Shown: positions 1 through 64,000 of the stretch, in pieces
How positions within the stretch are numbered: position 1 is the stretch's first letter
How the letters are laid out: each line of letters starts with the position of its first letter
DNA from: a virus
IMG/VR virus record: IMGVR_UViG_3300027631_002331
Coordinates: 25,480 to 89,479 of that record
Length of the DNA stretch: 64,000 nt
Direction: 5' to 3' (one strand)
Translations under genes and position numbers: made by a program
Notes under the pieces: model-generated
The model's input: only the letters and a program-made list of their open reading frames with translations
Told to the model about the DNA's origin: nothing
Database searches by the model: none

Positions 1-1
1 T

Positions 2-1321
2 CAATCGAAAGGAGCTTTAGAGTTAGGTACAAGCGATAACATTCGTTGGGAAGTATCATCTGTTAATGCTCAATCAGGACAGTTTAGTTTATTAGTTCGT
101 AAGGGAAATGACAATAACAGAGACAAATCAATATTAGAAACTTGGACAAACTTATCTTTAGACCCAAAAGCTGAAAACTATATTGAATCAGTAATAGGAA
201 ACTCTAAAAAAGTAGTAATGAATGATGGTGGAGATTATTATATTCAAAACCAAGGTACATTCCGTAATAAATCAAGTTTCATCAGAGTTAAAAGTGTATC
301 AACCAAAACACCAGATTACTTTGATAACAACGGACAAGCAAAATCAGCTTTCACATCATCTTTACCTATAGTAGGTTCAGGTTCGTTTACAGGAGCAACA
401 GGAGCATTCTTTAATACAGCGAGTGCTGCTAACTTCTACGAAAATGTATCAACAGCCGATATTCAAGGATTAACAGCTGGAGATTATGAAGTAGCAGTTC
501 AGTTAATGGCTAATAAAGATGAATATAGATACAATTCAATATCTGTACCTGGAGTAACATCACAAAACGGCGCTGCAATCGTTTCATCAGTAGCTAATAA
601 CTCAGTAAATAGAGGAGATAATATCTCTATCGTAGATTTAGTTAACTTCCAAGCAAACGTAGGTACAGTAACTACTCAAGCAGCCGCTTTCGATTCTAGT
701 TACGCTACTGCATACTGGCCATGGTGTCAAACAATCGATCCTGAAACAGGAAAACAAGTTTGGGTACCTGCATCAGTTATGATTCCAGGAGTATATGCTT
801 ATACAGACGCATCAGCAGACGCGTGGTTCGCACCTGCAGGTTTAACCAGAGGAGCTTTAGGATCTGTTATTAGAGCAGAACGTAAACTACCTTCATCTAC
901 AAGAGATACACTATATGAAGCAAATGTAAACCCAATCGCTACTTTCCCAAATAGTGGAGTAGTAGTATTTGGACAGAAAACACTACAAAAACGTGCTTCT
1001 GCTTTAGATAGAGTAAACGTTCGTAGATTATTAATCGCTGTTAAAACATATGTTTCTCAAATAGCAGACACATTAGTATTCGAACAAAACTCAGCATCAA
1101 CAAGAAATAACTTCTTAACACAAGTAAACCCATACTTAGAATCAGTACAACAACGTCAAGGTTTGTATGCGTTTAAGACAGTGATGGATGAGTCAAATAA
1201 CGGACCAGATGTAGTAGATAGAAACCAATTAGTAGGTCAAATCTTCTTACAACCAACCAAAACAGCTGAATTCGTATTGTTAGATTTCAATGTTACACCA
1301 ACTGGAGCTACTTTCGAATAA
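2..1321 (+). CDS. Contractile tail sheath protein, C-terminal part (gp18-like, 5' truncated)
   Basis: The reading frame is open from base 2, so the first ATG inside it (218) is internal and the gene starts left of the window. The visible 439 codons match the C-terminal part of T4-type tail sheath proteins. They contain the block with APAGLTRGALGSV, the NVNPIATFPNSG stretch and VVVFGQKTLQ, followed by the RVNVRRLLI helix and a C-terminal tail that ends in a phenylalanine and a glutamate. In T4-like phages the sheath polymerises around the tube and contracts to drive it through the envelope. It is followed by the tube gene, as in T4 (18-19). Assignment is by motif recognition and gene order. 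Confidence 0.93.
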   Translation, partial: QSKGALELGTSDNIRWEVSSVNAQSGQFSLLVRKGNDNNRDKSILETWTNLSLDPKAENYIESVIGNSKKVVMNDGGDYYIQNQGTFRNKSSFIRVKSVSTKTPDYFDNNGQAKSAFTSSLPIVGSGSFTGATGAFFNTASAANFYENVSTADIQGLTAGDYEVAVQLMANKDEYRYNSISVPGVTSQNGAAIVSSVANNSVNRGDNISIVDLVNFQANVGTVTTQAAAFDSSYATAYWPWCQTIDPETGKQVWVPASVMIPGVYAYTDASADAWFAPAGLTRGALGSVIRAERKLPSSTRDTLYEANVNPIATFPNSGVVVFGQKTLQKRASALDRVNVRRLLIAVKTYVSQIADTLVFEQNSASTRNNFLTQVNPYLESVQQRQGLYAFKTVMDESNNGPDVVDRNQLVGQIFLQPTKTAEFVLLDFNVTPTGATFE

Positions 1322-1336
1322 AAAACAAAGGGATTA

Positions 1337-1350
1337 AATATTTATAATAA
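1337..1350 (+). promoter_or_regulatory. Putative phage late promoter (AATATTTATAATAA)
   Basis: The AATATTTATAATAA element lies 15 bases before the tube gene start. Nearly the same string occurs at 2954, 5924, 31011, 38361, 38815 and 40015, each just before a virion or lysis gene. The repetition and placement support a late promoter class. The transcription start is not known from sequence. Confidence 0.55.
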
Positions 1351-1364
1351 AATAAAAACACAAA

Positions 1365-1853
1365 ATGGCGATACTCGATACTAACGAAATGTTCTTCACG
1401 GCCTTTGAACCGAAACAACAGAACAGGTACATGATGCTGATTGACGGTTTTCCATCTTACATGATTAAAGGAGTAAGTGCGATCCAAATGAGTCAAGAAG
1501 TAATAACTCTTAATCATGTCAACACAAGAAGAAACCTTAAAGGAAAAACTGTATGGCAACCAGTAACGTTTACGTTATATGATGCAATCACACCTTCAGG
1601 AGCACAATCTATTATGGAATGGGTTCGTCTACATCACGAAAGTGTAACAGGAAGAGATGGGTACAGTGATTTCTACAAGAAAGATTTAACTTTCAATGTA
1701 TTAGGACCTGTTGGAGATGTCGTTTCTGAGTGGATCTTAAAAGGTGCTATGATTTCTAACGCCGACTTTGGTGAGTATGGATTCGATAACGAATCAACAG
1801 CTCAACAAATCACTATGACGTGTGAGATTGATTACGCAGTATTGAACTTCTAA
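1365..1853 (+). CDS. Tail tube protein (gp19-like)
   Basis: This 162-residue protein has the size and features of T4-family tube proteins: an N-terminal strand region with RYMMLIDGFPSYMIKG, a central segment with HVNTRRNLKGK and TVWQPVTFTLYDAI, and a C-terminal QQITMTCEIDYAVL strand. It would polymerise into the inner tube through which DNA passes. It sits directly after the sheath gene, behind its own late-promoter motif, and is followed by a terminator-like hairpin, so it can be made in large amounts independently of its neighbours. The ATG at 1365 follows an A-rich leader with no Shine-Dalgarno sequence. Confidence 0.92.
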   Translation: MAILDTNEMFFTAFEPKQQNRYMMLIDGFPSYMIKGVSAIQMSQEVITLNHVNTRRNLKGKTVWQPVTFTLYDAITPSGAQSIMEWVRLHHESVTGRDGYSDFYKKDLTFNVLGPVGDVVSEWILKGAMISNADFGEYGFDNESTAQQITMTCEIDYAVLNF

Positions 1854-1880
1854 GAAGAAATACAAATATTTTATAAAAGA

Positions 1881-1905
1881 GGGTTGGCTTATGTCAACCC
1901 CTTTT
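1881..1905 (+). terminator. Rho-independent terminator after the tube gene
   Basis: GGGTTG (1881-1886) pairs with CAACCC (1895-1900) across an 8-base loop and is followed by CTTTT. A variant late-type box (AATATTTTATAAAA, 1865-1878) lies between the tube stop and the hairpin. Confidence 0.6.
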
Positions 1906-1949
1906 GTATGTTATTATGTATAATAAAAACGTTACAACAAATCAAGATT

Positions 1950-2684
1950 ATGGCAGAATTTAATTTCCCAACCGAAACAGTAATGCTACCTTCAAAAGGT
2001 CATTTTTATGCTGAGGATTCACCTTTAGCAGCTGGAGAAGTTGAAATCAAGTATATGACTGCTCGTGAAGAGGATATACTAACAAATCAAAACTATATTA
2101 CAAACGGTACAGTTTTAGACAAACTATTAGAATCGCTTATAGTAGCGCCAAAGTTTACCGTAGATGACTTATTATTAGGCGATAAAAACGCACTACTAAT
2201 AGCTGCTCGCGTACTTGGGTATGGTGCTGAATACCCCGTTAGAATAGCCGGAGTAGACGATATAGTAAATCTATCAGAACTAGATAACATCGATATAGAT
2301 TTCGATAACCTACCAAAAGGTAAAAACGAGTTTGAGTTTAGATTACCAAAAGCAGATACAGTTGTTAAGTTTAAACTTTTAACAGGTAAAGACGAAAAAC
2401 GTATCGAAAAAGATATTGAAGGGATAAAGAAAATCAGACCTGATTCATCACCCGCTATTTCAACTAGATTAAAAACCATTATAACTGCCGTAGAAGGAGA
2501 CGGTGCTGCCAAGTCAGTTGGCGAGTTTGTAGATAACTTTATGTTAGCTATGGATTCACGTGCATTCAGGAAACACTATAAAACGTGTATGCCTGATGTA
2601 GACATGACCTTTCGTAGCTCAGCAGGAATCGATAGGGAAATCCCCATTGGACTCAGCTTTTTTTGGCCTGACTCCGACTTATAG
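1950..2684 (+). CDS. Baseplate hub-associated protein, gp26-like
   Basis: I place the start at ATG 1950 (MAEFNFPTETVMLPSKG); an upstream ATG at 1884 in the same frame falls inside the terminator hairpin and adds non-homologous residues. The N-terminal LPSKGHFY, the YMTAREEDILTNQN motif and the GTVLDKLLESLI helix are hallmarks of the T4 gp26 baseplate family (Pfam T4_baseplate). The protein has about 244 residues and ends in a short FFWP tail. In T4, gp26 helps assemble the central hub. The end of the gene overlaps a second frame (2647-2952) at a run of seven T, see the frameshift entry. The next full gene is the tape measure, the standard place for a tail-assembly chaperone pair. Confidence 0.82.
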   Translation: MAEFNFPTETVMLPSKGHFYAEDSPLAAGEVEIKYMTAREEDILTNQNYITNGTVLDKLLESLIVAPKFTVDDLLLGDKNALLIAARVLGYGAEYPVRIAGVDDIVNLSELDNIDIDFDNLPKGKNEFEFRLPKADTVVKFKLLTGKDEKRIEKDIEGIKKIRPDSSPAISTRLKTIITAVEGDGAAKSVGEFVDNFMLAMDSRAFRKHYKTCMPDVDMTFRSSAGIDREIPIGLSFFWPDSDL

Positions 2685-2952
2685 AGCTGGTTTATTTAGA
2701 CAAATCCACGAAATAATATTTCACGGTAACGGAGGCTATAACTATAGTACTTTATACAATATGCCTGTTTGGCTACGTAATACGACTTTTAAGTTAATAA
2801 ACGAGTATTACGAAAAGCAAAATGATGCTAACGAACAAGCATCTAAGGCTAATAATACTACAAATCAAACGTTAGTAGGCGAGGATGGTAAAGTAAACGT
2901 TCAGGACTTTAAGGCAGCTTCTCAACAATATACTAAAACAAGTTATAAGTAG
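2647..2952 (+). CDS. gp51-like / tail-assembly partner frame, probably reached by frameshift
   Basis: The frame opens without a convincing start: the first possible initiator is TTG 2647, and the first ATG (2761) would cut off a well-formed segment with GLTPTYRAGLFRQIHEI. The rest contains MPVWLRNTTFKLINEYYEKQ, then an acidic and Asn/Gln-rich tail, about 95 residues after the overlap. Its position between a gp26-like gene and the tape measure matches the T4 gp51 slot and, more widely, the second product of tail-assembly frameshift pairs. I infer it is mainly expressed as an extension of the gp26-like protein; independent initiation at TTG 2647 or ATG 2761 is the alternative. Confidence 0.6.
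   Translation: MDSAFFGLTPTYRAGLFRQIHEIIFHGNGGYNYSTLYNMPVWLRNTTFKLINEYYEKQNDANEQASKANNTTNQTLVGEDGKVNVQDFKAASQQYTKTSYK
2658..2664 (+). promoter_or_regulatory. Candidate programmed ribosomal frameshift site (T7 run)
   Basis: Seven consecutive T bases are read as Phe-Phe plus the first base of Trp in the upstream frame. The downstream frame is +1 (equivalently -2) relative to the upstream one, and both encode Phe-Phe across the run, so slippage preserves the peptide. Upstream termination follows at 2682-2684. Comparable slippery sites between tail-assembly genes are known in many long-tailed phages; a -2 shift is known for Mu. Confidence 0.5.
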
Positions 2953-2953
2953 T

Positions 2954-2969
2954 AATATTTATAATAAAA
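2954..2969 (+). promoter_or_regulatory. Putative late promoter (AATATTTATAATAAAA)
   Basis: This copy of the recurrent late box lies 10 bases before the TTG start of the tape-measure gene. It matches the copies at 1337 and 5924 almost base for base. Confidence 0.55.
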
Positions 2970-2979
2970 CACCCTTACT

Positions 2980-5925
2980 TTGGCTACACCCACAAAACAG
3001 GAACTAGATCAGATTAATGCTCTACTTAACGATGTACAGAAAAAGTACGATCAGTTAGGAAGATCAAATCCATTTCGAAATTTTGATCAAAAGAATATTG
3101 TAGATGCAGGTTCTGCTATTAAACAATTAGAGGTATCCCTAAAGGGAGTTAATACTGAGTTAAATAATACTAACGATGAATTTTCTAATACCTTTAAATC
3201 ACTTCAGAGTATAGTTAATGAATTAACTAGAGGTAAAGTAGCAACCAATAAAATAACTAACTCTACTAGAACTTTAGAGGATGTAAGTAGTAAGATTTTA
3301 GCCCAAAAGAATAAGGGAATAAAGTTGGATTCAAAGGAACTTATGTCTATGCAGAAAAAAGCAGATATAAGTTTTACAAATCTAAAACAACAAAGGAGTC
3401 AAATTGAAGCTTTAAAAGAAGAAGCTGATTATTCTCTAAAAGTATCAAAATCTAAAATACAAGAGATAGGTACAGCCAAAAACCTCACAGCCGAAAAGAA
3501 AAAAGAAAGAGCGGCAGCTGAAAAATCCCAAACCCAAGCCCTTAATGACTTAGCTGAACACGAAACACGTTTAGGTAATATCAATTCCATATTAGATAAA
3601 TCCTCAAACTTTCAAGACGTAATAGATAAGGGGCTAAAGAGAGAGATTTTAGATAGAAAAGCTATTGAGGGTTCTATTGGTATCACTGGTGGTCTTTTAA
3701 CTTCACTTTCTAAAGTAACCGGTATAACTGGTGTATTTGATATTGATAAAATAAAAGCCGAAGCAGAGAAAATAGCAGAGGATGCTATAGATCAGTTTAG
3801 ACAAGTTAAAGAATATATAAGAGATGAGGAAGCATTTAACGTTAACATAGATAACGCTAAAACTTCCTTATTAGAAATAAGTAATGTTGCTCTTTTAACT
3901 CAACAAGAAGTAATCGAATTAAAAGATGAATTAAAAACCCTACAAGATAAAGAAGTTAACTTTAAGTTTTCACTTGATCCCGAATTTGATAAAGCCGCAA
4001 AAGCCAAAATTGAAAACGATATTGCTGAGGTTCAAGAGCTTATAGAATTAGGTACTGAGGGAAGTAGAAAAATAAGGGTAGATAAATTAGAGGGAGATTT
4101 AGAAAAAGCTCAAAAAGGTCTAGAAGGTCTAGAATCAGCAGCAAGAAACGCATCTAACTCTATGTCTAGCCAATTTAAAAAGTTAGGCAAAACACTAGGT
4201 TTAACATTTGAAGGTCTAGCCAATTCTATCAAATCACCAGAAGCTATATTCACTGCTCTTATAGCTATAGCAGGTGAAGTAAATGGGCAAGTAGTTGATT
4301 TATCTAAAAGTATGAACGTATCATACGATGAAGCCCAAAATGTAAGAGAAGAATTCGCTCAAATTACTCTAGCCTCTGGGGAGACTGTTATAAACACCCA
4401 AAGGTTAGTAGAGGCACAAATGCAGTTTAACGAAGCCTTAGGTTTAACAGGTAAAATCATACCTGAAAATGCAGCATCACAAAGTAAACTTACTAATCAG
4501 TTAGGTATAGGTGTTGATTCAGCTACAAAACTTAGACAAATAGCAGAGTCTACAGGTGAAGATTTTAGAGAACAAACCCTCGCTCAATACGAAACTGTAA
4601 GTGCTTTATCAGCACAAAAAGGTGTTGCTATAAACGTTAAGGGGGTAATGGATGAAGTTGGTAAAGCCGGTGCTTATGGTTTAGCTCAATTCCAAGGTTC
4701 TGTAGTAGCATTAACTGAAGGTGTAGCACAAGCAAAAGCATTAGGTTTAAGTTTAGATCAAGTAAACTCAATAGCAGGTAAGTTAATGGATTTTGAATCA
4801 TCCATAAACGCAGAACTACAAGCAGAGTTATTATTAGGTAAAGATATTAATCTAGAAAAAGCTAGATTAGCAGCCCTAAATAATGATCAGAAAACATTAA
4901 TGGAGGAGATTAATCGTGAAATGGGAACATTTGAAGATTTCTCTAAAATGAATAGAATACAACAGGAAGCAATGGCTGATGCCATTGGTATGTCTGTTGA
5001 TGGGTTATCCGAATCCTTACTGATGCAACAGTATGGGGAAATGAATCAAGCCGAAATAGTTGCTTTAAAGGGAGAAGAAGTTGCCAAACAAGTAGAAATG
5101 GTAAAATCACAAGAAGCATTTCAAAATATGATTTTAGCTATGAAAGGTACACTTGCTGATATAGCAGCTGGACCTCTTGGTGATATGGCTAATTTAGTAA
5201 CAAGTCTATTAAGTAATTCAACAGCAATGTATGGTATTATGGGGGCGTTAGCTATAGGTCCTTTAACTTCTATTGGAAAAAGTTTAAAATCAGCTTATGG
5301 TTTCTCAAAAGCAATGCTGGCATCTCAAAAAAGTCAATTAATCATAGAAACTGCTATGGGGGCCAAAGCTAAAATATCAGCAGCCTTCGCAGCAGCAAGA
5401 ACAGCAGCAATAAATCCCTTATTGGGGGTAGCAGCGGTTGCTGGTGCTGTTTTAGCCTATAAGGGTATCCAAGCTTTAACAATGGATGATGGTATTATAC
5501 CTGGACAGGGTAAAGTTGTTTCAACACCTAAAGATAAAATAGCATTTAAATCTGGATATGGTAAACGTGTATTATCATCACCTGAAGGTAAAATAGCATT
5601 TAACGATAAAGATACAATCGTAGCAGGTACAAACCTAGAACAAAATATGACCACTAATAATAATGGTCAATCAATACAAAACTCAGTAACTACAAATCAA
5701 CCAACACAAAACTCAGTTATTAATAGACCTACTACAAATAGTATGGTTTCAAATAACCAAAATACAACACAACCTATAGCACCAGTTAGTAACGCTATGA
5801 TGGAAGGTGAGTTAAAAGCAATAAAAAGAGTATTAGAAAACATAGCAACTAAAGAAGGAACAGTAAGTATGAATGGAACTAAGTTCGGAACTGTAACAGC
5901 TATGAACACTTACCAAATTCAATAA
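2980..5925 (+). CDS. Tail tape-measure protein
   Basis: The protein has 981 residues and is the longest in the window. It has long coiled-coil N-terminal half segments rich in Glu, Lys and Gln (about 1-400), a central alpha-helical region with amphipathic and hydrophobic stretches (about 405-620), a strongly hydrophobic segment around 735-835, and a C-terminal part with DDGIIPGQGK and SPEGKIAFNDKDTI, a type of ending common in tape measures. It is followed by an Asn/Gln/Thr-rich linker. The start is TTG 2980, since no ATG lies between the late box and the coiled coil. The length would set tail length. In T4 this role is filled by gp29; identity here rests on architecture and position after the gp26/gp51 pair. 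Confidence 0.85.
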   Translation: MATPTKQELDQINALLNDVQKKYDQLGRSNPFRNFDQKNIVDAGSAIKQLEVSLKGVNTELNNTNDEFSNTFKSLQSIVNELTRGKVATNKITNSTRTLEDVSSKILAQKNKGIKLDSKELMSMQKKADISFTNLKQQRSQIEALKEEADYSLKVSKSKIQEIGTAKNLTAEKKKERAAAEKSQTQALNDLAEHETRLGNINSILDKSSNFQDVIDKGLKREILDRKAIEGSIGITGGLLTSLSKVTGITGVFDIDKIKAEAEKIAEDAIDQFRQVKEYIRDEEAFNVNIDNAKTSLLEISNVALLTQQEVIELKDELKTLQDKEVNFKFSLDPEFDKAAKAKIENDIAEVQELIELGTEGSRKIRVDKLEGDLEKAQKGLEGLESAARNASNSMSSQFKKLGKTLGLTFEGLANSIKSPEAIFTALIAIAGEVNGQVVDLSKSMNVSYDEAQNVREEFAQITLASGETVINTQRLVEAQMQFNEALGLTGKIIPENAASQSKLTNQLGIGVDSATKLRQIAESTGEDFREQTLAQYETVSALSAQKGVAINVKGVMDEVGKAGAYGLAQFQGSVVALTEGVAQAKALGLSLDQVNSIAGKLMDFESSINAELQAELLLGKDINLEKARLAALNNDQKTLMEEINREMGTFEDFSKMNRIQQEAMADAIGMSVDGLSESLLMQQYGEMNQAEIVALKGEEVAKQVEMVKSQEAFQNMILAMKGTLADIAAGPLGDMANLVTSLLSNSTAMYGIMGALAIGPLTSIGKSLKSAYGFSKAMLASQKSQLIIETAMGAKAKISAAFAAARTAAINPLLGVAAVAGAVLAYKGIQALTMDDGIIPGQGKVVSTPKDKIAFKSGYGKRVLSSPEGKIAFNDKDTIVAGTNLEQNMTTNNNGQSIQNSVTTNQPTQNSVINRPTTNSMVSNNQNTTQPIAPVSNAMMEGELKAIKRVLENIATKEGTVSMNGTKFGTVTAMNTYQIQ

Positions 5926-5938
5926 TATTTATAATAAA
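5924..5938 (+). promoter_or_regulatory. Putative late promoter (AATATTTATAATAAA)
   Basis: The box overlaps the stop codon of the tape-measure gene by two bases and precedes the 66-residue virion candidate gene. It is part of the recurrent late-promoter set. Confidence 0.55.
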
Positions 5939-5964
5939 TCAATAATAACTAAAAACAATAAATT

Positions 5965-6165
5965 ATGGCTGATTACAAAGGACTTGAAGACCGCTTAGTA
6001 AGAGCAGGATCTCCAAAATCTGTAAACAACGGTAGTATTCCAACAACTGCAAACCTAGCATCTGGAATCATCCCAATCAACAATACTTTTTCTAAAGGTC
6101 AATATAAGGACTATGTATTAGACTCAGGAGTAACAGTAGATCAAGCAGCAGACTTAACAGATTAA
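5965..6165 (+). CDS. Small protein of the tail region, unknown function
   Basis: A 66-residue protein beginning MADYKGLEDRLVRAG. It is hydrophilic, with no membrane segment or cysteine, and has Ser/Asn-rich middle and an acidic C-terminus. I do not recognise the family. It has its own late-promoter box and lies between the tape measure and baseplate genes, so it is probably a minor virion or assembly protein. Confidence 0.65.
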   Translation: MADYKGLEDRLVRAGSPKSVNNGSIPTTANLASGIIPINNTFSKGQYKDYVLDSGVTVDQAADLTD

Positions 6166-6188
6166 TTAATAAATTAATCTAGAGTTAT

Positions 6189-8348
6189 ATGGGACTGTTC
6201 AAAGATGAACCTGTTAGTTGGGATAAAATTAATGGACTAAGAGATAGATCTGGAAATCATTTCCAGAGACATCTCACTCCTTGGTCTGTTGGTGGTAATA
6301 TAGGTAACCAATCCCAAGTAGAACCCTTTATTTGGACTGGGCTTCCTCCTTTAGAGGATGAGTGGTCAGGTAAGGAGGAAACCGACTTTCTGCTTAGAAA
6401 CGGAACTTTAAAGGATTCTGCTACTGATATAACTCGCATATCCAAACTATTAACATTAACAACAAGAGGTAAACTATTTTCAGTTAAACAAAACCTACTA
6501 TCAAGATTAGGAGTTGCTACTGAGGCCTCTGGAATCCTTAACGAGGGTGTTTATTTACCAACTTCAACGTTAGCTCAAGTAGGTGTTGTTGGTTTAGGCG
6601 GTCACCTTAATAAACAAGGTGTTAATCCCTTTAGAAAAACAGGAGAGGTAGATAACCCAGATGATGGTAACACAATCTTAGGATTTGATGTTACTAACCC
6701 CTTAGGTTTACCCGCATATGCTCAAGTAGTTAGAAGAGATCAAGAAACTGGAAAAAATAGATTAGTAGGTTACTTTAATAACAAGATTAATAGAACCCAA
6801 AAACCATCTAGTGGTACTACCCCATCTTTTACTGATAAGTTAAAAAATAGGTTTATTAAACTTGATGGACCTAATATTTTAGATTCATATAGTGGAGGAC
6901 CTGGATCTGTTGTAGGTGTAGGTTATACTACAATCAGGATGTCGCCTGAACAACGTACAGGTAAAAATAACGTTATTTTAGATCAATCTAAATTCTTTGC
7001 ACATACCGAAGATAAAGATACTCCATCCGATATAGCATCATCAGTATTATCCTTTACATCAAATATATTTGGTTTTCCTACAATCCCAAAGGCAACTGGT
7101 GAAGATTTCTCTATAGGTTCATATACTGATTACTCAGTATTTAAAAGACCTAGTAGTATTGCTATTAAAGGTGCTCAAATATTTAATGAAAATGCTTCAC
7201 TATCAAGAAGGTATGAAAAGTTAACTAAAGAATCTACATTCTTAAATAGAGTAACAACAACTAACGAGATTAAATCTCTACAGTTGTTTAGTAATTCAGT
7301 ATATAAGAAAGATGATGATGGTAGTATTACGTTAGATACTAACCAAGATATTGCTAACCCAACAAAATCTTTATCATCTACCTTAACACAAGAGCAGTTA
7401 AGAGAACTTCCTCAAAGTCTAGGTCCTATAATAAGACCTGATTTTAGAAAATCACTTACTAAAAAACCCACTGAAACTATATCTAACTCCCTAAACTATG
7501 AAACCCAAAACATAGTAAATAGAGTAGGTGTAGGTGATCCTGGAAAACGTGGTGATATAAGTGATTACCAATTAGGTAAAAGGATTGATGGGAAAACACT
7601 CCCAGTAGATAAAATAACAGCACACTCAATATATAGATCAGGATTAACTGCTAAAAACGATTCATCACTTAACGATTTAGTTAAGTTTAGAATAGCATCA
7701 GTTGATCCAGAAAACCCATCAAGAAGTAACTACATACACTTTAGAGCATTTTTAGGATCATTTTCTGATAGTTATAACTCATCTTGGTCATCACAAAAGT
7801 TTATGGGTAGAGCTGAAAACTTCTATAACTATGAAGGATTCGATCGTTCTATCTCTATGAACTGGACAGTCCCAGCTCAAAGTAAAAACGAATTGATGAT
7901 AATGCATCAAAAACTAAACTACCTAGCATCTAACTTAGCACCCGATTATGTGAATGATAGATATATGGCTGGACCTTTAGTAAGATTAACTGTAGGTGGA
8001 TACCTATATGAACAATATGGTTTTATAGAATCACTTTCACTTAATATACCAGATAACTCACCATGGGAAATAGCAGTTGCTGGTGCACCTGAAGGTGGTA
8101 CTGAAATAGAAGGTGGTGGTGGTCTTAGACACGATACAAGTGTTAAAGAACTACCTCATGTTTTAGAAGCATCTATATCATTTAAACCAATACATGATTT
8201 TGTAGTTCAAAAACAAAAACTTGGGTTTGAAAATGGTACAGTATCTTCATATGGTTTACAACGATATATCGCTCTAGCAGCATCAAAACCTACAAATACA
8301 GGATATAACGTAAATAAGACTAAACCTGAAAATACAGGCAAACAATGA
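6189..8348 (+). CDS. Large baseplate / tail-tube-cap-like structural protein
   Basis: A 719-residue protein in the baseplate gene block. The N-terminal two thirds is low in recognisable motifs. The C-terminal 200 residues contain FRAFLGSFSDSYNSSWSSQ, GRAENFYNYEGFDRSISMNW, then KLNYLASNLAPDY, AGPLVRLTVGGYLY and LPHVLEASISFKPIH. That pattern is typical of tube-like baseplate proteins that cap the tube (the gp48/gp54 type of fold), but I cannot decide which T4 protein it corresponds to. It overlaps the next gene by 4 bases (ATGA), implying translational coupling. Confidence 0.65.
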   Translation: MGLFKDEPVSWDKINGLRDRSGNHFQRHLTPWSVGGNIGNQSQVEPFIWTGLPPLEDEWSGKEETDFLLRNGTLKDSATDITRISKLLTLTTRGKLFSVKQNLLSRLGVATEASGILNEGVYLPTSTLAQVGVVGLGGHLNKQGVNPFRKTGEVDNPDDGNTILGFDVTNPLGLPAYAQVVRRDQETGKNRLVGYFNNKINRTQKPSSGTTPSFTDKLKNRFIKLDGPNILDSYSGGPGSVVGVGYTTIRMSPEQRTGKNNVILDQSKFFAHTEDKDTPSDIASSVLSFTSNIFGFPTIPKATGEDFSIGSYTDYSVFKRPSSIAIKGAQIFNENASLSRRYEKLTKESTFLNRVTTTNEIKSLQLFSNSVYKKDDDGSITLDTNQDIANPTKSLSSTLTQEQLRELPQSLGPIIRPDFRKSLTKKPTETISNSLNYETQNIVNRVGVGDPGKRGDISDYQLGKRIDGKTLPVDKITAHSIYRSGLTAKNDSSLNDLVKFRIASVDPENPSRSNYIHFRAFLGSFSDSYNSSWSSQKFMGRAENFYNYEGFDRSISMNWTVPAQSKNELMIMHQKLNYLASNLAPDYVNDRYMAGPLVRLTVGGYLYEQYGFIESLSLNIPDNSPWEIAVAGAPEGGTEIEGGGGLRHDTSVKELPHVLEASISFKPIHDFVVQKQKLGFENGTVSSYGLQRYIALAASKPTNTGYNVNKTKPENTGKQ

Positions 8349-8644
8349 ATAGATACATAGACCAACCAATCACTACAGGTAGTATGGGTAACCAGATGTA
8401 TACAACTACAAAATATCAAAAAATCCCTTTGAGTTTTGAAGATTTGTATGTATATTCTACTATAGGTGACAGGTATGATGAATTAGCATTACAATATTAT
8501 AACGATTCAACTCTTTGGTGGGTTATATCTATGGCAAACGATACACTAGATCAATCAACATACTTCCCACCAACAGGAATACAACTAAGAATACCAGCAA
8601 ATCTATCAGGCATTCTATCAAATTTTAAAGTTTTAAATGAATAA
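8345..8644 (+). CDS. Baseplate wedge protein with LysM-like domain (gp53-like)
   Basis: A 99-residue protein. The segment YSTIGDRYDELALQYYND is followed by STLWWVISMANDTLDQ and a proline-rich end with GIQLRIPAN. This is the LysM-like arrangement seen in T4 gp53 and tail protein X families, in which an N-terminal strand is followed by the LW..I...N core and a LRIP end. Such proteins tie wedges to the hub. It overlaps the preceding structural gene by 4 bases and precedes the hub-like gene by 2, so the three are probably co-translated. Confidence 0.7.
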   Translation: MNRYIDQPITTGSMGNQMYTTTKYQKIPLSFEDLYVYSTIGDRYDELALQYYNDSTLWWVISMANDTLDQSTYFPPTGIQLRIPANLSGILSNFKVLNE

Positions 8645-8646
8645 TC

Positions 8647-11028
8647 ATGGCTCAAAATCAGACTCCAATAGTTGGTGAACCATTTAAGGATTATGTAAAT
8701 AGTCAAATAACCGCCAGACAAAAAATATATGGTTCAGGGTTTTCTTCTAATAGAACACCTGAACAAATGACCTACCTTAACTCCAATGTTCCTTGGATTA
8801 AAATGGCATCATCTGTAGATTTAAGTAATGATAATGATGGTAAAAATAGACTAAAAAAACTAGGTCTTGGTGGGGATTATGCAAAGGGGACCCACTTAGC
8901 AAAACAATCAGTATTATTTAATGGTTTAACTCCCCTCGATGGTAATATGAGAGCTGGAGTAGCCCAATCTAATACCTTAATAAACAACTCAGCATATGGT
9001 TTTGGTGGTACAGAATTCGGTTTAAAATCACTACCTGGTATCACTAGTATAGATATAACACCTGTGAATAGGGGTTCTATTAAACAAGCAAATGTTAATA
9101 TAAAAGCATATAATAAATTCCAATTTGAGTTAATAGAAACCTTATATTTAAGATTAGGTTTTACTATTATGCTTGAATGGGGTAATTCAATATATGTTGA
9201 TAACAATAATAATGTTGTTAGATCTAATACTACTTTAATAGATGACTTCTTTTTCAATGGGAACGGATCACATTTAGATGTTTTAAGTAAAATAGAACAA
9301 CAAAGACAAAGTAAACAAGGTAATTATGATGCTTTATTTGCTAAAGTAGCAAACTTTAATTGGACATATCAACCAGATGGGAGTTATGATATTTCTATAA
9401 AACTAACTTCATTAGGGGATGTAGTTGAAAGTTTTAAAGTTAATTTATTACCCCCTAACTCACAAATAGATGAATCCAAACTAAAAGGAGAATCTAATAA
9501 TGGGGATGATATAACTGATGATAAAGTAAATCAAAACGCTATATCTAACTTTTTACAAGTAATCAAATCTAAATACACAGATGAGGACTTTAATAATAGG
9601 GAAAGTGGTGTTATAAAGATAAATGAGAAAGCTACAACAACAGGAGTTATTTTCACATCTTCAACCCCACTTGAAGGTAGGTTATATATGAGATTAGGAA
9701 CTCTATTAGAGTTTATAGAAAAGGAAATATTAATTCATATGTCCAACGGAACTCCTTCAAGTTGTTTTCCTATGTTTTACATAAATACATCTACTGATTG
9801 TATTATGAAATCAAAACCAAAACTTATATCAGTAGAACCCCAAACTTGTATTATTAGACCTAATTTTAGATTAATAGGTATAGAAACCCCAAAATGGACT
9901 GAGGTTATGAATGATTTCGATACTGGTGCCTCTGATGGTAGTATGGGCTTCATACATAATGTTTATCTTAATTTTTCATTTATTGAAAAAATATTATCTT
10001 CAAATATAGATAAAGAAGGTAATCTTTCTTTTTATTCTTTCCTTACTGGTATATTAGGTGGTATTAATAGAAGTTTATCTAATATATGTAATTTAGAAAC
10101 TACAATTAATGAAGAAAAAAATGAACTAATAATAAGAGATCAAAAGTTAGCACCTCGTTTAACTAAAAGTGGAATACTACCTGACTCCCAAAAATCAAAT
10201 ATTATCGAAGTTGCTGGTTTTAATGGTGATCAATCTAACTTTGTTAAAGGTTATTCCTTTAAAACCCAAATAACATCAAAATTAGCTACCACAATTAGTA
10301 TAGGAGCAACAGCTAATAATAATGTAGCTAATGAAGACGCAACTGCTTTTTCAAAATGGAATAATGGTTTAATAGATAGGTTTAATCAATCCTCAACTAT
10401 AGGAACACCAGATGCTTGTGTTGTTAAAAAACCAAGCTTTACCCCAACTGAAAAACCAAAACCAAAAGACTTTCCTTGGGAAGTATTCTTCGCAGTAGCC
10501 ACACCAGGATTATATAATCTAGCTAATAGTATCTCAGGTTGGTTTAGTAACAATAAAGAAAAAAATGAAAATAATAAAAAACTAAGAGAGGAATGGAATA
10601 ATAGTTTAGATACCTACCTTCAAGCATGTTTTTCCGAACGATATACTAAAATAAAGGGAGGAATGGGTCAAGGAGGTAAACAAAAAACAGAGTCGTTTAT
10701 GGGTAAAAAATATTTCCAAAACGATCCTGATTTTATACAAAAAGGTAAAAATATTCTAAAAAACTACGTTACTATTGAGGATATAGTTAAATCAGAAGAA
10801 AAGAATAAACCAACATCAAATATAGGTTTTATCCCTATTGAACTTTCTTTGGATATAATAGGTATGTCTGGTATAAAAATATACAACCAACTAAGATTAA
10901 ATACAGATTTTTTACCTTATAACTATCCTAAGGTTATGGAGTTTGTAGTTATGGGTATAAATCATAAGGTAGATAGTAGTGGTTGGTCAACATCTATAAA
11001 TGCTATAGCTAAACCTAAAAGTGAATAA
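8647..11028 (+). CDS. Baseplate hub-like structural protein
   Basis: A 793-residue virion protein. It has an early motif TSIDITPVNRGSIKQANVNI, followed by LRLGFTIMLEWGNS, both typical of phage proteins built on hub-like barrels. The C-terminal part reads ELSLDIIGMSGIKIYNQ, then YPKVMEFVVMGINHKVD and SGWSTSINA, resembling the C-terminal domain of gp27/gpD-type hubs. No lysozyme motif was seen, so unlike T4 gp5 it carries no obvious cell-wall enzyme. It sits between the LysM-like wedge gene and a small conserved gene in one late block. The hub role is inferred. Confidence 0.62.
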   Translation: MAQNQTPIVGEPFKDYVNSQITARQKIYGSGFSSNRTPEQMTYLNSNVPWIKMASSVDLSNDNDGKNRLKKLGLGGDYAKGTHLAKQSVLFNGLTPLDGNMRAGVAQSNTLINNSAYGFGGTEFGLKSLPGITSIDITPVNRGSIKQANVNIKAYNKFQFELIETLYLRLGFTIMLEWGNSIYVDNNNNVVRSNTTLIDDFFFNGNGSHLDVLSKIEQQRQSKQGNYDALFAKVANFNWTYQPDGSYDISIKLTSLGDVVESFKVNLLPPNSQIDESKLKGESNNGDDITDDKVNQNAISNFLQVIKSKYTDEDFNNRESGVIKINEKATTTGVIFTSSTPLEGRLYMRLGTLLEFIEKEILIHMSNGTPSSCFPMFYINTSTDCIMKSKPKLISVEPQTCIIRPNFRLIGIETPKWTEVMNDFDTGASDGSMGFIHNVYLNFSFIEKILSSNIDKEGNLSFYSFLTGILGGINRSLSNICNLETTINEEKNELIIRDQKLAPRLTKSGILPDSQKSNIIEVAGFNGDQSNFVKGYSFKTQITSKLATTISIGATANNNVANEDATAFSKWNNGLIDRFNQSSTIGTPDACVVKKPSFTPTEKPKPKDFPWEVFFAVATPGLYNLANSISGWFSNNKEKNENNKKLREEWNNSLDTYLQACFSERYTKIKGGMGQGGKQKTESFMGKKYFQNDPDFIQKGKNILKNYVTIEDIVKSEEKNKPTSNIGFIPIELSLDIIGMSGIKIYNQLRLNTDFLPYNYPKVMEFVVMGINHKVDSSGWSTSINAIAKPKSE

Positions 11029-11031
11029 TCA

Positions 11032-11610
11032 ATGTCATATTATCCCAAATCACAAATAAAAACTGATCTTTTTACTAATGGTAAAGAGTTCATACGATTT
11101 GATAACGATTTACCTTATGTTGGGTCGTATTGGAGGGCATCAAATGGTGAAGTGTTTAGTGGTAAAACCCCAGACGATAAACCAACTATTAAGCTATTAC
11201 CAATACCAAAACCAATAGAACAAACCCCACTAAATACAACTACTGAGTGGACTGTTAACTACCCATCTGAAATAGTAAATAAAACACCAGGTCAAGTACC
11301 TAAAAATCATATATTCCAACCCCTACCTGAAGAGTTATATTTAGGACAAGCATCTCGCTACTTTACTAAAAAGTCAAACCAGAAAATATATTTCGAAATA
11401 TCTAAGGATACTTTTAGAAAACTATCAACTAAATCAATCGATATATTATTCCAACTATATACCCCTATCACTATGATTTGGAGATTAGAAGGAAACGATG
11501 ATGAGGTATTTGAAGCAAATCTTAATACAGCTAAAGATATCCAAAATAGACAGCAACTACCAGGCTTTGTAAACTCATTCAAAGGTATGTTTGTTTATCC
11601 AAAAAAGTGA
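11032..11610 (+). CDS. Baseplate-region protein, unknown function
   Basis: A 192-residue soluble protein of the last late gene in the block. It contains a tyrosine-rich start (MSYYPKSQ), a motif PYVGSYWRASNGEVFSG with the form seen in other phage virion proteins, and many prolines in the middle. I do not recognise a domain. Spacing of 3 bases from the hub-like gene makes a virion role likely. Confidence 0.6.
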   Translation: MSYYPKSQIKTDLFTNGKEFIRFDNDLPYVGSYWRASNGEVFSGKTPDDKPTIKLLPIPKPIEQTPLNTTTEWTVNYPSEIVNKTPGQVPKNHIFQPLPEELYLGQASRYFTKKSNQKIYFEISKDTFRKLSTKSIDILFQLYTPITMIWRLEGNDDEVFEANLNTAKDIQNRQQLPGFVNSFKGMFVYPKK

Positions 11611-11619
11611 CGTATATTG
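11591..11619 (+). promoter_or_regulatory. Early/middle promoter TTG-N19-TATATTG
   Basis: TTG at 11591-11593 and TATATTG at 11613-11619 are separated by 19 bases. The pair matches other copies at 13393, 31839, 33124, 48120, 53914, 56236 and 61365. It marks the change from the late tail block to replication genes. Confidence 0.6.
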
Positions 11620-11640
11620 AGATAAACAAAAAGGTTATAA

Positions 11641-12906
11641 ATGTACTGGTTAATAGAGGACTTAGAGCAACTTAAAACGTTTTATAACAGCGGTTATAAA
11701 AAGGCGTATATTGAAATCATATCAAATAACGATCAGATACACCCAGCCATAAACGATTTATGTGCTGTTTATATTAGACCATTAGAGGCATCAAAAGGTT
11801 TTATGTTATGTACTTCACATAGCGAGGCTATAAACGTTGAAAAAGATTGGGTTTATAAAATCCTACAAAAGTTTGATGTTTTATATTGTAAAAACAAAAA
11901 ACAACTCCTACACTATTTTATTCTACAAAACCTAGAGGATATCTTATTACCTCCTAGTAATATTGACTTACCAAATATACCAACTTACGATATAATGTAT
12001 CGTAAATACCATAAACTAAATAACGTAAATACACTTGTGCCTCTAGTTAAACACTATGAGTGGTGTGAGTCTATATATAATGAAGTTAAACCACTAATAC
12101 ACCAAGAAAAAACACCATATTATGAGTTCTATAACACTAAAGCAAGTGTGGTATTCAACGCCATCGAACGGAATGGGATCGGTATCAATCCCCAATTATT
12201 CAGTGAACACTTTTACCCTACCAAAGCAGATACAGTTCACACACAATTCAACCTCAACACTACCACTACAAGACCATCTAACAAGTTTAAAGGAGTAAAT
12301 TATGCAGCACTTAATAAGAAAAATGGTGAAAGACGATGTTTTATACCTAAAAACGATGAATTCATTGAACTTGATGTTATTGCCTATCATCCTTCTATTG
12401 CAGCTAGTCTTATTGATTATACTTTTCCCACCTCTGATATTCATACACACTTTGCTGAAATGTATAGGGTGGATAGGAATAAAGCTAAGGAATTAACGTT
12501 TAAACAACTCTATGGAGGTATATTTAAAGAATATAAGGATTTACCCTTCTTTAGAGATTTACAAACGTTTATGGATAAACTATGGTACCAGTTTCAAAAT
12601 GAGGGTTATATTGAATGCCCTATATCCCAATATAGATTTTATAAGGATAATTTAGAGAATATGAATAGTAATAAACTATTTAATTACTTGTTACAACACC
12701 TAGAAACGAGTCAGAATATCTTGGCTATATGGGATATTTTTCGTATATTAAAGGGTAAGAAAAGTAAGATAGTTTTATACACATATGATTCAATATTAAT
12801 TGACTACAACAAGGAAGAGGATATAATAGACGATATTCAACAAATATTTACTAATCATGGTTTAAACACCAGCAAAACAAAAGGTTATGACTACGATTTT
12901 GACTAA
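11641..12906 (+). CDS. Small family-A-like DNA polymerase (palm/fingers only)
   Basis: In this 421-residue protein the C-terminal half shows family-A polymerase motifs in order. A TTRPSNKFKGVNYAAL segment resembles the region before motif A in Pol I. Motif A is ELDVIAYHPSIAASL (Asp about 245), motif B RNKAKELTFKQLYGG (about 279-294), and motif C YTYDSIL (Asp about 383) in place of the usual HDE. The N-terminal 170 residues do not show 3'-5' exonuclease motifs that I can see. It is about half the length of Pol I, and the genome also carries a split family-B replicase, so a repair, primer-processing or special-template role is more likely than main replication. It overlaps the next gene by 20 bases. 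Confidence 0.68.
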   Translation: MYWLIEDLEQLKTFYNSGYKKAYIEIISNNDQIHPAINDLCAVYIRPLEASKGFMLCTSHSEAINVEKDWVYKILQKFDVLYCKNKKQLLHYFILQNLEDILLPPSNIDLPNIPTYDIMYRKYHKLNNVNTLVPLVKHYEWCESIYNEVKPLIHQEKTPYYEFYNTKASVVFNAIERNGIGINPQLFSEHFYPTKADTVHTQFNLNTTTTRPSNKFKGVNYAALNKKNGERRCFIPKNDEFIELDVIAYHPSIAASLIDYTFPTSDIHTHFAEMYRVDRNKAKELTFKQLYGGIFKEYKDLPFFRDLQTFMDKLWYQFQNEGYIECPISQYRFYKDNLENMNSNKLFNYLLQHLETSQNILAIWDIFRILKGKKSKIVLYTYDSILIDYNKEEDIIDDIQQIFTNHGLNTSKTKGYDYDFD

Positions 12907-13369
12907 CAGTACCTATATGTATAACGAATCAACCAATATTGGTTATGATTATAATACAATAGACGATATAACAATGGGTTATAACAACAAACTACTAGTT
13001 AGTTTTACAACACGAGAAGATATAGACGATTTAATATCTGGAATCACTTCAACATACAACATACTATACAATAAAATATTTGCTCTAGAGATAGTGGGCA
13101 CTGATGATTTAGTCATTAGTTATAACATTGATCATGGTAATGTAACATCTATCCCAGATAATACTATTCTAGTACATAGAAAAAAAGATAGTAATACACT
13201 ATATACCATAAACGCTCTAAACGAGTTGATTAAAAAGTTAAACGGTGGAGTAGTAGATACCAAATTCCCGATTGATTGGAATCACTATAGAAACTGTATA
13301 CTGTTAACTCAACATAACGAGTTAAAACAGTTAAATACGAAAATACATCGTATTATTGAGGTAAAATAA
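12887..13369 (+). CDS. Unknown protein downstream of the polymerase-like gene
   Basis: A 160-residue, Asn/Ile/Tyr-rich protein without signal peptide or membrane segment; I recognise no domain. The ATG at 12887 lies 20 bases inside the preceding gene, suggesting co-translation. The reading frame is long and lies in a replication block, which makes it credible. Its function is not known. Confidence 0.6.
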   Translation: MTTILTNSTYMYNESTNIGYDYNTIDDITMGYNNKLLVSFTTREDIDDLISGITSTYNILYNKIFALEIVGTDDLVISYNIDHGNVTSIPDNTILVHRKKDSNTLYTINALNELIKKLNGGVVDTKFPIDWNHYRNCILLTQHNELKQLNTKIHRIIEVK

Positions 13370-13392
13370 ATACAAAAAAACATACAAATAAT

Positions 13393-13422
13393 TTGGCTCC
13401 CGTAGGGAGCCATCGTATATTA
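13393..13422 (+). promoter_or_regulatory. Early/middle promoter with a hairpin between its two boxes
   Basis: TTG (13393-13395), 20-base spacer and TATATTA (13416-13422) fit the recurrent promoter. The spacer contains most of a perfect 8-bp inverted repeat, TGGCTCCC (13394-13401) and GGGAGCCA (13405-13412), with a 3-base loop. There is no T run after the hairpin, so it may be a terminator of the upstream block or an operator. It drives gp32 and the genes behind it. Confidence 0.6.
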
Positions 13423-13452
13423 TAACATACATAAACATTAAATAATAGTTAT

Positions 13453-14298
13453 ATGAATTTAGATTTATTAAAAAGTAAATTAGATACGATTCAAAATCGT
13501 AGCACAGGTGAGAAGAAAGACTACACAACTATCTTTTGGAAACCAACAGTAGGAAAACAAACAATCCGTTTAGTACCTTCAAAGTACACTCCAGAAAACC
13601 CATTTTCAGAACTTAAGTTTTATTATGGTATTACTAATAAGGTAATGATTTCACCCCTAAATACAGGTGGTAAGGATCCAATTGCTGAGTTTGTACAAAA
13701 ATTGTATGATTCAAACGACAAATCCAACTTCGATTTAGCACGTAAGTTAAGAGCTAAAAATCGTATTTTCGCACCTGTAGTAGTAAGAGGTGAAGAAGAT
13801 AAAGGTGTTCGTCTATGGGGATTTGGCCAACAGATTTATACTGAGTTATTAGCTATGGCTGCTGATGAAGAGATTGGTGATTTTACAGATGTAACAGGTG
13901 GGTTAGATTTTACTGCTGAAACAGTAGGACCAGAATCTACAGGTACTCAATACAATAAAACATCAATCAGAGCTAAACGTCAAAACTCACCCTTAAGTGA
14001 AGATGCTACTCAAGTTGAAACTTGGTTAAACACACAACCAAATCCACTAGAGCAGTTTAAAAACTATACTTTTGATGAGATGAAAGATGCATTACGTCGT
14101 TATTTAGAACCCGAAAGTGATAACCAAAGTGAAGGTTCTATTTCATCTGAAGCACCAACTCCGTTTGAGATGACATCAAATACTAATACTGAAAGTAGAG
14201 GTGATTTACCTTGGGAGAAGGGTAATAATTACGCAGCAGACACATCAAAAGCTAAAATAGCAAAAACAGATAAATTTGATTCATTATTCGAAGACTAA
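13453..14298 (+). CDS. Single-stranded DNA-binding protein (gp32-like)
   Basis: A 281-residue protein. The N-terminal basic segment is followed by IFWKPTVGKQTIRLVPSK, a signature of marine T4-like gp32 proteins. An OB-fold-like core reaches about residue 150, then an acidic Ser/Glu-rich linker and a final acidic DKFDSLFED tail, the part that in T4 gp32 binds partner proteins. I see no zinc-binding cysteine set. It coats single-stranded DNA and loads recombination and replication proteins. It is the first gene behind the promoter/hairpin at 13393 and is followed, 3 bases on, by the UvsX-like gene. Confidence 0.9.
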   Translation: MNLDLLKSKLDTIQNRSTGEKKDYTTIFWKPTVGKQTIRLVPSKYTPENPFSELKFYYGITNKVMISPLNTGGKDPIAEFVQKLYDSNDKSNFDLARKLRAKNRIFAPVVVRGEEDKGVRLWGFGQQIYTELLAMAADEEIGDFTDVTGGLDFTAETVGPESTGTQYNKTSIRAKRQNSPLSEDATQVETWLNTQPNPLEQFKNYTFDEMKDALRRYLEPESDNQSEGSISSEAPTPFEMTSNTNTESRGDLPWEKGNNYAADTSKAKIAKTDKFDSLFED

Positions 14299-14301
14299 TA
14301 A

Positions 14302-15372
14302 ATGGCAAAGAAAAAATCACTAACAGAAGCAGCATCTGCTGAACTGAAATCAAACTTTAACTTAAACGCTTTTAAAACTAAGAAAGGATTATCATCTAAC
14401 TCTAAGTTTAAAGAACAACAGTGGTTACCACTATCTCAAGCGTTTCAAGATGTAACATCGATTCCAGGTATTCCTATGGGTCATATTGTGTTACTAAGAG
14501 GACATTCAGATACAGGCAAAACAACTGCACTTATTGAAGCGGCAGTTGAAGCACAAAAACGAAAAATACTCCCAGTATTTATTATTACTGAGATGAAATG
14601 GAATTGGGAACACGCACGTATGATGGGTCTCCAAGTTGAAGAAATCAAAGATGATAAGGGTGAGGTAGTAGATTATGAAGGAAACTTCTTATACGCTGAC
14701 CGAGAAACAATCCATAGTATTGAAGGTGTAGCAGGTTTCATTTTAGATTTAATAGACGAACAAAAGAAAGGTAACTTACCTTATGATTTATTATTCCTAT
14801 GGGATAGTATTGGATCAGTACCTTGTGAAATGTCTCTAAAATCAAATAAAAATAACAACGAATGGAACGCAGGTGCTATGTCAACTCAGTTTGGTAATGG
14901 TGTTAATCAACGTATTACCTTATCTCGTAAAGAATCATCTGCTTACACTAATACATTAGTTTGTATTAATAAAGTATGGACATCAAAACCAGCATCTCCT
15001 ATGGGTCAACCCAAGATGGAAAATAAAGGTGGTATGTCTATGTGGTATGATTCAACGTTAGTTATTACTTTTGGTAATATCACAAATGCTGGTACTTCTA
15101 AGATTAAAGCCATCAAAGATGGTAAACAAGTTGAGTTCGCTAAACGTGTAAATCTTCAAATAGATAAAAATCACATCAATGGTGTAACCACCAGAGGTCG
15201 TATTGTTATGACTCCTCATGGTTTTATTGATGATGATGAGAAAGCACTAAAAACTTACAAAACCGACTATGCTAAAAGTTGGGCTGCCCAACTAGGCGGT
15301 GAAGAGTTTGATATAGTTGAAGAAAACGAGTCATCATCACCTATGGCTATGTTTGAGCAAGAACCACAATAA
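14302..15372 (+). CDS. uvsX: UvsX-like recombinase (RecA family)
   Basis: A 356-residue RecA-type ATPase. The Walker A motif is GHSDTGKT (about 69-76), followed by a strand with FIITEM and the Walker B type LLFLWDSIGS (about 166-175). T4-like UvsX proteins share the short N-terminal part and the placement directly after gp32. It would form filaments on single-stranded DNA and start recombination-dependent replication. An acidic C-terminal tail is present. The downstream nuclease gene has an in-frame extension overlapping this gene, but its real start lies 10 bases after the stop. Confidence 0.9.
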   Translation: MAKKKSLTEAASAELKSNFNLNAFKTKKGLSSNSKFKEQQWLPLSQAFQDVTSIPGIPMGHIVLLRGHSDTGKTTALIEAAVEAQKRKILPVFIITEMKWNWEHARMMGLQVEEIKDDKGEVVDYEGNFLYADRETIHSIEGVAGFILDLIDEQKKGNLPYDLLFLWDSIGSVPCEMSLKSNKNNNEWNAGAMSTQFGNGVNQRITLSRKESSAYTNTLVCINKVWTSKPASPMGQPKMENKGGMSMWYDSTLVITFGNITNAGTSKIKAIKDGKQVEFAKRVNLQIDKNHINGVTTRGRIVMTPHGFIDDDEKALKTYKTDYAKSWAAQLGGEEFDIVEENESSSPMAMFEQEPQ

Positions 15373-15382
15373 ACAAAAAACT

Positions 15383-16420
15383 ATGAATAAAGATCTACAA
15401 GCCCTCTTGGACAACGTTCAAGAGGATGGGATCGTACTAGATTCCACTCCAAACGATAGAGTATTAATGATAGATGGTTTAAATCTATTCTTTAGAAACT
15501 TTGCAATGATTAATGCTGTAAACCCACAAGGTATACACGTTGGTGGTTTAGGAGGGTTTTTAAGATCTTTAGGAGCTTTAATAAGACAAATACAACCGAC
15601 CTCTGTTTATGTAATATTCGATGGGGTAGGTTCATCCACAAATAGGAAGAATCTACTCCCCGAATATAAATCGGGTAGGAATATACAACGAATAACAAAC
15701 TGGGAAGTATTTGAATCAGTAGGTGATGAACATGATGCTAAAGTAGATCAGATAGTTAGGTTAATCCAATATTTAAAACATCTACCAATCAAAGTAATAT
15801 CGATGGCTAAAGTTGAAGCCGATGATGTTATTGCTCACTTAGCACAAGTTATAGATCAAGAATACAACGGACGTAGTATTATTGTATCATCAGATAAAGA
15901 TTTCCTACAACTAGTAAACGATAATATAATCGTATACAGACCTATTGAGAAAAACTTCTATACAGATGCTATGATAGTTGAAAAGTTTGGTATGAAAGCT
16001 GAAAACTTTATCCTATATAAGGTATTAATGGGGGATGCCTCTGATAAAATACCAGGAGTTAAAGGATTAGGTCCTAAAAAACTATTTAAACTATTCCCCG
16101 AACTACAAACCCAACACCTTACGTTAGACGATATTTTTGATATAGCAGGTAAAAAGTTAAAAGAAAATGTTATATATTCAAGAATAATAATGACTGAAGA
16201 TGATTTACGTAAAAACTATACTATTATGGACCTAGCAAAACCTATGTTAGATGTAGATGATAAAATATTATTAGACGAATCTATCAAAGCAGGAGTACCA
16301 GATTTAGCTTCTAAACCCTTTATGGATTTATATAACGAAGATTCACTAGGGGGTATGATTAGAAATACAGATTTCTGGTTAAAAGATAACTTTGGTCCTC
16401 TCCAACAAAGTGTAGGATAA
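15383..16420 (+). CDS. 5'-3' exonuclease / RNase H-type FEN nuclease (T4 Rnh-like)
   Basis: I use ATG 15383; the longer frame from 15317 only adds residues translated from the UvsX end. The 345-residue protein has the PIN/FEN acidic residues: MIDGLNLFFRNF (first Asp), VIFDG, KVEADDVIAHLA, SSDKDFLQL and the helix-three-turn-helix MGDASDKIPGVKGLGPKK. T4 Rnh removes RNA primers and has 5' nuclease activity. The protein would mature lagging strands here. It lies between UvsX and the replicative helicase behind a weak promoter-like site at 16436. Confidence 0.9.
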   Translation: MNKDLQALLDNVQEDGIVLDSTPNDRVLMIDGLNLFFRNFAMINAVNPQGIHVGGLGGFLRSLGALIRQIQPTSVYVIFDGVGSSTNRKNLLPEYKSGRNIQRITNWEVFESVGDEHDAKVDQIVRLIQYLKHLPIKVISMAKVEADDVIAHLAQVIDQEYNGRSIIVSSDKDFLQLVNDNIIVYRPIEKNFYTDAMIVEKFGMKAENFILYKVLMGDASDKIPGVKGLGPKKLFKLFPELQTQHLTLDDIFDIAGKKLKENVIYSRIIMTEDDLRKNYTIMDLAKPMLDVDDKILLDESIKAGVPDLASKPFMDLYNEDSLGGMIRNTDFWLKDNFGPLQQSVG

Positions 16421-16435
16421 GCCAAATATGATTCG

Positions 16436-16442
16436 TATATTA
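16436..16442 (+). promoter_or_regulatory. Weak early/middle promoter (-7 box TATATTA)
   Basis: TTCGTATATTA precedes the helicase gene by about 30 bases, like other members of this promoter set. At the expected upstream distance the sequence is TAG instead of TTG, so strength is uncertain. Confidence 0.4.
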
Positions 16443-16472
16443 CGACGTATTAAATAATAAAATAAAAGTTAC

Positions 16473-17861
16473 ATGACACTAAATAGCGTTAGCGATTACG
16501 GGAAAGGATTCCAAATAAAAGTGTTATCATCTTTATTAACTCATAAAGAACTACTTACCAACATACACGATATTATCTCAGATGAATATTTCGAATCAGC
16601 TTCACATAAATGGATTGTAAGTGAAATACTTAAATATTATGATAAGTATCACACTACACCGAGTCTGGATATTCTAAAAGTAGAGTTACAGAAAATCGAT
16701 AACGATGTCTTACAAGTGTCTATTAAAGACCAACTTAAACAAGCATATGTTGCATCAGATGAAGATTTAGCTTATATTCAAGAAGAGTTTACTGATTTTT
16801 GTAAAAACCAACAACTGAAAAAAGCACTTATGTCATCTGTTGATTTATTAAAAGCAGGTGATTTTGATGGTATTAGATTTATGGTTGACAACGCTTTAAA
16901 AGCAGGTCAAGATAAAAATATAGGTCACGATTACTTAAAAGATATTGAATCTCGTTATCGTAAAGAATCACGTGATGTTATTCCTACACCTTGGGATGGG
17001 GTTAATAACCTATTACAGGGTGGATTAGGTAATGGAGATTTTGGTTTAGTATTTGGTAACCCAGGTGGTGGTAAATCATGGGCGTTGGTTGCTTTAGGAG
17101 GACACGCCGCAAAGTTAGGATATAACGTTGTTCACTATACACTAGAGTTAGGTGAGGAATATGTTGCTAGAAGATATGATTCGTTTTTTACAAAAATACC
17201 TGTAGACAAAATAATAAATCATAGAGAAACAGTTGAATCAGTTATAGCAGATCTACCAGGAAGTGTTATTATTAAAGAGTTCCCAACAGGTAGAGCCACA
17301 GTATCTACGATTGAATCACATCTACAAAAGGTAGGAGACATAGGAAATAAACCAGACCTTATTATAATAGATTATGTTGACCTTCTTGCATCAACTCGTA
17401 AAAACTCTGAACGGAAACAAGAGATAGATGATATTTATACTAGTACAAAAGGGTTAGCTAGACAACTAGATCTACCCATTTGGTCAGTATCTCAAGTTAA
17501 TAGAACAGGTGCTCAAGATAAGATTATCGAAGGAGATAAAGCAGCGGGTTCATACGATAAAATGATGATTACTGATTTTGCGATGTCGTTATCTCGTAAA
17601 AAAGAAGATAAAGAAAGAGGAACAGGACGTTTCCATATTATGAAAAACAGATATGGAACGGATGGTTTAACCTTTAATGTTAACGCTGATACGTCAACAG
17701 GTCACTTTGTTTTATCTGCTTATAACGAAGATGATGAGGATGATGATACACCTAAGTTCAACCCAGCGGCTAAACCAGCAGGTCCTGTTGACAATTGGGA
17801 TAAGAAGGCACTAAAGAATACAACAGCCTACGAGGCATTTTTTAAAACAGAAAATAAATAA
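16473..17861 (+). CDS. Replicative DNA helicase (DnaB-type, gp41-like)
   Basis: A 462-residue RecA-like hexameric helicase. The N-terminal domain (about 1-150) is the helical DnaB-type domain. The helicase core contains Walker A GNPGGGKSW, a TLELGEEYVARR motif, Walker B PDLIIIDYVDLLAST, and the WSVSQVNRTG motif followed by SYDKMMITDFAMSLSRK. In T4 this is gp41, which moves 5' to 3' on the lagging strand and works with primase gp61; no primase gene is seen in this window. The next gene (NrdB) starts 5 bases after its stop. Confidence 0.92.
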   Translation: MTLNSVSDYGKGFQIKVLSSLLTHKELLTNIHDIISDEYFESASHKWIVSEILKYYDKYHTTPSLDILKVELQKIDNDVLQVSIKDQLKQAYVASDEDLAYIQEEFTDFCKNQQLKKALMSSVDLLKAGDFDGIRFMVDNALKAGQDKNIGHDYLKDIESRYRKESRDVIPTPWDGVNNLLQGGLGNGDFGLVFGNPGGGKSWALVALGGHAAKLGYNVVHYTLELGEEYVARRYDSFFTKIPVDKIINHRETVESVIADLPGSVIIKEFPTGRATVSTIESHLQKVGDIGNKPDLIIIDYVDLLASTRKNSERKQEIDDIYTSTKGLARQLDLPIWSVSQVNRTGAQDKIIEGDKAAGSYDKMMITDFAMSLSRKKEDKERGTGRFHIMKNRYGTDGLTFNVNADTSTGHFVLSAYNEDDEDDDTPKFNPAAKPAGPVDNWDKKALKNTTAYEAFFKTENK

Positions 17862-17866
17862 TAAAC

Positions 17867-18847
17867 ATGAGGAACATTACTGAGGAGAGAATAGTTTACA
17901 AACCTTTTGAATACCCGGAGGCGTTTGATTTTTACTTAAAACAACAACAAGCACATTGGTTATGGACTGAAGTTCCTATGATGGCAGATGTAACGGATTG
18001 GAAATCAAATCTATCAGAAACTGAAAAAAATATTATAGGATCTATCCTCAAGGGATTTGCTCAAACTGAAACAGTAGTAAACGACTATTGGTCAAACTTA
18101 GTTACTAAGTGGTTTAGAAAACCTGAAATCATTGCTATGGGTGTATGTTTTGCTAATATGGAAACTGTACATGCCGAAGCATATTCTTTATTAAACGAAG
18201 AACTAGGATTAGATGATTTTAGTGAGTTTTTAGAAGATGAAACAACGATGGCTAAAATCGAAAACCTTATGAGTGTTAGAGATGGCCATGATGGTAAACC
18301 TGATTGGAATGCTAGAGCTAAGTCGTTAGCCATATTTTCAGCATTCACTGAAGGTGTAAATCTATTCTCATCATTCGCTGTTTTATTATCTTTTAAACTA
18401 CAAAATAAACTTAAAGGTGTAGGTCAGATAGTAGAGTGGAGTATTAGAGATGAATCACTACATTCAAATGCGGGTTGTTGGTTATTTAGAACTTTATTAG
18501 AGGAAAACCCAGAAATAAACACACCTGAACTAAGAGCAGAAATCGAAGAGGCAGCAAGATTATCTTTAAAACTCGAACTAGATTTTATTGACAAAGTTTA
18601 TGAGATGGGTGATTTAGATGGATGTCCTAAATATGATTTAGTATCTTTTATTAAACATAGAGTTAATACTAAAATGGGTGATTTAGGTTATGGTGCTATT
18701 GTAAACGGCATAGATGAATCAGCTGTTAAAAGAATGAAATGGTTTGATTCACTATCAGCAGGAAAACAACATACTGATTTCTTCGCAAATAGAGTTACAA
18801 ACTATAGTAAAGGAGCACAAAACTGGGACGCAAACGATATATTTTAA
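17867..18847 (+). CDS. nrdB: Ribonucleotide reductase class I beta subunit
   Basis: A 326-residue ferritin-like subunit. Metal-ligand motifs are visible: MADVTDW, then ETVHAEAY, in which the Glu and His ligands and the tyrosine in the radical position (E-x-x-H-x-x-x-Y) are kept, FTEGVNLFSSFAVL, and WSIRDESLHSNAGC. It is therefore probably a tyrosyl-radical enzyme (class Ia-like). It makes the radical for reduction of ribonucleotides to deoxyribonucleotides. Its partner, NrdA, starts 4 bases after the stop, so the two are co-translated. The thioredoxin genes at 37660 and 53662 could supply electrons. Confidence 0.94.
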   Translation: MRNITEERIVYKPFEYPEAFDFYLKQQQAHWLWTEVPMMADVTDWKSNLSETEKNIIGSILKGFAQTETVVNDYWSNLVTKWFRKPEIIAMGVCFANMETVHAEAYSLLNEELGLDDFSEFLEDETTMAKIENLMSVRDGHDGKPDWNARAKSLAIFSAFTEGVNLFSSFAVLLSFKLQNKLKGVGQIVEWSIRDESLHSNAGCWLFRTLLEENPEINTPELRAEIEEAARLSLKLELDFIDKVYEMGDLDGCPKYDLVSFIKHRVNTKMGDLGYGAIVNGIDESAVKRMKWFDSLSAGKQHTDFFANRVTNYSKGAQNWDANDIF

Positions 18848-18851
18848 AAAC

Positions 18852-20564
18852 ATGGACAACAACTTGATTTCAAATACTGATAACTGGGTAGCAGGTAAAG
18901 ACTATCCTGAGTTTTTTGATGAGATTTCACTCTCAACAATCTCAAAGGGTTATTTACTACCTGGTGAAACACCAAAAACAGCTTATAGACGAGTAGCTAA
19001 AGCAGCATCTATGAGACTTAAAAAACCAGAACTTGAAAATAAGTTCTTTAAGTTAATGTGGAATGGGTGGTTAGGTTTAGCTTCACCTGTTTTATCTAAT
19101 ATGGGTACTGATCGTGGTTTACCTATCTCATGTTTTGGAGTAGATACACCTGATTCAGTTAGAGGTATTGGATTAACAAACGCGGAATTGATGAAACTAA
19201 CATCACAAGGTGGTGGTGTTGGTATTTCACTATCTCGTATTAGAGGTAGAGGAACAGAGATTTCAGGTAATGGTAAATCTGAAGGGGTTGTTCCATGGGC
19301 TAAAATATATGATTCAACTATAGTAGCAACAAACCAAGGTAATGTAAGACGAGGCGCAGCATCTGTTAATTTAGATATTAATCATATAGACATATCGGAG
19401 TTTATGCAGATTAGAAGACCTAAAGGTGATCCTAATAGGCAATGTCTAAACTTACACCAATGTGTTGTTGCTGATGATGCCTTTATGAGAAAGTTAGAAG
19501 CAAGGGATCAAGAAGCAATGGGTTTATGGGCTGAGATTTTAAAGTCAAGAATGGAAACAGGTGAACCCTATATTATGTTTAAGGATAATGTTAATAAAAA
19601 CAATCCTATAGCATATGCTATGAATAACTTAGAAGTAAGTATGACTAATATTTGTACTGAAATCACTTTATTTACAGATGAAGAACATTCGTTTATTTGT
19701 TGTTTATCTTCTTTAAACTTAGCTAAATATGATGAGTGGAAAGATACAGACGCTGTAGAGTTATCAACTTGGTTTTTAGATGGTGTAATGCAAGAGTTCA
19801 TTGACAAATCATCAGGAAGAGAATCACTAAAACGTACTCATAACCATGCTCGTAAAGGTCGTGCTTTAGGTTTGGGTGTAATGGGTTGGCATTCATTTTT
19901 ACAACAAAAGAATCTACCATTTAACTCAATAGCATCAACAGCACATACACATAATATATTTTCAGATATTAAGTTTAAAGCTGAAAAAGCATCAAGAGAT
20001 CTAGCTCAAGAATATGGTGAACCACTTTGGTGTAAAGGTACAGGTATGAGGAATACGCATTTATTAGCGACAGCTCCTACTGTATCGAATAGTGTCATAA
20101 CAGGAGGTATTTCCGCAGGTATCGAGCCTTTACCAGCGAATATTTACACATTTAATGGTGCTAAAGGAACGTTTATTCGTAAAAATAAATCATTAGAAGC
20201 ATTACTTGAATCAAAAGGTAAAAATCAAGATAAATGGTGGGATATGATGTTAGCACAAGATGGTAGTGTTATGGGATTACCAGATGATGTATTAACACCA
20301 GATGAAAAAGAAATATTCTTTACATTCCCAGAAATAAACCAACTTGAACTAGTACGTCAAGCTGCTATACGACAAAAATACATAGATCAAACACAATCAC
20401 TTAACTTATCTTTTACACCTGATGATTCACCAAAATGGATTAATCAAGTTCACCTAGAAAGTTGGAAACTGGGGATAAAGACATTATATTACCTACGTAC
20501 TGATTCCGTTATTAAAGGAGACTTAGGAAGTAGAGTAGCAGATTGCGTGAGTTGTGATGGCTAA
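18852..20564 (+). CDS. nrdA: Ribonucleotide reductase class I alpha subunit, short form
   Basis: Start chosen at ATG 18852, after the NrdB stop; a longer frame from 18744 overlaps NrdB. The 570-residue protein retains the catalytic set: ISCFGVD (first redox Cys), SQGGGVGISLSRIRG, NICTEI with FICCLSSLNL (second Cys and thiyl Cys), GLGVMGWHSFLQ, YYLRTDS (the Tyr pair of the radical path), and a C-terminal CVSC pair for re-reduction. It is about 180 residues shorter than E. coli NrdA, mainly because the N-terminal ATP-cone is missing, so dATP inhibition through that domain should be absent. Confidence 0.93.
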   Translation: MDNNLISNTDNWVAGKDYPEFFDEISLSTISKGYLLPGETPKTAYRRVAKAASMRLKKPELENKFFKLMWNGWLGLASPVLSNMGTDRGLPISCFGVDTPDSVRGIGLTNAELMKLTSQGGGVGISLSRIRGRGTEISGNGKSEGVVPWAKIYDSTIVATNQGNVRRGAASVNLDINHIDISEFMQIRRPKGDPNRQCLNLHQCVVADDAFMRKLEARDQEAMGLWAEILKSRMETGEPYIMFKDNVNKNNPIAYAMNNLEVSMTNICTEITLFTDEEHSFICCLSSLNLAKYDEWKDTDAVELSTWFLDGVMQEFIDKSSGRESLKRTHNHARKGRALGLGVMGWHSFLQQKNLPFNSIASTAHTHNIFSDIKFKAEKASRDLAQEYGEPLWCKGTGMRNTHLLATAPTVSNSVITGGISAGIEPLPANIYTFNGAKGTFIRKNKSLEALLESKGKNQDKWWDMMLAQDGSVMGLPDDVLTPDEKEIFFTFPEINQLELVRQAAIRQKYIDQTQSLNLSFTPDDSPKWINQVHLESWKLGIKTLYYLRTDSVIKGDLGSRVADCVSCDG

Positions 20565-20578
20565 TGAGTATGTATAAT
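20552..20578 (+). promoter_or_regulatory. Possible promoter before the nuclease/TonB-receptor block
   Basis: TTG (20552-20554) and TATAAT (20573-20578) are 18 bases apart and lie just before the lipoprotein nuclease. Both boxes fall at the end of nrdA. It fits a housekeeping promoter but not the recurrent TATATTA form exactly. Confidence 0.3.
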
Positions 20579-20592
20579 CGTAAAAATAAAAA

Positions 20593-21213
20593 ATGAATTT
20601 ACAAAAAACATTGAAGTTATTTTTATTTAGTTTTATTATTGGGTTTTCGTCTTGTACTAAAGCTCAATTACAAGAACCTAACTTAAGACAACAAGTTAAA
20701 GTTAATACTCCTATATTTTCTGTAATTTATTCTGAAACAAAAGAACAACCCCTAAAACTCGTTTACAGGTCTTCAAATAGACCTAAAAATGTAGATAGGG
20801 GTTCAATGAACTTTTATACAGAATCTAAATACCATACTTCGGATAACAGAGATTATTATAGAAATGTATGGGATAAAGGTCATCTAGCTCCTGCTGCTAC
20901 ATTTTCTGATAGTAGAGAAAACTTAAAACAAACATTTTCATATCTTAACTGTGCCTTACAAAACCAATACCTAAATAGAGGTGCTTGGAGAATATTAGAG
21001 GAGCAAGAAAGAAAATGGGATGATCAAGAAGAACTAATAATCACAATTGAAATAAAATTCTCAGATTCAATTCTACCTACAGGGGCTACACTACCTAGTA
21101 GGTTTATTAAATGTATTGAATTTACAAAAAGTAATGTTAAACGCTGCTTTTCCTTTCCAAATAAAAAACCAACAATGGGTTGGGAGGAATATGAAGTAAA
21201 ACATTTACGTTAA
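20593..21213 (+). CDS. Exported DNA/RNA non-specific endonuclease, lipoprotein (NUC/EndoG family)
   Basis: A 206-residue protein with an N-terminal signal ending in a lipobox-like IGFSSC (about 17-22), so it is probably a lipid-anchored envelope protein. The nuclease core shows WDKGHLAPAATF, a variant of the DRGH catalytic motif with the histidine kept, and LNCALQNQYLNRGAWRILEE, the usual Asn...Asn...Trp-x-x-LE metal-binding segment. Enzymes of this family cut both DNA and RNA without sequence preference. It is the first gene of an export-rich block and is followed 39 bases on by the TonB-dependent receptor. I am fairly sure of the family; anchoring and side of the membrane are inferred. Confidence 0.85.
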   Translation: MNLQKTLKLFLFSFIIGFSSCTKAQLQEPNLRQQVKVNTPIFSVIYSETKEQPLKLVYRSSNRPKNVDRGSMNFYTESKYHTSDNRDYYRNVWDKGHLAPAATFSDSRENLKQTFSYLNCALQNQYLNRGAWRILEEQERKWDDQEELIITIEIKFSDSILPTGATLPSRFIKCIEFTKSNVKRCFSFPNKKPTMGWEEYEVKHLR

Positions 21214-21252
21214 AGGTTATGTATTGTTTAATTTAAACTCAAAAAAACGAAA

Positions 21253-23730
21253 ATGAAAAAACTCGTTACAACGTTGCTGTTAGTATTCCTAACAGTAGGA
21301 GCTTACGCTCAAGAATCATCCACTGATTCTAAAACCATCTTAGATGTAAATTTAGAAGAGGTAGTAATTACTTCACGTGTTATTGATGTCGCTAGAGAAA
21401 GAGAGACACCAATTGCCGTAAGTACAATCTCAGCACAAGAGGTGTTGTTGAAAGTAGGAAATCAGGAATTTCCAGAAATCATGAACAAGACACCAGGGGT
21501 GTATGCTACTAAACAAGGAGGGGGATATGGTGATAGTCGTATTTCTTTAAGAGGTTTTAATCAGCGTAATACTTCTTTTCTTATCAATGGTCAACCCGTT
21601 AATGATATGGAAAACGGTTGGGTGTATTGGTCGAATTGGCAAGGATTATCAGATGTAACATCTAATATCCAAATCCAACGTGGTCTAGGTGCCACTTCTT
21701 TAGCAGTACCATCCGTAGGAGGTACTGTTTCTATTTTCACTAAAAGTGCTGAAAAAGCTCAAGGTGGATCTTTAACTCAGATGTTGGGTAATGATGGTTA
21801 TACCAAAACTACTGCAGTATATAATACTGGGGTAAATGATAAAGGTTGGTCATCATCTTTTTTATTAACTAAATGGTCTGGAGATGGATACATTTATAAT
21901 ACATCAGGAGCAGGATGGACTTATTTCGCAGCCGTAGGATATACACCAGAAGGTTCAGCTCATAGCTTGAACCTTTCTTTTTTAGGTGCTGGACAATGGC
22001 ATCACCAAAGAGATGTTTGGGTATCTATTAGAGATTATCAAAACTTCGGAGATGAAGGTATTGATAGACGTTGGAATACCAACGGTGGTACTTTAAATGG
22101 TGAAGAGTATAACTTACGTAGAAACTTCTACAATAAACCTCTTGCTACTATAAACTGGGATTGGGATATTTCAGATAATGTACAGTTAAACACATCTGTA
22201 TACGGTTCAGCTGGTAGAGGTGGAGGAACAGGTCCTCGTGGTAGAAACTATTATGAAGGATCTATTGATATGTTACCTTTTCGTAAGGATTTAACTGAAC
22301 ACTACTTAGAAAATGGTAAAGGAACTCGAGATGCTAATGGCTTTATTAACTATGACGCAGTAGTAGCTCATAACTCCCAATATGAGGTAGGATCTCACAA
22401 TGATAAAGATTATGCTCGTAACGTATTAGTACGTAGAGCTTCTATGAATTCCCATAACTGGGTTGGAGCTATTTCTAAGCTTAACATCCAGAAAGATAAA
22501 ATGAGATACTCTTTAGGAGTTGATTTACGTAACTATACTGGTTATCACTATAGAACAATGAATGATTTATTAGGTCTTCAAGGGTATGCTTCTACAGGTA
22601 ATCAAAATCTAGGTACTCAAATTTATGGTGCGAGTGATTTAGTATCAGCTAACCCATTTAGAAGTACTAATATTGGAGATAATGAAGCAAAAATTGCTTA
22701 TTACAATATTGGATTTGTAAAGTGGGCAGGTGTTAATGGTTTAGTAGAATATGCTGGTGATAAGATTACCGCAGTACTACAAGCCGGAGCATCTAACCAA
22801 CAATTCCAAAGAGAAGATAGATTTGCAAACGTAAATAATCCTATTTCAGATAAAGCTAACTTAGGTGGTGGGTATCTAAAAGGAGGTATTAACTATAACT
22901 TTACTAAAAAATCTAACATATTTGTAAATGCTGGTTATATTGATAGACAGCCTTTATTTGATGCCGTATTTCCTAACTTTGGAAATGATATCAACCCAGA
23001 CCTACAAAACGAACGTATCGAATCATTTGAGATTGGATATGGTTATATAGGTAAGAAATTAAAGTTAAATGTTAATGCATATAATACTAATTGGGGTAAT
23101 AGATTTGTTTCTCGTAGTTTATCTAATCAACAAGGAGTTGATGGGTTTGCTCAATTTAGAAATATTGATGTAACTCATAAAGGTATTGAAGCTGAAGCAA
23201 CATATAGAATGGGTTCAACTAAACTAAGAGGTATGTTATCTATTGGTGATTGGACTTACACTAAAGACTTCGAAGCAGAGCTATTTGACGAAAACCAACA
23301 ATCAATTGGTACTGGTAAACTTTATACTAAAGGTGCTAAGGTTGGAGATGCCGCTCAAATTACTGCTTTTATAGGTGTTGATCAAAGATTAGGTGATAAA
23401 TTAAAAGTAGATCTAGATTATAGATTTGTAGATGGTCTATACGCTGATTATAGTATTACAGATTCAGCATTTACTAACCCAGATAATGAAGGAGCATTAA
23501 AATTACCTTCTTATGGTATTGTAGATTTAGGAGCTACATTTTATGCAGCTAATGGTTGGTCATTGAGAGCAAACATTAATAACTTATTAGATACCACTTA
23601 CATTGCAGAGTCTAATAGTAATATTCATGCAACTGCTGGTTCCACTACCTGGAATGGAATTGATACAAGAAATAGTGTATGGTTCGGATTTGGACGTACA
23701 TGGAATGTTTCGCTTAAATATAAATTTTAA
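21253..23730 (+). CDS. TonB-dependent outer-membrane receptor
   Basis: A full-length 825-residue receptor. Residues 1-19 form a clear signal peptide (ending GAYAQ). A TonB-box-like segment with LEEVVITS follows. The plug domain (about 50-165) includes IMNKTPGVYATKQGGG, SRISLRGFNQRNTS, LINGQPVND and VPSVGGTVSIFTK. The rest is a 22-strand-type barrel with many aromatic girdle residues, DRQPLFDAVFPNFGND, and a final NVSLKYKF ending in Phe, as needed for barrel insertion. No N-terminal carboxypeptidase-like domain is present, unlike many Bacteroidota receptors. It lies between two exported nucleases and is followed by a strong terminator. The substrate is unknown. Such a receptor in a phage genome is unusual. 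Confidence 0.95.
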   Translation: MKKLVTTLLLVFLTVGAYAQESSTDSKTILDVNLEEVVITSRVIDVARERETPIAVSTISAQEVLLKVGNQEFPEIMNKTPGVYATKQGGGYGDSRISLRGFNQRNTSFLINGQPVNDMENGWVYWSNWQGLSDVTSNIQIQRGLGATSLAVPSVGGTVSIFTKSAEKAQGGSLTQMLGNDGYTKTTAVYNTGVNDKGWSSSFLLTKWSGDGYIYNTSGAGWTYFAAVGYTPEGSAHSLNLSFLGAGQWHHQRDVWVSIRDYQNFGDEGIDRRWNTNGGTLNGEEYNLRRNFYNKPLATINWDWDISDNVQLNTSVYGSAGRGGGTGPRGRNYYEGSIDMLPFRKDLTEHYLENGKGTRDANGFINYDAVVAHNSQYEVGSHNDKDYARNVLVRRASMNSHNWVGAISKLNIQKDKMRYSLGVDLRNYTGYHYRTMNDLLGLQGYASTGNQNLGTQIYGASDLVSANPFRSTNIGDNEAKIAYYNIGFVKWAGVNGLVEYAGDKITAVLQAGASNQQFQREDRFANVNNPISDKANLGGGYLKGGINYNFTKKSNIFVNAGYIDRQPLFDAVFPNFGNDINPDLQNERIESFEIGYGYIGKKLKLNVNAYNTNWGNRFVSRSLSNQQGVDGFAQFRNIDVTHKGIEAEATYRMGSTKLRGMLSIGDWTYTKDFEAELFDENQQSIGTGKLYTKGAKVGDAAQITAFIGVDQRLGDKLKVDLDYRFVDGLYADYSITDSAFTNPDNEGALKLPSYGIVDLGATFYAANGWSLRANINNLLDTTYIAESNSNIHATAGSTTWNGIDTRNSVWFGFGRTWNVSLKYKF

Positions 23731-23734
23731 TAAT

Positions 23735-23763
23735 ATGGGGGCTTCGGCCCCCATTTATTTTTT
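23735..23763 (+). terminator. Strong rho-independent terminator after the TonB-receptor gene
   Basis: GGGGGC (23737-23742) pairs with GCCCCC (23747-23752) around a UUCG tetraloop, extended by AT/AT, and is followed by a T-rich tract (TTTATTTTTTT). It is the most stable hairpin I saw in the window. Confidence 0.85.
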
Positions 23764-23898
23764 ATGGAAGTATTAACAGAACTTTGGGAAAAAGAAGGTT
23801 ATAAGCATGTAGGTAATTGGATTGATGGTAGTATAGCTATACTACTATTGATGGGAGGATATTACTACAAAAAATGGGTTGATCACAAATTTAAATAA
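23764..23898 (+). CDS. 44-residue membrane protein
   Basis: A small open frame with an ATG just after the terminator T tract. It begins MEVLTELWEKEGYKHVGNW and has one hydrophobic span (IAILLLMGGYYY) followed by basic residues. It ends 3 bases before the S1/P1-type nuclease gene. I recognise no family. The start immediately behind a terminator is odd, but no other start fits. Confidence 0.45.
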   Translation: MEVLTELWEKEGYKHVGNWIDGSIAILLLMGGYYYKKWVDHKFK

Positions 23899-23901
23899 AT
23901 T

Positions 23902-24684
23902 ATGAAAAAGTTATTAGTTTTATTATTACTACCAACAATGTTATTTGCAGACGATTGGGGTAAAGTGGGTCATAGAATTATTGGTGAGATTGCCGAAAGA
24001 CAATTAACCAAAGAAGTAAAAGAAATAGTATACGATATATTAGATGGGGAATCATTAGCATCAGTTAGTACATGGCCCGATGAAATGAGAAGTAATCCTG
24101 AATTTGATAAATTTGGTAAATGGCATTATGTTAATTTACCTTTAGATAAAGAATATACAGAAATAGAACACACCCAAGAAAATGTAGTTATCATTATCAA
24201 AAAAGCAATAGGTATTTTAAAATCCCCTAATGTTGATAAAGAAACAAAAAAGTTCTATCTTAAGTATTTAGTACATTTAGTTGGTGATTTACACCAACCC
24301 ATGCATACTGGTAGGTATGAGGATTATGGTGGTAGTAAAATCAGAATAAAATTTAAAGGTAGAAAAGGTCAAGAAACTAATACTAACCTTCATGTGTTGT
24401 GGGACACTAATTTAATTGATGATTTTAAAATGTCCTATACAGAATGGAGTACACATTTAATTAATAAAATGAGTAAAAAAGAGATTACACCGTCTATGGA
24501 AACTATGAACCCTGTAGATTGGACTTATGAATCTCACCAATATGCAAAACAAATTTATAAAGATACACCACAAGGTATCTCTTTATCGTATGATTACGTA
24601 TACAAATACCAACCAGTATTAGAAAAAAGGTTATTTTTAGCTGGTAAAAGATTAGGATTATTAATTAATGAAATTTTTGAATAA
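23902..24684 (+). CDS. Secreted S1/P1-type zinc nuclease
   Basis: A 260-residue protein. The signal peptide ends near LFA, followed by DDWGKVGHRIIGEIAERQL, the N-terminal Trp and His region that binds the zinc cluster. Other zinc-ligand motifs are WPDEMR, WHYVNLP, HLVGDLHQPMHTG and NLHVLWDTNLI. This matches bacterial S1/P1 nucleases, which degrade single-stranded DNA and RNA and can remove 3'-phosphates of nucleotides. The enzyme should act in the periplasm or outside the cell. With the NUC-family lipoprotein and the TonB receptor it makes an exported nuclease set around a transporter. The next gene starts at the overlapping ATGA. Confidence 0.93.
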   Translation: MKKLLVLLLLPTMLFADDWGKVGHRIIGEIAERQLTKEVKEIVYDILDGESLASVSTWPDEMRSNPEFDKFGKWHYVNLPLDKEYTEIEHTQENVVIIIKKAIGILKSPNVDKETKKFYLKYLVHLVGDLHQPMHTGRYEDYGGSKIRIKFKGRKGQETNTNLHVLWDTNLIDDFKMSYTEWSTHLINKMSKKEITPSMETMNPVDWTYESHQYAKQIYKDTPQGISLSYDYVYKYQPVLEKRLFLAGKRLGLLINEIFE

Positions 24685-24911
24685 TGAAAGAAGAAACTAA
24701 AGAATTACTTTACAAAGTATTTGTAATTTACATCGGTACAGCGTCCTTAATGGTAGGTCCATTTTTTGTAAACTTTTTATTAGGTAAAGTACTATCAGTA
24801 ATAGGATTAGCATTATTAACAGTACAAACACAAAAAACAAAATCATATAACCTATCTTTACTTAATGTAGTAGGTATATGTGGTTACTTATATAGCATCT
24901 TTACTCAATGA
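24684..24911 (+). CDS. Small two-span membrane protein, unknown
   Basis: A 75-residue protein with two or three hydrophobic spans (about 12-32, 35-45 and 58-72). Its ATG overlaps the stop of the S1/P1 nuclease gene and its stop overlaps the next start (ATGA), so it is translationally coupled. No family is recognised; it may be a holin-like or envelope accessory protein. Confidence 0.55.
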   Translation: MKEETKELLYKVFVIYIGTASLMVGPFFVNFLLGKVLSVIGLALLTVQTQKTKSYNLSLLNVVGICGYLYSIFTQ

Positions 24912-25441
24912 GCAAGTTAGTTAACTTATTTGGAGGTCCTGGAATTGGAAAAAGTGGGATTGCTGCTGGTATAACTTATAAACTTAAGAAAAACCATATT
25001 AGTTGTAATAATCCATATGAATTCCCTAAAACTATAGCTTGGGATAATAATCTTCCTGCAATCAAAGATCAATTATATATTTTTGCTAATCAACATAGGG
25101 GAATAGCACAAGCATATGGTAAAGTAGATTATATTATAATTGATTCACCAATTTTATTCTCTACAATTTACCACACATACTATACTAATGGATACCCAGC
25201 TGAATATTATAGACAGCCCTTCCATGATTTAGTAGTCGATCTACATAATCAGTATGATAGTATAAACATATTGTTAGATAGAGGAGAAACAATACATAGT
25301 GAGGATGAAAGATTCCAAGATTTAGAAGAATCAATAGCAATAGATAAACTATGTAAAACGGTTTTAGATAAACATAATATACCATACCACACAATAAAGG
25401 TAGGTAAAAATACTGTTAAAAAAATAATGAAACTACTATAA
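24908..25441 (+). CDS. P-loop nucleotide-binding protein (AAA/kinase-like)
   Basis: A 177-residue cytoplasmic protein. The N-terminal Walker A is GGPGIGKSG (about 9-17), followed by a Walker B-like strand VDYIIIDSPILFS and an Arg/Asp-rich LLDRGETIHSEDERFQ segment. The form resembles NadR/ribosylnicotinamide-kinase and related AAA_28 phage proteins, but the substrate cannot be told. It closes the nuclease block and is followed by a terminator. Confidence 0.7.
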   Translation: MSKLVNLFGGPGIGKSGIAAGITYKLKKNHISCNNPYEFPKTIAWDNNLPAIKDQLYIFANQHRGIAQAYGKVDYIIIDSPILFSTIYHTYYTNGYPAEYYRQPFHDLVVDLHNQYDSINILLDRGETIHSEDERFQDLEESIAIDKLCKTVLDKHNIPYHTIKVGKNTVKKIMKLL

Positions 25442-25443
25442 AG

Positions 25444-25468
25444 AAAGAGCGCAATAGCGCTCTTTTTT
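25444..25468 (+). terminator. Rho-independent terminator
   Basis: AAAGAGCGC (25444-25452) and GCGCTCTTT (25457-25465) form a 9-bp stem with an AATA loop, followed by TTT. It ends the nuclease/receptor operon. In the 100 bases that follow I see no clear promoter. Confidence 0.8.
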
Positions 25469-25568
25469 GTATATGTATCATTGACAACAAACAAACAGTT
25501 CTTCCCCAATAGTTTCCCAAACGTTTTTTAACCAATGGTTTTTTAATTGTTGCAAACGCGCAGTAATT

Positions 25569-26042
25569 ATGAAATGGACAATAGTAATATTAAGTTGCCT
25601 TGTAGGCTTCTTGGCCAAATCCCAAGAAATCAATATAGGTAAAGTAGAAAACAAAATCGTATTAGGCGATTTAGCAGGCAATAGAGACTTAGCCTTTGGA
25701 GTACGTAACGTACTTGAAGAAGTAGTCCAAGATGCTGGATACGACCTTAATCCCAACTCAATTTCCGAAATTACAGTAGAGATATTATTCTTCGATGTAC
25801 AGAAGAATAACATCCAACTTGCCGTTTATGGTAAGCAAATAGACATTTATATAATAGCTGCTAGAGCAACTTTATATAAAAATGGTAAAAAGAAAAAATC
25901 GGTAACCGCTAAGGGAACTGCTAAATCTATATCAACATCCACCTTAGTAATAGATGAAGGTGGTAAGTTTTCCCAATCAAATGTTTCTACAGCAATAAAA
26001 AAACTATGTGAACAATTAATAAATAAACTAAAAATTAAATGA
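25569..26042 (+). CDS. Exported protein, possibly envelope/YajG-like
   Basis: A 157-residue protein with a signal peptide (MKWTIVILSCLVGFLAKSQ). The mature part has alternating beta strands with a lysine-rich turn (KNGKKKKSV) and a C-terminal amphipathic helix starting at NVSTAIKKLCEQ. That layout is seen in YajG-type and CsgG-neighbour lipoproteins, but the similarity is weak. The first gene of the second exported group; the next gene overlaps it by 4 bases (ATGA). Confidence 0.6.
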   Translation: MKWTIVILSCLVGFLAKSQEINIGKVENKIVLGDLAGNRDLAFGVRNVLEEVVQDAGYDLNPNSISEITVEILFFDVQKNNIQLAVYGKQIDIYIIAARATLYKNGKKKKSVTAKGTAKSISTSTLVIDEGGKFSQSNVSTAIKKLCEQLINKLKIK

Positions 26043-27676
26043 AAAATCTATTAATTCTATTACTACTACCTACTATAGTTTTAGGCCAACTTACATCCTC
26101 AACAGACGGTATTGATATAGATCTTAATTTTGTAAGTACCACTTTAGGAGAGACCGACATTGCTAAAGTTCAAGTTAACGATACCATAATTTTAAAATTA
26201 GACCTCAATAATCTCTCAGATAAAAATATTACATACATTCATGCGGATGTTGAATATAACTCTAATGCATTTACTTTAGTTGATCATACTTTCAACACCC
26301 CCACAAATGCTAATAATTCACTTTTTAGTTGGACCGATACAAAATGGACTCCAAATAGTAATTATGATGAAAATGATTTATGGGCTCAATGGAATGGAGG
26401 AGGAGGATCATATGGTTCTTCTAATGGGTGGAATGTAGATCATTGGCAAGCAATATCAACTACTGCGTTTGAAGGTACTTATGTTACTATGCATTTTTTA
26501 GTAAAAGATACTAGCGTTTCTAATTATACTGATGCTATTAATATTACTATGGCTAGAGTAGCAGACAACTCAGGAACATCAGAATATGTCTTTCCATATG
26601 GTGAGGTAAGAGCATATGAAACCCAATCCATAAGTTTCGTACCTTTAGAAGATTTAGATAGTAATATCTATGTTAAAGTAGATTTTAATTCTAATATAGA
26701 TCCTACAAATGTTAAATTAATTATAGTTGAAGATGGTACTCTTGTAGGTACTGTTCAATTAGACTCAAATGGAGATGCTAATATAACTGAATTTATTACT
26801 AAAAGTGAATCAACATACACCTATAACTTTGTATGGGATGGGACAGATTCTGAATTATCTACTTTAAAAGATAATATAGTAACAATATCAGATGTAGCTT
26901 TAACTCTAAAAGAAGCAGGAGAATTTGATCATGGTAATACTGGAGAAGTATTTAATGTAATACAATATGTAGCAGCAGATGTAAATGAAGATACTGCTAT
27001 TACAGCCCAAGATGCTTATAATATGTTAGGGCATGTTTTAGGTCAAGTTGACCTATATAGTGAATACGACACATTTGAAGAATTTGCTATGGTAGTACCA
27101 GCATCAGACTATAATGCATTAACAACACAACAACTTTTCAGTACAGGTATTCCTGATGATAGTGCTATTAATATAGATTTTACCCAAAACACCCAAGTGA
27201 TAAGATTTAAAGGAGGTATGTTTGGAGATGCTAACCTATCCCATACTGTAAGTCAAGATAACCAAGTAACACTAGCGTCAGCTAAATCCTTCCAATATGG
27301 TATGAGTATGAAAGGAGAATCGTTTATAAACGCTGATTATAGTGTAGCTTTGGAAGATGGTAAAGTAGTAGCTACATTAGAAATATTATCTAATACCACA
27401 GCAGCTTTACAACTCAAATTGGATTTTGACAACACAAGATTAACATTTGAAGAAGTAATATTCAATGTTGGTAACACATCTACTAATTTCGCTACAGCAG
27501 AATCAAATAGAGTTAATGTAGGAGTCATTAACCAACAAGGAGATATAATAGAAAATGGATCTACTATCAAATTAATATTTTCAGGTGATGTAGATTCAAC
27601 AGTAGGGTTAGTAACTATTTTTAATACTGATGCTGCTAGTTTAGAAGGAAAACAACAAATATTAAAACTACAATAA
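26039..27676 (+). CDS. Exported protein with dockerin-like and cohesin-like segments
   Basis: A 545-residue protein with a signal peptide ending near VLGQ. Residues about 20-200 are beta-rich and Asn/Thr/Trp-rich. A segment VAADVNEDTAITAQDAYNML (about 317-336) has the calcium-loop-like D-N-D spacing of dockerins. The C-terminal 180 residues contain AALQLKLDFDNTRLTFEEV, which resembles the strand order of cohesin-like domains (hydrophobic strand, small-residue turn, acidic strand). I see no catalytic motif. It may bind a partner or cell-surface glycan. The dockerin/cohesin reading is an inference; a general beta-sandwich adhesin is the alternative. Confidence 0.6.
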   Translation: MKNLLILLLLPTIVLGQLTSSTDGIDIDLNFVSTTLGETDIAKVQVNDTIILKLDLNNLSDKNITYIHADVEYNSNAFTLVDHTFNTPTNANNSLFSWTDTKWTPNSNYDENDLWAQWNGGGGSYGSSNGWNVDHWQAISTTAFEGTYVTMHFLVKDTSVSNYTDAINITMARVADNSGTSEYVFPYGEVRAYETQSISFVPLEDLDSNIYVKVDFNSNIDPTNVKLIIVEDGTLVGTVQLDSNGDANITEFITKSESTYTYNFVWDGTDSELSTLKDNIVTISDVALTLKEAGEFDHGNTGEVFNVIQYVAADVNEDTAITAQDAYNMLGHVLGQVDLYSEYDTFEEFAMVVPASDYNALTTQQLFSTGIPDDSAINIDFTQNTQVIRFKGGMFGDANLSHTVSQDNQVTLASAKSFQYGMSMKGESFINADYSVALEDGKVVATLEILSNTTAALQLKLDFDNTRLTFEEVIFNVGNTSTNFATAESNRVNVGVINQQGDIIENGSTIKLIFSGDVDSTVGLVTIFNTDAASLEGKQQILKLQ

Positions 27677-27677
27677 T

Positions 27678-28055
27678 ATGAAATACAATTTTAAAAAAAG
27701 ATATTACATCTGGGTGATTTTATTATTCTTATCATGTGCTAGAGATACAGATAATTTTGATATACAAACAGACCCAATAAGTAGATTAGAAATGGCTAGT
27801 TTAGAAGGATTAAAATTTGATGGAGGTAGTATCAAAGATGGTACCAAATTTAATTTTAAAACTCAAACAGCTGGAATTTATACTTTAGAAATTAGAGACC
27901 ATTTTAAAATCCTTATATCTAAAAGTATTATAAATGCTAAAATCGGAGATAACGTATTAACATTCTATACGAAAGCACTCCAAGAAGGGGACTATAATAT
28001 TATAATCTATAACTACACTAGCAAAGTTCAAGAAACTAAAATGACTATACAGTAA
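27678..28055 (+). CDS. Small lipoprotein, unknown
   Basis: A 125-residue protein with a hydrophobic N-terminus ending in the lipobox-like LFLSC (about 19-23), so it is probably lipid-anchored. The mature part has a beta-rich fold resembling secretion-sorting tails (KTQTAGIYTLEIRD, YNIIIYNYTSKV). It starts 2 bases after the upstream stop and is followed 5 bases on by a membrane gene, so it belongs to the same operon. Confidence 0.6.
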   Translation: MKYNFKKRYYIWVILLFLSCARDTDNFDIQTDPISRLEMASLEGLKFDGGSIKDGTKFNFKTQTAGIYTLEIRDHFKILISKSIINAKIGDNVLTFYTKALQEGDYNIIIYNYTSKVQETKMTIQ

Positions 28056-28059
28056 TATT

Positions 28060-28314
28060 ATGGAAGACATTAAAAAAGCAATTATTGGTATAATAACATT
28101 AGCCATTACAACTGGTGGTGGGTTATTAATAAAAAGTCTATTTGAAGGAGAAAAAGAAACGGTAGTAGAAGAAACTACAGAAACAGCTCCACAAGTCATT
28201 ATTAATATGCCACAACAAGAAGTAAAAAAAGATACCGTCGTAAAGAAGGTATATGTTAAACCCAAACCCAAACTATCTGAAACAGAAAAAAGAAAGAAGA
28301 AGATAGATTGGTAA
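28060..28314 (+). CDS. Single-span membrane protein with a charged, proline-rich tail
   Basis: An 84-residue protein with one hydrophobic span (about 7-26) and a Glu/Lys/Val-rich tail that ends in KPKPKLSETEKRKKKIDW. This type (membrane anchor plus periplasmic basic tail) occurs in spanin or TonB-like proteins. Nothing allows a firm assignment. It follows the lipoprotein gene. Confidence 0.5.
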   Translation: MEDIKKAIIGIITLAITTGGGLLIKSLFEGEKETVVEETTETAPQVIINMPQQEVKKDTVVKKVYVKPKPKLSETEKRKKKIDW

Positions 28315-28412
28315 AGTACTTCGCAGTACAAAAAATGAAACCGACGGCGGCAACCATCGGTCTCAAGGTAAATTAAAACAAAATTCAACAGTAACTCAAA
28401 ACAACAAACATT

Positions 28413-28616
28413 ATGAAACCATTAAACTTATTTCGTATTCAATATATGAAATTCATTTCAGAAAGCCAAACTATTTTAGATTATTTCTTTATAATCTGGG
28501 CTCATTTATTAGGAGCTTTAGCTATTACTGGTATTGGGCGTATAATATACGAACTAATTACCAATATGTCAACGTTTAACAACGCAACTTGGGGAGTATT
28601 CGACACCCTTGGTTAA
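28413..28616 (+). CDS. Small membrane protein, unknown
   Basis: A 67-residue protein with one hydrophobic region (YFFIIWAHLLGALAITGIG) and an amphipathic end. The preceding 98 bases hold two small inverted repeats (around 28319-28334 and 28342-28364) but no T run. The following CsgG-like gene starts at TTG 28609 inside its end, so the two are coupled. Confidence 0.5.
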   Translation: MKPLNLFRIQYMKFISESQTILDYFFIIWAHLLGALAITGIGRIIYELITNMSTFNNATWGVFDTLG

Positions 28617-29325
28617 AAAACTATTAGCTAGTTTATTATTAATAAGTAGCTATACCTCAGCTCAAGTTATTGGTAAAACAAAGACTGAAGATTATCAGGC
28701 GGGATTTGAGAAACAAACCTCAATATTCTCAATCCCCGAGTACAATGGTGATCCCATACCCGTTGCTTTACTTAATATAGGTGTAACAGAAGACGTATTA
28801 CAACAATATCCTGAACTCAAAGATAATAGAGTGGGCTTAGGTCTAACTAATATCACTGTAGCGTTTTTAGATGAAACATGGAGATTCGAGTTTGTAGAGA
28901 CTAGAGATGCTATTAAAGATCGTATGGTAAAACAATACGAAGCATCACAAAAAGGATTTACAGCTAATCAGACAGATATAATGGGTAAGATTACTCTTGC
29001 CAAATACTTCATTTATGTAGAAGTATATGACTATTCTGTATCTGAAGATGAAACAGTAAACTTAAAAGACGGAGTAAAAAATACTCTTGTCACTCGATTA
29101 GGTTTACAAATAAGAGCAGTAGATGCTGAAACAGGACTTTATATGACAGGTTCTGGATTAGGTAAAGCTGTGACTACAAGAGAACTTACCCTATCAAACT
29201 CAGACAACTTAGACGAAGTAAAGTTTAACGGCTCTTCTATTGGTGTAACTACTAGAAAGGCTTTAGAAACTGCTGTAGCTAAGATTGTTAAAAGGATGAT
29301 ACGTAAGGGTATATTTGACCATTAA
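28609..29325 (+). CDS. CsgG-like outer-membrane secretion channel protein
   Basis: A 238-residue protein. The N-terminal signal (ending YTSAQ, without a clear lipobox Cys) precedes a CsgG-type domain: IPVALLNIGVTEDV, RVGLGLTNITVAFLDETWRF, RFEFVETRDAIKDRM, the strand DIMGKITLAKYFIYVEVYDYS, and VNTRLGLQIRAVDAETG with GLGKAVTTREL. These are the core features of CsgG, the nonameric curli channel. Usual curli partners (CsgA, CsgB, CsgE, CsgF) are not recognised nearby. It starts at TTG 28609. The gene lies between exported proteins and the acidic-repeat barrel, so it may help export them or permeabilise the outer membrane at lysis; both roles are inferred. Confidence 0.75.
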   Translation: MVKKLLASLLLISSYTSAQVIGKTKTEDYQAGFEKQTSIFSIPEYNGDPIPVALLNIGVTEDVLQQYPELKDNRVGLGLTNITVAFLDETWRFEFVETRDAIKDRMVKQYEASQKGFTANQTDIMGKITLAKYFIYVEVYDYSVSEDETVNLKDGVKNTLVTRLGLQIRAVDAETGLYMTGSGLGKAVTTRELTLSNSDNLDEVKFNGSSIGVTTRKALETAVAKIVKRMIRKGIFDH

Positions 29326-29331
29326 TGGGTT

Positions 29332-31011
29332 ATGAAAAAGTTACTACTAGTTTTATTTTTTACTGCGATGGGGATGTTCGAGGGTCATTCACAGGCCCTC
29401 GTCCAAACCTATATCGATAGATGTACAGGACAAGTAAGTGTCTTTAGTGTGTCTATGGGCGGTAATACTATAGTAGCTTTTTATAATCGTTCTAGATCAT
29501 TTACCTCTCAAGATTTTCAAAACGGAACTCTTCAATCTTGGTTAGAAGAAACATATTTATGGTGGACAAGTTTAAGTCCTTGCTCAACAACAACAACAGG
29601 AGCACAGACAACCCAACAAACTACTCAACAAACCACGCAGCAAGCAGCTAATGCAGCAGCATCAGCAGCTTCACAAGCAGCGGCAAATCCAACTACAAAT
29701 GTACCGACAACTACACCACCTACAACGACAACTGCACCTACGACTACAACTCCTAATACTTCTAATGCAAATACAACTTCTCCAAATACAACTAGTACTG
29801 GAGCGGATACAAGTAGCCAAGGAAATAGTTCGACAGGAACCTCAGGATCTACAGATAGCACGGGAAGCAGCCAAAGCAGTAACAATAGCTCTGAATCAAC
29901 GTCTTCAGCAGAAACAACATCTACAGAAACAAATAACGAATCTTCTACCTCCGAAGCACAAGACACTGAATCAGGAACTTCAGGAGATGAAGGAGGAACA
30001 GAAGAATCTACAGAAGTAGAATCAACTACAGAAGAAAGTACCGAAGAGACAACTACAGAAGAAAGTACCGAAGAGTCAACAGAAGAATCAACCGAAGAAT
30101 CTACTGAAGAAGAATCTACAGAGGAAAGTACTGAAGAAGAATCGACAGAAGAGGAATCTAAAGAAGAGTCAGATGAAGAAACAGAAGACAAGGAGTCAGA
30201 AGAAGACACAGAAGAGGAGAGAGATGAAGAAGAGTCTAAATCCGACGAAGATGAAGAAACTGAGGAAGAAGACACAGAAGAGGAAAGCAACGACAAAGAT
30301 AAAAAGAAGGATAAAAAGAAAAAAAAGAAAAAACGAAGTCTTGCTCCTCCTATCGTTACAGCCAATGCAATGTCACAACAACTCCCAACTGGTGAGTTTC
30401 AACAAGCAGTTACCTTTGGTATAAGTAGATCTTCCTTAATGGGTACTGAAACCTATGGTTTAAATGCTATGGTTTATGATAACTTACAACAATATATGTT
30501 AAGTGCTAGTTTTTCTAAAGTACACATAAATAAAAAAGGTAGAGTAAATAGAGTATATTCAGCATCATTGGGTGGTATGAAGATGTATTCAACTTATATG
30601 GCTATGATGAATCATAGTGTAACTTTTCTAGGTGAAAAAGGATCAGTAGCAGGTATAGCATTTGGAACTAGTTTAACTAGTAATGAAGTAGATGTAATAG
30701 ATGGTTACATAAGTTTTGACAACCAACTACTAGGATTATCACTAACAGGATTTTATACTAAGTCAATACAGGCAACAGGTAAACTATCTATTAGTCCTAT
30801 GTTGGCTATATCATCTCCTTTTATGATGTTTGATATGCTCGAACATACTACTATGTGGAATAGTGATCTTATGATTATAGGTGGATCTAGTTTTAGTTAT
30901 AAACTAACACAAAGATTTGGTCTTAATCTAGGAGCAAACGTAATAGAATCAACGGCAGAAAACTTTCCTACTATGCTTGCTTTTACAATAGGTGGTAGGC
31001 TAAGTTTTTAA
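29332..31011 (+). CDS. Outer-membrane barrel protein with a Thr/Gln/Glu-rich repeat linker
   Basis: A 559-residue protein. A signal peptide (ending GHSQ) leads into about 60 residues with a conserved YIDRCTGQVSVFS part. Next come Thr/Gln/Ala repeats (about 85-155), a Ser/Thr/Asn segment, an acidic Glu-Ser-Thr repeat (about 223-325), and a lysine run (KKDKKKKKKKR). The last 215 residues are beta-rich and end in GGRLSF, with a final Phe, as in outer-membrane barrels. The linker probably extends into the periplasm or outside. It follows the CsgG-like gene at 6 bases and precedes the holin candidate. Function unknown; an adhesin, an anchor or a lysis factor is possible. Confidence 0.65.
   Translation: MKKLLLVLFFTAMGMFEGHSQALVQTYIDRCTGQVSVFSVSMGGNTIVAFYNRSRSFTSQDFQNGTLQSWLEETYLWWTSLSPCSTTTTGAQTTQQTTQQTTQQAANAAASAASQAAANPTTNVPTTTPPTTTTAPTTTTPNTSNANTTSPNTTSTGADTSSQGNSSTGTSGSTDSTGSSQSSNNSSESTSSAETTSTETNNESSTSEAQDTESGTSGDEGGTEESTEVESTTEESTEETTTEESTEESTEESTEESTEEESTEESTEEESTEEESKEESDEETEDKESEEDTEEERDEEESKSDEDEETEEEDTEEESNDKDKKKDKKKKKKKRSLAPPIVTANAMSQQLPTGEFQQAVTFGISRSSLMGTETYGLNAMVYDNLQQYMLSASFSKVHINKKGRVNRVYSASLGGMKMYSTYMAMMNHSVTFLGEKGSVAGIAFGTSLTSNEVDVIDGYISFDNQLLGLSLTGFYTKSIQATGKLSISPMLAISSPFMMFDMLEHTTMWNSDLMIIGGSSFSYKLTQRFGLNLGANVIESTAENFPTMLAFTIGGRLSF
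30000..30310 (+). repeat. Low-complexity acidic repeat DNA (Glu-Ser-Thr codons)
   Basis: GAAGAATCTACAGAAGAA-type units repeat imperfectly inside the barrel gene. They encode Glu-rich units of 4-8 residues. The opposite strand is open here by chance, because the repeated codons have no stop in reverse. Confidence 0.85.
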
Positions 31012-31030
31012 CATATTTATAACAAAATAA
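31011..31030 (+). promoter_or_regulatory. Putative late promoter (ACATATTTATAACAAAATAA)
   Basis: This copy of the late box starts at the last base of the barrel gene and lies just before the holin candidate. It is the C-type variant (TATTTATAAC) shared with 38815. Confidence 0.55.
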
Positions 31031-31034
31031 AAAA

Positions 31035-31343
31035 ATGGACGCAAAATCAAACGCACATAGAAATAGATTTGTAATCACAACGGTTATACTAGCTACTTTT
31101 TTCCTTATTATGATGGGGATAGGAGCTGCTATATTAGGTGATGGTGATACACCCGCTATTCAACAAGAATGGAAAGAAGTATTATTATTAGTATTAGGAG
31201 CATTTTTGGGTTCTTATTCTAGAGTAGTAGATTTTTGGTTTAATGGAAATGATACTAACATAGATGGTAGACCAGATCACACACCACCAGCAGAACCATG
31301 TGATTGTGATGAACCGGACGATGAACTAGATAACCTATACTAA
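31035..31343 (+). CDS. Putative holin (two-span membrane protein)
   Basis: A 102-residue protein with a hydrophilic N-terminus, two hydrophobic spans (about 13-34 and 49-62) and an acidic, Cys-containing C-terminal tail (DHTPPAEPCDCDEPDDELDN). Size, topology, its late-promoter box and the amidase gene one base after it make a holin role likely. I do not recognise a named holin family. The start ATG 31035 lies 5 bases after the late box region. Confidence 0.55.
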   Translation: MDAKSNAHRNRFVITTVILATFFLIMMGIGAAILGDGDTPAIQQEWKEVLLLVLGAFLGSYSRVVDFWFNGNDTNIDGRPDHTPPAEPCDCDEPDDELDNLY

Positions 31344-31344
31344 T

Positions 31345-31833
31345 ATGGCTATTAAACCTAAAGGAATTATATTACATTCTATGTCTGAATACTTAATGTG
31401 GAAGGGCAAAAAATTATACGCTAAAGATTTTCTTAAGGAATTAGGTTTATCAGTACATGGTTTCATCAAACCTGATGGTACCTATGATAAAATGATACCA
31501 TCACCTGGTAAAGCATTCCATGCTGGGAAATCATTACATGAAGGTGTATCTGGTTTAAATTCTCACTACTTAGGAGTAGAATTATTAGTTGAAGGTGTTA
31601 ACGATTATGGATCGTTTAGTAAAAAAATAAATCAAAGAGGAACATACACCCAAGCACAATTTGACACCACAGTAGAAGTATTTAAATATTGGATGAAACA
31701 ATTTAATATACCAGTATCTAAAGTGGTAAGACATTCAGATGTTTCAGGTGATCATGTAAGAGGTAAAAATAAAGGTAAAACAGACCCAGGATCAGCATTT
31801 GATTGGGATGCATTTAAATCATCTTTATCATAA
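31345..31833 (+). CDS. N-acetylmuramoyl-L-alanine amidase endolysin (Amidase_2)
   Basis: A 162-residue enzyme. Zinc and substrate motifs of the Amidase_2 fold are seen: ILHSMSEYLMW, HGFIKPDGTYDKMIP, AFHAGKSLHEG, LNSHYLGVELLV and the C-terminal VVRHSDVSGDHVRGKN with KTDPGSAFDWDAF. It cuts the bond between muramic acid and the peptide stem. There is no signal peptide, so release depends on a holin. It starts 1 base after the holin-like stop. A host-type promoter for the next gene follows. Confidence 0.9.
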   Translation: MAIKPKGIILHSMSEYLMWKGKKLYAKDFLKELGLSVHGFIKPDGTYDKMIPSPGKAFHAGKSLHEGVSGLNSHYLGVELLVEGVNDYGSFSKKINQRGTYTQAQFDTTVEVFKYWMKQFNIPVSKVVRHSDVSGDHVRGKNKGKTDPGSAFDWDAFKSSLS

Positions 31834-31838
31834 GTAGG

Positions 31839-31868
31839 TTGTTTTTTTGATTTAGTTTTATTATATTA
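31839..31868 (+). promoter_or_regulatory. Early/middle promoter TTG-N20-TATATTA
   Basis: TTG (31839-31841) and TATATTA (31862-31868) are 20 bases apart and precede the membrane-coiled-coil gene. The T-run within the spacer may also terminate upstream transcripts. Confidence 0.6.
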
Positions 31869-31892
31869 GGACGTAATTAATACAACAATACA

Positions 31893-33122
31893 ATGGAAAT
31901 ATTATCTAATCTAAAAAAGGGACTTTTCCCCTTTATAATAGCATTTACAGCGTTATCGGTTAGTTCATCTGCAGCATTTTATTCAGTAAGTGGACTATCT
32001 AAGTTATTTGCTGGTGCCTCTTTTGAGGTTATAGTAATGGCAGGTTCATTAGAGGTAGCTAAGTTAGTTATAGCATCATTACTATACCAATATTGGAGTA
32101 CTATCAATAAGGGTTTACGCGTATATCTCACTGTAGCAACGTTTATTCTAGTGTTAATTACTAGTATGGGGATATATGGTTTCCTTAGTGCGGCATACCA
32201 GGATACATACAGACAACTCACAATTAAAAATAATCAAACAGCTTTCTTAACTCAAAAGAAAGATTTTTATAATAAAGACGTTATACGCTATGATGAAGAA
32301 CTTGAAAGAATATCTGGTAATATTAGTACTTTATCTAATGCGAAAGCGTCCTCGATTCAAGTACGAGACACGACATCATCTACAGGCTTTCGACAAACAA
32401 TTAGTACTACCGAACTTAGACTATCCCAAAAGCGTATTGACGTTGAAGAAAATAATAGGAAAGCTGTTCAAGCGAAACGAGAACAAGTAGCTGATAGTTT
32501 ACAAAAGTATCAACTAGCTATATTAGAGTTAGAAAACAATACAGACGTAGCAGGTGAGTTAGGACCTTTAGAATATTTATCCAAACTTACAAATACATCT
32601 ATGGATAAAATAATTAACTATTTACTTTTAGTTATTATATTTGTATTTGACCCCTTAGCAATATCCTTAGTAATTGCTGCTAACTTTGCCTTTGAACAAG
32701 CCTACCCTAAAAAGAAGGAAGAAGAAATAGAAGAAGTTGAAGAGACTGAAGAAGTTAAAGATGAAGAGGAGAAAATAGAAGATATAGAAGTCGAACATGA
32801 GATAATCACACCATCAGATTTATCTGAAGAAGAACGTTTAAAACTATTCGCAATATATGGTGAAAGTGGTTCGTTTGATATAGATGAAGAGGATTGGGAA
32901 ATAGAATCAGAAACATCTGAAAGTTTTGAAGACGAGACTACAAACATAATCAAAACAAAAAAAGACGAATTAGTAGATCAACTCTCAAACTTAGAAACTT
33001 ATCTAAATAGAGAAAGAATAGGTGGTATAAACCAAACACTAGAACGTAACCTAAAAAAAGAAATCTCCATACTAAAATCTCAGATAGATGGTGAAGACGA
33101 TGACACGACCATCATATATTAG
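31893..33122 (+). CDS. Membrane protein with periplasmic or cytoplasmic coiled coil
   Basis: A 409-residue protein. Three hydrophobic spans (about 12-35, 45-67 and 72-100) are followed by an alpha-helical coiled coil (about 110-220), a fourth span (about 248-270), and a highly acidic tail with a run of Glu (about 275-310). No enzymatic motif was found. Proteins of this layout are common in marine myoviruses, with unknown role. It is the first gene behind the promoter at 31839. Confidence 0.7.
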   Translation: MEILSNLKKGLFPFIIAFTALSVSSSAAFYSVSGLSKLFAGASFEVIVMAGSLEVAKLVIASLLYQYWSTINKGLRVYLTVATFILVLITSMGIYGFLSAAYQDTYRQLTIKNNQTAFLTQKKDFYNKDVIRYDEELERISGNISTLSNAKASSIQVRDTTSSTGFRQTISTTELRLSQKRIDVEENNRKAVQAKREQVADSLQKYQLAILELENNTDVAGELGPLEYLSKLTNTSMDKIINYLLLVIIFVFDPLAISLVIAANFAFEQAYPKKKEEEIEEVEETEEVKDEEEKIEDIEVEHEIITPSDLSEEERLKLFAIYGESGSFDIDEEDWEIESETSESFEDETTNIIKTKKDELVDQLSNLETYLNRERIGGINQTLERNLKKEISILKSQIDGEDDDTTIIY

Positions 33123-33123
33123 G

Positions 33124-33153
33124 TTGGAATCCCCAAATAAAGGTCGTATATTG
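33124..33153 (+). promoter_or_regulatory. Early/middle promoter TTG-N20-TATATTG
   Basis: TTG (33124-33126) and TATATTG (33147-33153) are 20 bases apart, with the usual TCG before the second box. It starts just after the stop of the upstream gene. The leader to the next ATG is 8 bases, so the message is almost leaderless. Confidence 0.65.
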
Positions 33154-33160
33154 ATGTCAT

Positions 33161-33682
33161 ATGAGACAAATATTTCATCCATCACTAAGTAGAAAACAAC
33201 TACAAACACACTTTGACAAACTCCAGAAACTGAACTATAACGCGTTTCGTTGGTGGAGGATGTATGAGTCCAAAAACAAACCCTTAGATAATCGTAAACC
33301 ACTGCGTGAACGTATTATGAACGGTGATTTTGAGTTTTCACACTATTACCTACAAGCACTATGGGTTGAACATGATATCAACGATTTACAAATAGAGTGT
33401 AAAGATGATAGTGGGGTATTTGTAGAAAGAGGTGCTGTAATGAGAGCACGTCGTAAACGTTTATACGAAGATTATGAGCGTGATGAGAAAGAAAAACTAA
33501 GAGAACTTAAAAAATGTTTACATCAATCATTTAAAATAACTAAACCACAATTAGAGGAAGTTATGGAGGAATTTGGAGGCACAACACTAGAGTTGTATTT
33601 TCACCTCGATGATAATTACAAAATCATAAATCAAATATCACCATTATTAAGAAAACGTCGTGGACGACCAAAAAAGTTATGA
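33161..33682 (+). CDS. Unknown protein with AT-hook-like C-terminus
   Basis: A 173-residue charged protein. Aromatic residues are frequent near the start (NYNAFRWWRMYES), the middle is rich in Arg/Glu helices, and the end reads RKRRGRPKKL, an AT-hook-like motif, which binds the minor groove of AT-rich DNA. I recognise no fold. It overlaps the following coiled-coil gene by 4 bases. Confidence 0.6.
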   Translation: MRQIFHPSLSRKQLQTHFDKLQKLNYNAFRWWRMYESKNKPLDNRKPLRERIMNGDFEFSHYYLQALWVEHDINDLQIECKDDSGVFVERGAVMRARRKRLYEDYERDEKEKLRELKKCLHQSFKITKPQLEEVMEEFGGTTLELYFHLDDNYKIINQISPLLRKRRGRPKKL

Positions 33683-34902
33683 GTATATTTTCAAAACCAA
33701 CACCCCCACCAACAGAAAAAATCAACGAAAAGAGATTCGCTGATGTTGAACTATCAATATCAAAACGATACTCTGCGTTAGAGAAGAAAATCGATAACCT
33801 ATTTGATGGGTTGAGTAATCGACTATCTAAGTTTGATGAACAAGTAAATATCGTACTAAAACGAACTTATGAACTAGAACGTAAAGTTGAAGGGCAACTT
33901 ATAGATGTAGAAAACACATCTAAAAAACAACTACACCATCAACTAGATAAGATGGATCAGTTTGAAAAAAGAATATCTGAAAGTTATATAACAACCAAAG
34001 AACACAGAGATATCTCAGATGATATTGCTGGTACTATACGTAGTGTTAAAACAGAGATGAGTGGTATTAGTGATGAAACTAAACGTATTGAAAAATCAAT
34101 ACCTAAAGATACAGCAAGTACAACCTCCATATCTAAAATAAAAGCAGAACTAGATGTTAAAATAACAAAACTAGCAAATGCCCTACCTAAAAATACAGTT
34201 AGTGGGGATACGTTAACAAGTGTAAGACAAGAGTTAATAAACCAAATGCAAACATATGCTACAACAGAAGCATTAAAGGCAGTATCTGATATAACTAAAA
34301 AACTATCATCAGATAATATCGAATCAAATAAATCAATACTAAAATCAGTTACTAAACATCAACGAGATTTAAATAAACAAGGTGAAATAGTTAAAAATAT
34401 TCAAAATGATTATTTAGATAGTAAATACGATAAGGTAGTTGATAATAAGGTATTAAAAAGTGTTAATGAATTATTACAATTAATAAAGGATACTAATAAA
34501 TCAATCCCTACAGATATAGTTTCTGGGAATGAGTTTAAATCGTTACTAGAAAAACAAAAACAACTAAATACTTTAGTAGATAAAAATAAAATACTATCAT
34601 CAGAATCTCTAAATACTGTTGATAAATCTATAACAGGTAAAGTTAATAAATCAGTGAGTAAAGTAAATAAGGAGATTCAATTACTTAAGAAAACTATTAT
34701 TGAACTTCAACTAGGATCAGACACTTCAGGTTTAAAACTTATGGTTAGAGAGTTAGTAGATGATGTAATAAAGGATATTAAAAATACTAACGATTTCGCT
34801 TTAGAAAACTTCAAAGTAGAAAACGTTGATCGTAAAAAAGAAATAAAAAAGATTAATAAAGATATTAATCAAATAATAACAATTATCCAAAGAAAAAAAT
34901 GA
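33679..34902 (+). CDS. Long coiled-coil protein, unknown
   Basis: A 407-residue protein with Lys/Glu/Asp/Ser-rich heptads over most of its length and no membrane segment or cysteines. Two similar segments, with SIPKDTASTTSISKIKAEL (about 150) and ALPKNTVSGDTLTSVRQEL (about 175), and a third IPTDIVSGNEFKSLLEKQ, suggest internal repeats of about 32-100 residues. A structural or scaffolding role is likely. It overlaps the next gene by 4 bases. Confidence 0.6.
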   Translation: MSIFSKPTPPPTEKINEKRFADVELSISKRYSALEKKIDNLFDGLSNRLSKFDEQVNIVLKRTYELERKVEGQLIDVENTSKKQLHHQLDKMDQFEKRISESYITTKEHRDISDDIAGTIRSVKTEMSGISDETKRIEKSIPKDTASTTSISKIKAELDVKITKLANALPKNTVSGDTLTSVRQELINQMQTYATTEALKAVSDITKKLSSDNIESNKSILKSVTKHQRDLNKQGEIVKNIQNDYLDSKYDKVVDNKVLKSVNELLQLIKDTNKSIPTDIVSGNEFKSLLEKQKQLNTLVDKNKILSSESLNTVDKSITGKVNKSVSKVNKEIQLLKKTIIELQLGSDTSGLKLMVRELVDDVIKDIKNTNDFALENFKVENVDRKKEIKKINKDINQIITIIQRKK

Positions 34903-35690
34903 TAGTATCGCATGAAGTACCTAGATGTTTATTAACAGCATCTCCTGAGTTTAATGATTACGATTATCTTTTACCGCACTTGTTAGATCAGGATGAGGAG
35001 TATTTACAATACTTTAAAGATGCTAAAAAATCAGGTCGTTACATTATTATGGATAACTCACTTCATGAACTTGGAGAGGCATATGATCATGAACGTTTAA
35101 GATATTGGATTAACGAAATAGAACCAGATGAGTTTATAGTACCTGATGTATGGATGGATTGTCATAAAACAGCAGCACAAGCCAAATATTGGAGACAGTT
35201 TACATATCCTGAAAATACAAAAATCACAGCCGTTATTCAAGGTAGTAATAAAAACGAAGCATACTTATGTGCTAATTTATTACAAAACCTTGGTTATGAA
35301 AAACTATGTGTATCCTACGGTGCAACTTGGTATAACGATTTCTTCCCACACACCAACCCAGATATGGGTAAGGCGTTGGGTAGAGTAAGATTTGTACAAG
35401 GGTTATTAAATTTAAAATCATTATATAACGTTAAATACCATTTATTAGGATGTTCCATACCCCAGGAGTTTGGTTGGTATGATAATCATCCTAAAATCGA
35501 ATCTATAGATACATCTAACCCTATTATGGCTGCTTTAGATGGTACTAGATATACTGAACAAGGTTTAACTACTAAACCTAAAGCAAATATGAATGATAAC
35601 TTTGAAATAGATTTTAAGGATGTTGATTATGAAACTATATTATATAATACAATACTTTTTAGAGAAATAAATGGAATAAAAAAACAATAA
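34899..35690 (+). CDS. TGT/DpdA-like protein, putative DNA deazaguanine transglycosylase
   Basis: A 263-residue TIM-barrel-like protein. Its motifs resemble the tRNA-guanine transglycosylase/DpdA superfamily: an early YIIMDNSLHELGEA (Asp in the binding-site position), EFIVPDVWMDCHKT (second acidic pair) and a later VQGLLNLKSLYNVKYHLLG with the CSIPQEF turn. In phages such proteins insert 7-deazaguanine derivatives into DNA in place of guanine. QueC, QueD, QueE and FolE homologs in this window would make the precursor. It is shorter than tRNA-type TGT and lacks a clear zinc site. Function in DNA is inferred from context. Confidence 0.62.
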   Translation: MIVSHEVPRCLLTASPEFNDYDYLLPHLLDQDEEYLQYFKDAKKSGRYIIMDNSLHELGEAYDHERLRYWINEIEPDEFIVPDVWMDCHKTAAQAKYWRQFTYPENTKITAVIQGSNKNEAYLCANLLQNLGYEKLCVSYGATWYNDFFPHTNPDMGKALGRVRFVQGLLNLKSLYNVKYHLLGCSIPQEFGWYDNHPKIESIDTSNPIMAALDGTRYTEQGLTTKPKANMNDNFEIDFKDVDYETILYNTILFREINGIKKQ

Positions 35691-35691
35691 T

Positions 35692-36147
35692 ATGAAAAAA
35701 ACAATTTTATTACTATTCATGATTATTATATCATGTGCAAACCCCAATATGCAAGAGGGTTTAGATAATCTAAGATCTCAACTTTCACAAATAAGTAATC
35801 AAATTAATACTATGAATTTAAATGAGTTAACCCAAAAAGTTAACGAGTTAAAGTCACTAATAGAAAATTTAGTCATAGAGGTAGATTCAGCTCAACCAAC
35901 TCTAAACACCCTACAAGAAACATTATCACTATTATTAATCAGAATCAACGAACTACCAACAGAAGAAGAAATCCAGGATGTTTTATCTACTATAGAGGAA
36001 ATACAATCAGGTATAGATGTTTTGGTAGCAAGAGCAGATTATGATATTGATGGAGTCATCAACGCAATAGATGAATGCCCCGATACTCCAATATCAGAAA
36101 TAAACGATGTTAACGAAGTAGGATGTTCACCTTCACAAATAGGGTAG
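35692..36147 (+). CDS. Lipoprotein with thrombospondin-type-3-like motif
   Basis: A 151-residue protein. Residues 1-15 form a lipoprotein signal (ISCANP). Heptad-rich helices follow (about 20-115), then DYDIDGVINAIDECPDTP, an Asp-rich calcium-binding repeat found before OmpA domains. The C-terminal region carries a single GC pair. It would sit in the outer or inner membrane with its coiled coil in the periplasm. It starts 1 base after the TGT-like gene. Role unknown. Confidence 0.65.
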   Translation: MKKTILLLFMIIISCANPNMQEGLDNLRSQLSQISNQINTMNLNELTQKVNELKSLIENLVIEVDSAQPTLNTLQETLSLLLIRINELPTEEEIQDVLSTIEEIQSGIDVLVARADYDIDGVINAIDECPDTPISEINDVNEVGCSPSQIG

Positions 36148-36150
36148 ATT

Positions 36151-36336
36151 ATGACAGAAATAATAAAACACACACTAGGACTTTGTGGTGAACATTTCCA
36201 CCCAAATATATGGACTCTCTTATTAGGAGGGGTTGGTTTATCAACTATCTCTTCGTATATTAGATTATATATAAAATGTAAAGTAAAACAAGCGTTAGCC
36301 TATACGCAAAATACCTGGCAACAAATAAATAAATAA
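36151..36336 (+). CDS. Small membrane protein, unknown
   Basis: A 61-residue protein with one hydrophobic stretch (NIWTLLLGGVGLSTISSYIRL, about 19-39) and a basic C-terminal end. It starts 3 bases after the lipoprotein and precedes QueC by 4 bases. No family is recognised. Confidence 0.5.
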   Translation: MTEIIKHTLGLCGEHFHPNIWTLLLGGVGLSTISSYIRLYIKCKVKQALAYTQNTWQQINK

Positions 36337-36340
36337 AATC

Positions 36341-37150
36341 ATGGCAAAACATGTAGTAGTTTCATTAAGTGGGGGAATGGATAGTTCCACACTATTATTA
36401 AGAGCATTATCTGAATATGATACCGTAACAGGTATTTCATTTGATTATGGTCAAAAACACAGAGTTGAGTTAGAACGAGCTCAATCATTGATTGATTATC
36501 TAGCAGATAATGGTCATAAAGTTAACTATCGTCAAATACAACTAAATGGATTAGTTGATTTATTAGATTCAGCTTTAGTGGAAGGTGGAGATGACGTACC
36601 AGAAGGACATTATGAAAACGATAATATGAAGGAAACAGTTGTTCCTAATCGTAATAAAATGTTTGCTTCTATTACTCAAGCAGTTGCTCTATCAGTAGCT
36701 AATAAAACAGAAGAAACTTGTGATATAGCATTAGGTATTCATGCTGGTGATCACGCCGTTTACCCAGATTGTAGACAAGAGTTTAGAGATGCAGACGATG
36801 CTGCTTTTAGAGAAGGTAATTGGGATGCTGATAGAGTAGGGTATTTTACACCTTATTTAAAAACAGATAAATTAGGAATTTTAAAAGATGGACAAGAATT
36901 GGTTAATGAATTGGGAATTGAATTTGATGAAGTATACAAACGTACTAACACTTCTTATAAGCCCTATCCTAGCGGTAATAGCGACTACAAATCAGCTTCA
37001 TCTGTTGAAAGGATTGAAGCATTTATCGAACTTAATCGTCCTGACCCAGTACAATATGAAGATGAAAGTGGACCAGTCGATTATAGCGTTGCGAAGGCAC
37101 ATGTTCAAAGTGTATTAACTGATCACGTAGCAGTAAAAGGAGATTTATAA
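36341..37150 (+). CDS. queC: QueC-like 7-cyano-7-deazaguanine synthase, zinc cysteines missing
   Basis: A 269-residue ATP-pyrophosphatase. The PP-loop SLSGGMDSSTLL (about 7-18) opens the protein, followed by SFDYGQKHRVELERAQ, VPNRNKMFASI and IHAGDHAVYPDCR, all typical of QueC. The family then has four zinc cysteines before ERIEAF; here the same region reads TSYKPYPSGNSDYKSASS, with none. QueC converts 7-carboxy-7-deazaguanine through the 7-amido form to preQ0. Loss of the zinc site may change stability or the end product. The partner genes are QueD (37898), QueE and FolE. Confidence 0.88.
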   Translation: MAKHVVVSLSGGMDSSTLLLRALSEYDTVTGISFDYGQKHRVELERAQSLIDYLADNGHKVNYRQIQLNGLVDLLDSALVEGGDDVPEGHYENDNMKETVVPNRNKMFASITQAVALSVANKTEETCDIALGIHAGDHAVYPDCRQEFRDADDAAFREGNWDADRVGYFTPYLKTDKLGILKDGQELVNELGIEFDEVYKRTNTSYKPYPSGNSDYKSASSVERIEAFIELNRPDPVQYEDESGPVDYSVAKAHVQSVLTDHVAVKGDL

Positions 37151-37151
37151 T

Positions 37152-37478
37152 ATGAAAAAACTATTTTTATTATTGACATTAGTATCTACTCTTGCCTTTG
37201 GGCAAGAGGAGGTACCTTTTAAAGTATTAGGTATTTGGAGTAATACAGAAGGTGAAACTTTAGTAATCCAAAGAGCTGAAGATTTAATAATATTTACTAG
37301 GAAAGATAAATACAAAATCCTAGCTCAAGGTCAGATTACCATGGTAAATGGTGACATGCATATTAACAGATATGATACAGAAGAAGAGTATAGATTAGGT
37401 TTATTTATTGGTAATGAAACAATGGTTATTAACAAACCCAATTCAATTAGTGCTTGGTTGTGGGTTAGAATTCAATAA
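37152..37478 (+). CDS. Small exported beta-rich protein, lipocalin-like
   Basis: A 108-residue protein with a signal peptide (ending LAFGQ) and eight predicted beta strands, starting KVLGIWSNTEGETLVIQ. The pattern (Gly-x-Trp near the start) resembles small lipocalin-like domains of Bacteroidota, but there is no decisive motif. It begins 1 base after the queC stop and ends 3 bases before the next small gene. Confidence 0.55.
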   Translation: MKKLFLLLTLVSTLAFGQEEVPFKVLGIWSNTEGETLVIQRAEDLIIFTRKDKYKILAQGQITMVNGDMHINRYDTEEEYRLGLFIGNETMVINKPNSISAWLWVRIQ

Positions 37479-37481
37479 GAT

Positions 37482-37646
37482 ATGAGTAAACAACAACTAC
37501 CAGATGCTAGAAAGCATCAAATAATTAGTTTTATTAAATCAGGAGTTAGAATATTGGGGTATGTTTTTTTACCAATAAATTTGTATACCGCAACTATTAT
37601 TCTTATCTTATCTGAAGTAATAGGTATATTTGAAGAATTAGTTTAA
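37482..37646 (+). CDS. 54-residue membrane protein
   Basis: A short frame beginning MSKQQLPDARKHQIISF with a hydrophobic region (about 24-48, with LPINLYTATIILILSEVIG). It is tightly spaced with the lipocalin-like gene (3 bases) and the thioredoxin gene (13 bases). No family is known to me. The operon position makes it credible. Confidence 0.5.
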   Translation: MSKQQLPDARKHQIISFIKSGVRILGYVFLPINLYTATIILILSEVIGIFEELV

Positions 37647-37659
37647 TTAAAATAAAAAT

Positions 37660-37905
37660 ATGAAAGAAATACTTTACTTTTCAGCCCCGTGGTGTGGGCC
37701 CTGTAAACAATTAGGACCGATTATGGAATCTTTATCAGGTCAAATCAACTATAGAAAAATCAACGTAGATAACGACACAGAACTATCTACTAAATATGGT
37801 GTTAGAAATATCCCCACTTTAGTTCTTTTAGAAAATGGAGAAGCAGTTAATAGAACGACAGGATTACAATCAAAACAACAAATTTTAAACTTTTACAATG
37901 GGTAA
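37660..37905 (+). CDS. Thioredoxin
   Basis: An 81-residue minimal thioredoxin fold with the active site APWCGPCKQL (about 8-17) and the cis-proline motif RNIPTLVLLENG. It reduces disulfides and may feed electrons to the ribonucleotide reductase (whose alpha subunit has a C-terminal Cys pair). It overlaps the QueD-like gene by 8 bases. Confidence 0.9.
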   Translation: MKEILYFSAPWCGPCKQLGPIMESLSGQINYRKINVDNDTELSTKYGVRNIPTLVLLENGEAVNRTTGLQSKQQILNFYNG

Positions 37906-38362
37906 ATTTACATCAACAAAAGTATACGATGGGTTTTCAACTGTATTTCGTCAATGGAAAGCAGAAACAACTCACTGTCGATTTGTACATGGTTATGGAG
38001 TATCTTTTAAAGTATGGTTTGAAGGAGAATTAGATGATAGAAATTGGGTTTGGGATTTTGGATCAGCAAAACGATCTAAAACCCTAATCGATGGTAAAAC
38101 ACCTAAAGAGTGGATGTCATATATGTTTGATCATACTATGATTATAGCTGAAGATGATCCCTACAGACAAGCGTTTGAACAGATGGGAACTGCTGAAGTA
38201 GCCCAAGTTAGAATACTACCAGCAGTTGGAGCAGAAAAGTTTGCTGAATACGTTTATGAAAAACTAAATGGTTGGGTAGTAGAGGAAAGTGAAGGTAGAG
38301 TTAAAGTAGCTCAAGTAGAGTTTAGAGAGCACGAAAAGAATAACGCTTCATACCGCCCATAA
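37898..38362 (+). CDS. queD: QueD-like 6-carboxytetrahydropterin synthase, altered zinc site
   Basis: A 154-residue protein of the 6-pyruvoyl-tetrahydropterin synthase family. The Cys of the C-x-x-x-H-G-H motif is kept in HCRFVHGYGVSFKV, but the motif reads HGY, and the earlier His of the A-A-H-R motif is replaced (FSTVFRQW). The catalytic Asp-His pair is kept in FDHTMIIAEDDP and a later Glu in PAVGAEKFAEYV. The protein probably uses a modified metal site or a different chemistry. It would convert the FolE product in the deazaguanine route. A late-promoter box overlaps its stop codon. Confidence 0.82.
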   Translation: MGKFTSTKVYDGFSTVFRQWKAETTHCRFVHGYGVSFKVWFEGELDDRNWVWDFGSAKRSKTLIDGKTPKEWMSYMFDHTMIIAEDDPYRQAFEQMGTAEVAQVRILPAVGAEKFAEYVYEKLNGWVVEESEGRVKVAQVEFREHEKNNASYRP

Positions 38363-38376
38363 TATTTATAACCATA
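38361..38376 (+). promoter_or_regulatory. Putative late promoter (AATATTTATAACCATA)
   Basis: The box overlaps the stop of the QueD-like gene and lies 22 bases before the first fibre-region gene. It is part of the late-promoter set. Confidence 0.5.
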
Positions 38377-38397
38377 CATAAACTTAAATAAAAATAA

Positions 38398-38730
38398 ATG
38401 GCCAGTTTAACAAATAGACATATAAAAGATACCTACCAAGATCTTTTAACAACTGAAAATAATCTCCTACAAAGTGGTTTAGGAGACCCCGTAGAGGTTA
38501 GTATGAGTGGATCTTCGTTTATAAGTGCTTCAATATCAGGAGACGGCTTTAGTTTAGGGTCAGGGAGTGATAATACAGTTTTATCTTCATCATTTGCCCA
38601 AACAGCAGCTACTGCAATGGGTATTTCTAACATTCAAGATTTCTCAGATGACACAGCAGCAGCATCTGGTGGTATCCCAATAGGAGGAATATATAGAACT
38701 TTAGGTGATTTAAAGGTTAGAATAGCATAA
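38398..38730 (+). CDS. Small fibre-region protein with shared C-terminal tip motif
   Basis: A 110-residue Ser/Gly-rich protein. Its last 30 residues, DFSDDTAAASGGIPIGGIY followed by RTLGDLKVRIA, recur with changes at the ends of the fibre proteins at 41608 and 43249. Such endings are seen on marine phage fibre proteins. It starts the fibre cassette behind a late-promoter box and ends before a terminator. I take it for a short fibre or tip protein. Confidence 0.7.
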   Translation: MASLTNRHIKDTYQDLLTTENNLLQSGLGDPVEVSMSGSSFISASISGDGFSLGSGSDNTVLSSSFAQTAATAMGISNIQDFSDDTAAASGGIPIGGIYRTLGDLKVRIA

Positions 38731-38749
38731 ATAACCTTATTGAAAAGTA

Positions 38750-38772
38750 AAAGCTCCCTATATGGGAGCTTT
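38750..38772 (+). terminator. Rho-independent terminator
   Basis: AAGCTCCC (38751-38758) and GGGAGCTT (38764-38771) form an 8-bp stem followed by T-rich TTCTTTATATT. A second small inverted repeat (CTTAG/CTAAG, 38793-38810) lies between it and the next late promoter. Confidence 0.7.
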
Positions 38773-38814
38773 CTTTATATTACTCTACTAATCTTAGTGA
38801 TTAAACTAAGAAAT

Positions 38815-38832
38815 AACATATTTATAACAAAA
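38815..38832 (+). promoter_or_regulatory. Putative late promoter (ACATATTTATAACAAAA)
   Basis: The C-type late box lies 6 bases before the ATG of the next gene. It matches the holin-gene copy at 31011 over 17 bases. Confidence 0.55.
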
Positions 38833-38838
38833 TAATAA

Positions 38839-39321
38839 ATGGGTAGGTTAATTTCAAATTTAGACGAAAGAGTAATACTAGACGATGGTAAATCCTCTAT
38901 TACATCCCACACAACAACTATCGAAGATGTAGGTCAGTTTACAAGGAGATTAGACACCATTTCTACTAACTTTTCGGGTAGTGGTATAGAGATTTTAAAG
39001 TTTGTAGATTCTGAAGAAGAATCATTAGCTGGATCTTTTGTTAAAGGTGATGTAAGATATATTCGAATTTCAAACCTCACACCTTGTAACGTAGATTTAT
39101 ATTTTATAAAATCAAATGAGGAATCAACTATCTTTAATTTAGATGGTGAAAAAACATTTATGTTAGGTAATGGTAAGTTTAATGCTTCATCAGTATCTGA
39201 TTATGTAGTAGAGGGTTATGTTGACCCTACGTATTATGGAGACTTAATAGGAATAGACACAATAAAAGCGAAGGCTTATCCTTCATCATCATTATTAGAA
39301 ATAGTAGTAGCATCTAAATAA
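38839..39321 (+). CDS. Virion-associated protein of the fibre cassette, unknown
   Basis: A 160-residue soluble protein with no signal peptide. It starts MGRLISNLDERVILDDGKSS and has a middle segment with FVKGDVRYIRISNLTP typical of small beta-sandwich virion proteins, then a polar end. I recognise no enzyme motif. The late promoter and neighbours suggest a virion part. Confidence 0.6.
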   Translation: MGRLISNLDERVILDDGKSSITSHTTTIEDVGQFTRRLDTISTNFSGSGIEILKFVDSEEESLAGSFVKGDVRYIRISNLTPCNVDLYFIKSNEESTIFNLDGEKTFMLGNGKFNASSVSDYVVEGYVDPTYYGDLIGIDTIKAKAYPSSSLLEIVVASK

Positions 39322-39327
39322 AAACAA

Positions 39328-39717
39328 ATGGCATTAACTTACAGATCAATAAAAGGCTCAGCCCTAACAAACTTAGAACTAGATAATAACTTTAGACACT
39401 TTACAGGATCACACTCAGTAACAGGATCAATGGCTGTTACAGGTGATATAAGTGCTACCACTGGAAGTATTACTGGTGATTTAATCGTATCAGGTGGTTT
39501 AACCACGACAAACGATTTAGATGTATCAGGTAGTATTAAAACAACATCCGACATTACAACTGCTGGATCATTAACAGCAGTAACAGGTATAATAGCTTCA
39601 GGTAGTATAAATCTTAGTGGTTTACCCGTATCAGAATCACTAGCTTCAATAGGTGGGGTTTGGTTGTCAGGATCAACAGGAGTAAGTTCAAAGTATTTAG
39701 TAGTAAGAACAGCATAA
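39328..39717 (+). CDS. Fibre protein with repeating beta-helix-like motifs
   Basis: A 129-residue protein. The N-terminal TYRSIKGSALTNLELDNNF is the small helical anchor seen in other marine fibre proteins. Repeats of TGDISATTGSITGD and SGGLTTTNDLDVSG form a beta-helix-like stalk. The C-terminal tail ends in YLVVRTA. It is an elongated trimeric fibre in form. Confidence 0.7.
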   Translation: MALTYRSIKGSALTNLELDNNFRHFTGSHSVTGSMAVTGDISATTGSITGDLIVSGGLTTTNDLDVSGSIKTTSDITTAGSLTAVTGIIASGSINLSGLPVSESLASIGGVWLSGSTGVSSKYLVVRTA

Positions 39718-39746
39718 TATAACATTGATAAAATAAGACCCACTGA

Positions 39747-40016
39747 ATGAAAATACATCAACCCATACTGATAGGTAGTAGTCAAACTTCTGCCTCCCTA
39801 GACTCAGAAGGAGTAATATCTTCCTCAGCTGTATTGATCCAAACTTCAATTCCATCAACTGATGATTTACTTTTGGTAAAAGGGTCAGTGAATGAGGGAG
39901 AGGTAGCAATCACAGAAAAAGGAACTCTACAACTAAAATGGAGTGGAAGCTCTTTCCCACCAGCAGTTGAAGGGGGAATATTTTACACTGCTTCGCAGTT
40001 TTATTTTGGAACATAA
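39747..40016 (+). CDS. Short fibre-cassette protein, unknown
   Basis: An 89-residue protein (MKIHQPILIGSSQTSASLDS). It is Ser/Thr-rich with beta strands and ends in ASQFYFGT; no enzyme motif is visible. It lies between two fibre genes, and its stop overlaps the late box before the repeat fibre. The 29-base gap upstream holds no clear promoter. Confidence 0.55.
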   Translation: MKIHQPILIGSSQTSASLDSEGVISSSAVLIQTSIPSTDDLLLVKGSVNEGEVAITEKGTLQLKWSGSSFPPAVEGGIFYTASQFYFGT

Positions 40017-40030
40017 TATTTATACACAAA
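40015..40030 (+). promoter_or_regulatory. Putative late promoter (AATATTTATACACAAA)
   Basis: A degenerate copy of the late box overlapping the upstream stop. It lies about 60 bases before the repeat fibre gene, farther than the other copies. Confidence 0.4.
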
Positions 40031-40088
40031 TAACAAGAATAACAAGAATAATTAATTAATAACAGTTTAACACAAACAAACAAGACAC

Positions 40089-41216
40089 ATGGCATCCTGG
40101 AAAAAAATCATAACTGAGGCAGAATTAACTACGGTTTCCGCTTCCTTAACGGTAACGGATCAATCAATTAGTTCATCTGTAGCGGCCCTAAGTGGTTCGG
40201 CTTCAGATGCTAGAAATTTATTAGTTGGAGATAATTCAGCTTTAAGCGCTTCTTTAACTGTAACAGATCAAGCGATTAGCTCATCTGTAGCAACACTAAG
40301 TGGATCAGCATCAGACGCAAGAGACTTATTAGTAACAAAAATTAGTGGATCATCAGTAGCTCCAATTGCTGCTTTAAGTTCATCTTTAACATCAACTGAC
40401 CAAGTAATAAGCTCTTCAGTAGCAGCTTTAAGTGGATCAGCTTCAGATGCTAGAAATCTAATAGTTACTGACAATACAGCTTTAAGTGCTTCCCTAACGG
40501 TAACGGATCAATCAATTAGTTCATCTGTAGCATCCCTAAGTGGATCAGCATCAGACTCTAGAGATTTATTAGTAACAAAAATTAGTGGATCTTCTACAGC
40601 AGCAATCTCAGCATTAAGTGCTTCACTAACAGTAACTGACCAAGCAATAAGTTCATCAGTAGCGGGATTAAGTGGATCAGCATCAGATGCTAGAAACCTA
40701 TTAGTATCTCAAATAGCTGATACTACTACTTTAACTTTCTCTTCTAATGTACAAGGTGAGTTTGAAGCTGATTTTAATGGTGTAACAGAAACTGTTATTC
40801 TTGCTGATTTATCGGCAACATCTGACCCAACTTTTAACGATTTAAAAGTTGATGGATCAGCTACAGTAGAAGGAGATTTAACTGTTAAAGGAACAACTAC
40901 ATCAGTTCAAACAACTAACCTATTAGTTGAAGATAAGTTTGCGTTATTTGCAAGTGGTTCAGAGGTACAAACAGATGGTGGTATTATAATCCAAGCAGCA
41001 CCTGACGGATCAGGTAAAGCATTAGGATATTCTCAAGCAAATAGTAGATGGTCATTACAATCATCATTATCTCATGATGCGACAACGTTTAGTTCAGTAG
41101 ATGCTTTCCTAGGTACAGTAGAAACATCAACAGTTGTACCATCATCAGCACCAATATATGGTTTAGGTACTATGCACATTAAAACTGATACAGAAGATAT
41201 TTATATTTACTCATAA
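40089..41216 (+). CDS. Repeat-built tail fibre protein
   Basis: A 375-residue protein. After MASWKKIITEAEL come about six near-identical units of roughly 32 residues (SASLTVTDQSISSSVAALSG, then SASDARNLLV). A non-repeat part (about 205-300) leads to FNDLKVDGSATVEGDLTVKG, a fibre domain typical of marine phages, and a tail with TMHIKTDTEDIYIYS. The repeats would form an elongated coiled or beta-helical shaft. The same unit returns in the 41608 gene, so this is a site of recombination. Confidence 0.85.
   Translation: MASWKKIITEAELTTVSASLTVTDQSISSSVAALSGSASDARNLLVGDNSALSASLTVTDQAISSSVATLSGSASDARDLLVTKISGSSVAPIAALSSSLTSTDQVISSSVAALSGSASDARNLIVTDNTALSASLTVTDQSISSSVASLSGSASDSRDLLVTKISGSSTAAISALSASLTVTDQAISSSVAGLSGSASDARNLLVSQIADTTTLTFSSNVQGEFEADFNGVTETVILADLSATSDPTFNDLKVDGSATVEGDLTVKGTTTSVQTTNLLVEDKFALFASGSEVQTDGGIIIQAAPDGSGKALGYSQANSRWSLQSSLSHDATTFSSVDAFLGTVETSTVVPSSAPIYGLGTMHIKTDTEDIYIYS
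40134..40710 (+). repeat. Tandem fibre repeat DNA, about 95-110 bases per unit
   Basis: Units with the text GATCAATCAATTAGTTCATC recur with point changes through this part of the fibre gene. They encode the shaft repeat described for that gene. Copy number may vary by recombination. Confidence 0.8.
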
Positions 41217-41233
41217 TAGAAGTTAAATAAGTT

Positions 41234-41407
41234 ATGGGATTAGTAAAACAAATGGAAACCCCAATAGGGGTTTCCAAAAGTAAGTTGGATAAAGTAGAGA
41301 TTGGTATTATATTAACACTTATAAAACAATCCACCTTTAAAGGGGAGGATTTAGAAAAAGTATATAATATGGTAATAAAACTACAAAACCAACTAAAGAA
41401 TGTATAA
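41234..41407 (+). CDS. 57-residue protein, unknown
   Basis: A short frame (MGLVKQMETPIGVSKSKLDK) with an amphipathic helix-rich sequence and no membrane segment. Its end overlaps the next small gene by 8 bases, which supports real translation. The role is unknown; it may be a chaperone for the neighbouring fibres. Confidence 0.5.
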   Translation: MGLVKQMETPIGVSKSKLDKVEIGIILTLIKQSTFKGEDLEKVYNMVIKLQNQLKNV

Positions 41408-41543
41408 TCTCGATTTAACTGAGCAAGAAATGGCTGTAATAGCTAAAGCTGTTATGAATTTAAATATAAAAGGAAAAGATGCTATGTTAGTAGCTAGTGT
41501 ATTATCTAAACTACAAACCCAAGCATCCAATATAAGTAAATAA
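41400..41543 (+). CDS. 47-residue helical protein, unknown
   Basis: A short frame (MYNLDLTEQEMAVIAKAVMN) of helical character. The start overlaps the preceding gene by 8 bases. It lies just before the second repeat fibre. No family is recognised. Confidence 0.5.
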   Translation: MYNLDLTEQEMAVIAKAVMNLNIKGKDAMLVASVLSKLQTQASNISK

Positions 41544-41607
41544 AAATGTATTACGGCCCCAATAGGGGAAGTGGGCAATATTGTAACCAACCTAATATAA
41601 AAGTAAA

Positions 41608-43230
41608 ATGCCAAATTGGAAAAAAGTAATAATAAGTGGATCCAATATATCCCAATTAACAAATGATTCGGGTTATGTATTGGCTGACCAAGTTAGTGGT
41701 TCATCTACTCTTCCCATATCTAACTTAAGTGCTTCACTTACAACAACTGATCAAATAATAAGCTCATCAGTAGCAGCATTAAGTGGATCAGCATCAACTA
41801 GAAGAGATGTGATGTATTCTCAGCTAGAGTTTATGAACGTTAGCTTAAGTGGGTCATCATCAGCATCTAGAAATACTTTATCAAGACAAGTTAGTGGATC
41901 ATTTACAGAAGTAAGTGCATCGTTAACAACTACTGATCAAATAATAAGCGCTTCAGTAGCAGCTTTAAGTGGATCAGCATCAGATGCTAGAAATGCATTA
42001 ACAACAATATCAGCTTCATATGCTTTAACAGCATCATACTCCCATACAGCATCATATGCTGCAATTTCCCAACACTCTATAACTACAAATGAAATAGTAG
42101 TAAATGTTAAGAATACATCAGGTGGTAGTATAGCTAAGGGAGTACCTGTATATGCTACTGGGGTTACAGGAGATAATATTAATATAGCTATAGCCTCTAA
42201 TCTCTCTTCAAATACTATGCCTGCAATTGGTGTACTTGGAGAAACACTAGGAACCAATGCCTCAGGAACAGCAGTTGTAAGTGGTAAAATAATAGGAGTA
42301 GATACAGCAGGATTTACAGCAGGTCAAAACATATATGTAAATTCTAATGGAGATTTTACACAAACTAAACCAACAGGTAGTAGTTTTATCCAAAATATTG
42401 GAGTTGTAGGTAAAGTAAATGCAACTGAAGGAGAAATACTTATACAAGGTTCAGGTAGATCAAATGATTTACCCAATCTAGAATCAGGATATATTTGGGT
42501 TGGAGATGGAGATGGAGTACCTACAGCTGTTTTAACTTCTTCAATATCAGCTTCATATGCTTTAACAGCATCATACGCTATATCATCATCACATGAAATT
42601 ACTCATGAAGTAAGCTCATCATACGCTCAAACAGCTACATCAGCATCATACGCTTTAACAGCATCATATGCTTTGAATGGTGGTGGGGGTAGTGGATTTC
42701 CTGCGGAATATGTAACATCAAATACTACTGCTGAAAAAAATAAAACATATGTCTTTGAAACATCAACAGCATATACATTAACCTTACCTTCTACCCCAAC
42801 AGATGGGGATTCAATTCAAATTTCTAATAGATCTAATATAGGAACTAACGTATTAGGTAGGAATGGAGAGTTGATAATGGGTAGTGCAAATGATTTAACT
42901 TTAGATTTAGCAACAGCATCATTTATATTAACATATGCTGGAGGAAATCAAGGATGGGTTATAATAGGAGCAGGTGGTGGAGCTACCACAGGAAGTGCGG
43001 AATCAGTTTGGTATAATGGAGGAACATTTTTATCCTCATCGGTAGATGTTAGAATAACTGGTAGTTTAAGTATGGTTGGAAGTGAAGCTAACTTTGAAAC
43101 ACTGCAAATAGTATTACCTGAAATATCCCAAAGTGGTAACTTTGCTGATGATACAGCTGCAGCCATAGGGGGTATAGCATTAGGTGGATTATATAGAAAT
43201 GGTAACCTTATAGCAATAAGACTTTCATAA
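41608..43230 (+). CDS. Tail fibre protein with repeat shaft and conserved tip
   Basis: A 540-residue protein. The N-terminal PNWKKVIISGSNISQL is a fibre anchor. It carries three or four units of the 40089 shaft repeat, a ladder of SASYALTASYSHTASY-type repeats, then a middle domain with GIVSGKIIGVDTAG-like strands (VPVYATGVTG, GVVGKVNATEGEILIQG), a second SYALTASYA ladder and a late VTSNTTAEKNKTYVFETS domain. It ends NFADDTAAAIGGIALGGLY with RNGNLIAIRLS, the cassette's shared tip. It probably makes contact with the host. Confidence 0.85.
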   Translation: MPNWKKVIISGSNISQLTNDSGYVLADQVSGSSTLPISNLSASLTTTDQIISSSVAALSGSASTRRDVMYSQLEFMNVSLSGSSSASRNTLSRQVSGSFTEVSASLTTTDQIISASVAALSGSASDARNALTTISASYALTASYSHTASYAAISQHSITTNEIVVNVKNTSGGSIAKGVPVYATGVTGDNINIAIASNLSSNTMPAIGVLGETLGTNASGTAVVSGKIIGVDTAGFTAGQNIYVNSNGDFTQTKPTGSSFIQNIGVVGKVNATEGEILIQGSGRSNDLPNLESGYIWVGDGDGVPTAVLTSSISASYALTASYAISSSHEITHEVSSSYAQTATSASYALTASYALNGGGGSGFPAEYVTSNTTAEKNKTYVFETSTAYTLTLPSTPTDGDSIQISNRSNIGTNVLGRNGELIMGSANDLTLDLATASFILTYAGGNQGWVIIGAGGGATTGSAESVWYNGGTFLSSSVDVRITGSLSMVGSEANFETLQIVLPEISQSGNFADDTAAAIGGIALGGLYRNGNLIAIRLS

Positions 43231-43248
43231 ACAACAATAAAATAAGAT

Positions 43249-45591
43249 ATGGCAATACAAGTAACAGGATCAATGGATATCTCCGGCAGTATTTCAGGAT
43301 CAATGAGTGGTTCATTTCAGGGAGATGGATCTAAATTAACTGGTGTACCTGTAGGTTTCCCATATTCTGGATCAGCAGAAATAACAGGTAGTTTTGTAGT
43401 ATCTGGTTCTTTGGGAATAACAGGTAGTTTTGTAGCTACTGGTTCTATCGTTTCAACAGGTAGTATTCAATCAACAGGTAGTGTAGAATTTTCTTTTTCA
43501 AACAAATTGGGTGCTTGGTCAACAGCTCCTGGTTTAAATGTAGATAGATCTCGGTTAGGAGGGGCTGGAAATGATGTGAATGCTGCTTTAGCATTTGGTG
43601 GTCAATCTTATGGTACTTGTACAGAAGAATATAATGGTACAACATGGTCACCAAGTGCTGCATTACAAAATGCAGGATATGATATACCAGGAGCAGGAAC
43701 TCAAACAGCAGCATTAGCAGTTGGTGGTTCCTACAGAGGGGGTTGCACAGAAGAATATAATGGTGCAACATGGTCACCAGGAGGTGCCTTAAGTGACACA
43801 TCATATGGTAGATCAGCAGCAGGAACCCAAAACGCAGGATTAGCAACTGGTGGGTATAGTGGTGCTAATACTTGCACAGAAGAATATAATGGTGCTTCTT
43901 GGGCATCAGGTGGCGCTTTACAAATTGGAGTTTTTAATTCGGTATCAGTAGGAACTCAAAATGCTGCTTTAGCATTTGGTGGTTATAGTTATATTCAACA
44001 AGACAATACTAATGCTACACAACAATATAATGGCTCAACTTGGTCCATAGCATCTTCATTAAACCATGCAACTACAGAACACGCTGGTGCTGGAACAGAA
44101 ACCTCAGCACTATCATTTGGTGGTTATGCAGCTTATACAGAAGAATATGATGGTACATCATGGTCAATGGGTGGTAATTTATCAAATAATAGATCCAATG
44201 CTGGAGGAGCAGGAGGTAGTAAATCATCAGCTTTAGCATTTGGTGGTTCTCCACTTACTTCAACATCTGAAGAATACGCACCAGGAAATACAATTACAAA
44301 AACTTTTGATTATGATGAAAACACTGGACTTACAGACATAACAGATTTAAAAGCACATAACCTAACCTTTAGTGGTACTCTTACAACTAGTGGTTCAGAT
44401 GCCCGAATTCTATTAGATAGCCCCCAAACCCCAATTAATACATGGCGCACTTCTGGAAATACAATATTAGAAAGAGTCAATGGTGTTAGTGGGATGAATG
44501 CGCCTGGTGATGTATTATCAATAGGTGGAACAGATCCAGATAATGAAGTTTTGGGTTCTACAACAACTCGTATGGTAGAGAAATTTGAAAATTTTACTGA
44601 AGTATGGTCAGGAGCTAATTATACTAATATTCAAAGATATAATTCTTCTGCTGATAGTTGTTTAATAGTTGGTGGGTGCAATGATACTTACAATATTTGT
44701 TCTGAGATTTTAGATTATTTTAATGGCCCCCAGTTTGGATTTGATACTATTTGGACAACAACAACAGCACCTACCACAGGGAGAAGTAATTTAGCCCAAG
44801 GAAATGATGTTATTTTTGGAGGGTTTGATGGTACTGCAGTAGTAAATTGTACTGAAGAATATGATCCCAACACTAACACATGGTCAACATGTACTGGTAT
44901 GAGTTTAGGTAGATCGGGTCTATCGGGAAATCAACATGGTTCCGTATTAGCAACTGGTGGAAGTGATGGAAGTTCTATAACAAACTGCACAGAAATGTAT
45001 AATGGTGGTGTGTGGACAACATGTGCTGGTATGGGTACCTCAAAATCAAACCATGCTGCAGCTGCAGTCGGTTCTAACAATAACACTTTGGCATTTGGTG
45101 GTTATGGTTCTTACAATGCTTGCTCTGAACAATTTGATCCTACCTCAAACACATGGGCTAATAGAGGTGGTTTGTTAGCATACAGTCAATGCACCAATGG
45201 TAATGCATTTAGCCCCCAGGGAGGGGAAAAAACACCTATGTCATTCTCCAGCTGCGATAACAGATCATTTATATACAACTGGAAGACCATTTACAATCCA
45301 GATTGTGCTTTAGAATATAACTCTACAGGTTCTGACTCTCCAAACCTAATAGCTAAGGGGATTTTTGAAGGTGAGTTTAAAGGTTGTTTTAATGGCCAAG
45401 CATGCTCAGCATTACAATCAGGATTTGCTTCAATAGCAAATACAGCAGCTACTGCATCATATGTAGACTCAGATGCTGTTGATTTTAGTACCCTTAATAA
45501 TTATGCTGATGATGCATCAGCAGCAGCAGGAGGTGTTCCAATCGGGTCATTATATAGAAATGGAAACTTCATAGTAATAAGACTTACATAA
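43249..45591 (+). CDS. Kelch-repeat tail fibre / adhesin
   Basis: A 780-residue protein, the largest of the fibre set. A beta-rich stalk starts with GSMDISGSISGSMSGSFQG and a TGSFVVSGSLGITGSF repeat. Then two groups of kelch-like units follow: residues about 95-340 (AALAFGGQSYGTCTEEYNG with TTWSP, repeated six or seven times) and about 510-670 (NCTEEYDPNTNTWSTCTG, four or so). Kelch units build beta-propellers that bind protein or glycan. Each group contains many Cys residues in the same unit position. The tip ends in DDASAAAGGVPIGSLYRNG. Confidence 0.85.
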   Translation: MAIQVTGSMDISGSISGSMSGSFQGDGSKLTGVPVGFPYSGSAEITGSFVVSGSLGITGSFVATGSIVSTGSIQSTGSVEFSFSNKLGAWSTAPGLNVDRSRLGGAGNDVNAALAFGGQSYGTCTEEYNGTTWSPSAALQNAGYDIPGAGTQTAALAVGGSYRGGCTEEYNGATWSPGGALSDTSYGRSAAGTQNAGLATGGYSGANTCTEEYNGASWASGGALQIGVFNSVSVGTQNAALAFGGYSYIQQDNTNATQQYNGSTWSIASSLNHATTEHAGAGTETSALSFGGYAAYTEEYDGTSWSMGGNLSNNRSNAGGAGGSKSSALAFGGSPLTSTSEEYAPGNTITKTFDYDENTGLTDITDLKAHNLTFSGTLTTSGSDARILLDSPQTPINTWRTSGNTILERVNGVSGMNAPGDVLSIGGTDPDNEVLGSTTTRMVEKFENFTEVWSGANYTNIQRYNSSADSCLIVGGCNDTYNICSEILDYFNGPQFGFDTIWTTTTAPTTGRSNLAQGNDVIFGGFDGTAVVNCTEEYDPNTNTWSTCTGMSLGRSGLSGNQHGSVLATGGSDGSSITNCTEMYNGGVWTTCAGMGTSKSNHAAAAVGSNNNTLAFGGYGSYNACSEQFDPTSNTWANRGGLLAYSQCTNGNAFSPQGGEKTPMSFSSCDNRSFIYNWKTIYNPDCALEYNSTGSDSPNLIAKGIFEGEFKGCFNGQACSALQSGFASIANTAATASYVDSDAVDFSTLNNYADDASAAAGGVPIGSLYRNGNFIVIRLT

Positions 45592-45605
45592 AATAAAAAT
45601 AAGAT

Positions 45606-47333
45606 ATGGCATTACATTTAACAGGCTCAATACACATTTCAGGATCAATGAGTGGTTCGTTTCAAGGCGATGGATCTCAATTAACAGGTATCGCTGGAGG
45701 TACAAATCCAACCACAGGTAGCATGCCATTAAATATTAGTGGCGCATTTGTAGATTCACCAATAACAGCTCAAAACGCAGGTTTTACCCCTAATGCCAAC
45801 AATGGAGTAACATATACAGAAGTTACACCTAATAATATATTTGTTAGTACAGGGAATATTTGTATATCAGACAGATTCGTAGGTATTTCCCCTTCATTTG
45901 GGACTGTTTTTGAAGCTGCCAGTTTAGGAGGGTCTGGATTTGAAATAATAGCTGTAAATGATAATGGTACAATATCATCAGATATTCAAAATAATTATAA
46001 CGGTGGTAGCCTACTCGGCTCTTCATTATCTAGCATAACAACACCCTTCCCAGTAACATACACAGATGGTGATGGTGATACTCTTACTGTAACAATTTCT
46101 ACCGCAGCTGATAATGCGGGTGTTGTCTATATGGGAGGTACTGGAACTAATGGTGTATTCCAACCATCTGATTTTATAGATGGAAATGGGAGTTACAATG
46201 AAGGTGGTGGAGTAACTTCTCCAACAACTTTAGCTTTTGGAGGAGTAAATGCAGAAGCCGGAACTACAATTTCTTCACCCTTAACAGTAACCCAAAACTT
46301 ATCTATTGGGGGAACAATTGGAGGAGCAGGAGAATCAACTATTACATTAACCACATCAGAAATTAGTCAAATTCAAGGTGCTTCCGGGGTAGTAAATTCT
46401 AAGGGAAATGTGACTTATATTACCTTTAATGTCGCTAATGCAACCAACTTAGTAGATAACCAAACATATTCTGCTGTAACATTAGGATCTTCTACAACTT
46501 TCCCAAGTAATGATCCCTCTACTTATACAAGAGAGTGGACATACTTAGCAGAAGGTAATGCTGATCTAAACTTAGGTTTAGGAAATTCAATTCTATATAT
46601 TGACAACCCAACCTTCCTTGTTATTTATGATGATACTGGAAATAGAGCTCTCAGTGATTACAACAACCCAGCAGGACTAGGTCAATTAGATGTAGCTACA
46701 GCAGTAGGATCTGGTGGTGCTTTGACTACTGTAGGTGATATAACAGTAACAGGAAATATAACAGGTAAAAGTAATATAATTTTAACAGGTGGAGATAATG
46801 TTTCTTTACCAACCATTAATTATTCTCAAGTAGGTAGTGGATTTGAATCCGACATACTAAGTAATGGAGGTGCTACAACAGATGTAGTATACCTTACCTT
46901 TAACACTGGATCAGGAGTAGGTCTAGTGGATGGTCAAACTTATAGTTTTCTAATTTATGATGATGGAATTTCAAAAACATTTACAACAGATTGGATTTAT
47001 ATAGATGAAAATAACTCCGATAGGTCATTCCCTGTAGGTGAATCACGTTTATACGCTTACGAAAGTGGGAATACATACTACGATGATAGTAACAGCTCCC
47101 AATTTACAACACTAGCTGCACCAAACTCATACGAAGCATCCCCACAATCTGGGAATGCCACTATAGGTAACGCCAATATAGATGGTGTTATATCTAAAAA
47201 TGAAACTGCTTCAGCTAGATACTATATAGAAGACACAGGAGCTTTACCTAATGCAGAAGGTGCATTTAAATTTAAGATAGCGGATAATGGAGATCTAGGT
47301 ACAGCTGGGTATATTACTTTTGTAAGAGAATAA
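45606..47333 (+). CDS. Tail fibre / adhesin, beta-rich
   Basis: A 575-residue protein that shares its N-terminal stalk with the kelch fibre (GSIHISGSMSGSFQGDGSQL). The middle is Gly/Thr/Asn-rich beta structure without kelch units; it has two similar blocks (FNVANATNLVDNQTYS and FNTGSGVGLVDGQTYSF), which suggests domain duplication. The C-terminal part ends GDLGTAGYITFVRE. A host-binding or spike role is likely. Confidence 0.75.
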   Translation: MALHLTGSIHISGSMSGSFQGDGSQLTGIAGGTNPTTGSMPLNISGAFVDSPITAQNAGFTPNANNGVTYTEVTPNNIFVSTGNICISDRFVGISPSFGTVFEAASLGGSGFEIIAVNDNGTISSDIQNNYNGGSLLGSSLSSITTPFPVTYTDGDGDTLTVTISTAADNAGVVYMGGTGTNGVFQPSDFIDGNGSYNEGGGVTSPTTLAFGGVNAEAGTTISSPLTVTQNLSIGGTIGGAGESTITLTTSEISQIQGASGVVNSKGNVTYITFNVANATNLVDNQTYSAVTLGSSTTFPSNDPSTYTREWTYLAEGNADLNLGLGNSILYIDNPTFLVIYDDTGNRALSDYNNPAGLGQLDVATAVGSGGALTTVGDITVTGNITGKSNIILTGGDNVSLPTINYSQVGSGFESDILSNGGATTDVVYLTFNTGSGVGLVDGQTYSFLIYDDGISKTFTTDWIYIDENNSDRSFPVGESRLYAYESGNTYYDDSNSSQFTTLAAPNSYEASPQSGNATIGNANIDGVISKNETASARYYIEDTGALPNAEGAFKFKIADNGDLGTAGYITFVRE

Positions 47334-47334
47334 T

Positions 47335-47841
47335 ATGGGGATATTTGTAAATACAGGAGGTATTGGTGAAGTTTATGCAGGTAGTGAATCTATAGGTGAA
47401 ATCTACGCTGGAACTGAATTAGTTTGGCAGAAATCAGCCGCAGTTTCATTAGCGGGTACAATAGGCCAAAATCCCTCCTCAGGGTTAAGTATAGTAGGCT
47501 GGGGGATTCCAGCAGGAGCTCCCAATAATATAGTAGTACTTGACAATTCTTTCCCTAACCCTGCAGTTTTCACTGGAGATGTATTCCCTTCAACACTAAC
47601 AACAGTTTCTACCATAGAGATTATAGGTAGAACATCTAGGAATAGTGTTACTTTCACTAATGGGGTTGGTGGATTCCAAGGGATAATTGATACAGATCCT
47701 TCAAATCAAGGTAGCAAATTTGGGTTATATTTTGCTACTGGAACAGATGCGGGTGCAGGAATTAATACACTAAATTCTACATTTGGGTCTGGATTTCTCA
47801 TAAATAGTTCAGAAGTCCCATTTGAATGGGTAACTACATAA
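47335..47841 (+). CDS. Short fibre/attachment protein
   Basis: A 168-residue protein starting MGIFVNTGGIGEVYAGSESI. The pair of GE-V/I-YAG units (GEVYAGSESI, GEIYAGTELVW) is a strand repeat common in fibre anchors of many phages. The rest is beta-rich, with Gly/Pro turns. It starts 1 base after the previous fibre. Confidence 0.65.
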   Translation: MGIFVNTGGIGEVYAGSESIGEIYAGTELVWQKSAAVSLAGTIGQNPSSGLSIVGWGIPAGAPNNIVVLDNSFPNPAVFTGDVFPSTLTTVSTIEIIGRTSRNSVTFTNGVGGFQGIIDTDPSNQGSKFGLYFATGTDAGAGINTLNSTFGSGFLINSSEVPFEWVTT

Positions 47842-47860
47842 CAATAAAATAATTTAAATC

Positions 47861-48118
47861 ATGGCATTAAAATATTACACAGCAACTAATACAGGAAAAG
47901 GATTCATTACTCATAATGATAATGAATCTGCTCATATTGCTGGACACCCAGCAGACATTTGGACTACTGAAAATACTACTTGGGCTACTAGAGTAGGCGC
48001 TACTGAAAAAACATTTGCTGAAGCACAAGCATTAGTATCTGCATCTCTAGATGGTAAATTCTACAAACAAGGTCAAAATAGTGGATCAGCTAAAACCTAC
48101 TCTCTTCCTACAATATAA
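47861..48118 (+). CDS. Small fibre-cassette protein, unknown
   Basis: An 85-residue protein (MALKYYTATNTGKGFITHND), with two Trp-containing motifs (ADIWTTENTTWATRVG). No motif of known function. It is the last gene before the sulfation block, and a host-type promoter follows at its stop. Confidence 0.6.
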   Translation: MALKYYTATNTGKGFITHNDNESAHIAGHPADIWTTENTTWATRVGATEKTFAEAQALVSASLDGKFYKQGQNSGSAKTYSLPTI

Positions 48119-48119
48119 A

Positions 48120-48149
48120 TTGGAGTAGTCAAAATAATATCGTATATTA
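48120..48149 (+). promoter_or_regulatory. Early/middle promoter TTG-N20-TATATTA
   Basis: TTG (48120-48122) and TATATTA (48143-48149) are 20 bases apart and precede the sulfotransferase by about 30 bases. The TCG before the second box is as in the other copies. Confidence 0.65.
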
Positions 48150-48181
48150 ATACTATATTAAAGTTATAATAATAAGTTTTT

Positions 48182-49003
48182 ATGAATCAGACGGTTTACT
48201 ATCAATCTTCTCTTCCAAGAGCAGGATCAACATTACTCCAAAACCTAATAGGTCAAAACCCCCAATTTCATGTCACTCCTACCTCCGGTATGATAGATAT
48301 GATGTTGGGTACTCGAATAGGATACAACGGCAACAAAGAAGCACAAGCAGGAGACAAACAAAAGTGGAAAGAAGGATTCTACTCCTATTGTAGAGAAGGA
48401 TTTAAAGGTTATATTAAAGCTTTTACAGACAAACCCTATATTCTAGATAAAAATAGAGCATGGGGTTCTTATTATCCTTTACTTAACGAAATAAACCCAA
48501 ACCCTAAAATCTTATTTATGGTAAGGGATTTAAAGGCAATATTTGCCTCCATGGAAAAAAAATTCCGTATGAATCCTGATTATGATGATGGTTTATTAGA
48601 TAATACTAAATTAAATAATATTACAACTCAACAACGAGTAGAAACATGGGCCCAAGGTCATCCAATAGGATACGCATTAAATAAACTACACCAGTCTATA
48701 TTAGATAAAACAGCCTTTAACTTCCTATTCATTAGATATGAAGATTTATGTAATAACCCAGAACCACAAATACAAAGTATTTACAATTTCTTTGGTTTAG
48801 AACAATTTCAACATAACTTTAACAATATACCCCAAATTACAGTTGAAGATGATAGTATACATGGTATTTACGGTGATCATACCATAAGAAATACTTTAGG
48901 TATGTTACCTGATGACTCTAAAGAAATATTAGGAGAATATACATGTGATTGGATAGACAATAATTTTAAATGGTTTTTTGATACTTTTAAATATAATAAA
49001 TAA
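48182..49003 (+). CDS. Sulfotransferase (PAPS-dependent)
   Basis: A 273-residue protein. The 5'-phosphosulfate loop is SSLPRAGSTLLQNLIG (about 8-23) and the 3'-phosphate segment is KILFMVRDLKAIFASMEK (about 101-118). A C-terminal RYEDLCNNPEPQIQ motif with IYNFFGL completes the family. It would transfer sulfate from PAPS to a glycan, lipid or protein. The gene is followed by an APS-kinase-like gene (overlapping by 1 base), which could make PAPS. The acceptor is not known. Confidence 0.9.
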   Translation: MNQTVYYQSSLPRAGSTLLQNLIGQNPQFHVTPTSGMIDMMLGTRIGYNGNKEAQAGDKQKWKEGFYSYCREGFKGYIKAFTDKPYILDKNRAWGSYYPLLNEINPNPKILFMVRDLKAIFASMEKKFRMNPDYDDGLLDNTKLNNITTQQRVETWAQGHPIGYALNKLHQSILDKTAFNFLFIRYEDLCNNPEPQIQSIYNFFGLEQFQHNFNNIPQITVEDDSIHGIYGDHTIRNTLGMLPDDSKEILGEYTCDWIDNNFKWFFDTFKYNK

Positions 49004-49431
49004 TGATATATTGGTTTACAGGGCAACCCGCCCACGGAAAAACAGTTTTAGCTAACATGCTTAAGAAGGAAAAACCTGGGGCATTTAGGATAGATGGTGA
49101 TGATATGAGAGAGTTATTTTCTAATAAAGATTATTCTATAAACGGTAGAGTAGTTAATGTTGGAACTGCACAACGTATAGCTCAGTATCTTAATAACCAA
49201 GGTAAAGATGTTATAGTATCATTAGTAGCACCTTATATTGACCAAAGAGAAGATTTCAAAACATTAATGGGTGATCAAATGATAGAGTTTTATGTACATA
49301 CATCAGAACCTAGAGAAAGAGATCATTTTAAGGCAATAGCTTATGTAGCTCCTAAGGAAAACTTCATAGATATTGACACTACGGAAGATACCCCAGAACA
49401 ATCATTTGAAAAAGTATTAGCAGCTATTTAA
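49003..49431 (+). CDS. Adenylylsulfate kinase-like protein (CysC family)
   Basis: A 142-residue P-loop kinase. Walker A is GQPAHGKTVLAN (about 7-18). RIDGDDMRELFSNKDYS resembles the CysC substrate region, and SLVAPYIDQREDF and YVHTSEPRERDHFK follow the family pattern. Canonical CysC phosphorylates APS to PAPS, the donor for sulfotransferases. Related kinases act on other nucleotide substrates (for instance cytidine diphosphoramidate kinase of Campylobacter), so substrate is not certain. No ATP sulfurylase is recognised here; APS may come from the host. Confidence 0.8.
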   Translation: MIYWFTGQPAHGKTVLANMLKKEKPGAFRIDGDDMRELFSNKDYSINGRVVNVGTAQRIAQYLNNQGKDVIVSLVAPYIDQREDFKTLMGDQMIEFYVHTSEPRERDHFKAIAYVAPKENFIDIDTTEDTPEQSFEKVLAAI

Positions 49432-49775
49432 TGGAGAAAAAAAATACTTACTTTGTAGATATAGATGGAACAATATTCGTTTATAGAAAATTTGAAACAT
49501 ACGAAACCACAGAAGCTCAGGTAATAAATAGTACTAGAAAGTATCTACAGAAAGTAAATGATCAAGGTCATATGATTATTCTTACTACAGCTAGACCAGA
49601 ATATTTAAGAGAACATACTGAATTAGAGTTAACTAAAAATGGTATACCATACCATAAGTTAATAATGCAAATAGAAAGAGGTCCTAGATACTTAATTAAT
49701 GATATGGACCCTAATAACCCCGGCGATAGAGCAATCGCCATAAATGTAAAAAGAGATGGCGGAATTAAAAGCTAA
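49431..49775 (+). CDS. HAD-type phosphatase
   Basis: A 114-residue protein. The catalytic VDIDGTI motif (about 9-15) is followed by HMIILTTARPEYL (Thr motif), a Lys helix and YLINDMDP in the last acidic position. These are the HAD motifs of small phage phosphatases. It starts in the stop of the CysC-like gene and overlaps the next gene by 20 bases, so all three are coupled. Substrate not known; it might remove 3'-phosphate from PAP or act on a sugar phosphate. Confidence 0.8.
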   Translation: MEKKNTYFVDIDGTIFVYRKFETYETTEAQVINSTRKYLQKVNDQGHMIILTTARPEYLREHTELELTKNGIPYHKLIMQIERGPRYLINDMDPNNPGDRAIAINVKRDGGIKS

Positions 49776-50157
49776 AGCAGACAAAGAATCTTCATCAACT
49801 GAAGTAAAATATTCATTCTTCGCAGGAAGGTGGCAACCACTACACAAAGGACACCTTTGGTTAATCAATGAAAGATTAAAAGAAGGTTATAATGTTTGGT
49901 TAGGAATTAGAGATGTAAAACCAGATGAAAAAAACCCTTGGACAGCAGAGCAAATCCTAGAAATGGTAAAAGAAGGTGAGTTAAAAGAACTTATTGAAGC
50001 AGGTAAAGTACTTCCTACTATTATTCCGGATATCGAATCTATCAACTATGGTAGAGGAGTGGGATATGATATTATAGAACATACCCCACCACAAGAAATT
50101 GGAGAAATCTCAGCAACATCTATTCGCAACCAAATGAAACAAGATGGTAAGTTATAA
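49756..50157 (+). CDS. HxGH nucleotidyltransferase
   Basis: A 133-residue protein with FFAGRWQPLHKGHLWLI (about 20-36), the HxGH motif, and ISATSIRNQM (about 118-127), the second phosphate-binding motif. The GRxQPxHxGH spelling resembles NadM-type NMN adenylyltransferase and some cytidylyltransferases. ATP sulfurylase belongs to the same superfamily, so a link to the sulfate route is possible but not shown. It overlaps its neighbours. Confidence 0.75.
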   Translation: MAELKAKADKESSSTEVKYSFFAGRWQPLHKGHLWLINERLKEGYNVWLGIRDVKPDEKNPWTAEQILEMVKEGELKELIEAGKVLPTIIPDIESINYGRGVGYDIIEHTPPQEIGEISATSIRNQMKQDGKL

Positions 50158-50350
50158 AAGACACATAGGAAAAACGATCTCATGGAGGGTTATAGGAACT
50201 TTAGATACTATAATCCTTTCAGGTGTTATAACAGGCTCATGGGAAACAGGATTAACAATAGGTAGTGTTGAAGTTATAACAAAAATGGTATTATATTTCT
50301 TCCATGAAAGAGCATGGTATAAGTTTAGTAAATATGGTTTATCTAAATAA
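50144..50350 (+). CDS. DUF2061 membrane protein
   Basis: A 68-residue protein with the DUF2061 pattern: KTISWRVIGTLDTIILSG, ITGSWETGLTIGSVEVITK and MVLYFFHERAWYKF. Two membrane spans are likely. In bacterial genomes I recall DUF2061 genes near or fused to sulfate-assimilation genes (cysC/cysD/cysN), which agrees with the neighbours here. Its function is unknown. Confidence 0.85.
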   Translation: MVSYKRHIGKTISWRVIGTLDTIILSGVITGSWETGLTIGSVEVITKMVLYFFHERAWYKFSKYGLSK

Positions 50351-50374
50351 TTAGGAATAATAAAAATAAAGTCG

Positions 50375-50400
50375 TATATTAATCCAATATAATATTTATC
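50375..50400 (+). promoter_or_regulatory. Double promoter: TATATTA box and late-like AATATTTAT box
   Basis: TCGTATATTA (50372-50381) is the early/middle box, with TTA rather than TTG upstream. AATATTTATC (50391-50400) is a late-type box right before the ATG at 50404. The two together suggest expression in more than one phase. Confidence 0.4.
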
Positions 50401-50403
50401 AAT

Positions 50404-51099
50404 ATGAAAGAAAATATAACAACAAAAGATTTAGTCGCCACCGAAGATTTAAAACCTATATTGAGTGTCCTTAAAACCGAGGATGCTCAAACTATTATAG
50501 CATTAAAAGAAGAACTTACCGATAACTGGACTAAAAAACAAATTTTTAGAACAGAAACTGAGATGCGTATTTCGGTTTTAAATGATGGTAAACATCCAAC
50601 CTCTGCATCCAAATATTGGCAATCAGTAAGAGAACAATCAGCACATTTTGATGGTATGATGAGTTTATCATTTAACCTACGTAGAAATGAAGTTAAAAGA
50701 TTAAAACTTGAACGTAAAATGCAAAAAGCTATTGATAAAGGAGATGATTTAAAACAAATGGAACTTAGAATTGATTTAGATCAAAATTTATATCAAAGAG
50801 CTAATATGGAACAAACAGCTAAAGATCGTGTTCGTGAAATAGCTACTTGGTCTAAAATAAAATCAGAATTAGATGATGGTACTTTTGATACTCAAAATGT
50901 AAATACTCATCAAGCTACTTCTTATAGTATAGCTTTAAAAAATAGAGTTGATACTTTGGGGAATAGTTCATCTCAAGCGGAGGTTTTAAACGCATTAGGA
51001 CCACTTAAAACGTTAGAAAGATTAAAAACACCACAAGGTCAACTCCAAAACTATAAAGAGGTTAAACAACAACTACAAGCTTCTAAAGATAAAGAATAA
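50404..51099 (+). CDS. Helical protein, unknown (possible virion/regulatory protein)
   Basis: A 231-residue protein rich in Lys/Glu helices (KENITTKDLVATEDLKPIL at the start, long amphipathic helices in the middle). Cys and membrane segments are absent. Homologs seem to occur in marine T4-like phages without known role. It has a double promoter upstream. Confidence 0.6.
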   Translation: MKENITTKDLVATEDLKPILSVLKTEDAQTIIALKEELTDNWTKKQIFRTETEMRISVLNDGKHPTSASKYWQSVREQSAHFDGMMSLSFNLRRNEVKRLKLERKMQKAIDKGDDLKQMELRIDLDQNLYQRANMEQTAKDRVREIATWSKIKSELDDGTFDTQNVNTHQATSYSIALKNRVDTLGNSSSQAEVLNALGPLKTLERLKTPQGQLQNYKEVKQQLQASKDKE

Positions 51100-51102
51100 T
51101 AT

Positions 51103-51699
51103 ATGGAATTTAAGGTTTTTGAAAGATTATGGTGGTCTACACCGGTTTGGGATTGCCCCGTAGAGGGTATTGATAATAAATCAATAGCAGATTATTGCCT
51201 TAAAGTAAGAGATGAAAAACCAGGTGTTAATATTTCAAATAAAGGTGGATGGCATAGTGGAGAACTTATCACCCCTATCCCACCATCATTAGATCAGTTA
51301 TTTACTGAACTAACGGGGTTTGTAAACGATGTACCTCAACGTTATATGGGAACATCGGACTTAGTATTAGGTAATTGGTGGATAAATATTAACGGTAAAT
51401 ACGATTATAATACTCCACACGATCATCAAAATAGTGTATTAAGTGGAACGTATTATGTTTCAGTACCTAAAGAGAATATGGGTGATTTATTATTACATAG
51501 GGGGGATACAGCAGAGTTTTTCTTAACTTCTAAAGTAAAAAGAGAACCAACTATGGCTAACGCCACTACTATTCCTTGCCCAGTTAAAGAATCTATGTTT
51601 TATCTATTTCCATCTTGGGTTAAACACTCAGTAGAACGTAATAATACAGATGGAGAAAGAATATCTATCGCATTTAACTTTGTATCACCTAATCAATAA
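51103..51699 (+). CDS. 2-oxoglutarate/Fe(II) oxygenase-like protein
   Basis: A 198-residue protein of the double-stranded beta-helix type. It starts EFKVFERLWWSTPVWD. The ligand-bearing TPHDHQNSVLSGTYYV (first His) and FPSWVKHSVERN (distal His), followed by GERISIAFN with Arg for the 2-oxoglutarate carboxylate, fit the TIGR02466-type family. Likely hydroxylation or oxidation of a small molecule, sugar or protein. It lies between the helical protein and the glycosyltransferase. Confidence 0.8.
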   Translation: MEFKVFERLWWSTPVWDCPVEGIDNKSIADYCLKVRDEKPGVNISNKGGWHSGELITPIPPSLDQLFTELTGFVNDVPQRYMGTSDLVLGNWWININGKYDYNTPHDHQNSVLSGTYYVSVPKENMGDLLLHRGDTAEFFLTSKVKREPTMANATTIPCPVKESMFYLFPSWVKHSVERNNTDGERISIAFNFVSPNQ

Positions 51700-51704
51700 A
51701 TAAT

Positions 51705-52631
51705 ATGGACCAAGGATATGTTTACCAATCAAAACAACCAACACCCCCAACAGAAGATAAATACTTTATATGGCATATACAAGGTGGTTTAGGTAAAAAT
51801 ATTGCTGGTTCAGCTTTAGTAAAAACTATTAAAGAGACACACCCCGATAGGAAACTTATTATAGTTTCTTCTCACCCTGAAGTATATTTAAACAATCCAC
51901 TTGTAGATAGAGTATACCAACTAGGTCAATCACCTTATTTTTACCAAGATTATATTGAAAATAAGGATATAATCATATCTAAACATGAACCCTATCATCA
52001 AACAGATCATATTACTAAGAAAAAACATTTATTAGAAAACTGGTGTGATTTAATGGGTTTAAAGTATAGTGGTCAACTACCTGTGATTATACCTAACTAC
52101 CCACAAAGCACATTTCCATTATTATGGCAAAGACCAAAACCAATAATGGTAATTCAATCTGGTGGTGGTCCTATGGAAGGCCAAAAGCATTCATATTCTT
52201 GGACTCGAGACATACCAATAGAGGTAGCACAACAAATAGTAAATAAGTTTGCTAAACAATACCATATCATTCAGATTACAAGACCTAAGGGGTATGAATT
52301 AAAAAACGTAGAAAGAATAGACACAAAAATGTCCAATATGGATTTATGTGGTTTATTACAAGCATCTAAAAAACGTGTTTTGATAGATTCTAGTTTACAA
52401 CATATGTCTGCTGCTATGAATCTTAAATCAACAGTATTATGGGTGGGTACATCACCTAAAGTATTTGGGTATAAAGTACATAATAACATATCAGCAAATC
52501 TACCTAAAAGAGCAAACCAACTAATAGGTTCTTATACATTTGACTATCAGTTTGAAAATAATATACATGAATGTCCTTATATGCAAGTAAGTGAAATATT
52601 TGATGTAAATAGTATATTAAATAAAATCTAA
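51705..52631 (+). CDS. Glycosyltransferase family 9-like protein
   Basis: A 308-residue GT-B protein. FIWHIQGGLGKNIAGSAL (about 22-39) is the N-terminal glycine-rich loop of heptosyltransferase-type enzymes. The C-terminal domain shows PIMVIQSGGG and VLIDSSLQHMSAAMNLKST with VLWVGTSP, the sugar-nucleotide-binding end. GT9 enzymes add heptose or related sugars to LPS core. It may alter host lipopolysaccharide or decorate phage fibres. Confidence 0.85.
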   Translation: MDQGYVYQSKQPTPPTEDKYFIWHIQGGLGKNIAGSALVKTIKETHPDRKLIIVSSHPEVYLNNPLVDRVYQLGQSPYFYQDYIENKDIIISKHEPYHQTDHITKKKHLLENWCDLMGLKYSGQLPVIIPNYPQSTFPLLWQRPKPIMVIQSGGGPMEGQKHSYSWTRDIPIEVAQQIVNKFAKQYHIIQITRPKGYELKNVERIDTKMSNMDLCGLLQASKKRVLIDSSLQHMSAAMNLKSTVLWVGTSPKVFGYKVHNNISANLPKRANQLIGSYTFDYQFENNIHECPYMQVSEIFDVNSILNKI

Positions 52632-52653
52632 CCCTATATTTATTATAAAGTAA

Positions 52654-52684
52654 TTAGGCTCCCCAAAGGAGCCTTATTATATTG
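52654..52684 (+). promoter_or_regulatory. Hairpin overlapping an early/middle promoter
   Basis: AGGCTCC (52656-52662) pairs with GGAGCCT (52668-52674). The box TATATTG (52678-52684) follows directly, and a TTA lies about 21 bases before it. Same layout as 13393: hairpin in the spacer of the promoter. It separates the GT9 gene from the QueE block. Confidence 0.5.
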
Positions 52685-52737
52685 AATCCAATAAAACGGT
52701 TCAAAGTGACTGTACAACCACTTAAAAAAATTAACAT

Positions 52738-53532
52738 ATGTCAAAACTAAAACGTATTGAGGATTACGAAAAAAACCTCCCTATCGTTGAAATCTACACA
52801 GCGGTACAATCAGAAGGATCTAGAGCAGGTTACCCAACAGTAGTTATTAGAACTACAGGATGTACTCACCGATGTTATTTCGGAGAAGGTGGATGGTGTG
52901 ATTCCTGGTATACATCTATACATCCAGAAAAAGGACAGTATAACTTTAAAGATATTATTAAAGCATACGATGACAACCCACACATAACAGAGATGATGTT
53001 AACAGGTGGTTCACCTACTATGCATGCTGCTTTATGTAACGAGTTAACTAACTTTGCTAACGAAAGAAATATTTTTATTACTATTGAAACTGAAGGTTCT
53101 CACTTCTTAGAAACCGATTATCCTTTTGGTTTAATTTCACTATCTCCAAAGTTTGGTAATAGTGTTCCTGTTATTGGTGCTACTTTACCCAACGGTAATA
53201 TACTAGACGAAAAAATGGGCGCTAAGATGGTTAAACAACATAATAAACTACGTTTAAACGTTGATGCTATACGTAAAACGCTAGATTACCATAGCGATTA
53301 CCACATCAAACCAGTATGGGATGGTAAAGACGAAGGGGCATTAGCAGAGATTATAGATTTCTTAGATGTTATAAACGTTCCCAACGATAAAGTATGGTTT
53401 ATGCCAGCAGGTGATTCAAGAGCATCGTTATTCAAATCATACCCCCTAGTATTTGATTGGGTAAGAGATCATGGTTATCGTATGACTTGGAGACCACATA
53501 TCATCGCCTTTGAGGATCAAAGAGAAGTATAG
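52738..53532 (+). CDS. queE: QueE-like 7-carboxy-7-deazaguanine synthase (radical SAM)
   Basis: A 264-residue radical-SAM enzyme. YTAVQSEGSRAGYPTVVI opens the protein as in QueE. The cluster cysteines read GCTHRCYFGEGGWCD: C-x3-C-x7-C, longer in its second gap than the classical C-x3-C-x2-C. MLTGGSPTMH, TIETEGS and SLSPKFG follow. QueE converts carboxy-tetrahydropterin to 7-carboxy-7-deazaguanine. It is followed by a small gene that starts at its stop codon and by a thioredoxin-like gene. Confidence 0.9.
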   Translation: MSKLKRIEDYEKNLPIVEIYTAVQSEGSRAGYPTVVIRTTGCTHRCYFGEGGWCDSWYTSIHPEKGQYNFKDIIKAYDDNPHITEMMLTGGSPTMHAALCNELTNFANERNIFITIETEGSHFLETDYPFGLISLSPKFGNSVPVIGATLPNGNILDEKMGAKMVKQHNKLRLNVDAIRKTLDYHSDYHIKPVWDGKDEGALAEIIDFLDVINVPNDKVWFMPAGDSRASLFKSYPLVFDWVRDHGYRMTWRPHIIAFEDQREV

Positions 53533-53669
53533 TGGATAAGCAAGAAGCTCTTAAAATATTAGGAGAGATAAAAGAAAATATCAATGTTTGTTGTGCCATA
53601 ACAATGGAACCAGATGAGGTATTAGAGTTATTAGATAAAATAGAGGTTTATATAAAGGAGAATGACTAA
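53532..53669 (+). CDS. 45-residue protein, GTG start
   Basis: The frame begins with GTG overlapping the queE stop (TAGTG) and ends in the start of the thioredoxin-like gene (overlap of 8 bases). It reads VDKQEALKILGEIKENINVC and then CAITMEPDEVLELLDKIEVY. Helical, with adjacent Cys residues. The overlaps at both ends support translation. Function unknown. Confidence 0.55.
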   Translation: MDKQEALKILGEIKENINVCCAITMEPDEVLELLDKIEVYIKEND

Positions 53670-53925
53670 AGAAAAGTTTAAAGAGATAATGGAAAGCGGA
53701 GAGAAAGTATACTTATACTTTTTCTCACCTTTTTGTGGTAGTTGTGAGCTTACACAACCCCTATTAAAAAACTCAAAACACCCCCTATTTGAAATCAATT
53801 GTATAGAAAATAAGGAGTTAGAAGAAGCATTTGACTTAGAATACTACCCAACAATAATAGAAGTAACAAACAATAATTTTAGAAAATTTGAAGGAAGAAT
53901 AGCGATAGAAAATTTGTTATCCTAA
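53662..53925 (+). CDS. Thioredoxin-like protein
   Basis: An 87-residue protein with a thioredoxin-type FFSPFCGSCELTQPL active site (C-x2-C, about 23-26) and a YYPTIIEV segment, in which the Pro precedes Thr as in cis-proline motifs. It is less conserved than the WCGPC thioredoxin at 37660. It may reduce ribonucleotide reductase or regenerate another enzyme. Confidence 0.8.
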   Translation: MTKEKFKEIMESGEKVYLYFFSPFCGSCELTQPLLKNSKHPLFEINCIENKELEEAFDLEYYPTIIEVTNNNFRKFEGRIAIENLLS

Positions 53926-53943
53926 CTACCCCTTCGTATATTA
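53914..53943 (+). promoter_or_regulatory. Early/middle promoter TTG-N20-TATATTA
   Basis: TTG (53914-53916) and TATATTA (53937-53943) are 20 bases apart. The leader to the FolE ATG (53951) is only 7 bases. The promoter lies in the end of the thioredoxin-like gene. Confidence 0.65.
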
Positions 53944-53950
53944 TATTAAT

Positions 53951-54640
53951 ATGGAACACAAAGACAAACACAACGATTTAGAAGTAGTACAAACAGGTTT
54001 TGCAAACGGTGTAGCTGAGGGTTTTCCTTTAGACCAAGGGCAAAAGGATGTTATGATAAGTGAAGCAACTGAAGCTTATGGTAAGTTTTTAGATGCTTTA
54101 AAGTGCGATTGGAGAAACGATCCAAACTCATCTGATACACCAAGACGTGTAGCAAAGGCATATGTAAACGATTTATGGAGAGGTAGATATACAGCTATGT
54201 CACCTATAACATCTTTCCCATCAGATGGGTATGATGGTATTGTTATTGAAAGAAATATTCCACTAACATCTATGTGTTCACACCACCACCAAACTATAGG
54301 AGGAGTAGTTCATATAGGATATATTGCAGGTGGAGAAGGACAAGTAATAGGTTTATCTAAACTTAATAGAATAGTAGAGTTATTTGGTCGTAGAGGAGCA
54401 ATACAAGAACAACTAACATCAGCAATCCACAACGCAGTGGATAAAATCACTGATGGTAATAAAGGTGTTATTGTTACTATTGTTGGAACTCATAACTGCG
54501 TATCTTGTAGGGGAGTTAAACATCAAGGTGCTGCTATGGTAACAACTAAAGCATCAGGTGTATTTAAGGAAAATGATAATCTTGCTCGTAAAGAGTTTTT
54601 CGATTCGTTAAAAATAAATAATGGAGGTCATAATATTTAA
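53951..54640 (+). CDS. folE: GTP cyclohydrolase I
   Basis: A 229-residue enzyme. Zinc residues appear in MCSHHHQTIGG (Cys, His) and HNCVSCRGVKHQG (Cys). VIGLSKLNRIVELFGRRG and IQEQLTSAIHNAV are the typical helix region. It converts GTP to dihydroneopterin triphosphate, the first step of folate and of 7-deazaguanine. With QueD, QueE and QueC it completes the visible route to preQ0. Confidence 0.95.
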   Translation: MEHKDKHNDLEVVQTGFANGVAEGFPLDQGQKDVMISEATEAYGKFLDALKCDWRNDPNSSDTPRRVAKAYVNDLWRGRYTAMSPITSFPSDGYDGIVIERNIPLTSMCSHHHQTIGGVVHIGYIAGGEGQVIGLSKLNRIVELFGRRGAIQEQLTSAIHNAVDKITDGNKGVIVTIVGTHNCVSCRGVKHQGAAMVTTKASGVFKENDNLARKEFFDSLKINNGGHNI

Positions 54641-54645
54641 AGACT

Positions 54646-55032
54646 ATGAACTATAAAGTATATTTAACTTGGAAAGAAGTAGATGATTTAGTTAATATTT
54701 TAAAACAAAAAATATTAGATGAACTACCAGAAATAGGATCAGTAATGGGTATAGCAAGAGGAGGACTAATACCTGCTGTGATGTTATCCCATAAACTAGG
54801 AGTTCCTTATACCAACTTAGTAGATCCTAATACCTTAGTAGTAGATGATATTTGTGATTCAGGAGTAACCATAAAGGAAGCACCTGGTTTATATACAGCA
54901 ACATTACACTATAAAGAATCAGCAATAGTAAAACCAACCATATATGCTAGTTTATTATTAAACGAAAGTCAATGGTTAGTATATCCATGGGAAAGACAAG
55001 ATAGTGAACCAATTCAAGATTATTTAAAATGA
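54646..55032 (+). CDS. Phosphoribosyltransferase
   Basis: A 128-residue protein with IGSVMGIARGGLIPAVMLSH in the first half and the PRPP-binding TLVVDDICDSGVTI (about 64-77). Size and pattern suit xanthine/guanine-type salvage enzymes (Gpt-like). It could recycle guanine or a deazaguanine base to its nucleotide. It overlaps the next gene by 4 bases. Confidence 0.82.
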   Translation: MNYKVYLTWKEVDDLVNILKQKILDELPEIGSVMGIARGGLIPAVMLSHKLGVPYTNLVDPNTLVVDDICDSGVTIKEAPGLYTATLHYKESAIVKPTIYASLLLNESQWLVYPWERQDSEPIQDYLK

Positions 55033-55577
55033 AGTTAAATTCACCTTACAAATTAGTTAAGCGGTTTGATATAAATCCTATCTTAAACCACTTACCTTCT
55101 ATTGATGACCCTATATGGCATTCAAATACCCATAGACAAAAAAATTATAAAGTTCATAATAAAACTTTAAATTTAATGTTCAAATGGACTCCTAATAGCC
55201 CACAAGAGGCTGAAAGACAAGGAGCATACCAGGATAATAATATGTTTAATTCTCCTTTAGGTCAAGAAGTATCTAAAATACTAAATGAGTTATATCAAAT
55301 TTATCCCAATACTAGTTTATCAAAATTAATGATAACTGCTTTACCTTCGGGGTATGAAGTAGATTCTCATATTGATAATTTATTACTATCTAATATTCAT
55401 AGGATTCATATTCCTTTAATAACTAATGAGGAATGTGTTTATGGTATTGATGATATTAAATTTGTATTTCCTCCTGGCTTTTGCTTTGAATTTGATAATA
55501 CTAGAGAACATTTTGTTAGTAATAAAGGACAACAAGAAAGAATACACATAATATTAGATTTAGACCCAAAAGCATGA
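55029..55577 (+). CDS. Aspartyl/asparaginyl beta-hydroxylase-like protein
   Basis: A 182-residue protein. ALPSGYEVDSHIDN (Fe-binding His-x-Asp), HRIHIPLITNEECVY, PPGFCFEFDNTREHFVSN (distal His) and RIHIILDL resemble Asp/Asn beta-hydroxylase (2-oxoglutarate-dependent). The substrate is unknown. It overlaps both neighbours by 4 bases, so it is coupled to the phosphoribosyltransferase and to the second sulfotransferase. Confidence 0.8.
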   Translation: MKLNSPYKLVKRFDINPILNHLPSIDDPIWHSNTHRQKNYKVHNKTLNLMFKWTPNSPQEAERQGAYQDNNMFNSPLGQEVSKILNELYQIYPNTSLSKLMITALPSGYEVDSHIDNLLLSNIHRIHIPLITNEECVYGIDDIKFVFPPGFCFEFDNTREHFVSNKGQQERIHIILDLDPKA

Positions 55578-56233
55578 ATGTAGTTTCCCATAAACATAAA
55601 GTTATAATTCTAACACCTTCCAAATGTTCAACTTACTCATTAAAAACATTTTTAGAATCAACAGGGATTGAATTTGATGAACCTAAAAGAGAAGTAAATA
55701 ATATATTCTATCATTCTTTATTAAGTGAAATATGTTATGCTTATTATATCCCTCCTCATAGGCTTTCAGAATTCAAAATTATTCAAATTGTAAGAAATCC
55801 TTATGATAGAATGATTTCATCTTATTTTTCCCAAAAACAAATTTTTCCTTTATTACCTACATTTGATGGATTTTTAGATAATTTACAACGTAGTAAATAT
55901 CTTTTACCATTTAATGTAGATGAATTTTATACTCAATTTTATGGTGATTTTAATTATAAAAAACATTCTTTGAGTAATGGTAATTGGGGTGGGTTAAGAT
56001 TTTATTTTGACCAAAGTTGGTGGAATAATTTAGGAGCTAATGTATCTTATTTTAAATTAGAAAACATTAATCAGGATTCAAGTAAATTATGTAATTTTTT
56101 AGGAATAAACCAACAACCTTACCCTAAAGTAAATTCTAAAAATTACAATAAAATATCATTAACTCCTCAAAACAAAGAGGTAATATATAATTTATATACT
56201 AATGATTTTAAAATGTATGATTATTCAAAATAA
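55574..56233 (+). CDS. Second sulfotransferase-like protein
   Basis: A 219-residue protein. VIILTPSKCSTYSLKTFLES (about 11-30) replaces the 5'-PSB loop, and IIQIVRNPYDRMISSYFSQK (about 75-94) is the 3'-phosphate motif of Sulfotransferase_2-type enzymes. The middle contains an aromatic-rich segment before FKLENINQD. It differs strongly from the one at 48182, so its acceptor is probably different. The gene ends the coupled set and a promoter follows. Confidence 0.75.
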   Translation: MNVVSHKHKVIILTPSKCSTYSLKTFLESTGIEFDEPKREVNNIFYHSLLSEICYAYYIPPHRLSEFKIIQIVRNPYDRMISSYFSQKQIFPLLPTFDGFLDNLQRSKYLLPFNVDEFYTQFYGDFNYKKHSLSNGNWGGLRFYFDQSWWNNLGANVSYFKLENINQDSSKLCNFLGINQQPYPKVNSKNYNKISLTPQNKEVIYNLYTNDFKMYDYSK

Positions 56234-56235
56234 TT

Positions 56236-56264
56236 TTGATAAGCAAGAATAGTTTCGTATATTA
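56236..56264 (+). promoter_or_regulatory. Early/middle promoter TTG-N19-TATATTA
   Basis: TTG (56236-56238) and TATATTA (56258-56264) are 19 bases apart. It leads into the small gene at 56294 and the MazG and polymerase genes. Confidence 0.6.
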
Positions 56265-56293
56265 CATCATATTAAATAAATAAAAACAAAGTT

Positions 56294-56497
56294 ATGAAGA
56301 ATTATTGGCAAGTTACAACACAGTTTGAAAGAGAAAACGATAGAGGTCGTATTCAAAAAGTAAAGGAAAACTATTTAATAACAGCATTCACAGGTACTGA
56401 AGCAGAAGCAAACACCTATAAAATGTTAGAGGAGTTAGGTGAAACTAACTTTAAAATAGTAAGTCTAAAACAATCTAATATTTTAAAAGTAGTATAA
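56294..56497 (+). CDS. Small protein, unknown
   Basis: A 67-residue protein (MKNYWQVTTQFERENDRGRI) with a beta-alpha pattern in which the middle reads ENYLITAFTGTEAEANTYKM. It resembles small phage-encoded proteins seen next to replication genes. Its stop overlaps the next start. Confidence 0.65.
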   Translation: MKNYWQVTTQFERENDRGRIQKVKENYLITAFTGTEAEANTYKMLEELGETNFKIVSLKQSNILKVV

Positions 56498-57039
56498 TGG
56501 GAGAGCAATTATCATTATTTAACGAAGGAGATTTTGTACCGTTTGTAAGTGAAGTTGAAACATTCAACGCAACGTTTGGTAAACCAAACAACTACGAACC
56601 AACTATCCCATCTAAATCAGAATGGATGTTTGTATATGATTTTATACTTGAAGAACTAGAAGAATATAAAGTTGCTTGTGAAACAGGCAATATTGTAGAA
56701 GTTTTAGATGCATTATGTGATATTACATATGTTTCATTAGGAAACGGTGCTATGCTTCACGGTTTAAAAGATAAAGTACAAGATGCGTATGCCGAAGTTC
56801 AAGCCTCAAATATGTCTAAATCATGTGAAACTGAGGAGTTGGCTGAAGAGACATCATATTGTAGAGAACAAGAACAAGGAGAACCATGTCATTACGAAAA
56901 AGTAGGTGATCGTTATGTTGTTTATAGAACAAGAGACAGAAAGGTGATGAAGTCGATTAACTATTTCAAACCAGATCTTAGTCAGTTCTTTACAGCAGAT
57001 CAGTTAGCACTTTTCCATAACGCAGGAACCATTATTTAA
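56497..57039 (+). CDS. MazG/phosphoribosyl-ATP pyrophosphohydrolase-like NTP hydrolase
   Basis: A 180-residue protein. FILEELEEYKVACETGN (Glu-rich helix, about 49-65) and VEVLDALCDITYVSLG (about 67-82) form the EExxE...ExxD metal site of the MazG superfamily. The C-terminal part (about 100-180) is a Cys-containing extension that is common in the phage PRA-PH-like type. It would hydrolyse non-canonical or excess NTPs. Its stop codon overlaps the start of the polymerase gene (ATG at 57039). Confidence 0.82.
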   Translation: MGEQLSLFNEGDFVPFVSEVETFNATFGKPNNYEPTIPSKSEWMFVYDFILEELEEYKVACETGNIVEVLDALCDITYVSLGNGAMLHGLKDKVQDAYAEVQASNMSKSCETEELAEETSYCREQEQGEPCHYEKVGDRYVVYRTRDRKVMKSINYFKPDLSQFFTADQLALFHNAGTII

Positions 57040-58748
57040 TGTATAAAAAAATACACGCACAGTTTAGAGGTAAAAATAAATACCTTATGCATCTTTGGAC
57101 TGATGACGGAGGTTATGAACAGGTAGAGTGGTGGAATACGGCCTATCAGGAGTGTAGTAAAGATGAAGCAACCCATAGGGGGATTCATGATGAACCTTTA
57201 AAAAAGGTTTACAAGTATGAGAAAAATCAACTTGGACTACATTTTGGTGATATGCCGGCCCACCAAAAATTCCTTATTGAAAAATATGGAACTAATGATG
57301 AACCCTCCACAGGCCACCGCGAAGTATTTTTTGATATTGAAACTGAGATGGGTGATGCTCTTACTGTAGAGTATATAGAATCAGCACCTAAGAAAGTTAC
57401 ATCTATAGCATGGTGGGATAAACAACTTGATGAGTGGGGGATTGTTATTTTGGATCCCAAAAACCAAATCGAAGAGAAGAAAGAAGGTAATAGACATATA
57501 ATACCATGTCGTACTGAACAGGGATTATTAGCAACGTTTATTGAAAAATATAAACAAATAGACCCAGATATTCTTATAGGTTACAACTCAGACTATTTTG
57601 ATATTCCTTACTTATATTATAGAATATGTAAAATATTGGGCCCAGAGTGGGGTAACGAGTTATCTCCAATAGGTCAAGTACAATCGAAAGCAACATCAGA
57701 TGTTTGGTATTATAGAGATTGTTATGTTAGAATCGCTGGTATACAATCGTTAGATTATATTCGTCTACATAAGAAGTATAGTTGGGCAGATGAACCATCT
57801 TGGAAACTGGATGCTATAGGTGAAAAGTATGTAGGTAAAGGTAAAATCGAATATGATGGATCGTTAGATAGATTATTTGAAGAGGATATTGAAAAGTTTA
57901 TGGAATATAACTTTGTGGATGTTGAAATCCTTAAGTTATTAGATGAAAAACTTCAATACCTTGCCTTAACTAGAAATATATCTCATAAGGGTAAACACAA
58001 CTATGAAGAGGTTTATGCTTCCTCCAAAACACAAGATGGAGCTATATCAGCTTATCTAATCTCACAAGGGATGATACCACCCCAAAAAGATAGAAACCCT
58101 ATAGTAAAGAAAAACTATGCTGGTGGGTATTTATTTTGTCCTGTAGCTGGTTTATACAAGTATATGTTTGATGAGGATTTAACGTCACTATATCCATCGA
58201 TTATTATGACTTTAAACGTAGGTAAAGAAACATTTGTAGCACGAATCATACCAGACAACGATCGAGATAATCACTTAGCACTAAACGATCTTAAATCTAT
58301 GGATCCCAATACTGAGTTTAACTTAGAATATGCTAACGGGAATCGTGAATTTAAAAGTGTATCTACTATTATATCAGCAATAGAAAATGGTAATCTATCC
58401 ATATCAGCAAACGGTGCTATGTTTCAAACTGATCGTGAATCGCTATTATCAACTATTCTACAAAAGTGGTTTGAAGAAAGGGTAATATATAAGGGTAAGA
58501 TGAAAAAAGCATACAAAGCAGGTAATAGTGAAGAAGGTGAGTATTACCACTTGATGCAATATACTATGAAGATTTTACTAAATAGTTTGTATGGTGCTTT
58601 AGCCTTACCTAGCTTTAGATATGGTAGTATTATCCTATCAGAATCTATAACACTATCAGGGCAACGTATTATACAAGAATCAGCGTTGTGCGCGAATAGG
58701 CACATGAACAAGGTTATAAAAGGTCAGATTAAACTAGACGCGGTTTAA
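57039..58748 (+). CDS. Family B DNA polymerase, N-terminal part (exonuclease, motifs A and B)
   Basis: The first of two genes that together make a T4 gp43-like polymerase. 569 residues. Exo I is VFFDIETEMG, exo II GYNSDYFDIPYLYYRI, exo III YNFVDVEILKLLDEK. The polymerase part contains motif A FDEDLTSLYPSIIM and motif B MKILLNSLYGALAL. The text stops after RHMNKVIKG plus a short unrelated tail, before motif C. The missing motif C lies in the gene at 59101. The two together total 880 residues, close to T4 gp43 (898). Confidence 0.92.
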   Translation: MYKKIHAQFRGKNKYLMHLWTDDGGYEQVEWWNTAYQECSKDEATHRGIHDEPLKKVYKYEKNQLGLHFGDMPAHQKFLIEKYGTNDEPSTGHREVFFDIETEMGDALTVEYIESAPKKVTSIAWWDKQLDEWGIVILDPKNQIEEKKEGNRHIIPCRTEQGLLATFIEKYKQIDPDILIGYNSDYFDIPYLYYRICKILGPEWGNELSPIGQVQSKATSDVWYYRDCYVRIAGIQSLDYIRLHKKYSWADEPSWKLDAIGEKYVGKGKIEYDGSLDRLFEEDIEKFMEYNFVDVEILKLLDEKLQYLALTRNISHKGKHNYEEVYASSKTQDGAISAYLISQGMIPPQKDRNPIVKKNYAGGYLFCPVAGLYKYMFDEDLTSLYPSIIMTLNVGKETFVARIIPDNDRDNHLALNDLKSMDPNTEFNLEYANGNREFKSVSTIISAIENGNLSISANGAMFQTDRESLLSTILQKWFEERVIYKGKMKKAYKAGNSEEGEYYHLMQYTMKILLNSLYGALALPSFRYGSIILSESITLSGQRIIQESALCANRHMNKVIKGQIKLDAV

Positions 58749-58794
58749 ATAATAATAAGTGTGTATACACCACACTACATATAAAAACATAGGT

Positions 58795-58811
58795 AGCGCG
58801 TTAAACGCGCT
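58795..58811 (+). repeat. Inverted repeat between the polymerase parts
   Basis: AGCGCG (58795-58800) and CGCGCT (58806-58811) enclose TTAAA. No T tract follows. GTGTATACAC at 58761-58770 is another palindrome. This 89-base gap could hold a terminator/attenuator or be a trace of an inserted element. Confidence 0.6.
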
Positions 58812-58837
58812 TAAAATACGTAATAAACACATAAAAT

Positions 58838-59101
58838 ATGGCACTTAAACCACAATCAATACGTAAGGACACAACAATATACTTAAACGAAGAGTTAGCT
58901 GAAAAAGCTACTATTATCGAACTATCTGAATCTTGGAGTGAAAAGGAGGAAAAACTATTTAGAAAGATGCTTCAACAAGGTGGTAAGTTTAAACTTCAAG
59001 GTAACTTATTTAGAATAGTAAAAGACGAAAAAATAGTAAATACCAAAGGATTTAAAGATGAAGGAATAATCCAAATCCCAGGTTTAGATACCAAGTTTTA
59101 A
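58838..59101 (+). CDS. Small protein between the two polymerase genes, unknown
   Basis: An 87-residue protein starting MALKPQSIRKDTTIYLNEEL. It is rich in Lys and Glu with no homing-endonuclease (GIY-YIG, HNH, LAGLIDADG) motif and no intein-like block. Its stop overlaps the ATG of the second polymerase gene. It may be a part of the element that divided the polymerase or a conserved accessory protein. Confidence 0.6.
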   Translation: MALKPQSIRKDTTIYLNEELAEKATIIELSESWSEKEEKLFRKMLQQGGKFKLQGNLFRIVKDEKIVNTKGFKDEGIIQIPGLDTKF

Positions 59102-60036
59102 TGAAATATTTAGAAGATATACCAAAACATATATGTGATGAAGGTGATACAAACTATTGTGCGTACGTTGATACGGATTCTAATTACTTTAATGCTGAGC
59201 CTTTACTTAATCATTTGTATCCCGATTTTGAGTCTTTTGAAGATACTGAAAAAGATGACAAACTAGAGAAAGTAGCTTTAGCGTATCAAGATATTATAAC
59301 AGAGGATTATAATAGATTAGCTCTAGAAGCGTTTAACGTCAAATCACATAGGTTAGAGATGAAGACAGAAGCTGTTATTCGTTCGGCTTACTTTAGAGCA
59401 CCACGTCGTTATGCTCAATGGATTACTAAACAAGAAGGAATAGCTAAGGAAGTATTAGATATTAAAGGTTTAGAGTTTAAGAAAGCAAACTTCCCACCTA
59501 TTTTAGGTAAGTTTTTCTATAAAATCTTACAACAAGTATTAAAAGGCGAAGATAAAGAAAATATTGATAAACAAATCGTTGATTTTAAACATAAAATATT
59601 AAGTGGTGGTATCCCATTACCTAAACTAGGAACACCATCAGCAGTTCGTAAACTTAACTTTTATACAGGTCAAAAACCAAGAGCAGGTGAGATATTTTCA
59701 AAACTAACCAAAGGTGCTAACGCAGCTCATAAAGCAGCAATAGCATATAACGATTTACTTCGTTTTTGGGGATTAGGTAATAAACACTCTCAAATAGTAC
59801 AAGGTGATAAGATTAAGTTTTTATATTTAAAAAACAACCCATATAAACTAGATGCGTTAGGTTTTTTAGATTTTGACATTCCTGACAAAGTGATGGATTT
59901 CTTAGAAAAATATGCTGATAGACAAAAAGTATGGGAATCTATATTACAAAATAAGTTAGAAAACTTCTATGGTGATTTAACTTGGCACTACAACACAAAC
60001 CCACACTTAAGCGTATTTAAAACAATTGAAATCTAA
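59101..60036 (+). CDS. Family B DNA polymerase, C-terminal part (motif C)
   Basis: 311 residues. It opens with MKYLEDIPKHICDEGDTNYC followed by AYVDTDSNYF, the motif C of family B polymerases (the two catalytic Asp). The thumb follows, with KSHRLEMKTEAVIRSAYF and APRRYAQWITKQEG (the lysine/tyrosine segment) and ending in a C-terminal part that may bind the clamp. It supplies the catalytic half that the 57039 gene lacks, so the two products must associate. Split gp43 genes are known in some Aeromonas T4-like phages. Confidence 0.92.
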   Translation: MKYLEDIPKHICDEGDTNYCAYVDTDSNYFNAEPLLNHLYPDFESFEDTEKDDKLEKVALAYQDIITEDYNRLALEAFNVKSHRLEMKTEAVIRSAYFRAPRRYAQWITKQEGIAKEVLDIKGLEFKKANFPPILGKFFYKILQQVLKGEDKENIDKQIVDFKHKILSGGIPLPKLGTPSAVRKLNFYTGQKPRAGEIFSKLTKGANAAHKAAIAYNDLLRFWGLGNKHSQIVQGDKIKFLYLKNNPYKLDALGFLDFDIPDKVMDFLEKYADRQKVWESILQNKLENFYGDLTWHYNTNPHLSVFKTIEI

Positions 60037-60072
60037 TTTGGTTACCCTAATAAAAGTTATTACATTAACGTT

Positions 60073-60801
60073 ATGATCGAAAAACAAAAACTAACATCAA
60101 TAATCTCTAAGTACAACCTAATGAACCGAAATGAATCGGTTAAGTGGTTCTTTAAAGATAATACACTAACTATTTACTTTGGTGAACCAGGTCGTGTAGG
60201 TAAAGTTATACTAAAGGATATTAAGTTTGAAGAGTGTACCTTAGCAGTATTTAACACAAACCAACTATCTAAACTTATATCAGTTACTCAAGGTATGGTT
60301 TTATTAGAAACTGAACAACAGAATAAAGTTTATACAAAACTATTATTATCTGATGCTAACTTTAACTTAACGTATTCGTTATCAGATATTATGATGATTC
60401 CTAAAGTAAGTTGGGTTACAAACGAAAACGATTTTGAATATCAAGTTGAGTTGTCTTTAGATGAAGAACAAGTAACTCATCTAATAAAAGCTAAAAACGC
60501 ATTATTAGAATCACAAACTATGCTTATCAATACTGATAAGGATATGGATGGTAGTCCAGTTGTAGATTTCATATTTGGTGATAATACAGGTTTTTCAAAT
60601 AAAATATCTTACCAAGTTAGAGGACGTGTTGATGTTCAAGATTTATCTATACCTTTTGATGCTATGTTATTTAGAGACATTTTAAAGGTTAATCAAGATG
60701 CTAAAACCACTAAATTATTTTTAAATAAACAAGGAGTATTAAAACTTGAATTTGACAACGATTTAACATCAGGGGTTTATTACATGGCACGCAATGAATA
60801 A
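60073..60801 (+). CDS. Sliding clamp (gp45-like)
   Basis: A 242-residue protein built from two similar beta-rich halves, with KLTSIISKYNLMNRNESVKW at the start and FEYQVELSLDEEQVTHLIKA in the second half, as in gp45/PCNA-like clamps. It would form a trimeric ring around DNA that holds the polymerase. Its neighbours (split polymerase, and gp44 clamp loader at the right edge) support the assignment. Confidence 0.85.
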   Translation: MIEKQKLTSIISKYNLMNRNESVKWFFKDNTLTIYFGEPGRVGKVILKDIKFEECTLAVFNTNQLSKLISVTQGMVLLETEQQNKVYTKLLLSDANFNLTYSLSDIMMIPKVSWVTNENDFEYQVELSLDEEQVTHLIKAKNALLESQTMLINTDKDMDGSPVVDFIFGDNTGFSNKISYQVRGRVDVQDLSIPFDAMLFRDILKVNQDAKTTKLFLNKQGVLKLEFDNDLTSGVYYMARNE

Positions 60802-60905
60802 AAACATATTTTAACATATGTATAACAAAATAACGAACGCACCTTCCGGGCAATAGTTATGTTTTAATTTAACCGGTGATCTTAGGACACCACAAAACAA
60901 ATGAT

Positions 60906-61346
60906 ATGAGTACATTAAACTTGTTCGAAAGAACACCATTCGATTTATTAGTTAGAAACTTTCTAACAACAGAGGCAAACTACAGACCCGTAGAACAAAA
61001 CCTCAAACTAGCACACCCATTAGACGTTTATCAAGATACATTTGGTCTCACTTTTGAGATTGCATGTACCGGCATTGATAAAAGTGACCTTGAAATTCTT
61101 ATTGAAGGTCAAACACTAAGAGTAAATTACGATAAGAAAATTTCTCCTGAACAGGATGAATTAGATGAACAAAAGAAGAAGGATTATATCTATAGAGGTA
61201 TAGCTAAACGTTCCTTTAACTTAGGTTGGAAAATCGATCCAAAATTTGATTTAACAAAAGCAACCCCATCTTTCGAAAACGGACTTTTAGAAATTAAAAT
61301 CCCTTATTTACAAGGTAAAGGCGTAAAAACGTTAAAAATTAAGTAA
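60906..61346 (+). CDS. Small heat-shock protein (Hsp20)
   Basis: Start chosen at ATG 60906 (MSTLNLFERTPFDLLVRNF), since the earlier in-frame ATG at 60876 has no support. 146 residues. The alpha-crystallin domain is FGLTFEIACTGIDKSDLEI...ILIEGQTLRV, YIYRGIAKRSFNLGW and FENGLLEIKIPY. Marine T4-like phages often carry an Hsp20. It would hold unfolded virion proteins together with GroEL. The 104 bases upstream contain a late-like AACATATGTATAACAAAA. Confidence 0.9.
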   Translation: MSTLNLFERTPFDLLVRNFLTTEANYRPVEQNLKLAHPLDVYQDTFGLTFEIACTGIDKSDLEILIEGQTLRVNYDKKISPEQDELDEQKKKDYIYRGIAKRSFNLGWKIDPKFDLTKATPSFENGLLEIKIPYLQGKGVKTLKIK

Positions 61347-61364
61347 GAATCTTCCCGGAAGGGG

Positions 61365-61394
61365 TTGGTTATTACAAATTTTATTCGTATATTA
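61365..61394 (+). promoter_or_regulatory. Early/middle promoter TTG-N20-TATATTA
   Basis: TTG (61365-61367) and TATATTA (61388-61394) are 20 bases apart. A small inverted repeat CTTCC/GGAAG (61351-61361) lies just before. It drives the small gene and the chaperonins. Confidence 0.65.
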
Positions 61395-61415
61395 ACGTCA
61401 AACATAAAAATAGTT

Positions 61416-61697
61416 ATGGCAAACAAAAATTTCAAGGGCCGACCTAAAGGCTCTAACAAAGTTATTATTACAGATCCCAGTTTAGGTAAGTATTACATCT
61501 CTCAGGATGAGTGGTCATTTAATCTAATACGTAAAAATGCTAATAGTGAAACCATTTTAGGGTATCACATGGATTTAGCTCACGCATTAAAATCTGCCGC
61601 AAAATACTTAGCTTTAGATGGAAAAGAAATTACATTAGACAATTATATTAATCAATTAAACAGTAAATTAGATGAGTTCAGCAAAAGCTTTAACTAA
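61416..61697 (+). CDS. Small protein, AT-hook-like start
   Basis: Start chosen at ATG 61416 (MANKNFKGRPKGSNKVIITD), because the longer frame from 61365 covers the promoter. 93 residues. GRPKGS is AT-hook-like; the rest is helical. It overlaps the GroES gene by 26 bases. No function known. Confidence 0.6.
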   Translation: MANKNFKGRPKGSNKVIITDPSLGKYYISQDEWSFNLIRKNANSETILGYHMDLAHALKSAAKYLALDGKEITLDNYINQLNSKLDEFSKSFN

Positions 61698-61992
61698 CGT
61701 TGTAGCAGTTTTCGACGCTATTATAGTTAGACCTCTAGAGGAGGAAGAAACAACATTCGGTTCTATTATAGTACCAGATATGGGTAAAGAAAAACACATA
61801 ACAGGAGATGTTATTTCAGTAGGACCTGGAAGAATGTCAGTTATGGGTAATCTAATCCCAACAGTTATTAAAGTAGGTGATAGAGTTATTTTACCACAAG
61901 TAGGTGTAACCAAAATAGATTCAATCGAAGGTGAGTTATTAGCCTGCGATGAAGGAAAAGTTTTAGCAATCTTAAAATCAAACGATGAGTAA
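61672..61992 (+). CDS. groES: GroES / Cpn10 co-chaperonin
   Basis: A 106-residue protein with the Cpn10 pattern: VAVFDAIIVRPLEEEETTFGSIIVPD near the start (mobile loop after it), GDVISVGPGRM, VGDRVILPQVG and VLAILKSNDE at the end. It caps GroEL. It overlaps the groEL start by 8 bases, so the pair is co-translated as in bacteria. The protein resembles bacterial GroES more than T4 gp31. Confidence 0.88.
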   Translation: MSSAKALTNVVAVFDAIIVRPLEEEETTFGSIIVPDMGKEKHITGDVISVGPGRMSVMGNLIPTVIKVGDRVILPQVGVTKIDSIEGELLACDEGKVLAILKSNDE

Positions 61993-63595
61993 ACAAGTAA
62001 AACTAGGAACCGAAGCTAGAAAACAGTTAGTACAAGGTATTGACACATTAGCAGATGCAGTAGTATCAACATTAGGACCACATGGTAGAAATGTAGTTAT
62101 AGCAGGACCTGAATCTCCACAATCTACAAAGGATGGAGTTACAGTTGCTAAATCTATTACATTAAAAGACCCAATCCAAGAACTAGGAGTTCAATTGGTA
62201 AAACAAGCAGCTGAACAAACAGCGGATAAAGCAGGTGATGGTACTACAACATCTACTCTACTCGCTCGTGAAATGGTTAAAGATGGGTTAACAGCATTAA
62301 ATAATAACGAAAACGCTGTTCAAATCAAAAGAGATATTGATATAGCAGTTAAGGATGTAGTAGAATCACTTCGTTATAAAGTTAGTCAAGATATATCAGC
62401 TGAAGGTCAGTTAGAACAAGTAGCAACAGTATCAGCTAATAACGATTCTGAAACTGGAAAGTTAATCGCTACATCTATTGAAAAAGTAGGATTAGAAGGA
62501 GTGGTACATATTGAAGAATCTCGTACTGGAGAAACATATTTGGAAACAGTAGAAGGTCTACAGTTTGATAAGGGTTATAAATCACCTTATTTCGTTACTG
62601 ATAATAATACTATGTCAACTGTTTTAGACAATCCATTTATTCTAATAGTTGATGGTAAACTAACAGCAGTTAAAGACTTATTACCTATCTTAGAGGGAGT
62701 ATCAGCTCAATCACGTTCATTATTAATCATCGCAGATGACATTGAACAAGAAGCATTAGCTACACTAATCGTTAATAAGATGAGAGGTATCATCAACGTT
62801 TGTGCTGTCCAAGCACCAGAGTTTGGGGATCGTCGTAAGTTAGTATTAGAAGATATTGCTATTACAACAGGTGGTACAGTATTTAGTAAAGACAAGGGTA
62901 TGAAATGGGATCGTTTTGATACCAATTGGTTCGGTTCAGCTCGTACTGCTACTATTTCAAAAGAAGAAACTACGATTGTTGATGGTCAAGGTGATGCAGA
63001 CACAATCAAACTACGTATTGAAGAGTTACAAGCACAAATCGACAAATCTACAACACCATACGAGATTGAAAAACTACAAGATCGTTTGGCTAAGTTTGTG
63101 GGTGGAGTAGCGATTATTCATGTTGGTGGTCAGACTGAAACCGAAATGAAAGAGAGAAAAGATAGAGTTGATGATGCTTTACACGCAACAAAAGCAGCTA
63201 TTGAAGAAGGTATAGTACCAGGTGGTGGTAGAGCATTATTAGAAGCTAAATCAGCTATTACAAACTCAGACACAACAGGTGGTAAAATCGTATCTCAAGC
63301 ATGTGTTAAACCATTTATTCAAATCTTACAAAACGCGGGTATTGAAAAAACAGATGCTCATATTATTGCAAATGAGGTTGAAAACGGTGATTTATCTAAA
63401 TCATACGATTTAAAAACAGATGAGATTATCGATTTCTACGTTGCTGGTATTATTGACCCAACTAAAGTAACACGTACTGCATTACAAAACGCAGCATCAA
63501 TCGCAGGTACTATTCTATTAACAGAAGCTGTAGTGGTAGACGAAGAATCAGATGATAACTCAGCAGGAGGTGTTGATCCAACACAATTCATGTAA
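61985..63595 (+). CDS. groEL: GroEL / Cpn60 chaperonin
   Basis: A 536-residue protein with all ATPase motifs of GroEL: LGPHGRNVVI, DGVTVAKSI, GDGTTTSTLLA, DDALHATKAAIEEGIVPGGG (the catalytic Asp of the DDA motif) and DPTKVTRTALQNAASIAGT. The apical domain is complete. The usual C-terminal GGM tail is missing; the end reads GGVDPTQFM. It would fold phage capsid or other proteins. GroEL in phages is uncommon and a full groESL pair still more so. Confidence 0.95.
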   Translation: MSKQVKLGTEARKQLVQGIDTLADAVVSTLGPHGRNVVIAGPESPQSTKDGVTVAKSITLKDPIQELGVQLVKQAAEQTADKAGDGTTTSTLLAREMVKDGLTALNNNENAVQIKRDIDIAVKDVVESLRYKVSQDISAEGQLEQVATVSANNDSETGKLIATSIEKVGLEGVVHIEESRTGETYLETVEGLQFDKGYKSPYFVTDNNTMSTVLDNPFILIVDGKLTAVKDLLPILEGVSAQSRSLLIIADDIEQEALATLIVNKMRGIINVCAVQAPEFGDRRKLVLEDIAITTGGTVFSKDKGMKWDRFDTNWFGSARTATISKEETTIVDGQGDADTIKLRIEELQAQIDKSTTPYEIEKLQDRLAKFVGGVAIIHVGGQTETEMKERKDRVDDALHATKAAIEEGIVPGGGRALLEAKSAITNSDTTGGKIVSQACVKPFIQILQNAGIEKTDAHIIANEVENGDLSKSYDLKTDEIIDFYVAGIIDPTKVTRTALQNAASIAGTILLTEAVVVDEESDDNSAGGVDPTQFM

Positions 63596-63870
63596 TGGTA
63601 AGAACAGAGATAGAAACACAATACGACTTAATAGCTGAACGCGTTAAACCAGGAGATAGGTGGTCGCTAGTAGGTGAAAGAGTAGTTCATAAATCACTAA
63701 CTGATGCTTTAGAGGCTTGGTTTAGTGTTAATCAAGAACAAGTTTCATTCAGGCTTGACCCCCTAGATTCTAAGTTGTATGTTATACGTGAAGAACAAGT
63801 AGAAGTTAAACCAGAACCAATTAAAACATTTAGTTTATATGGCGAACTCAGTCAGACTAACGAGCAATAA
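63595..63870 (+). CDS. Small protein, unknown
   Basis: A 91-residue protein (MVRTEIETQYDLIAERVKPG) whose start overlaps the groEL stop and whose end overlaps the clamp-loader gene by 32 bases. No family is known to me. Its frame is long and coupled, so it is probably real. Confidence 0.55.
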   Translation: MVRTEIETQYDLIAERVKPGDRWSLVGERVVHKSLTDALEAWFSVNQEQVSFRLDPLDSKLYVIREEQVEVKPEPIKTFSLYGELSQTNEQ

Positions 63871-64000
63871 TAAACATACGTTACTAAATGAGCGTTACCG
63901 TCCTGCAACATTGGACGGTTACGTTGGTAACGAACAACTTAAAACTACAATAGCTAAATATCTAGAACAAAACGATATTCAGAACTACTTATTTCATGGT
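63839..64000 (+). CDS. Clamp loader large subunit (gp44-like), N-terminus, cut by the window
   Basis: The ATG at 63839 overlaps the preceding gene. The 54 visible residues include LNERYRPATLDGYVGNEQLK (the RFC/gp44 start, box II-like) and end at YLFHG, just before the Walker A motif. It fits the gp44 subunit that loads the clamp. The rest lies to the right of the window. Confidence 0.82.
   Translation, partial: MANSVRLTSNNKHTLLNERYRPATLDGYVGNEQLKTTIAKYLEQNDIQNYLFHG

Follow-up and report, generated by a model that had tools for sequence, protein, structure and literature searches.

A phage-borne cassette of a TonB-dependent receptor and exported nucleases that may scavenge outside nucleic acid

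A TonB-dependent receptor (TBDR), exported nucleases and a probable nucleotide kinase are encoded together, directly after the ribonucleotide reductase genes nrdBA, in an uncultured virus. We consider this cassette to be, with somewhat better than even probability, a phage-borne means of breaking down outside nucleic acid, taking up the products and supplying them to phage nucleotide synthesis. The window analyzed here, 64,000 nucleotides in length, represents bases 25480-89479 of one 89,479-base IMG/VR virus record. The original prediction had placed a lipoprotein Endonuclease_NS, a full-length 825-residue TBDR, a terminator and an exported S1/P1 nuclease consecutively after nrdBA, and this order was confirmed. 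An ORF check recovered the genes described there at the coordinates first given, on the plus strand. Two members had been overlooked, however. The cassette is larger than first reported and extends to a 75-aa membrane protein and a P-loop kinase (Table 1). The description of the phage as T4-like was fair in the broad sense only (a split family B polymerase, a DnaB/gp41-like helicase and a RecA/UvsX-like protein).

Table 1. Features of the receptor cassette and its upstream context in the window.
Feature	Position	Strand	Basis
Ribonucleotide reductase (context): nrdB 17867-18847, nrdA about 18783-20564	17867..20564	+	PHROG 86, PHROG 84
Lipoprotein DNA/RNA non-specific endonuclease (Endonuclease_NS), variable cassette member	20593..21213	+	PF01223, 2.3e-19
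TBDR leader motif GGTTATGTATTGTTTAATTTAA, candidate promoter or 5' leader element	21215..21236	+	Relaxed motif counts
TonB-dependent receptor, 825 aa: signal peptide, TonB box LEEVVITS, plug, barrel, terminal Phe	21253..23730	+	Pfam, inspection
Intrinsic terminator 3' of TBDR	23735..23754	+	GC hairpin GGGGGC, UUCG-type loop, T tail
44-codon ORF, likely membrane segment	23764..23898	+	Sequence reading
Exported S1/P1 zinc nuclease; aligned N-terminal Trp is residue 19	23902..24684	+	PF02265, 3.8e-60
75-aa hydrophobic membrane protein, conserved cassette member	24684..24911	+	16 other phage loci, 50-99% identity
P-loop kinase, AAA_28	24908..25441	+	PF13521, 2.2e-12; PHROG 2107 thymidylate kinase

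A chimaera joining host DNA to phage DNA had been raised as a possibility. A separate contig (L002) is syntenic with the window between 12.9 and 33 kb, a stretch of about 21 kb in which identity is 86-99%. The nrdA-TBDR junction is also present in L004, L005 and L203, and the junction between the kinase and position 25569 in L176 and L008. As the gene order and the junctions were found again in independent phage contigs, the window is not a chimaera; an artefact is likewise ruled out for it by L002, L004, L005, L203 and L176.

Both domains of the receptor scored above the Pfam cut-offs (barrel PF00593, 2e-17; Plug PF07715, 1e-12), and inspection revealed a signal sequence (MKKLV...AYAQ), the TonB box and the C-terminal residues ...KYKF. 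The TonB box is kept in most of the TBDR copies. The dN/dS of the window receptor (0.10-0.11) indicates purifying selection. An AlphaFold model (pLDDT 80.8) had PqqU and FhuA as its nearest PDB folds, over about 800 aligned columns, and the fold is therefore no pointer to nucleic acids. A sequence search of the PDB with the receptor gave no significant match. A glycan importer of the SusCD type was rejected, considering that the scanned genes included no SusD-like neighbor, that the receptor has 825 aa and that its nearest folds are other than SusC.

The lipoprotein nuclease, with a lipobox-like FSSC, matched PF01223 at 70 bits against a cut-off of 23. It keeps the motifs DKGH (DRGH-type) and N..LQ...LN.G.W..LE, including the metal-binding Asn position, and its identity is 97% in L002 and 44% in Immutovirus. 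The S1/P1 nuclease matched the PDB entry of SmNuc (8qjl) at 1.6e-29; in the alignment with SmNuc, the window protein and each of the complete phage copies retain all nine metal-ligand positions. The gene for the 75-aa membrane protein overlaps the S1/P1 stop codon, and the motif QTQ.TK.YNL.LLN is invariant across the 16 other phage loci. A PQ-loop/SemiSWEET identity of this small protein had no Pfam or PHROG support, and its sole NCBIfam match was the sub-threshold CBU_0592 membrane protein. The P-loop of the kinase, G-G-P-G-I-G-K-S, is nearly invariant. The AlphaFold model of the kinase (pLDDT 88) had NadR, deoxyadenosine kinase and thymidylate kinase as top PDB folds, at moderate TM scores of about 0.6-0.7, and a PDB sequence search gave no significant match to solved kinases. 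Judging from the modeled fold, the product is probably a nucleoside or nucleotide kinase.

The receptor has 453 relatives in viral contigs, compared with none for two other host TBDRs used as queries. Among the 80 viral loci retrieved with the TBDR, the kinase was found near it in 41, the S1/P1 nuclease in 22 and the 75-aa membrane protein in 21. Genes of nucleotide metabolism were also near it: IMP dehydrogenase in 15 loci (just upstream), nrdB in 14, nrdA in 13, and ThyX, FolE and PRTase in six each. Within 5 kb of the TBDR, the kinase was absent from about half of the viral loci and S1/P1 from most of them. When the loci were anchored on the partners and had sufficient upstream sequence, the TBDR was present in 13 of 16 S1/P1-anchored and 17 of 22 kinase-anchored loci. 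Of the three genes originally proposed to travel together, the TBDR and S1/P1 are kept together, but the lipoprotein nuclease, found in only seven of the 80 loci, accompanies them less regularly. The cassette is accessory and dispensable, being absent from most close relatives by NrdA. Judged by NrdA, the nearest relative in culture is Flavobacterium phage Immutovirus immuto (NC_055915), which shares the order nrdB-nrdA-...-NUC-...-cohesin, with 71% identity in NrdA and 44% in NUC, but neither the TBDR nor S1/P1 was detected in it. No close TBDR homologue was present in the collection of cultured phages searched.

A tree of the receptor did not reveal a phage clade. Phage and host copies were interleaved, with 14 label changes, at least 11 of them forced, so the receptor family has been exchanged repeatedly between phages and hosts. 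Ranked by receptor, the closest hosts are for the most part marine Bacteroidota, and identity with the host homologues goes up to 74%. Most hosts carry the receptor as a core gene adjoining pgi. Next to the host orthologues are secreted nucleases or nucleotide phosphodiesterases, which belong to several families without relation to one another. ExeM/NucH-type EEP nucleases lie within 4 kb of the host orthologue at 23 loci, which are largely one conserved arrangement; a nucleotide pyrophosphatase lies immediately 3' of it in two distant hosts; and in Ca. Arcticimaribacter, S1/P1, a CNT nucleoside transporter and an Endonuclease_NS are all within 4 kb of the receptor. None of the nuclease, phosphodiesterase and transporter families named near the host receptors occurred in a slightly larger amount of more distant flanking DNA, in a comparison whose seed families were picked after being noticed beside the receptor. 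The nuclease neighbors of the pgi-linked host receptor may be incidental. In some hosts, this ExeM/NucH-type nuclease near the pgi-linked receptor is accompanied by TBDR2 and a DUF5689 lipoprotein. The phage copies thus share with the host orthogroup an orthologous receptor near a secreted nuclease, but they stand with S1/P1, the kinase and the small membrane protein amid phage nucleotide and replication genes, and the window TBDR is without the N-terminal extension found in many copies.

These observations lend partial support to the original prediction, whose scavenging reading is favored by the linked kinase-fold protein, the nucleotide-metabolism neighbors, the retained TonB box and the nuclease or phosphodiesterase neighbors in hosts. 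In the infected cell, DNA or RNA outside the cytoplasm would be cleaved by the lipoprotein endonuclease together with the exported S1/P1. Using host TonB energy, the phage TBDR would take the products in through the outer membrane as nucleotides, nucleosides or short oligonucleotides, and host inner-membrane transporters would carry nucleosides further inward. The phage kinase would then phosphorylate the imported nucleosides, which NrdBA and the replicating phage could use. The usual view is that lytic phages draw on host DNA degradation and on de novo synthesis for most of their DNA building blocks. The cassette suggests that many uncultured marine Bacteroidota viruses, with an import channel of their own, make the infected cell collect outside nucleic-acid building blocks. 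We see an even chance that such viruses repeatedly took the same host receptor and built a DNA-eating system around it, which would digest nucleic acid, including the DNA of lysed neighbors, import the products by TonB and re-phosphorylate them. If this is true, some infected cells use outside nucleic acid, and the recycling of viral lysis products in the sea is changed. It would also suggest which class of ligands to test with an uncharacterized core TBDR that is widespread in Bacteroidota.

The main rival is receptor replacement with superinfection exclusion. The phage receptor would dilute or replace the host orthologue used by competitors, and the exported nucleases would destroy superinfecting DNA in the periplasm, helped by an Imm-like small membrane protein. 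TBDRs are common phage receptors, and repeated derivation of the phage copies from host orthologues is what receptor swapping predicts; both S1/P1 and Endonuclease_NS are predicted to be exported, and the overlap of the 75-aa gene with S1/P1 also fits. However, the receptor is strongly constrained, with TonB box and plug retained in most copies, nucleases already neighbor the host copies, and the linked kinase and nucleotide genes are left without explanation. Homology of the small protein with T4 Imm was rejected (BLASTP E 0.24, hhalign probability 0.3%), and PADLOC defence models matched none of the five cassette proteins. Superinfection exclusion seems unlikely. Phage-encoded envelope proteins that alter the cell surface or block superinfection are known, such as the Lc porin of phage PA-2 and T4 Imm. 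The cassette resembles them in this respect, but no sequence relation with Imm was found and, unlike the Lc porin, the TBDR is an active importer.

It is rather improbable that the same anatomy serves phosphorus scavenging, with phosphate from outside nucleic acids as the gain instead of nucleotide carbon skeletons. Nucleases and phosphodiesterases would suit this equally well, and most of the closest hosts by receptor live in the sea, where phosphorus is commonly in short supply. Nevertheless, the linked kinase, IMPDH, ThyX and NrdBA indicate nucleotides, and no phosphatase or Pst component was found in the cassette. Cyanophages and other marine phages carry nutrient-uptake auxiliary metabolic genes, such as pstS and phoA, that likewise raise the nutrient supply of the infected cell; here, the genes are for an energized outer-membrane receptor, exported nucleases and a nucleotide-kinase-like protein, with no phosphate genes. 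We give slightly less credence to metal or cofactor import, in which iron or a cofactor brought in by the TBDR would serve the class I ribonucleotide reductase or some other enzyme of the phage, and the nuclease genes would separately serve host takeover. The PqqU and FhuA folds and the adjoining nrdBA (nrd genes near 13-14 of 80 loci) are in its favor, but many viral copies are near S1/P1, the kinase or IMPDH without nrd genes, and no siderophore or metal genes were seen around those host or phage copies that were inspected. Assembly artefact or host DNA contaminating the viral contigs is hardly credible: host fragments are possible in IMG/VR and the host homologues are close, but the receptor is surrounded by phage replication and nucleotide genes in tens of contigs with repeated junctions, and the two other host TBDRs had no viral-contig matches.

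In the open-licence PMC literature on phage-encoded TBDRs, we found no account of such a system and only one remark, on the pelagiphage Polarivirus skadi. Its annotated TBDR is placed between the genes for tail tube and capsid and was interpreted as a clue to the adsorption receptor (PMC10504331); the gene is called a TonB-dependent receptor, as here, but it has no nuclease linkage. A0A8D9FQQ5, a "TonB-dependent receptor SusC" of an uncultured marine phage (BFVD/UniProt), is likewise predicted to be a full-length TBDR and also comes from a phage record. However, it has only 12% identity with the window TBDR over the fold match and is a different receptor type. Viral TBDRs of other types were noted in L281 and L282 as well.

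A scan for sigma-70 promoters gave fewer sites than shuffled sequence did. The relaxed leader motif occurred in 22 of 59 phage TBDR leaders, compared with 16 of 908 other phage ORFs and two of 74 host TBDRs, the motif having been chosen on the same data in which it was counted. It was not found close upstream of other window genes, and a general phage promoter was thus rejected. Those phage and host loci that were inspected have terminator-like hairpins downstream of the TBDR.

The source IMG/VR virus record is 89,479 bases long, and the window covers its bases 25480-89479. The predicted row of an Endonuclease_NS (NUC-family nuclease), a TonB-dependent receptor (TBDR), a terminator and an S1/P1 nuclease after nrdBA was found on one strand, with the ORFs and families confirmed. 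All three protein genes were present, although the set named in the original prediction was incomplete: a 75-residue membrane protein and an AAA_28 kinase also belong to it. A chimaera of host and phage DNA, previously raised as a possible artifact, was ruled out. One locus (L002) is syntenic with this part of the window (86-99% over ~21 kb), the nrdA-TBDR junction was found again in L004, L005 and L203, and the junction downstream of the cassette in L176 and L008.

Features of the cassette and of other parts of the window
Feature	Position	Remark
Lipoprotein Endonuclease_NS	20593-21213	same strand as rest of cassette; downstream of nrdB and nrdA
Leader motif GTTAT/C...TTTAA	21215-21236	close 5′ of TBDR
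TBDR, 825 residues	21253-23730	same strand
Terminator, GC-rich	23735-23754	same strand; between TBDR and S1/P1
S1/P1 nuclease, exported	23902-24684	same strand
Membrane protein, 75 residues	24684-24911	overlaps S1/P1 stop codon
P-loop AAA_28 kinase	24908-25441	after the membrane protein
Gene set recurring in other phages	25569-31833	inverted in L012 and L075
Low-complexity protein	29332-31011	within that set; T/S/E-rich repeats, exported-looking
QueC	36341-37150	
PTPS/QueD-like	37898-38362	
Radical-SAM QueE-like	52738-53532	by resemblance
FolE	53951-54640	
Family B DNA polymerase, split	57039-58748, 59101-60036	two ORFs
87-aa ORF	58838-59101	between the polymerase ORFs
GroEL	61985-63595	

Judged from their sequences, the parts of the cassette look functional. 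The S1/P1 of the window, like each complete copy in other phages, kept all nine metal-ligand positions and a conserved Trp directly after the predicted signal peptide region. The Endonuclease_NS of the window retains the DKGH and Asn motifs, and its TBDR has a signal peptide, TonB box, plug, barrel and terminal Phe. The dN/dS of TBDR (0.10-0.11, window copy against five relatives) was similar to that of nrdB (0.097). The AlphaFold model of TBDR has the TBDR fold; its nearest structures, PqqU and FhuA, make the modeled fold uninformative on the substrate. The kinase is predicted to fold like NadR, deoxyadenosine kinase and thymidylate kinase.

Host neighborhoods suggest that the receptor may import nucleic-acid-related products. 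In Ca. Arcticimaribacter, the genes after the TBDR encode S1/P1, a CNT nucleoside transporter, a LOG-type nucleotide hydrolase and Endonuclease_NS. Gracilimonas and Mangrovivirga, which are distant hosts, each have a nucleotide pyrophosphatase/phosphodiesterase that begins 56-77 bases 3′ of the receptor. Of the host loci, 23 have an ExeM/NucH-type nuclease at most 4 kb from the receptor, largely in a single conserved arrangement. None of the nuclease and nucleotide-enzyme families searched occurred in a slightly greater length of host sequence further from the receptor, a comparison that is supportive rather than blind, because the families were picked after the receptor neighborhoods had been inspected. 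It is probable that the cassette serves to scavenge outside nucleic acid. With the expression, location, substrate and flow that we infer, nucleic acid located outside the cytoplasm would be cut, the phage TBDR, driven by host TonB, would import the products, and the phage kinase and NrdBA would convert them into dNTPs.

Many phages have this TBDR, and it is mobile. A viral-contig scan of low sensitivity, depending on exact 8-residue words, gave 453 relatives of the window TBDR and none of two other host TBDRs. At the loci of the best 80 of these 453 relatives, which were fetched, genes within 5 kb of the receptor included the kinase (41), S1/P1 (22), the 75-residue membrane protein (21), IMP dehydrogenase (15), nrdB (14), nrdA (13), Endonuclease_NS (7), and ThyX, FolE and phosphoribosyltransferase (6 each). 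By hand count from tables, TBDR was present in 13 of 16 S1/P1-anchored loci and 17 of 22 kinase-anchored loci with enough upstream sequence. The cassette is accessory, since only 2 of 46 NrdA relatives with room downstream had TBDR there, and the 13 long records in this group, the longest of 166 kb, had none. The set also occurs at different genome positions, e.g. beside QueE or FolE (L006, L007, L083). GroES and GroEL were among the TBDR neighbors in other viral loci, and the window has its own GroEL. A 252,603-base jumbo-phage record (G014) has the window-type TBDR and a different, 658-aa one, shortly after an Endonuclease_NS and with an AAA_28 kinase nearby (L281 2052-2675, 4073-6049, 8288-8842). 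Another type, of 801 aa, lies amid virion-like genes in a 232,028-base record (G019; L282 5524-7929).

The original prediction had asked whether the phage receptors form a single clade. They did not: phage and host copies were interleaved, with 14 label changes, at least 11 of them forced by starred branches, in a quick tree under one model whose count cannot separate gain from loss. The simplest reading of these sequences is that the receptor was exchanged repeatedly between phages and their hosts: Flavobacteriaceae, Balneolaceae, and Schleiferiaceae-like and Cytophagales-like bacteria. The receptor orthogroup is frequent in hosts, mostly adjoining pgi. A contig binned as Crocinitomicaceae (L105) is probably a misbinned phage contig, because it has genes common to phage loci L022, L031 and L032. 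Repeated capture of a host receptor would be accounted for by the main rival, in which the TBDR replaces a host receptor and superinfecting DNA is destroyed; however, this leaves the kinase, the neighboring genes and the retained TonB box without explanation, and we consider it rather unlikely. Phosphorus scavenging seems improbable, and import of a metal or cofactor even less plausible.

The leader motif preceded 22 of 59 phage TBDR copies, whereas it stood before 2 of 74 host TBDR copies and, among other phage ORFs, before 16 of 908. The significance of this contrast is overstated because the motif was picked on the same, related sequences. The motif supports the idea that TBDR may be integrated into phage regulation.

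Phage nutrient-uptake genes are already a known kind; an outer-membrane importer combined with exported nucleases is a new form among them. None of the papers found describes such a system. The most that these papers describe is a TBDR annotated between virion genes of pelagiphage Polarivirus skadi (PMC10504331). One other marine phage TBDR is in BFVD. In 50,697 phage records, S1/P1 had no match and TBDR only distant ones (≤34% identity), all in unannotated metagenomic records. Among cultured phages the closest is Immutovirus immuto; it shares nrdB-nrdA-NUC with the window but lacks TBDR and S1/P1.

Elsewhere in the window, the family B DNA polymerase is split. QueC and the PTPS/QueD-like, QueE-like and FolE genes suggest that the phage may carry 7-deazaguanine DNA modification.
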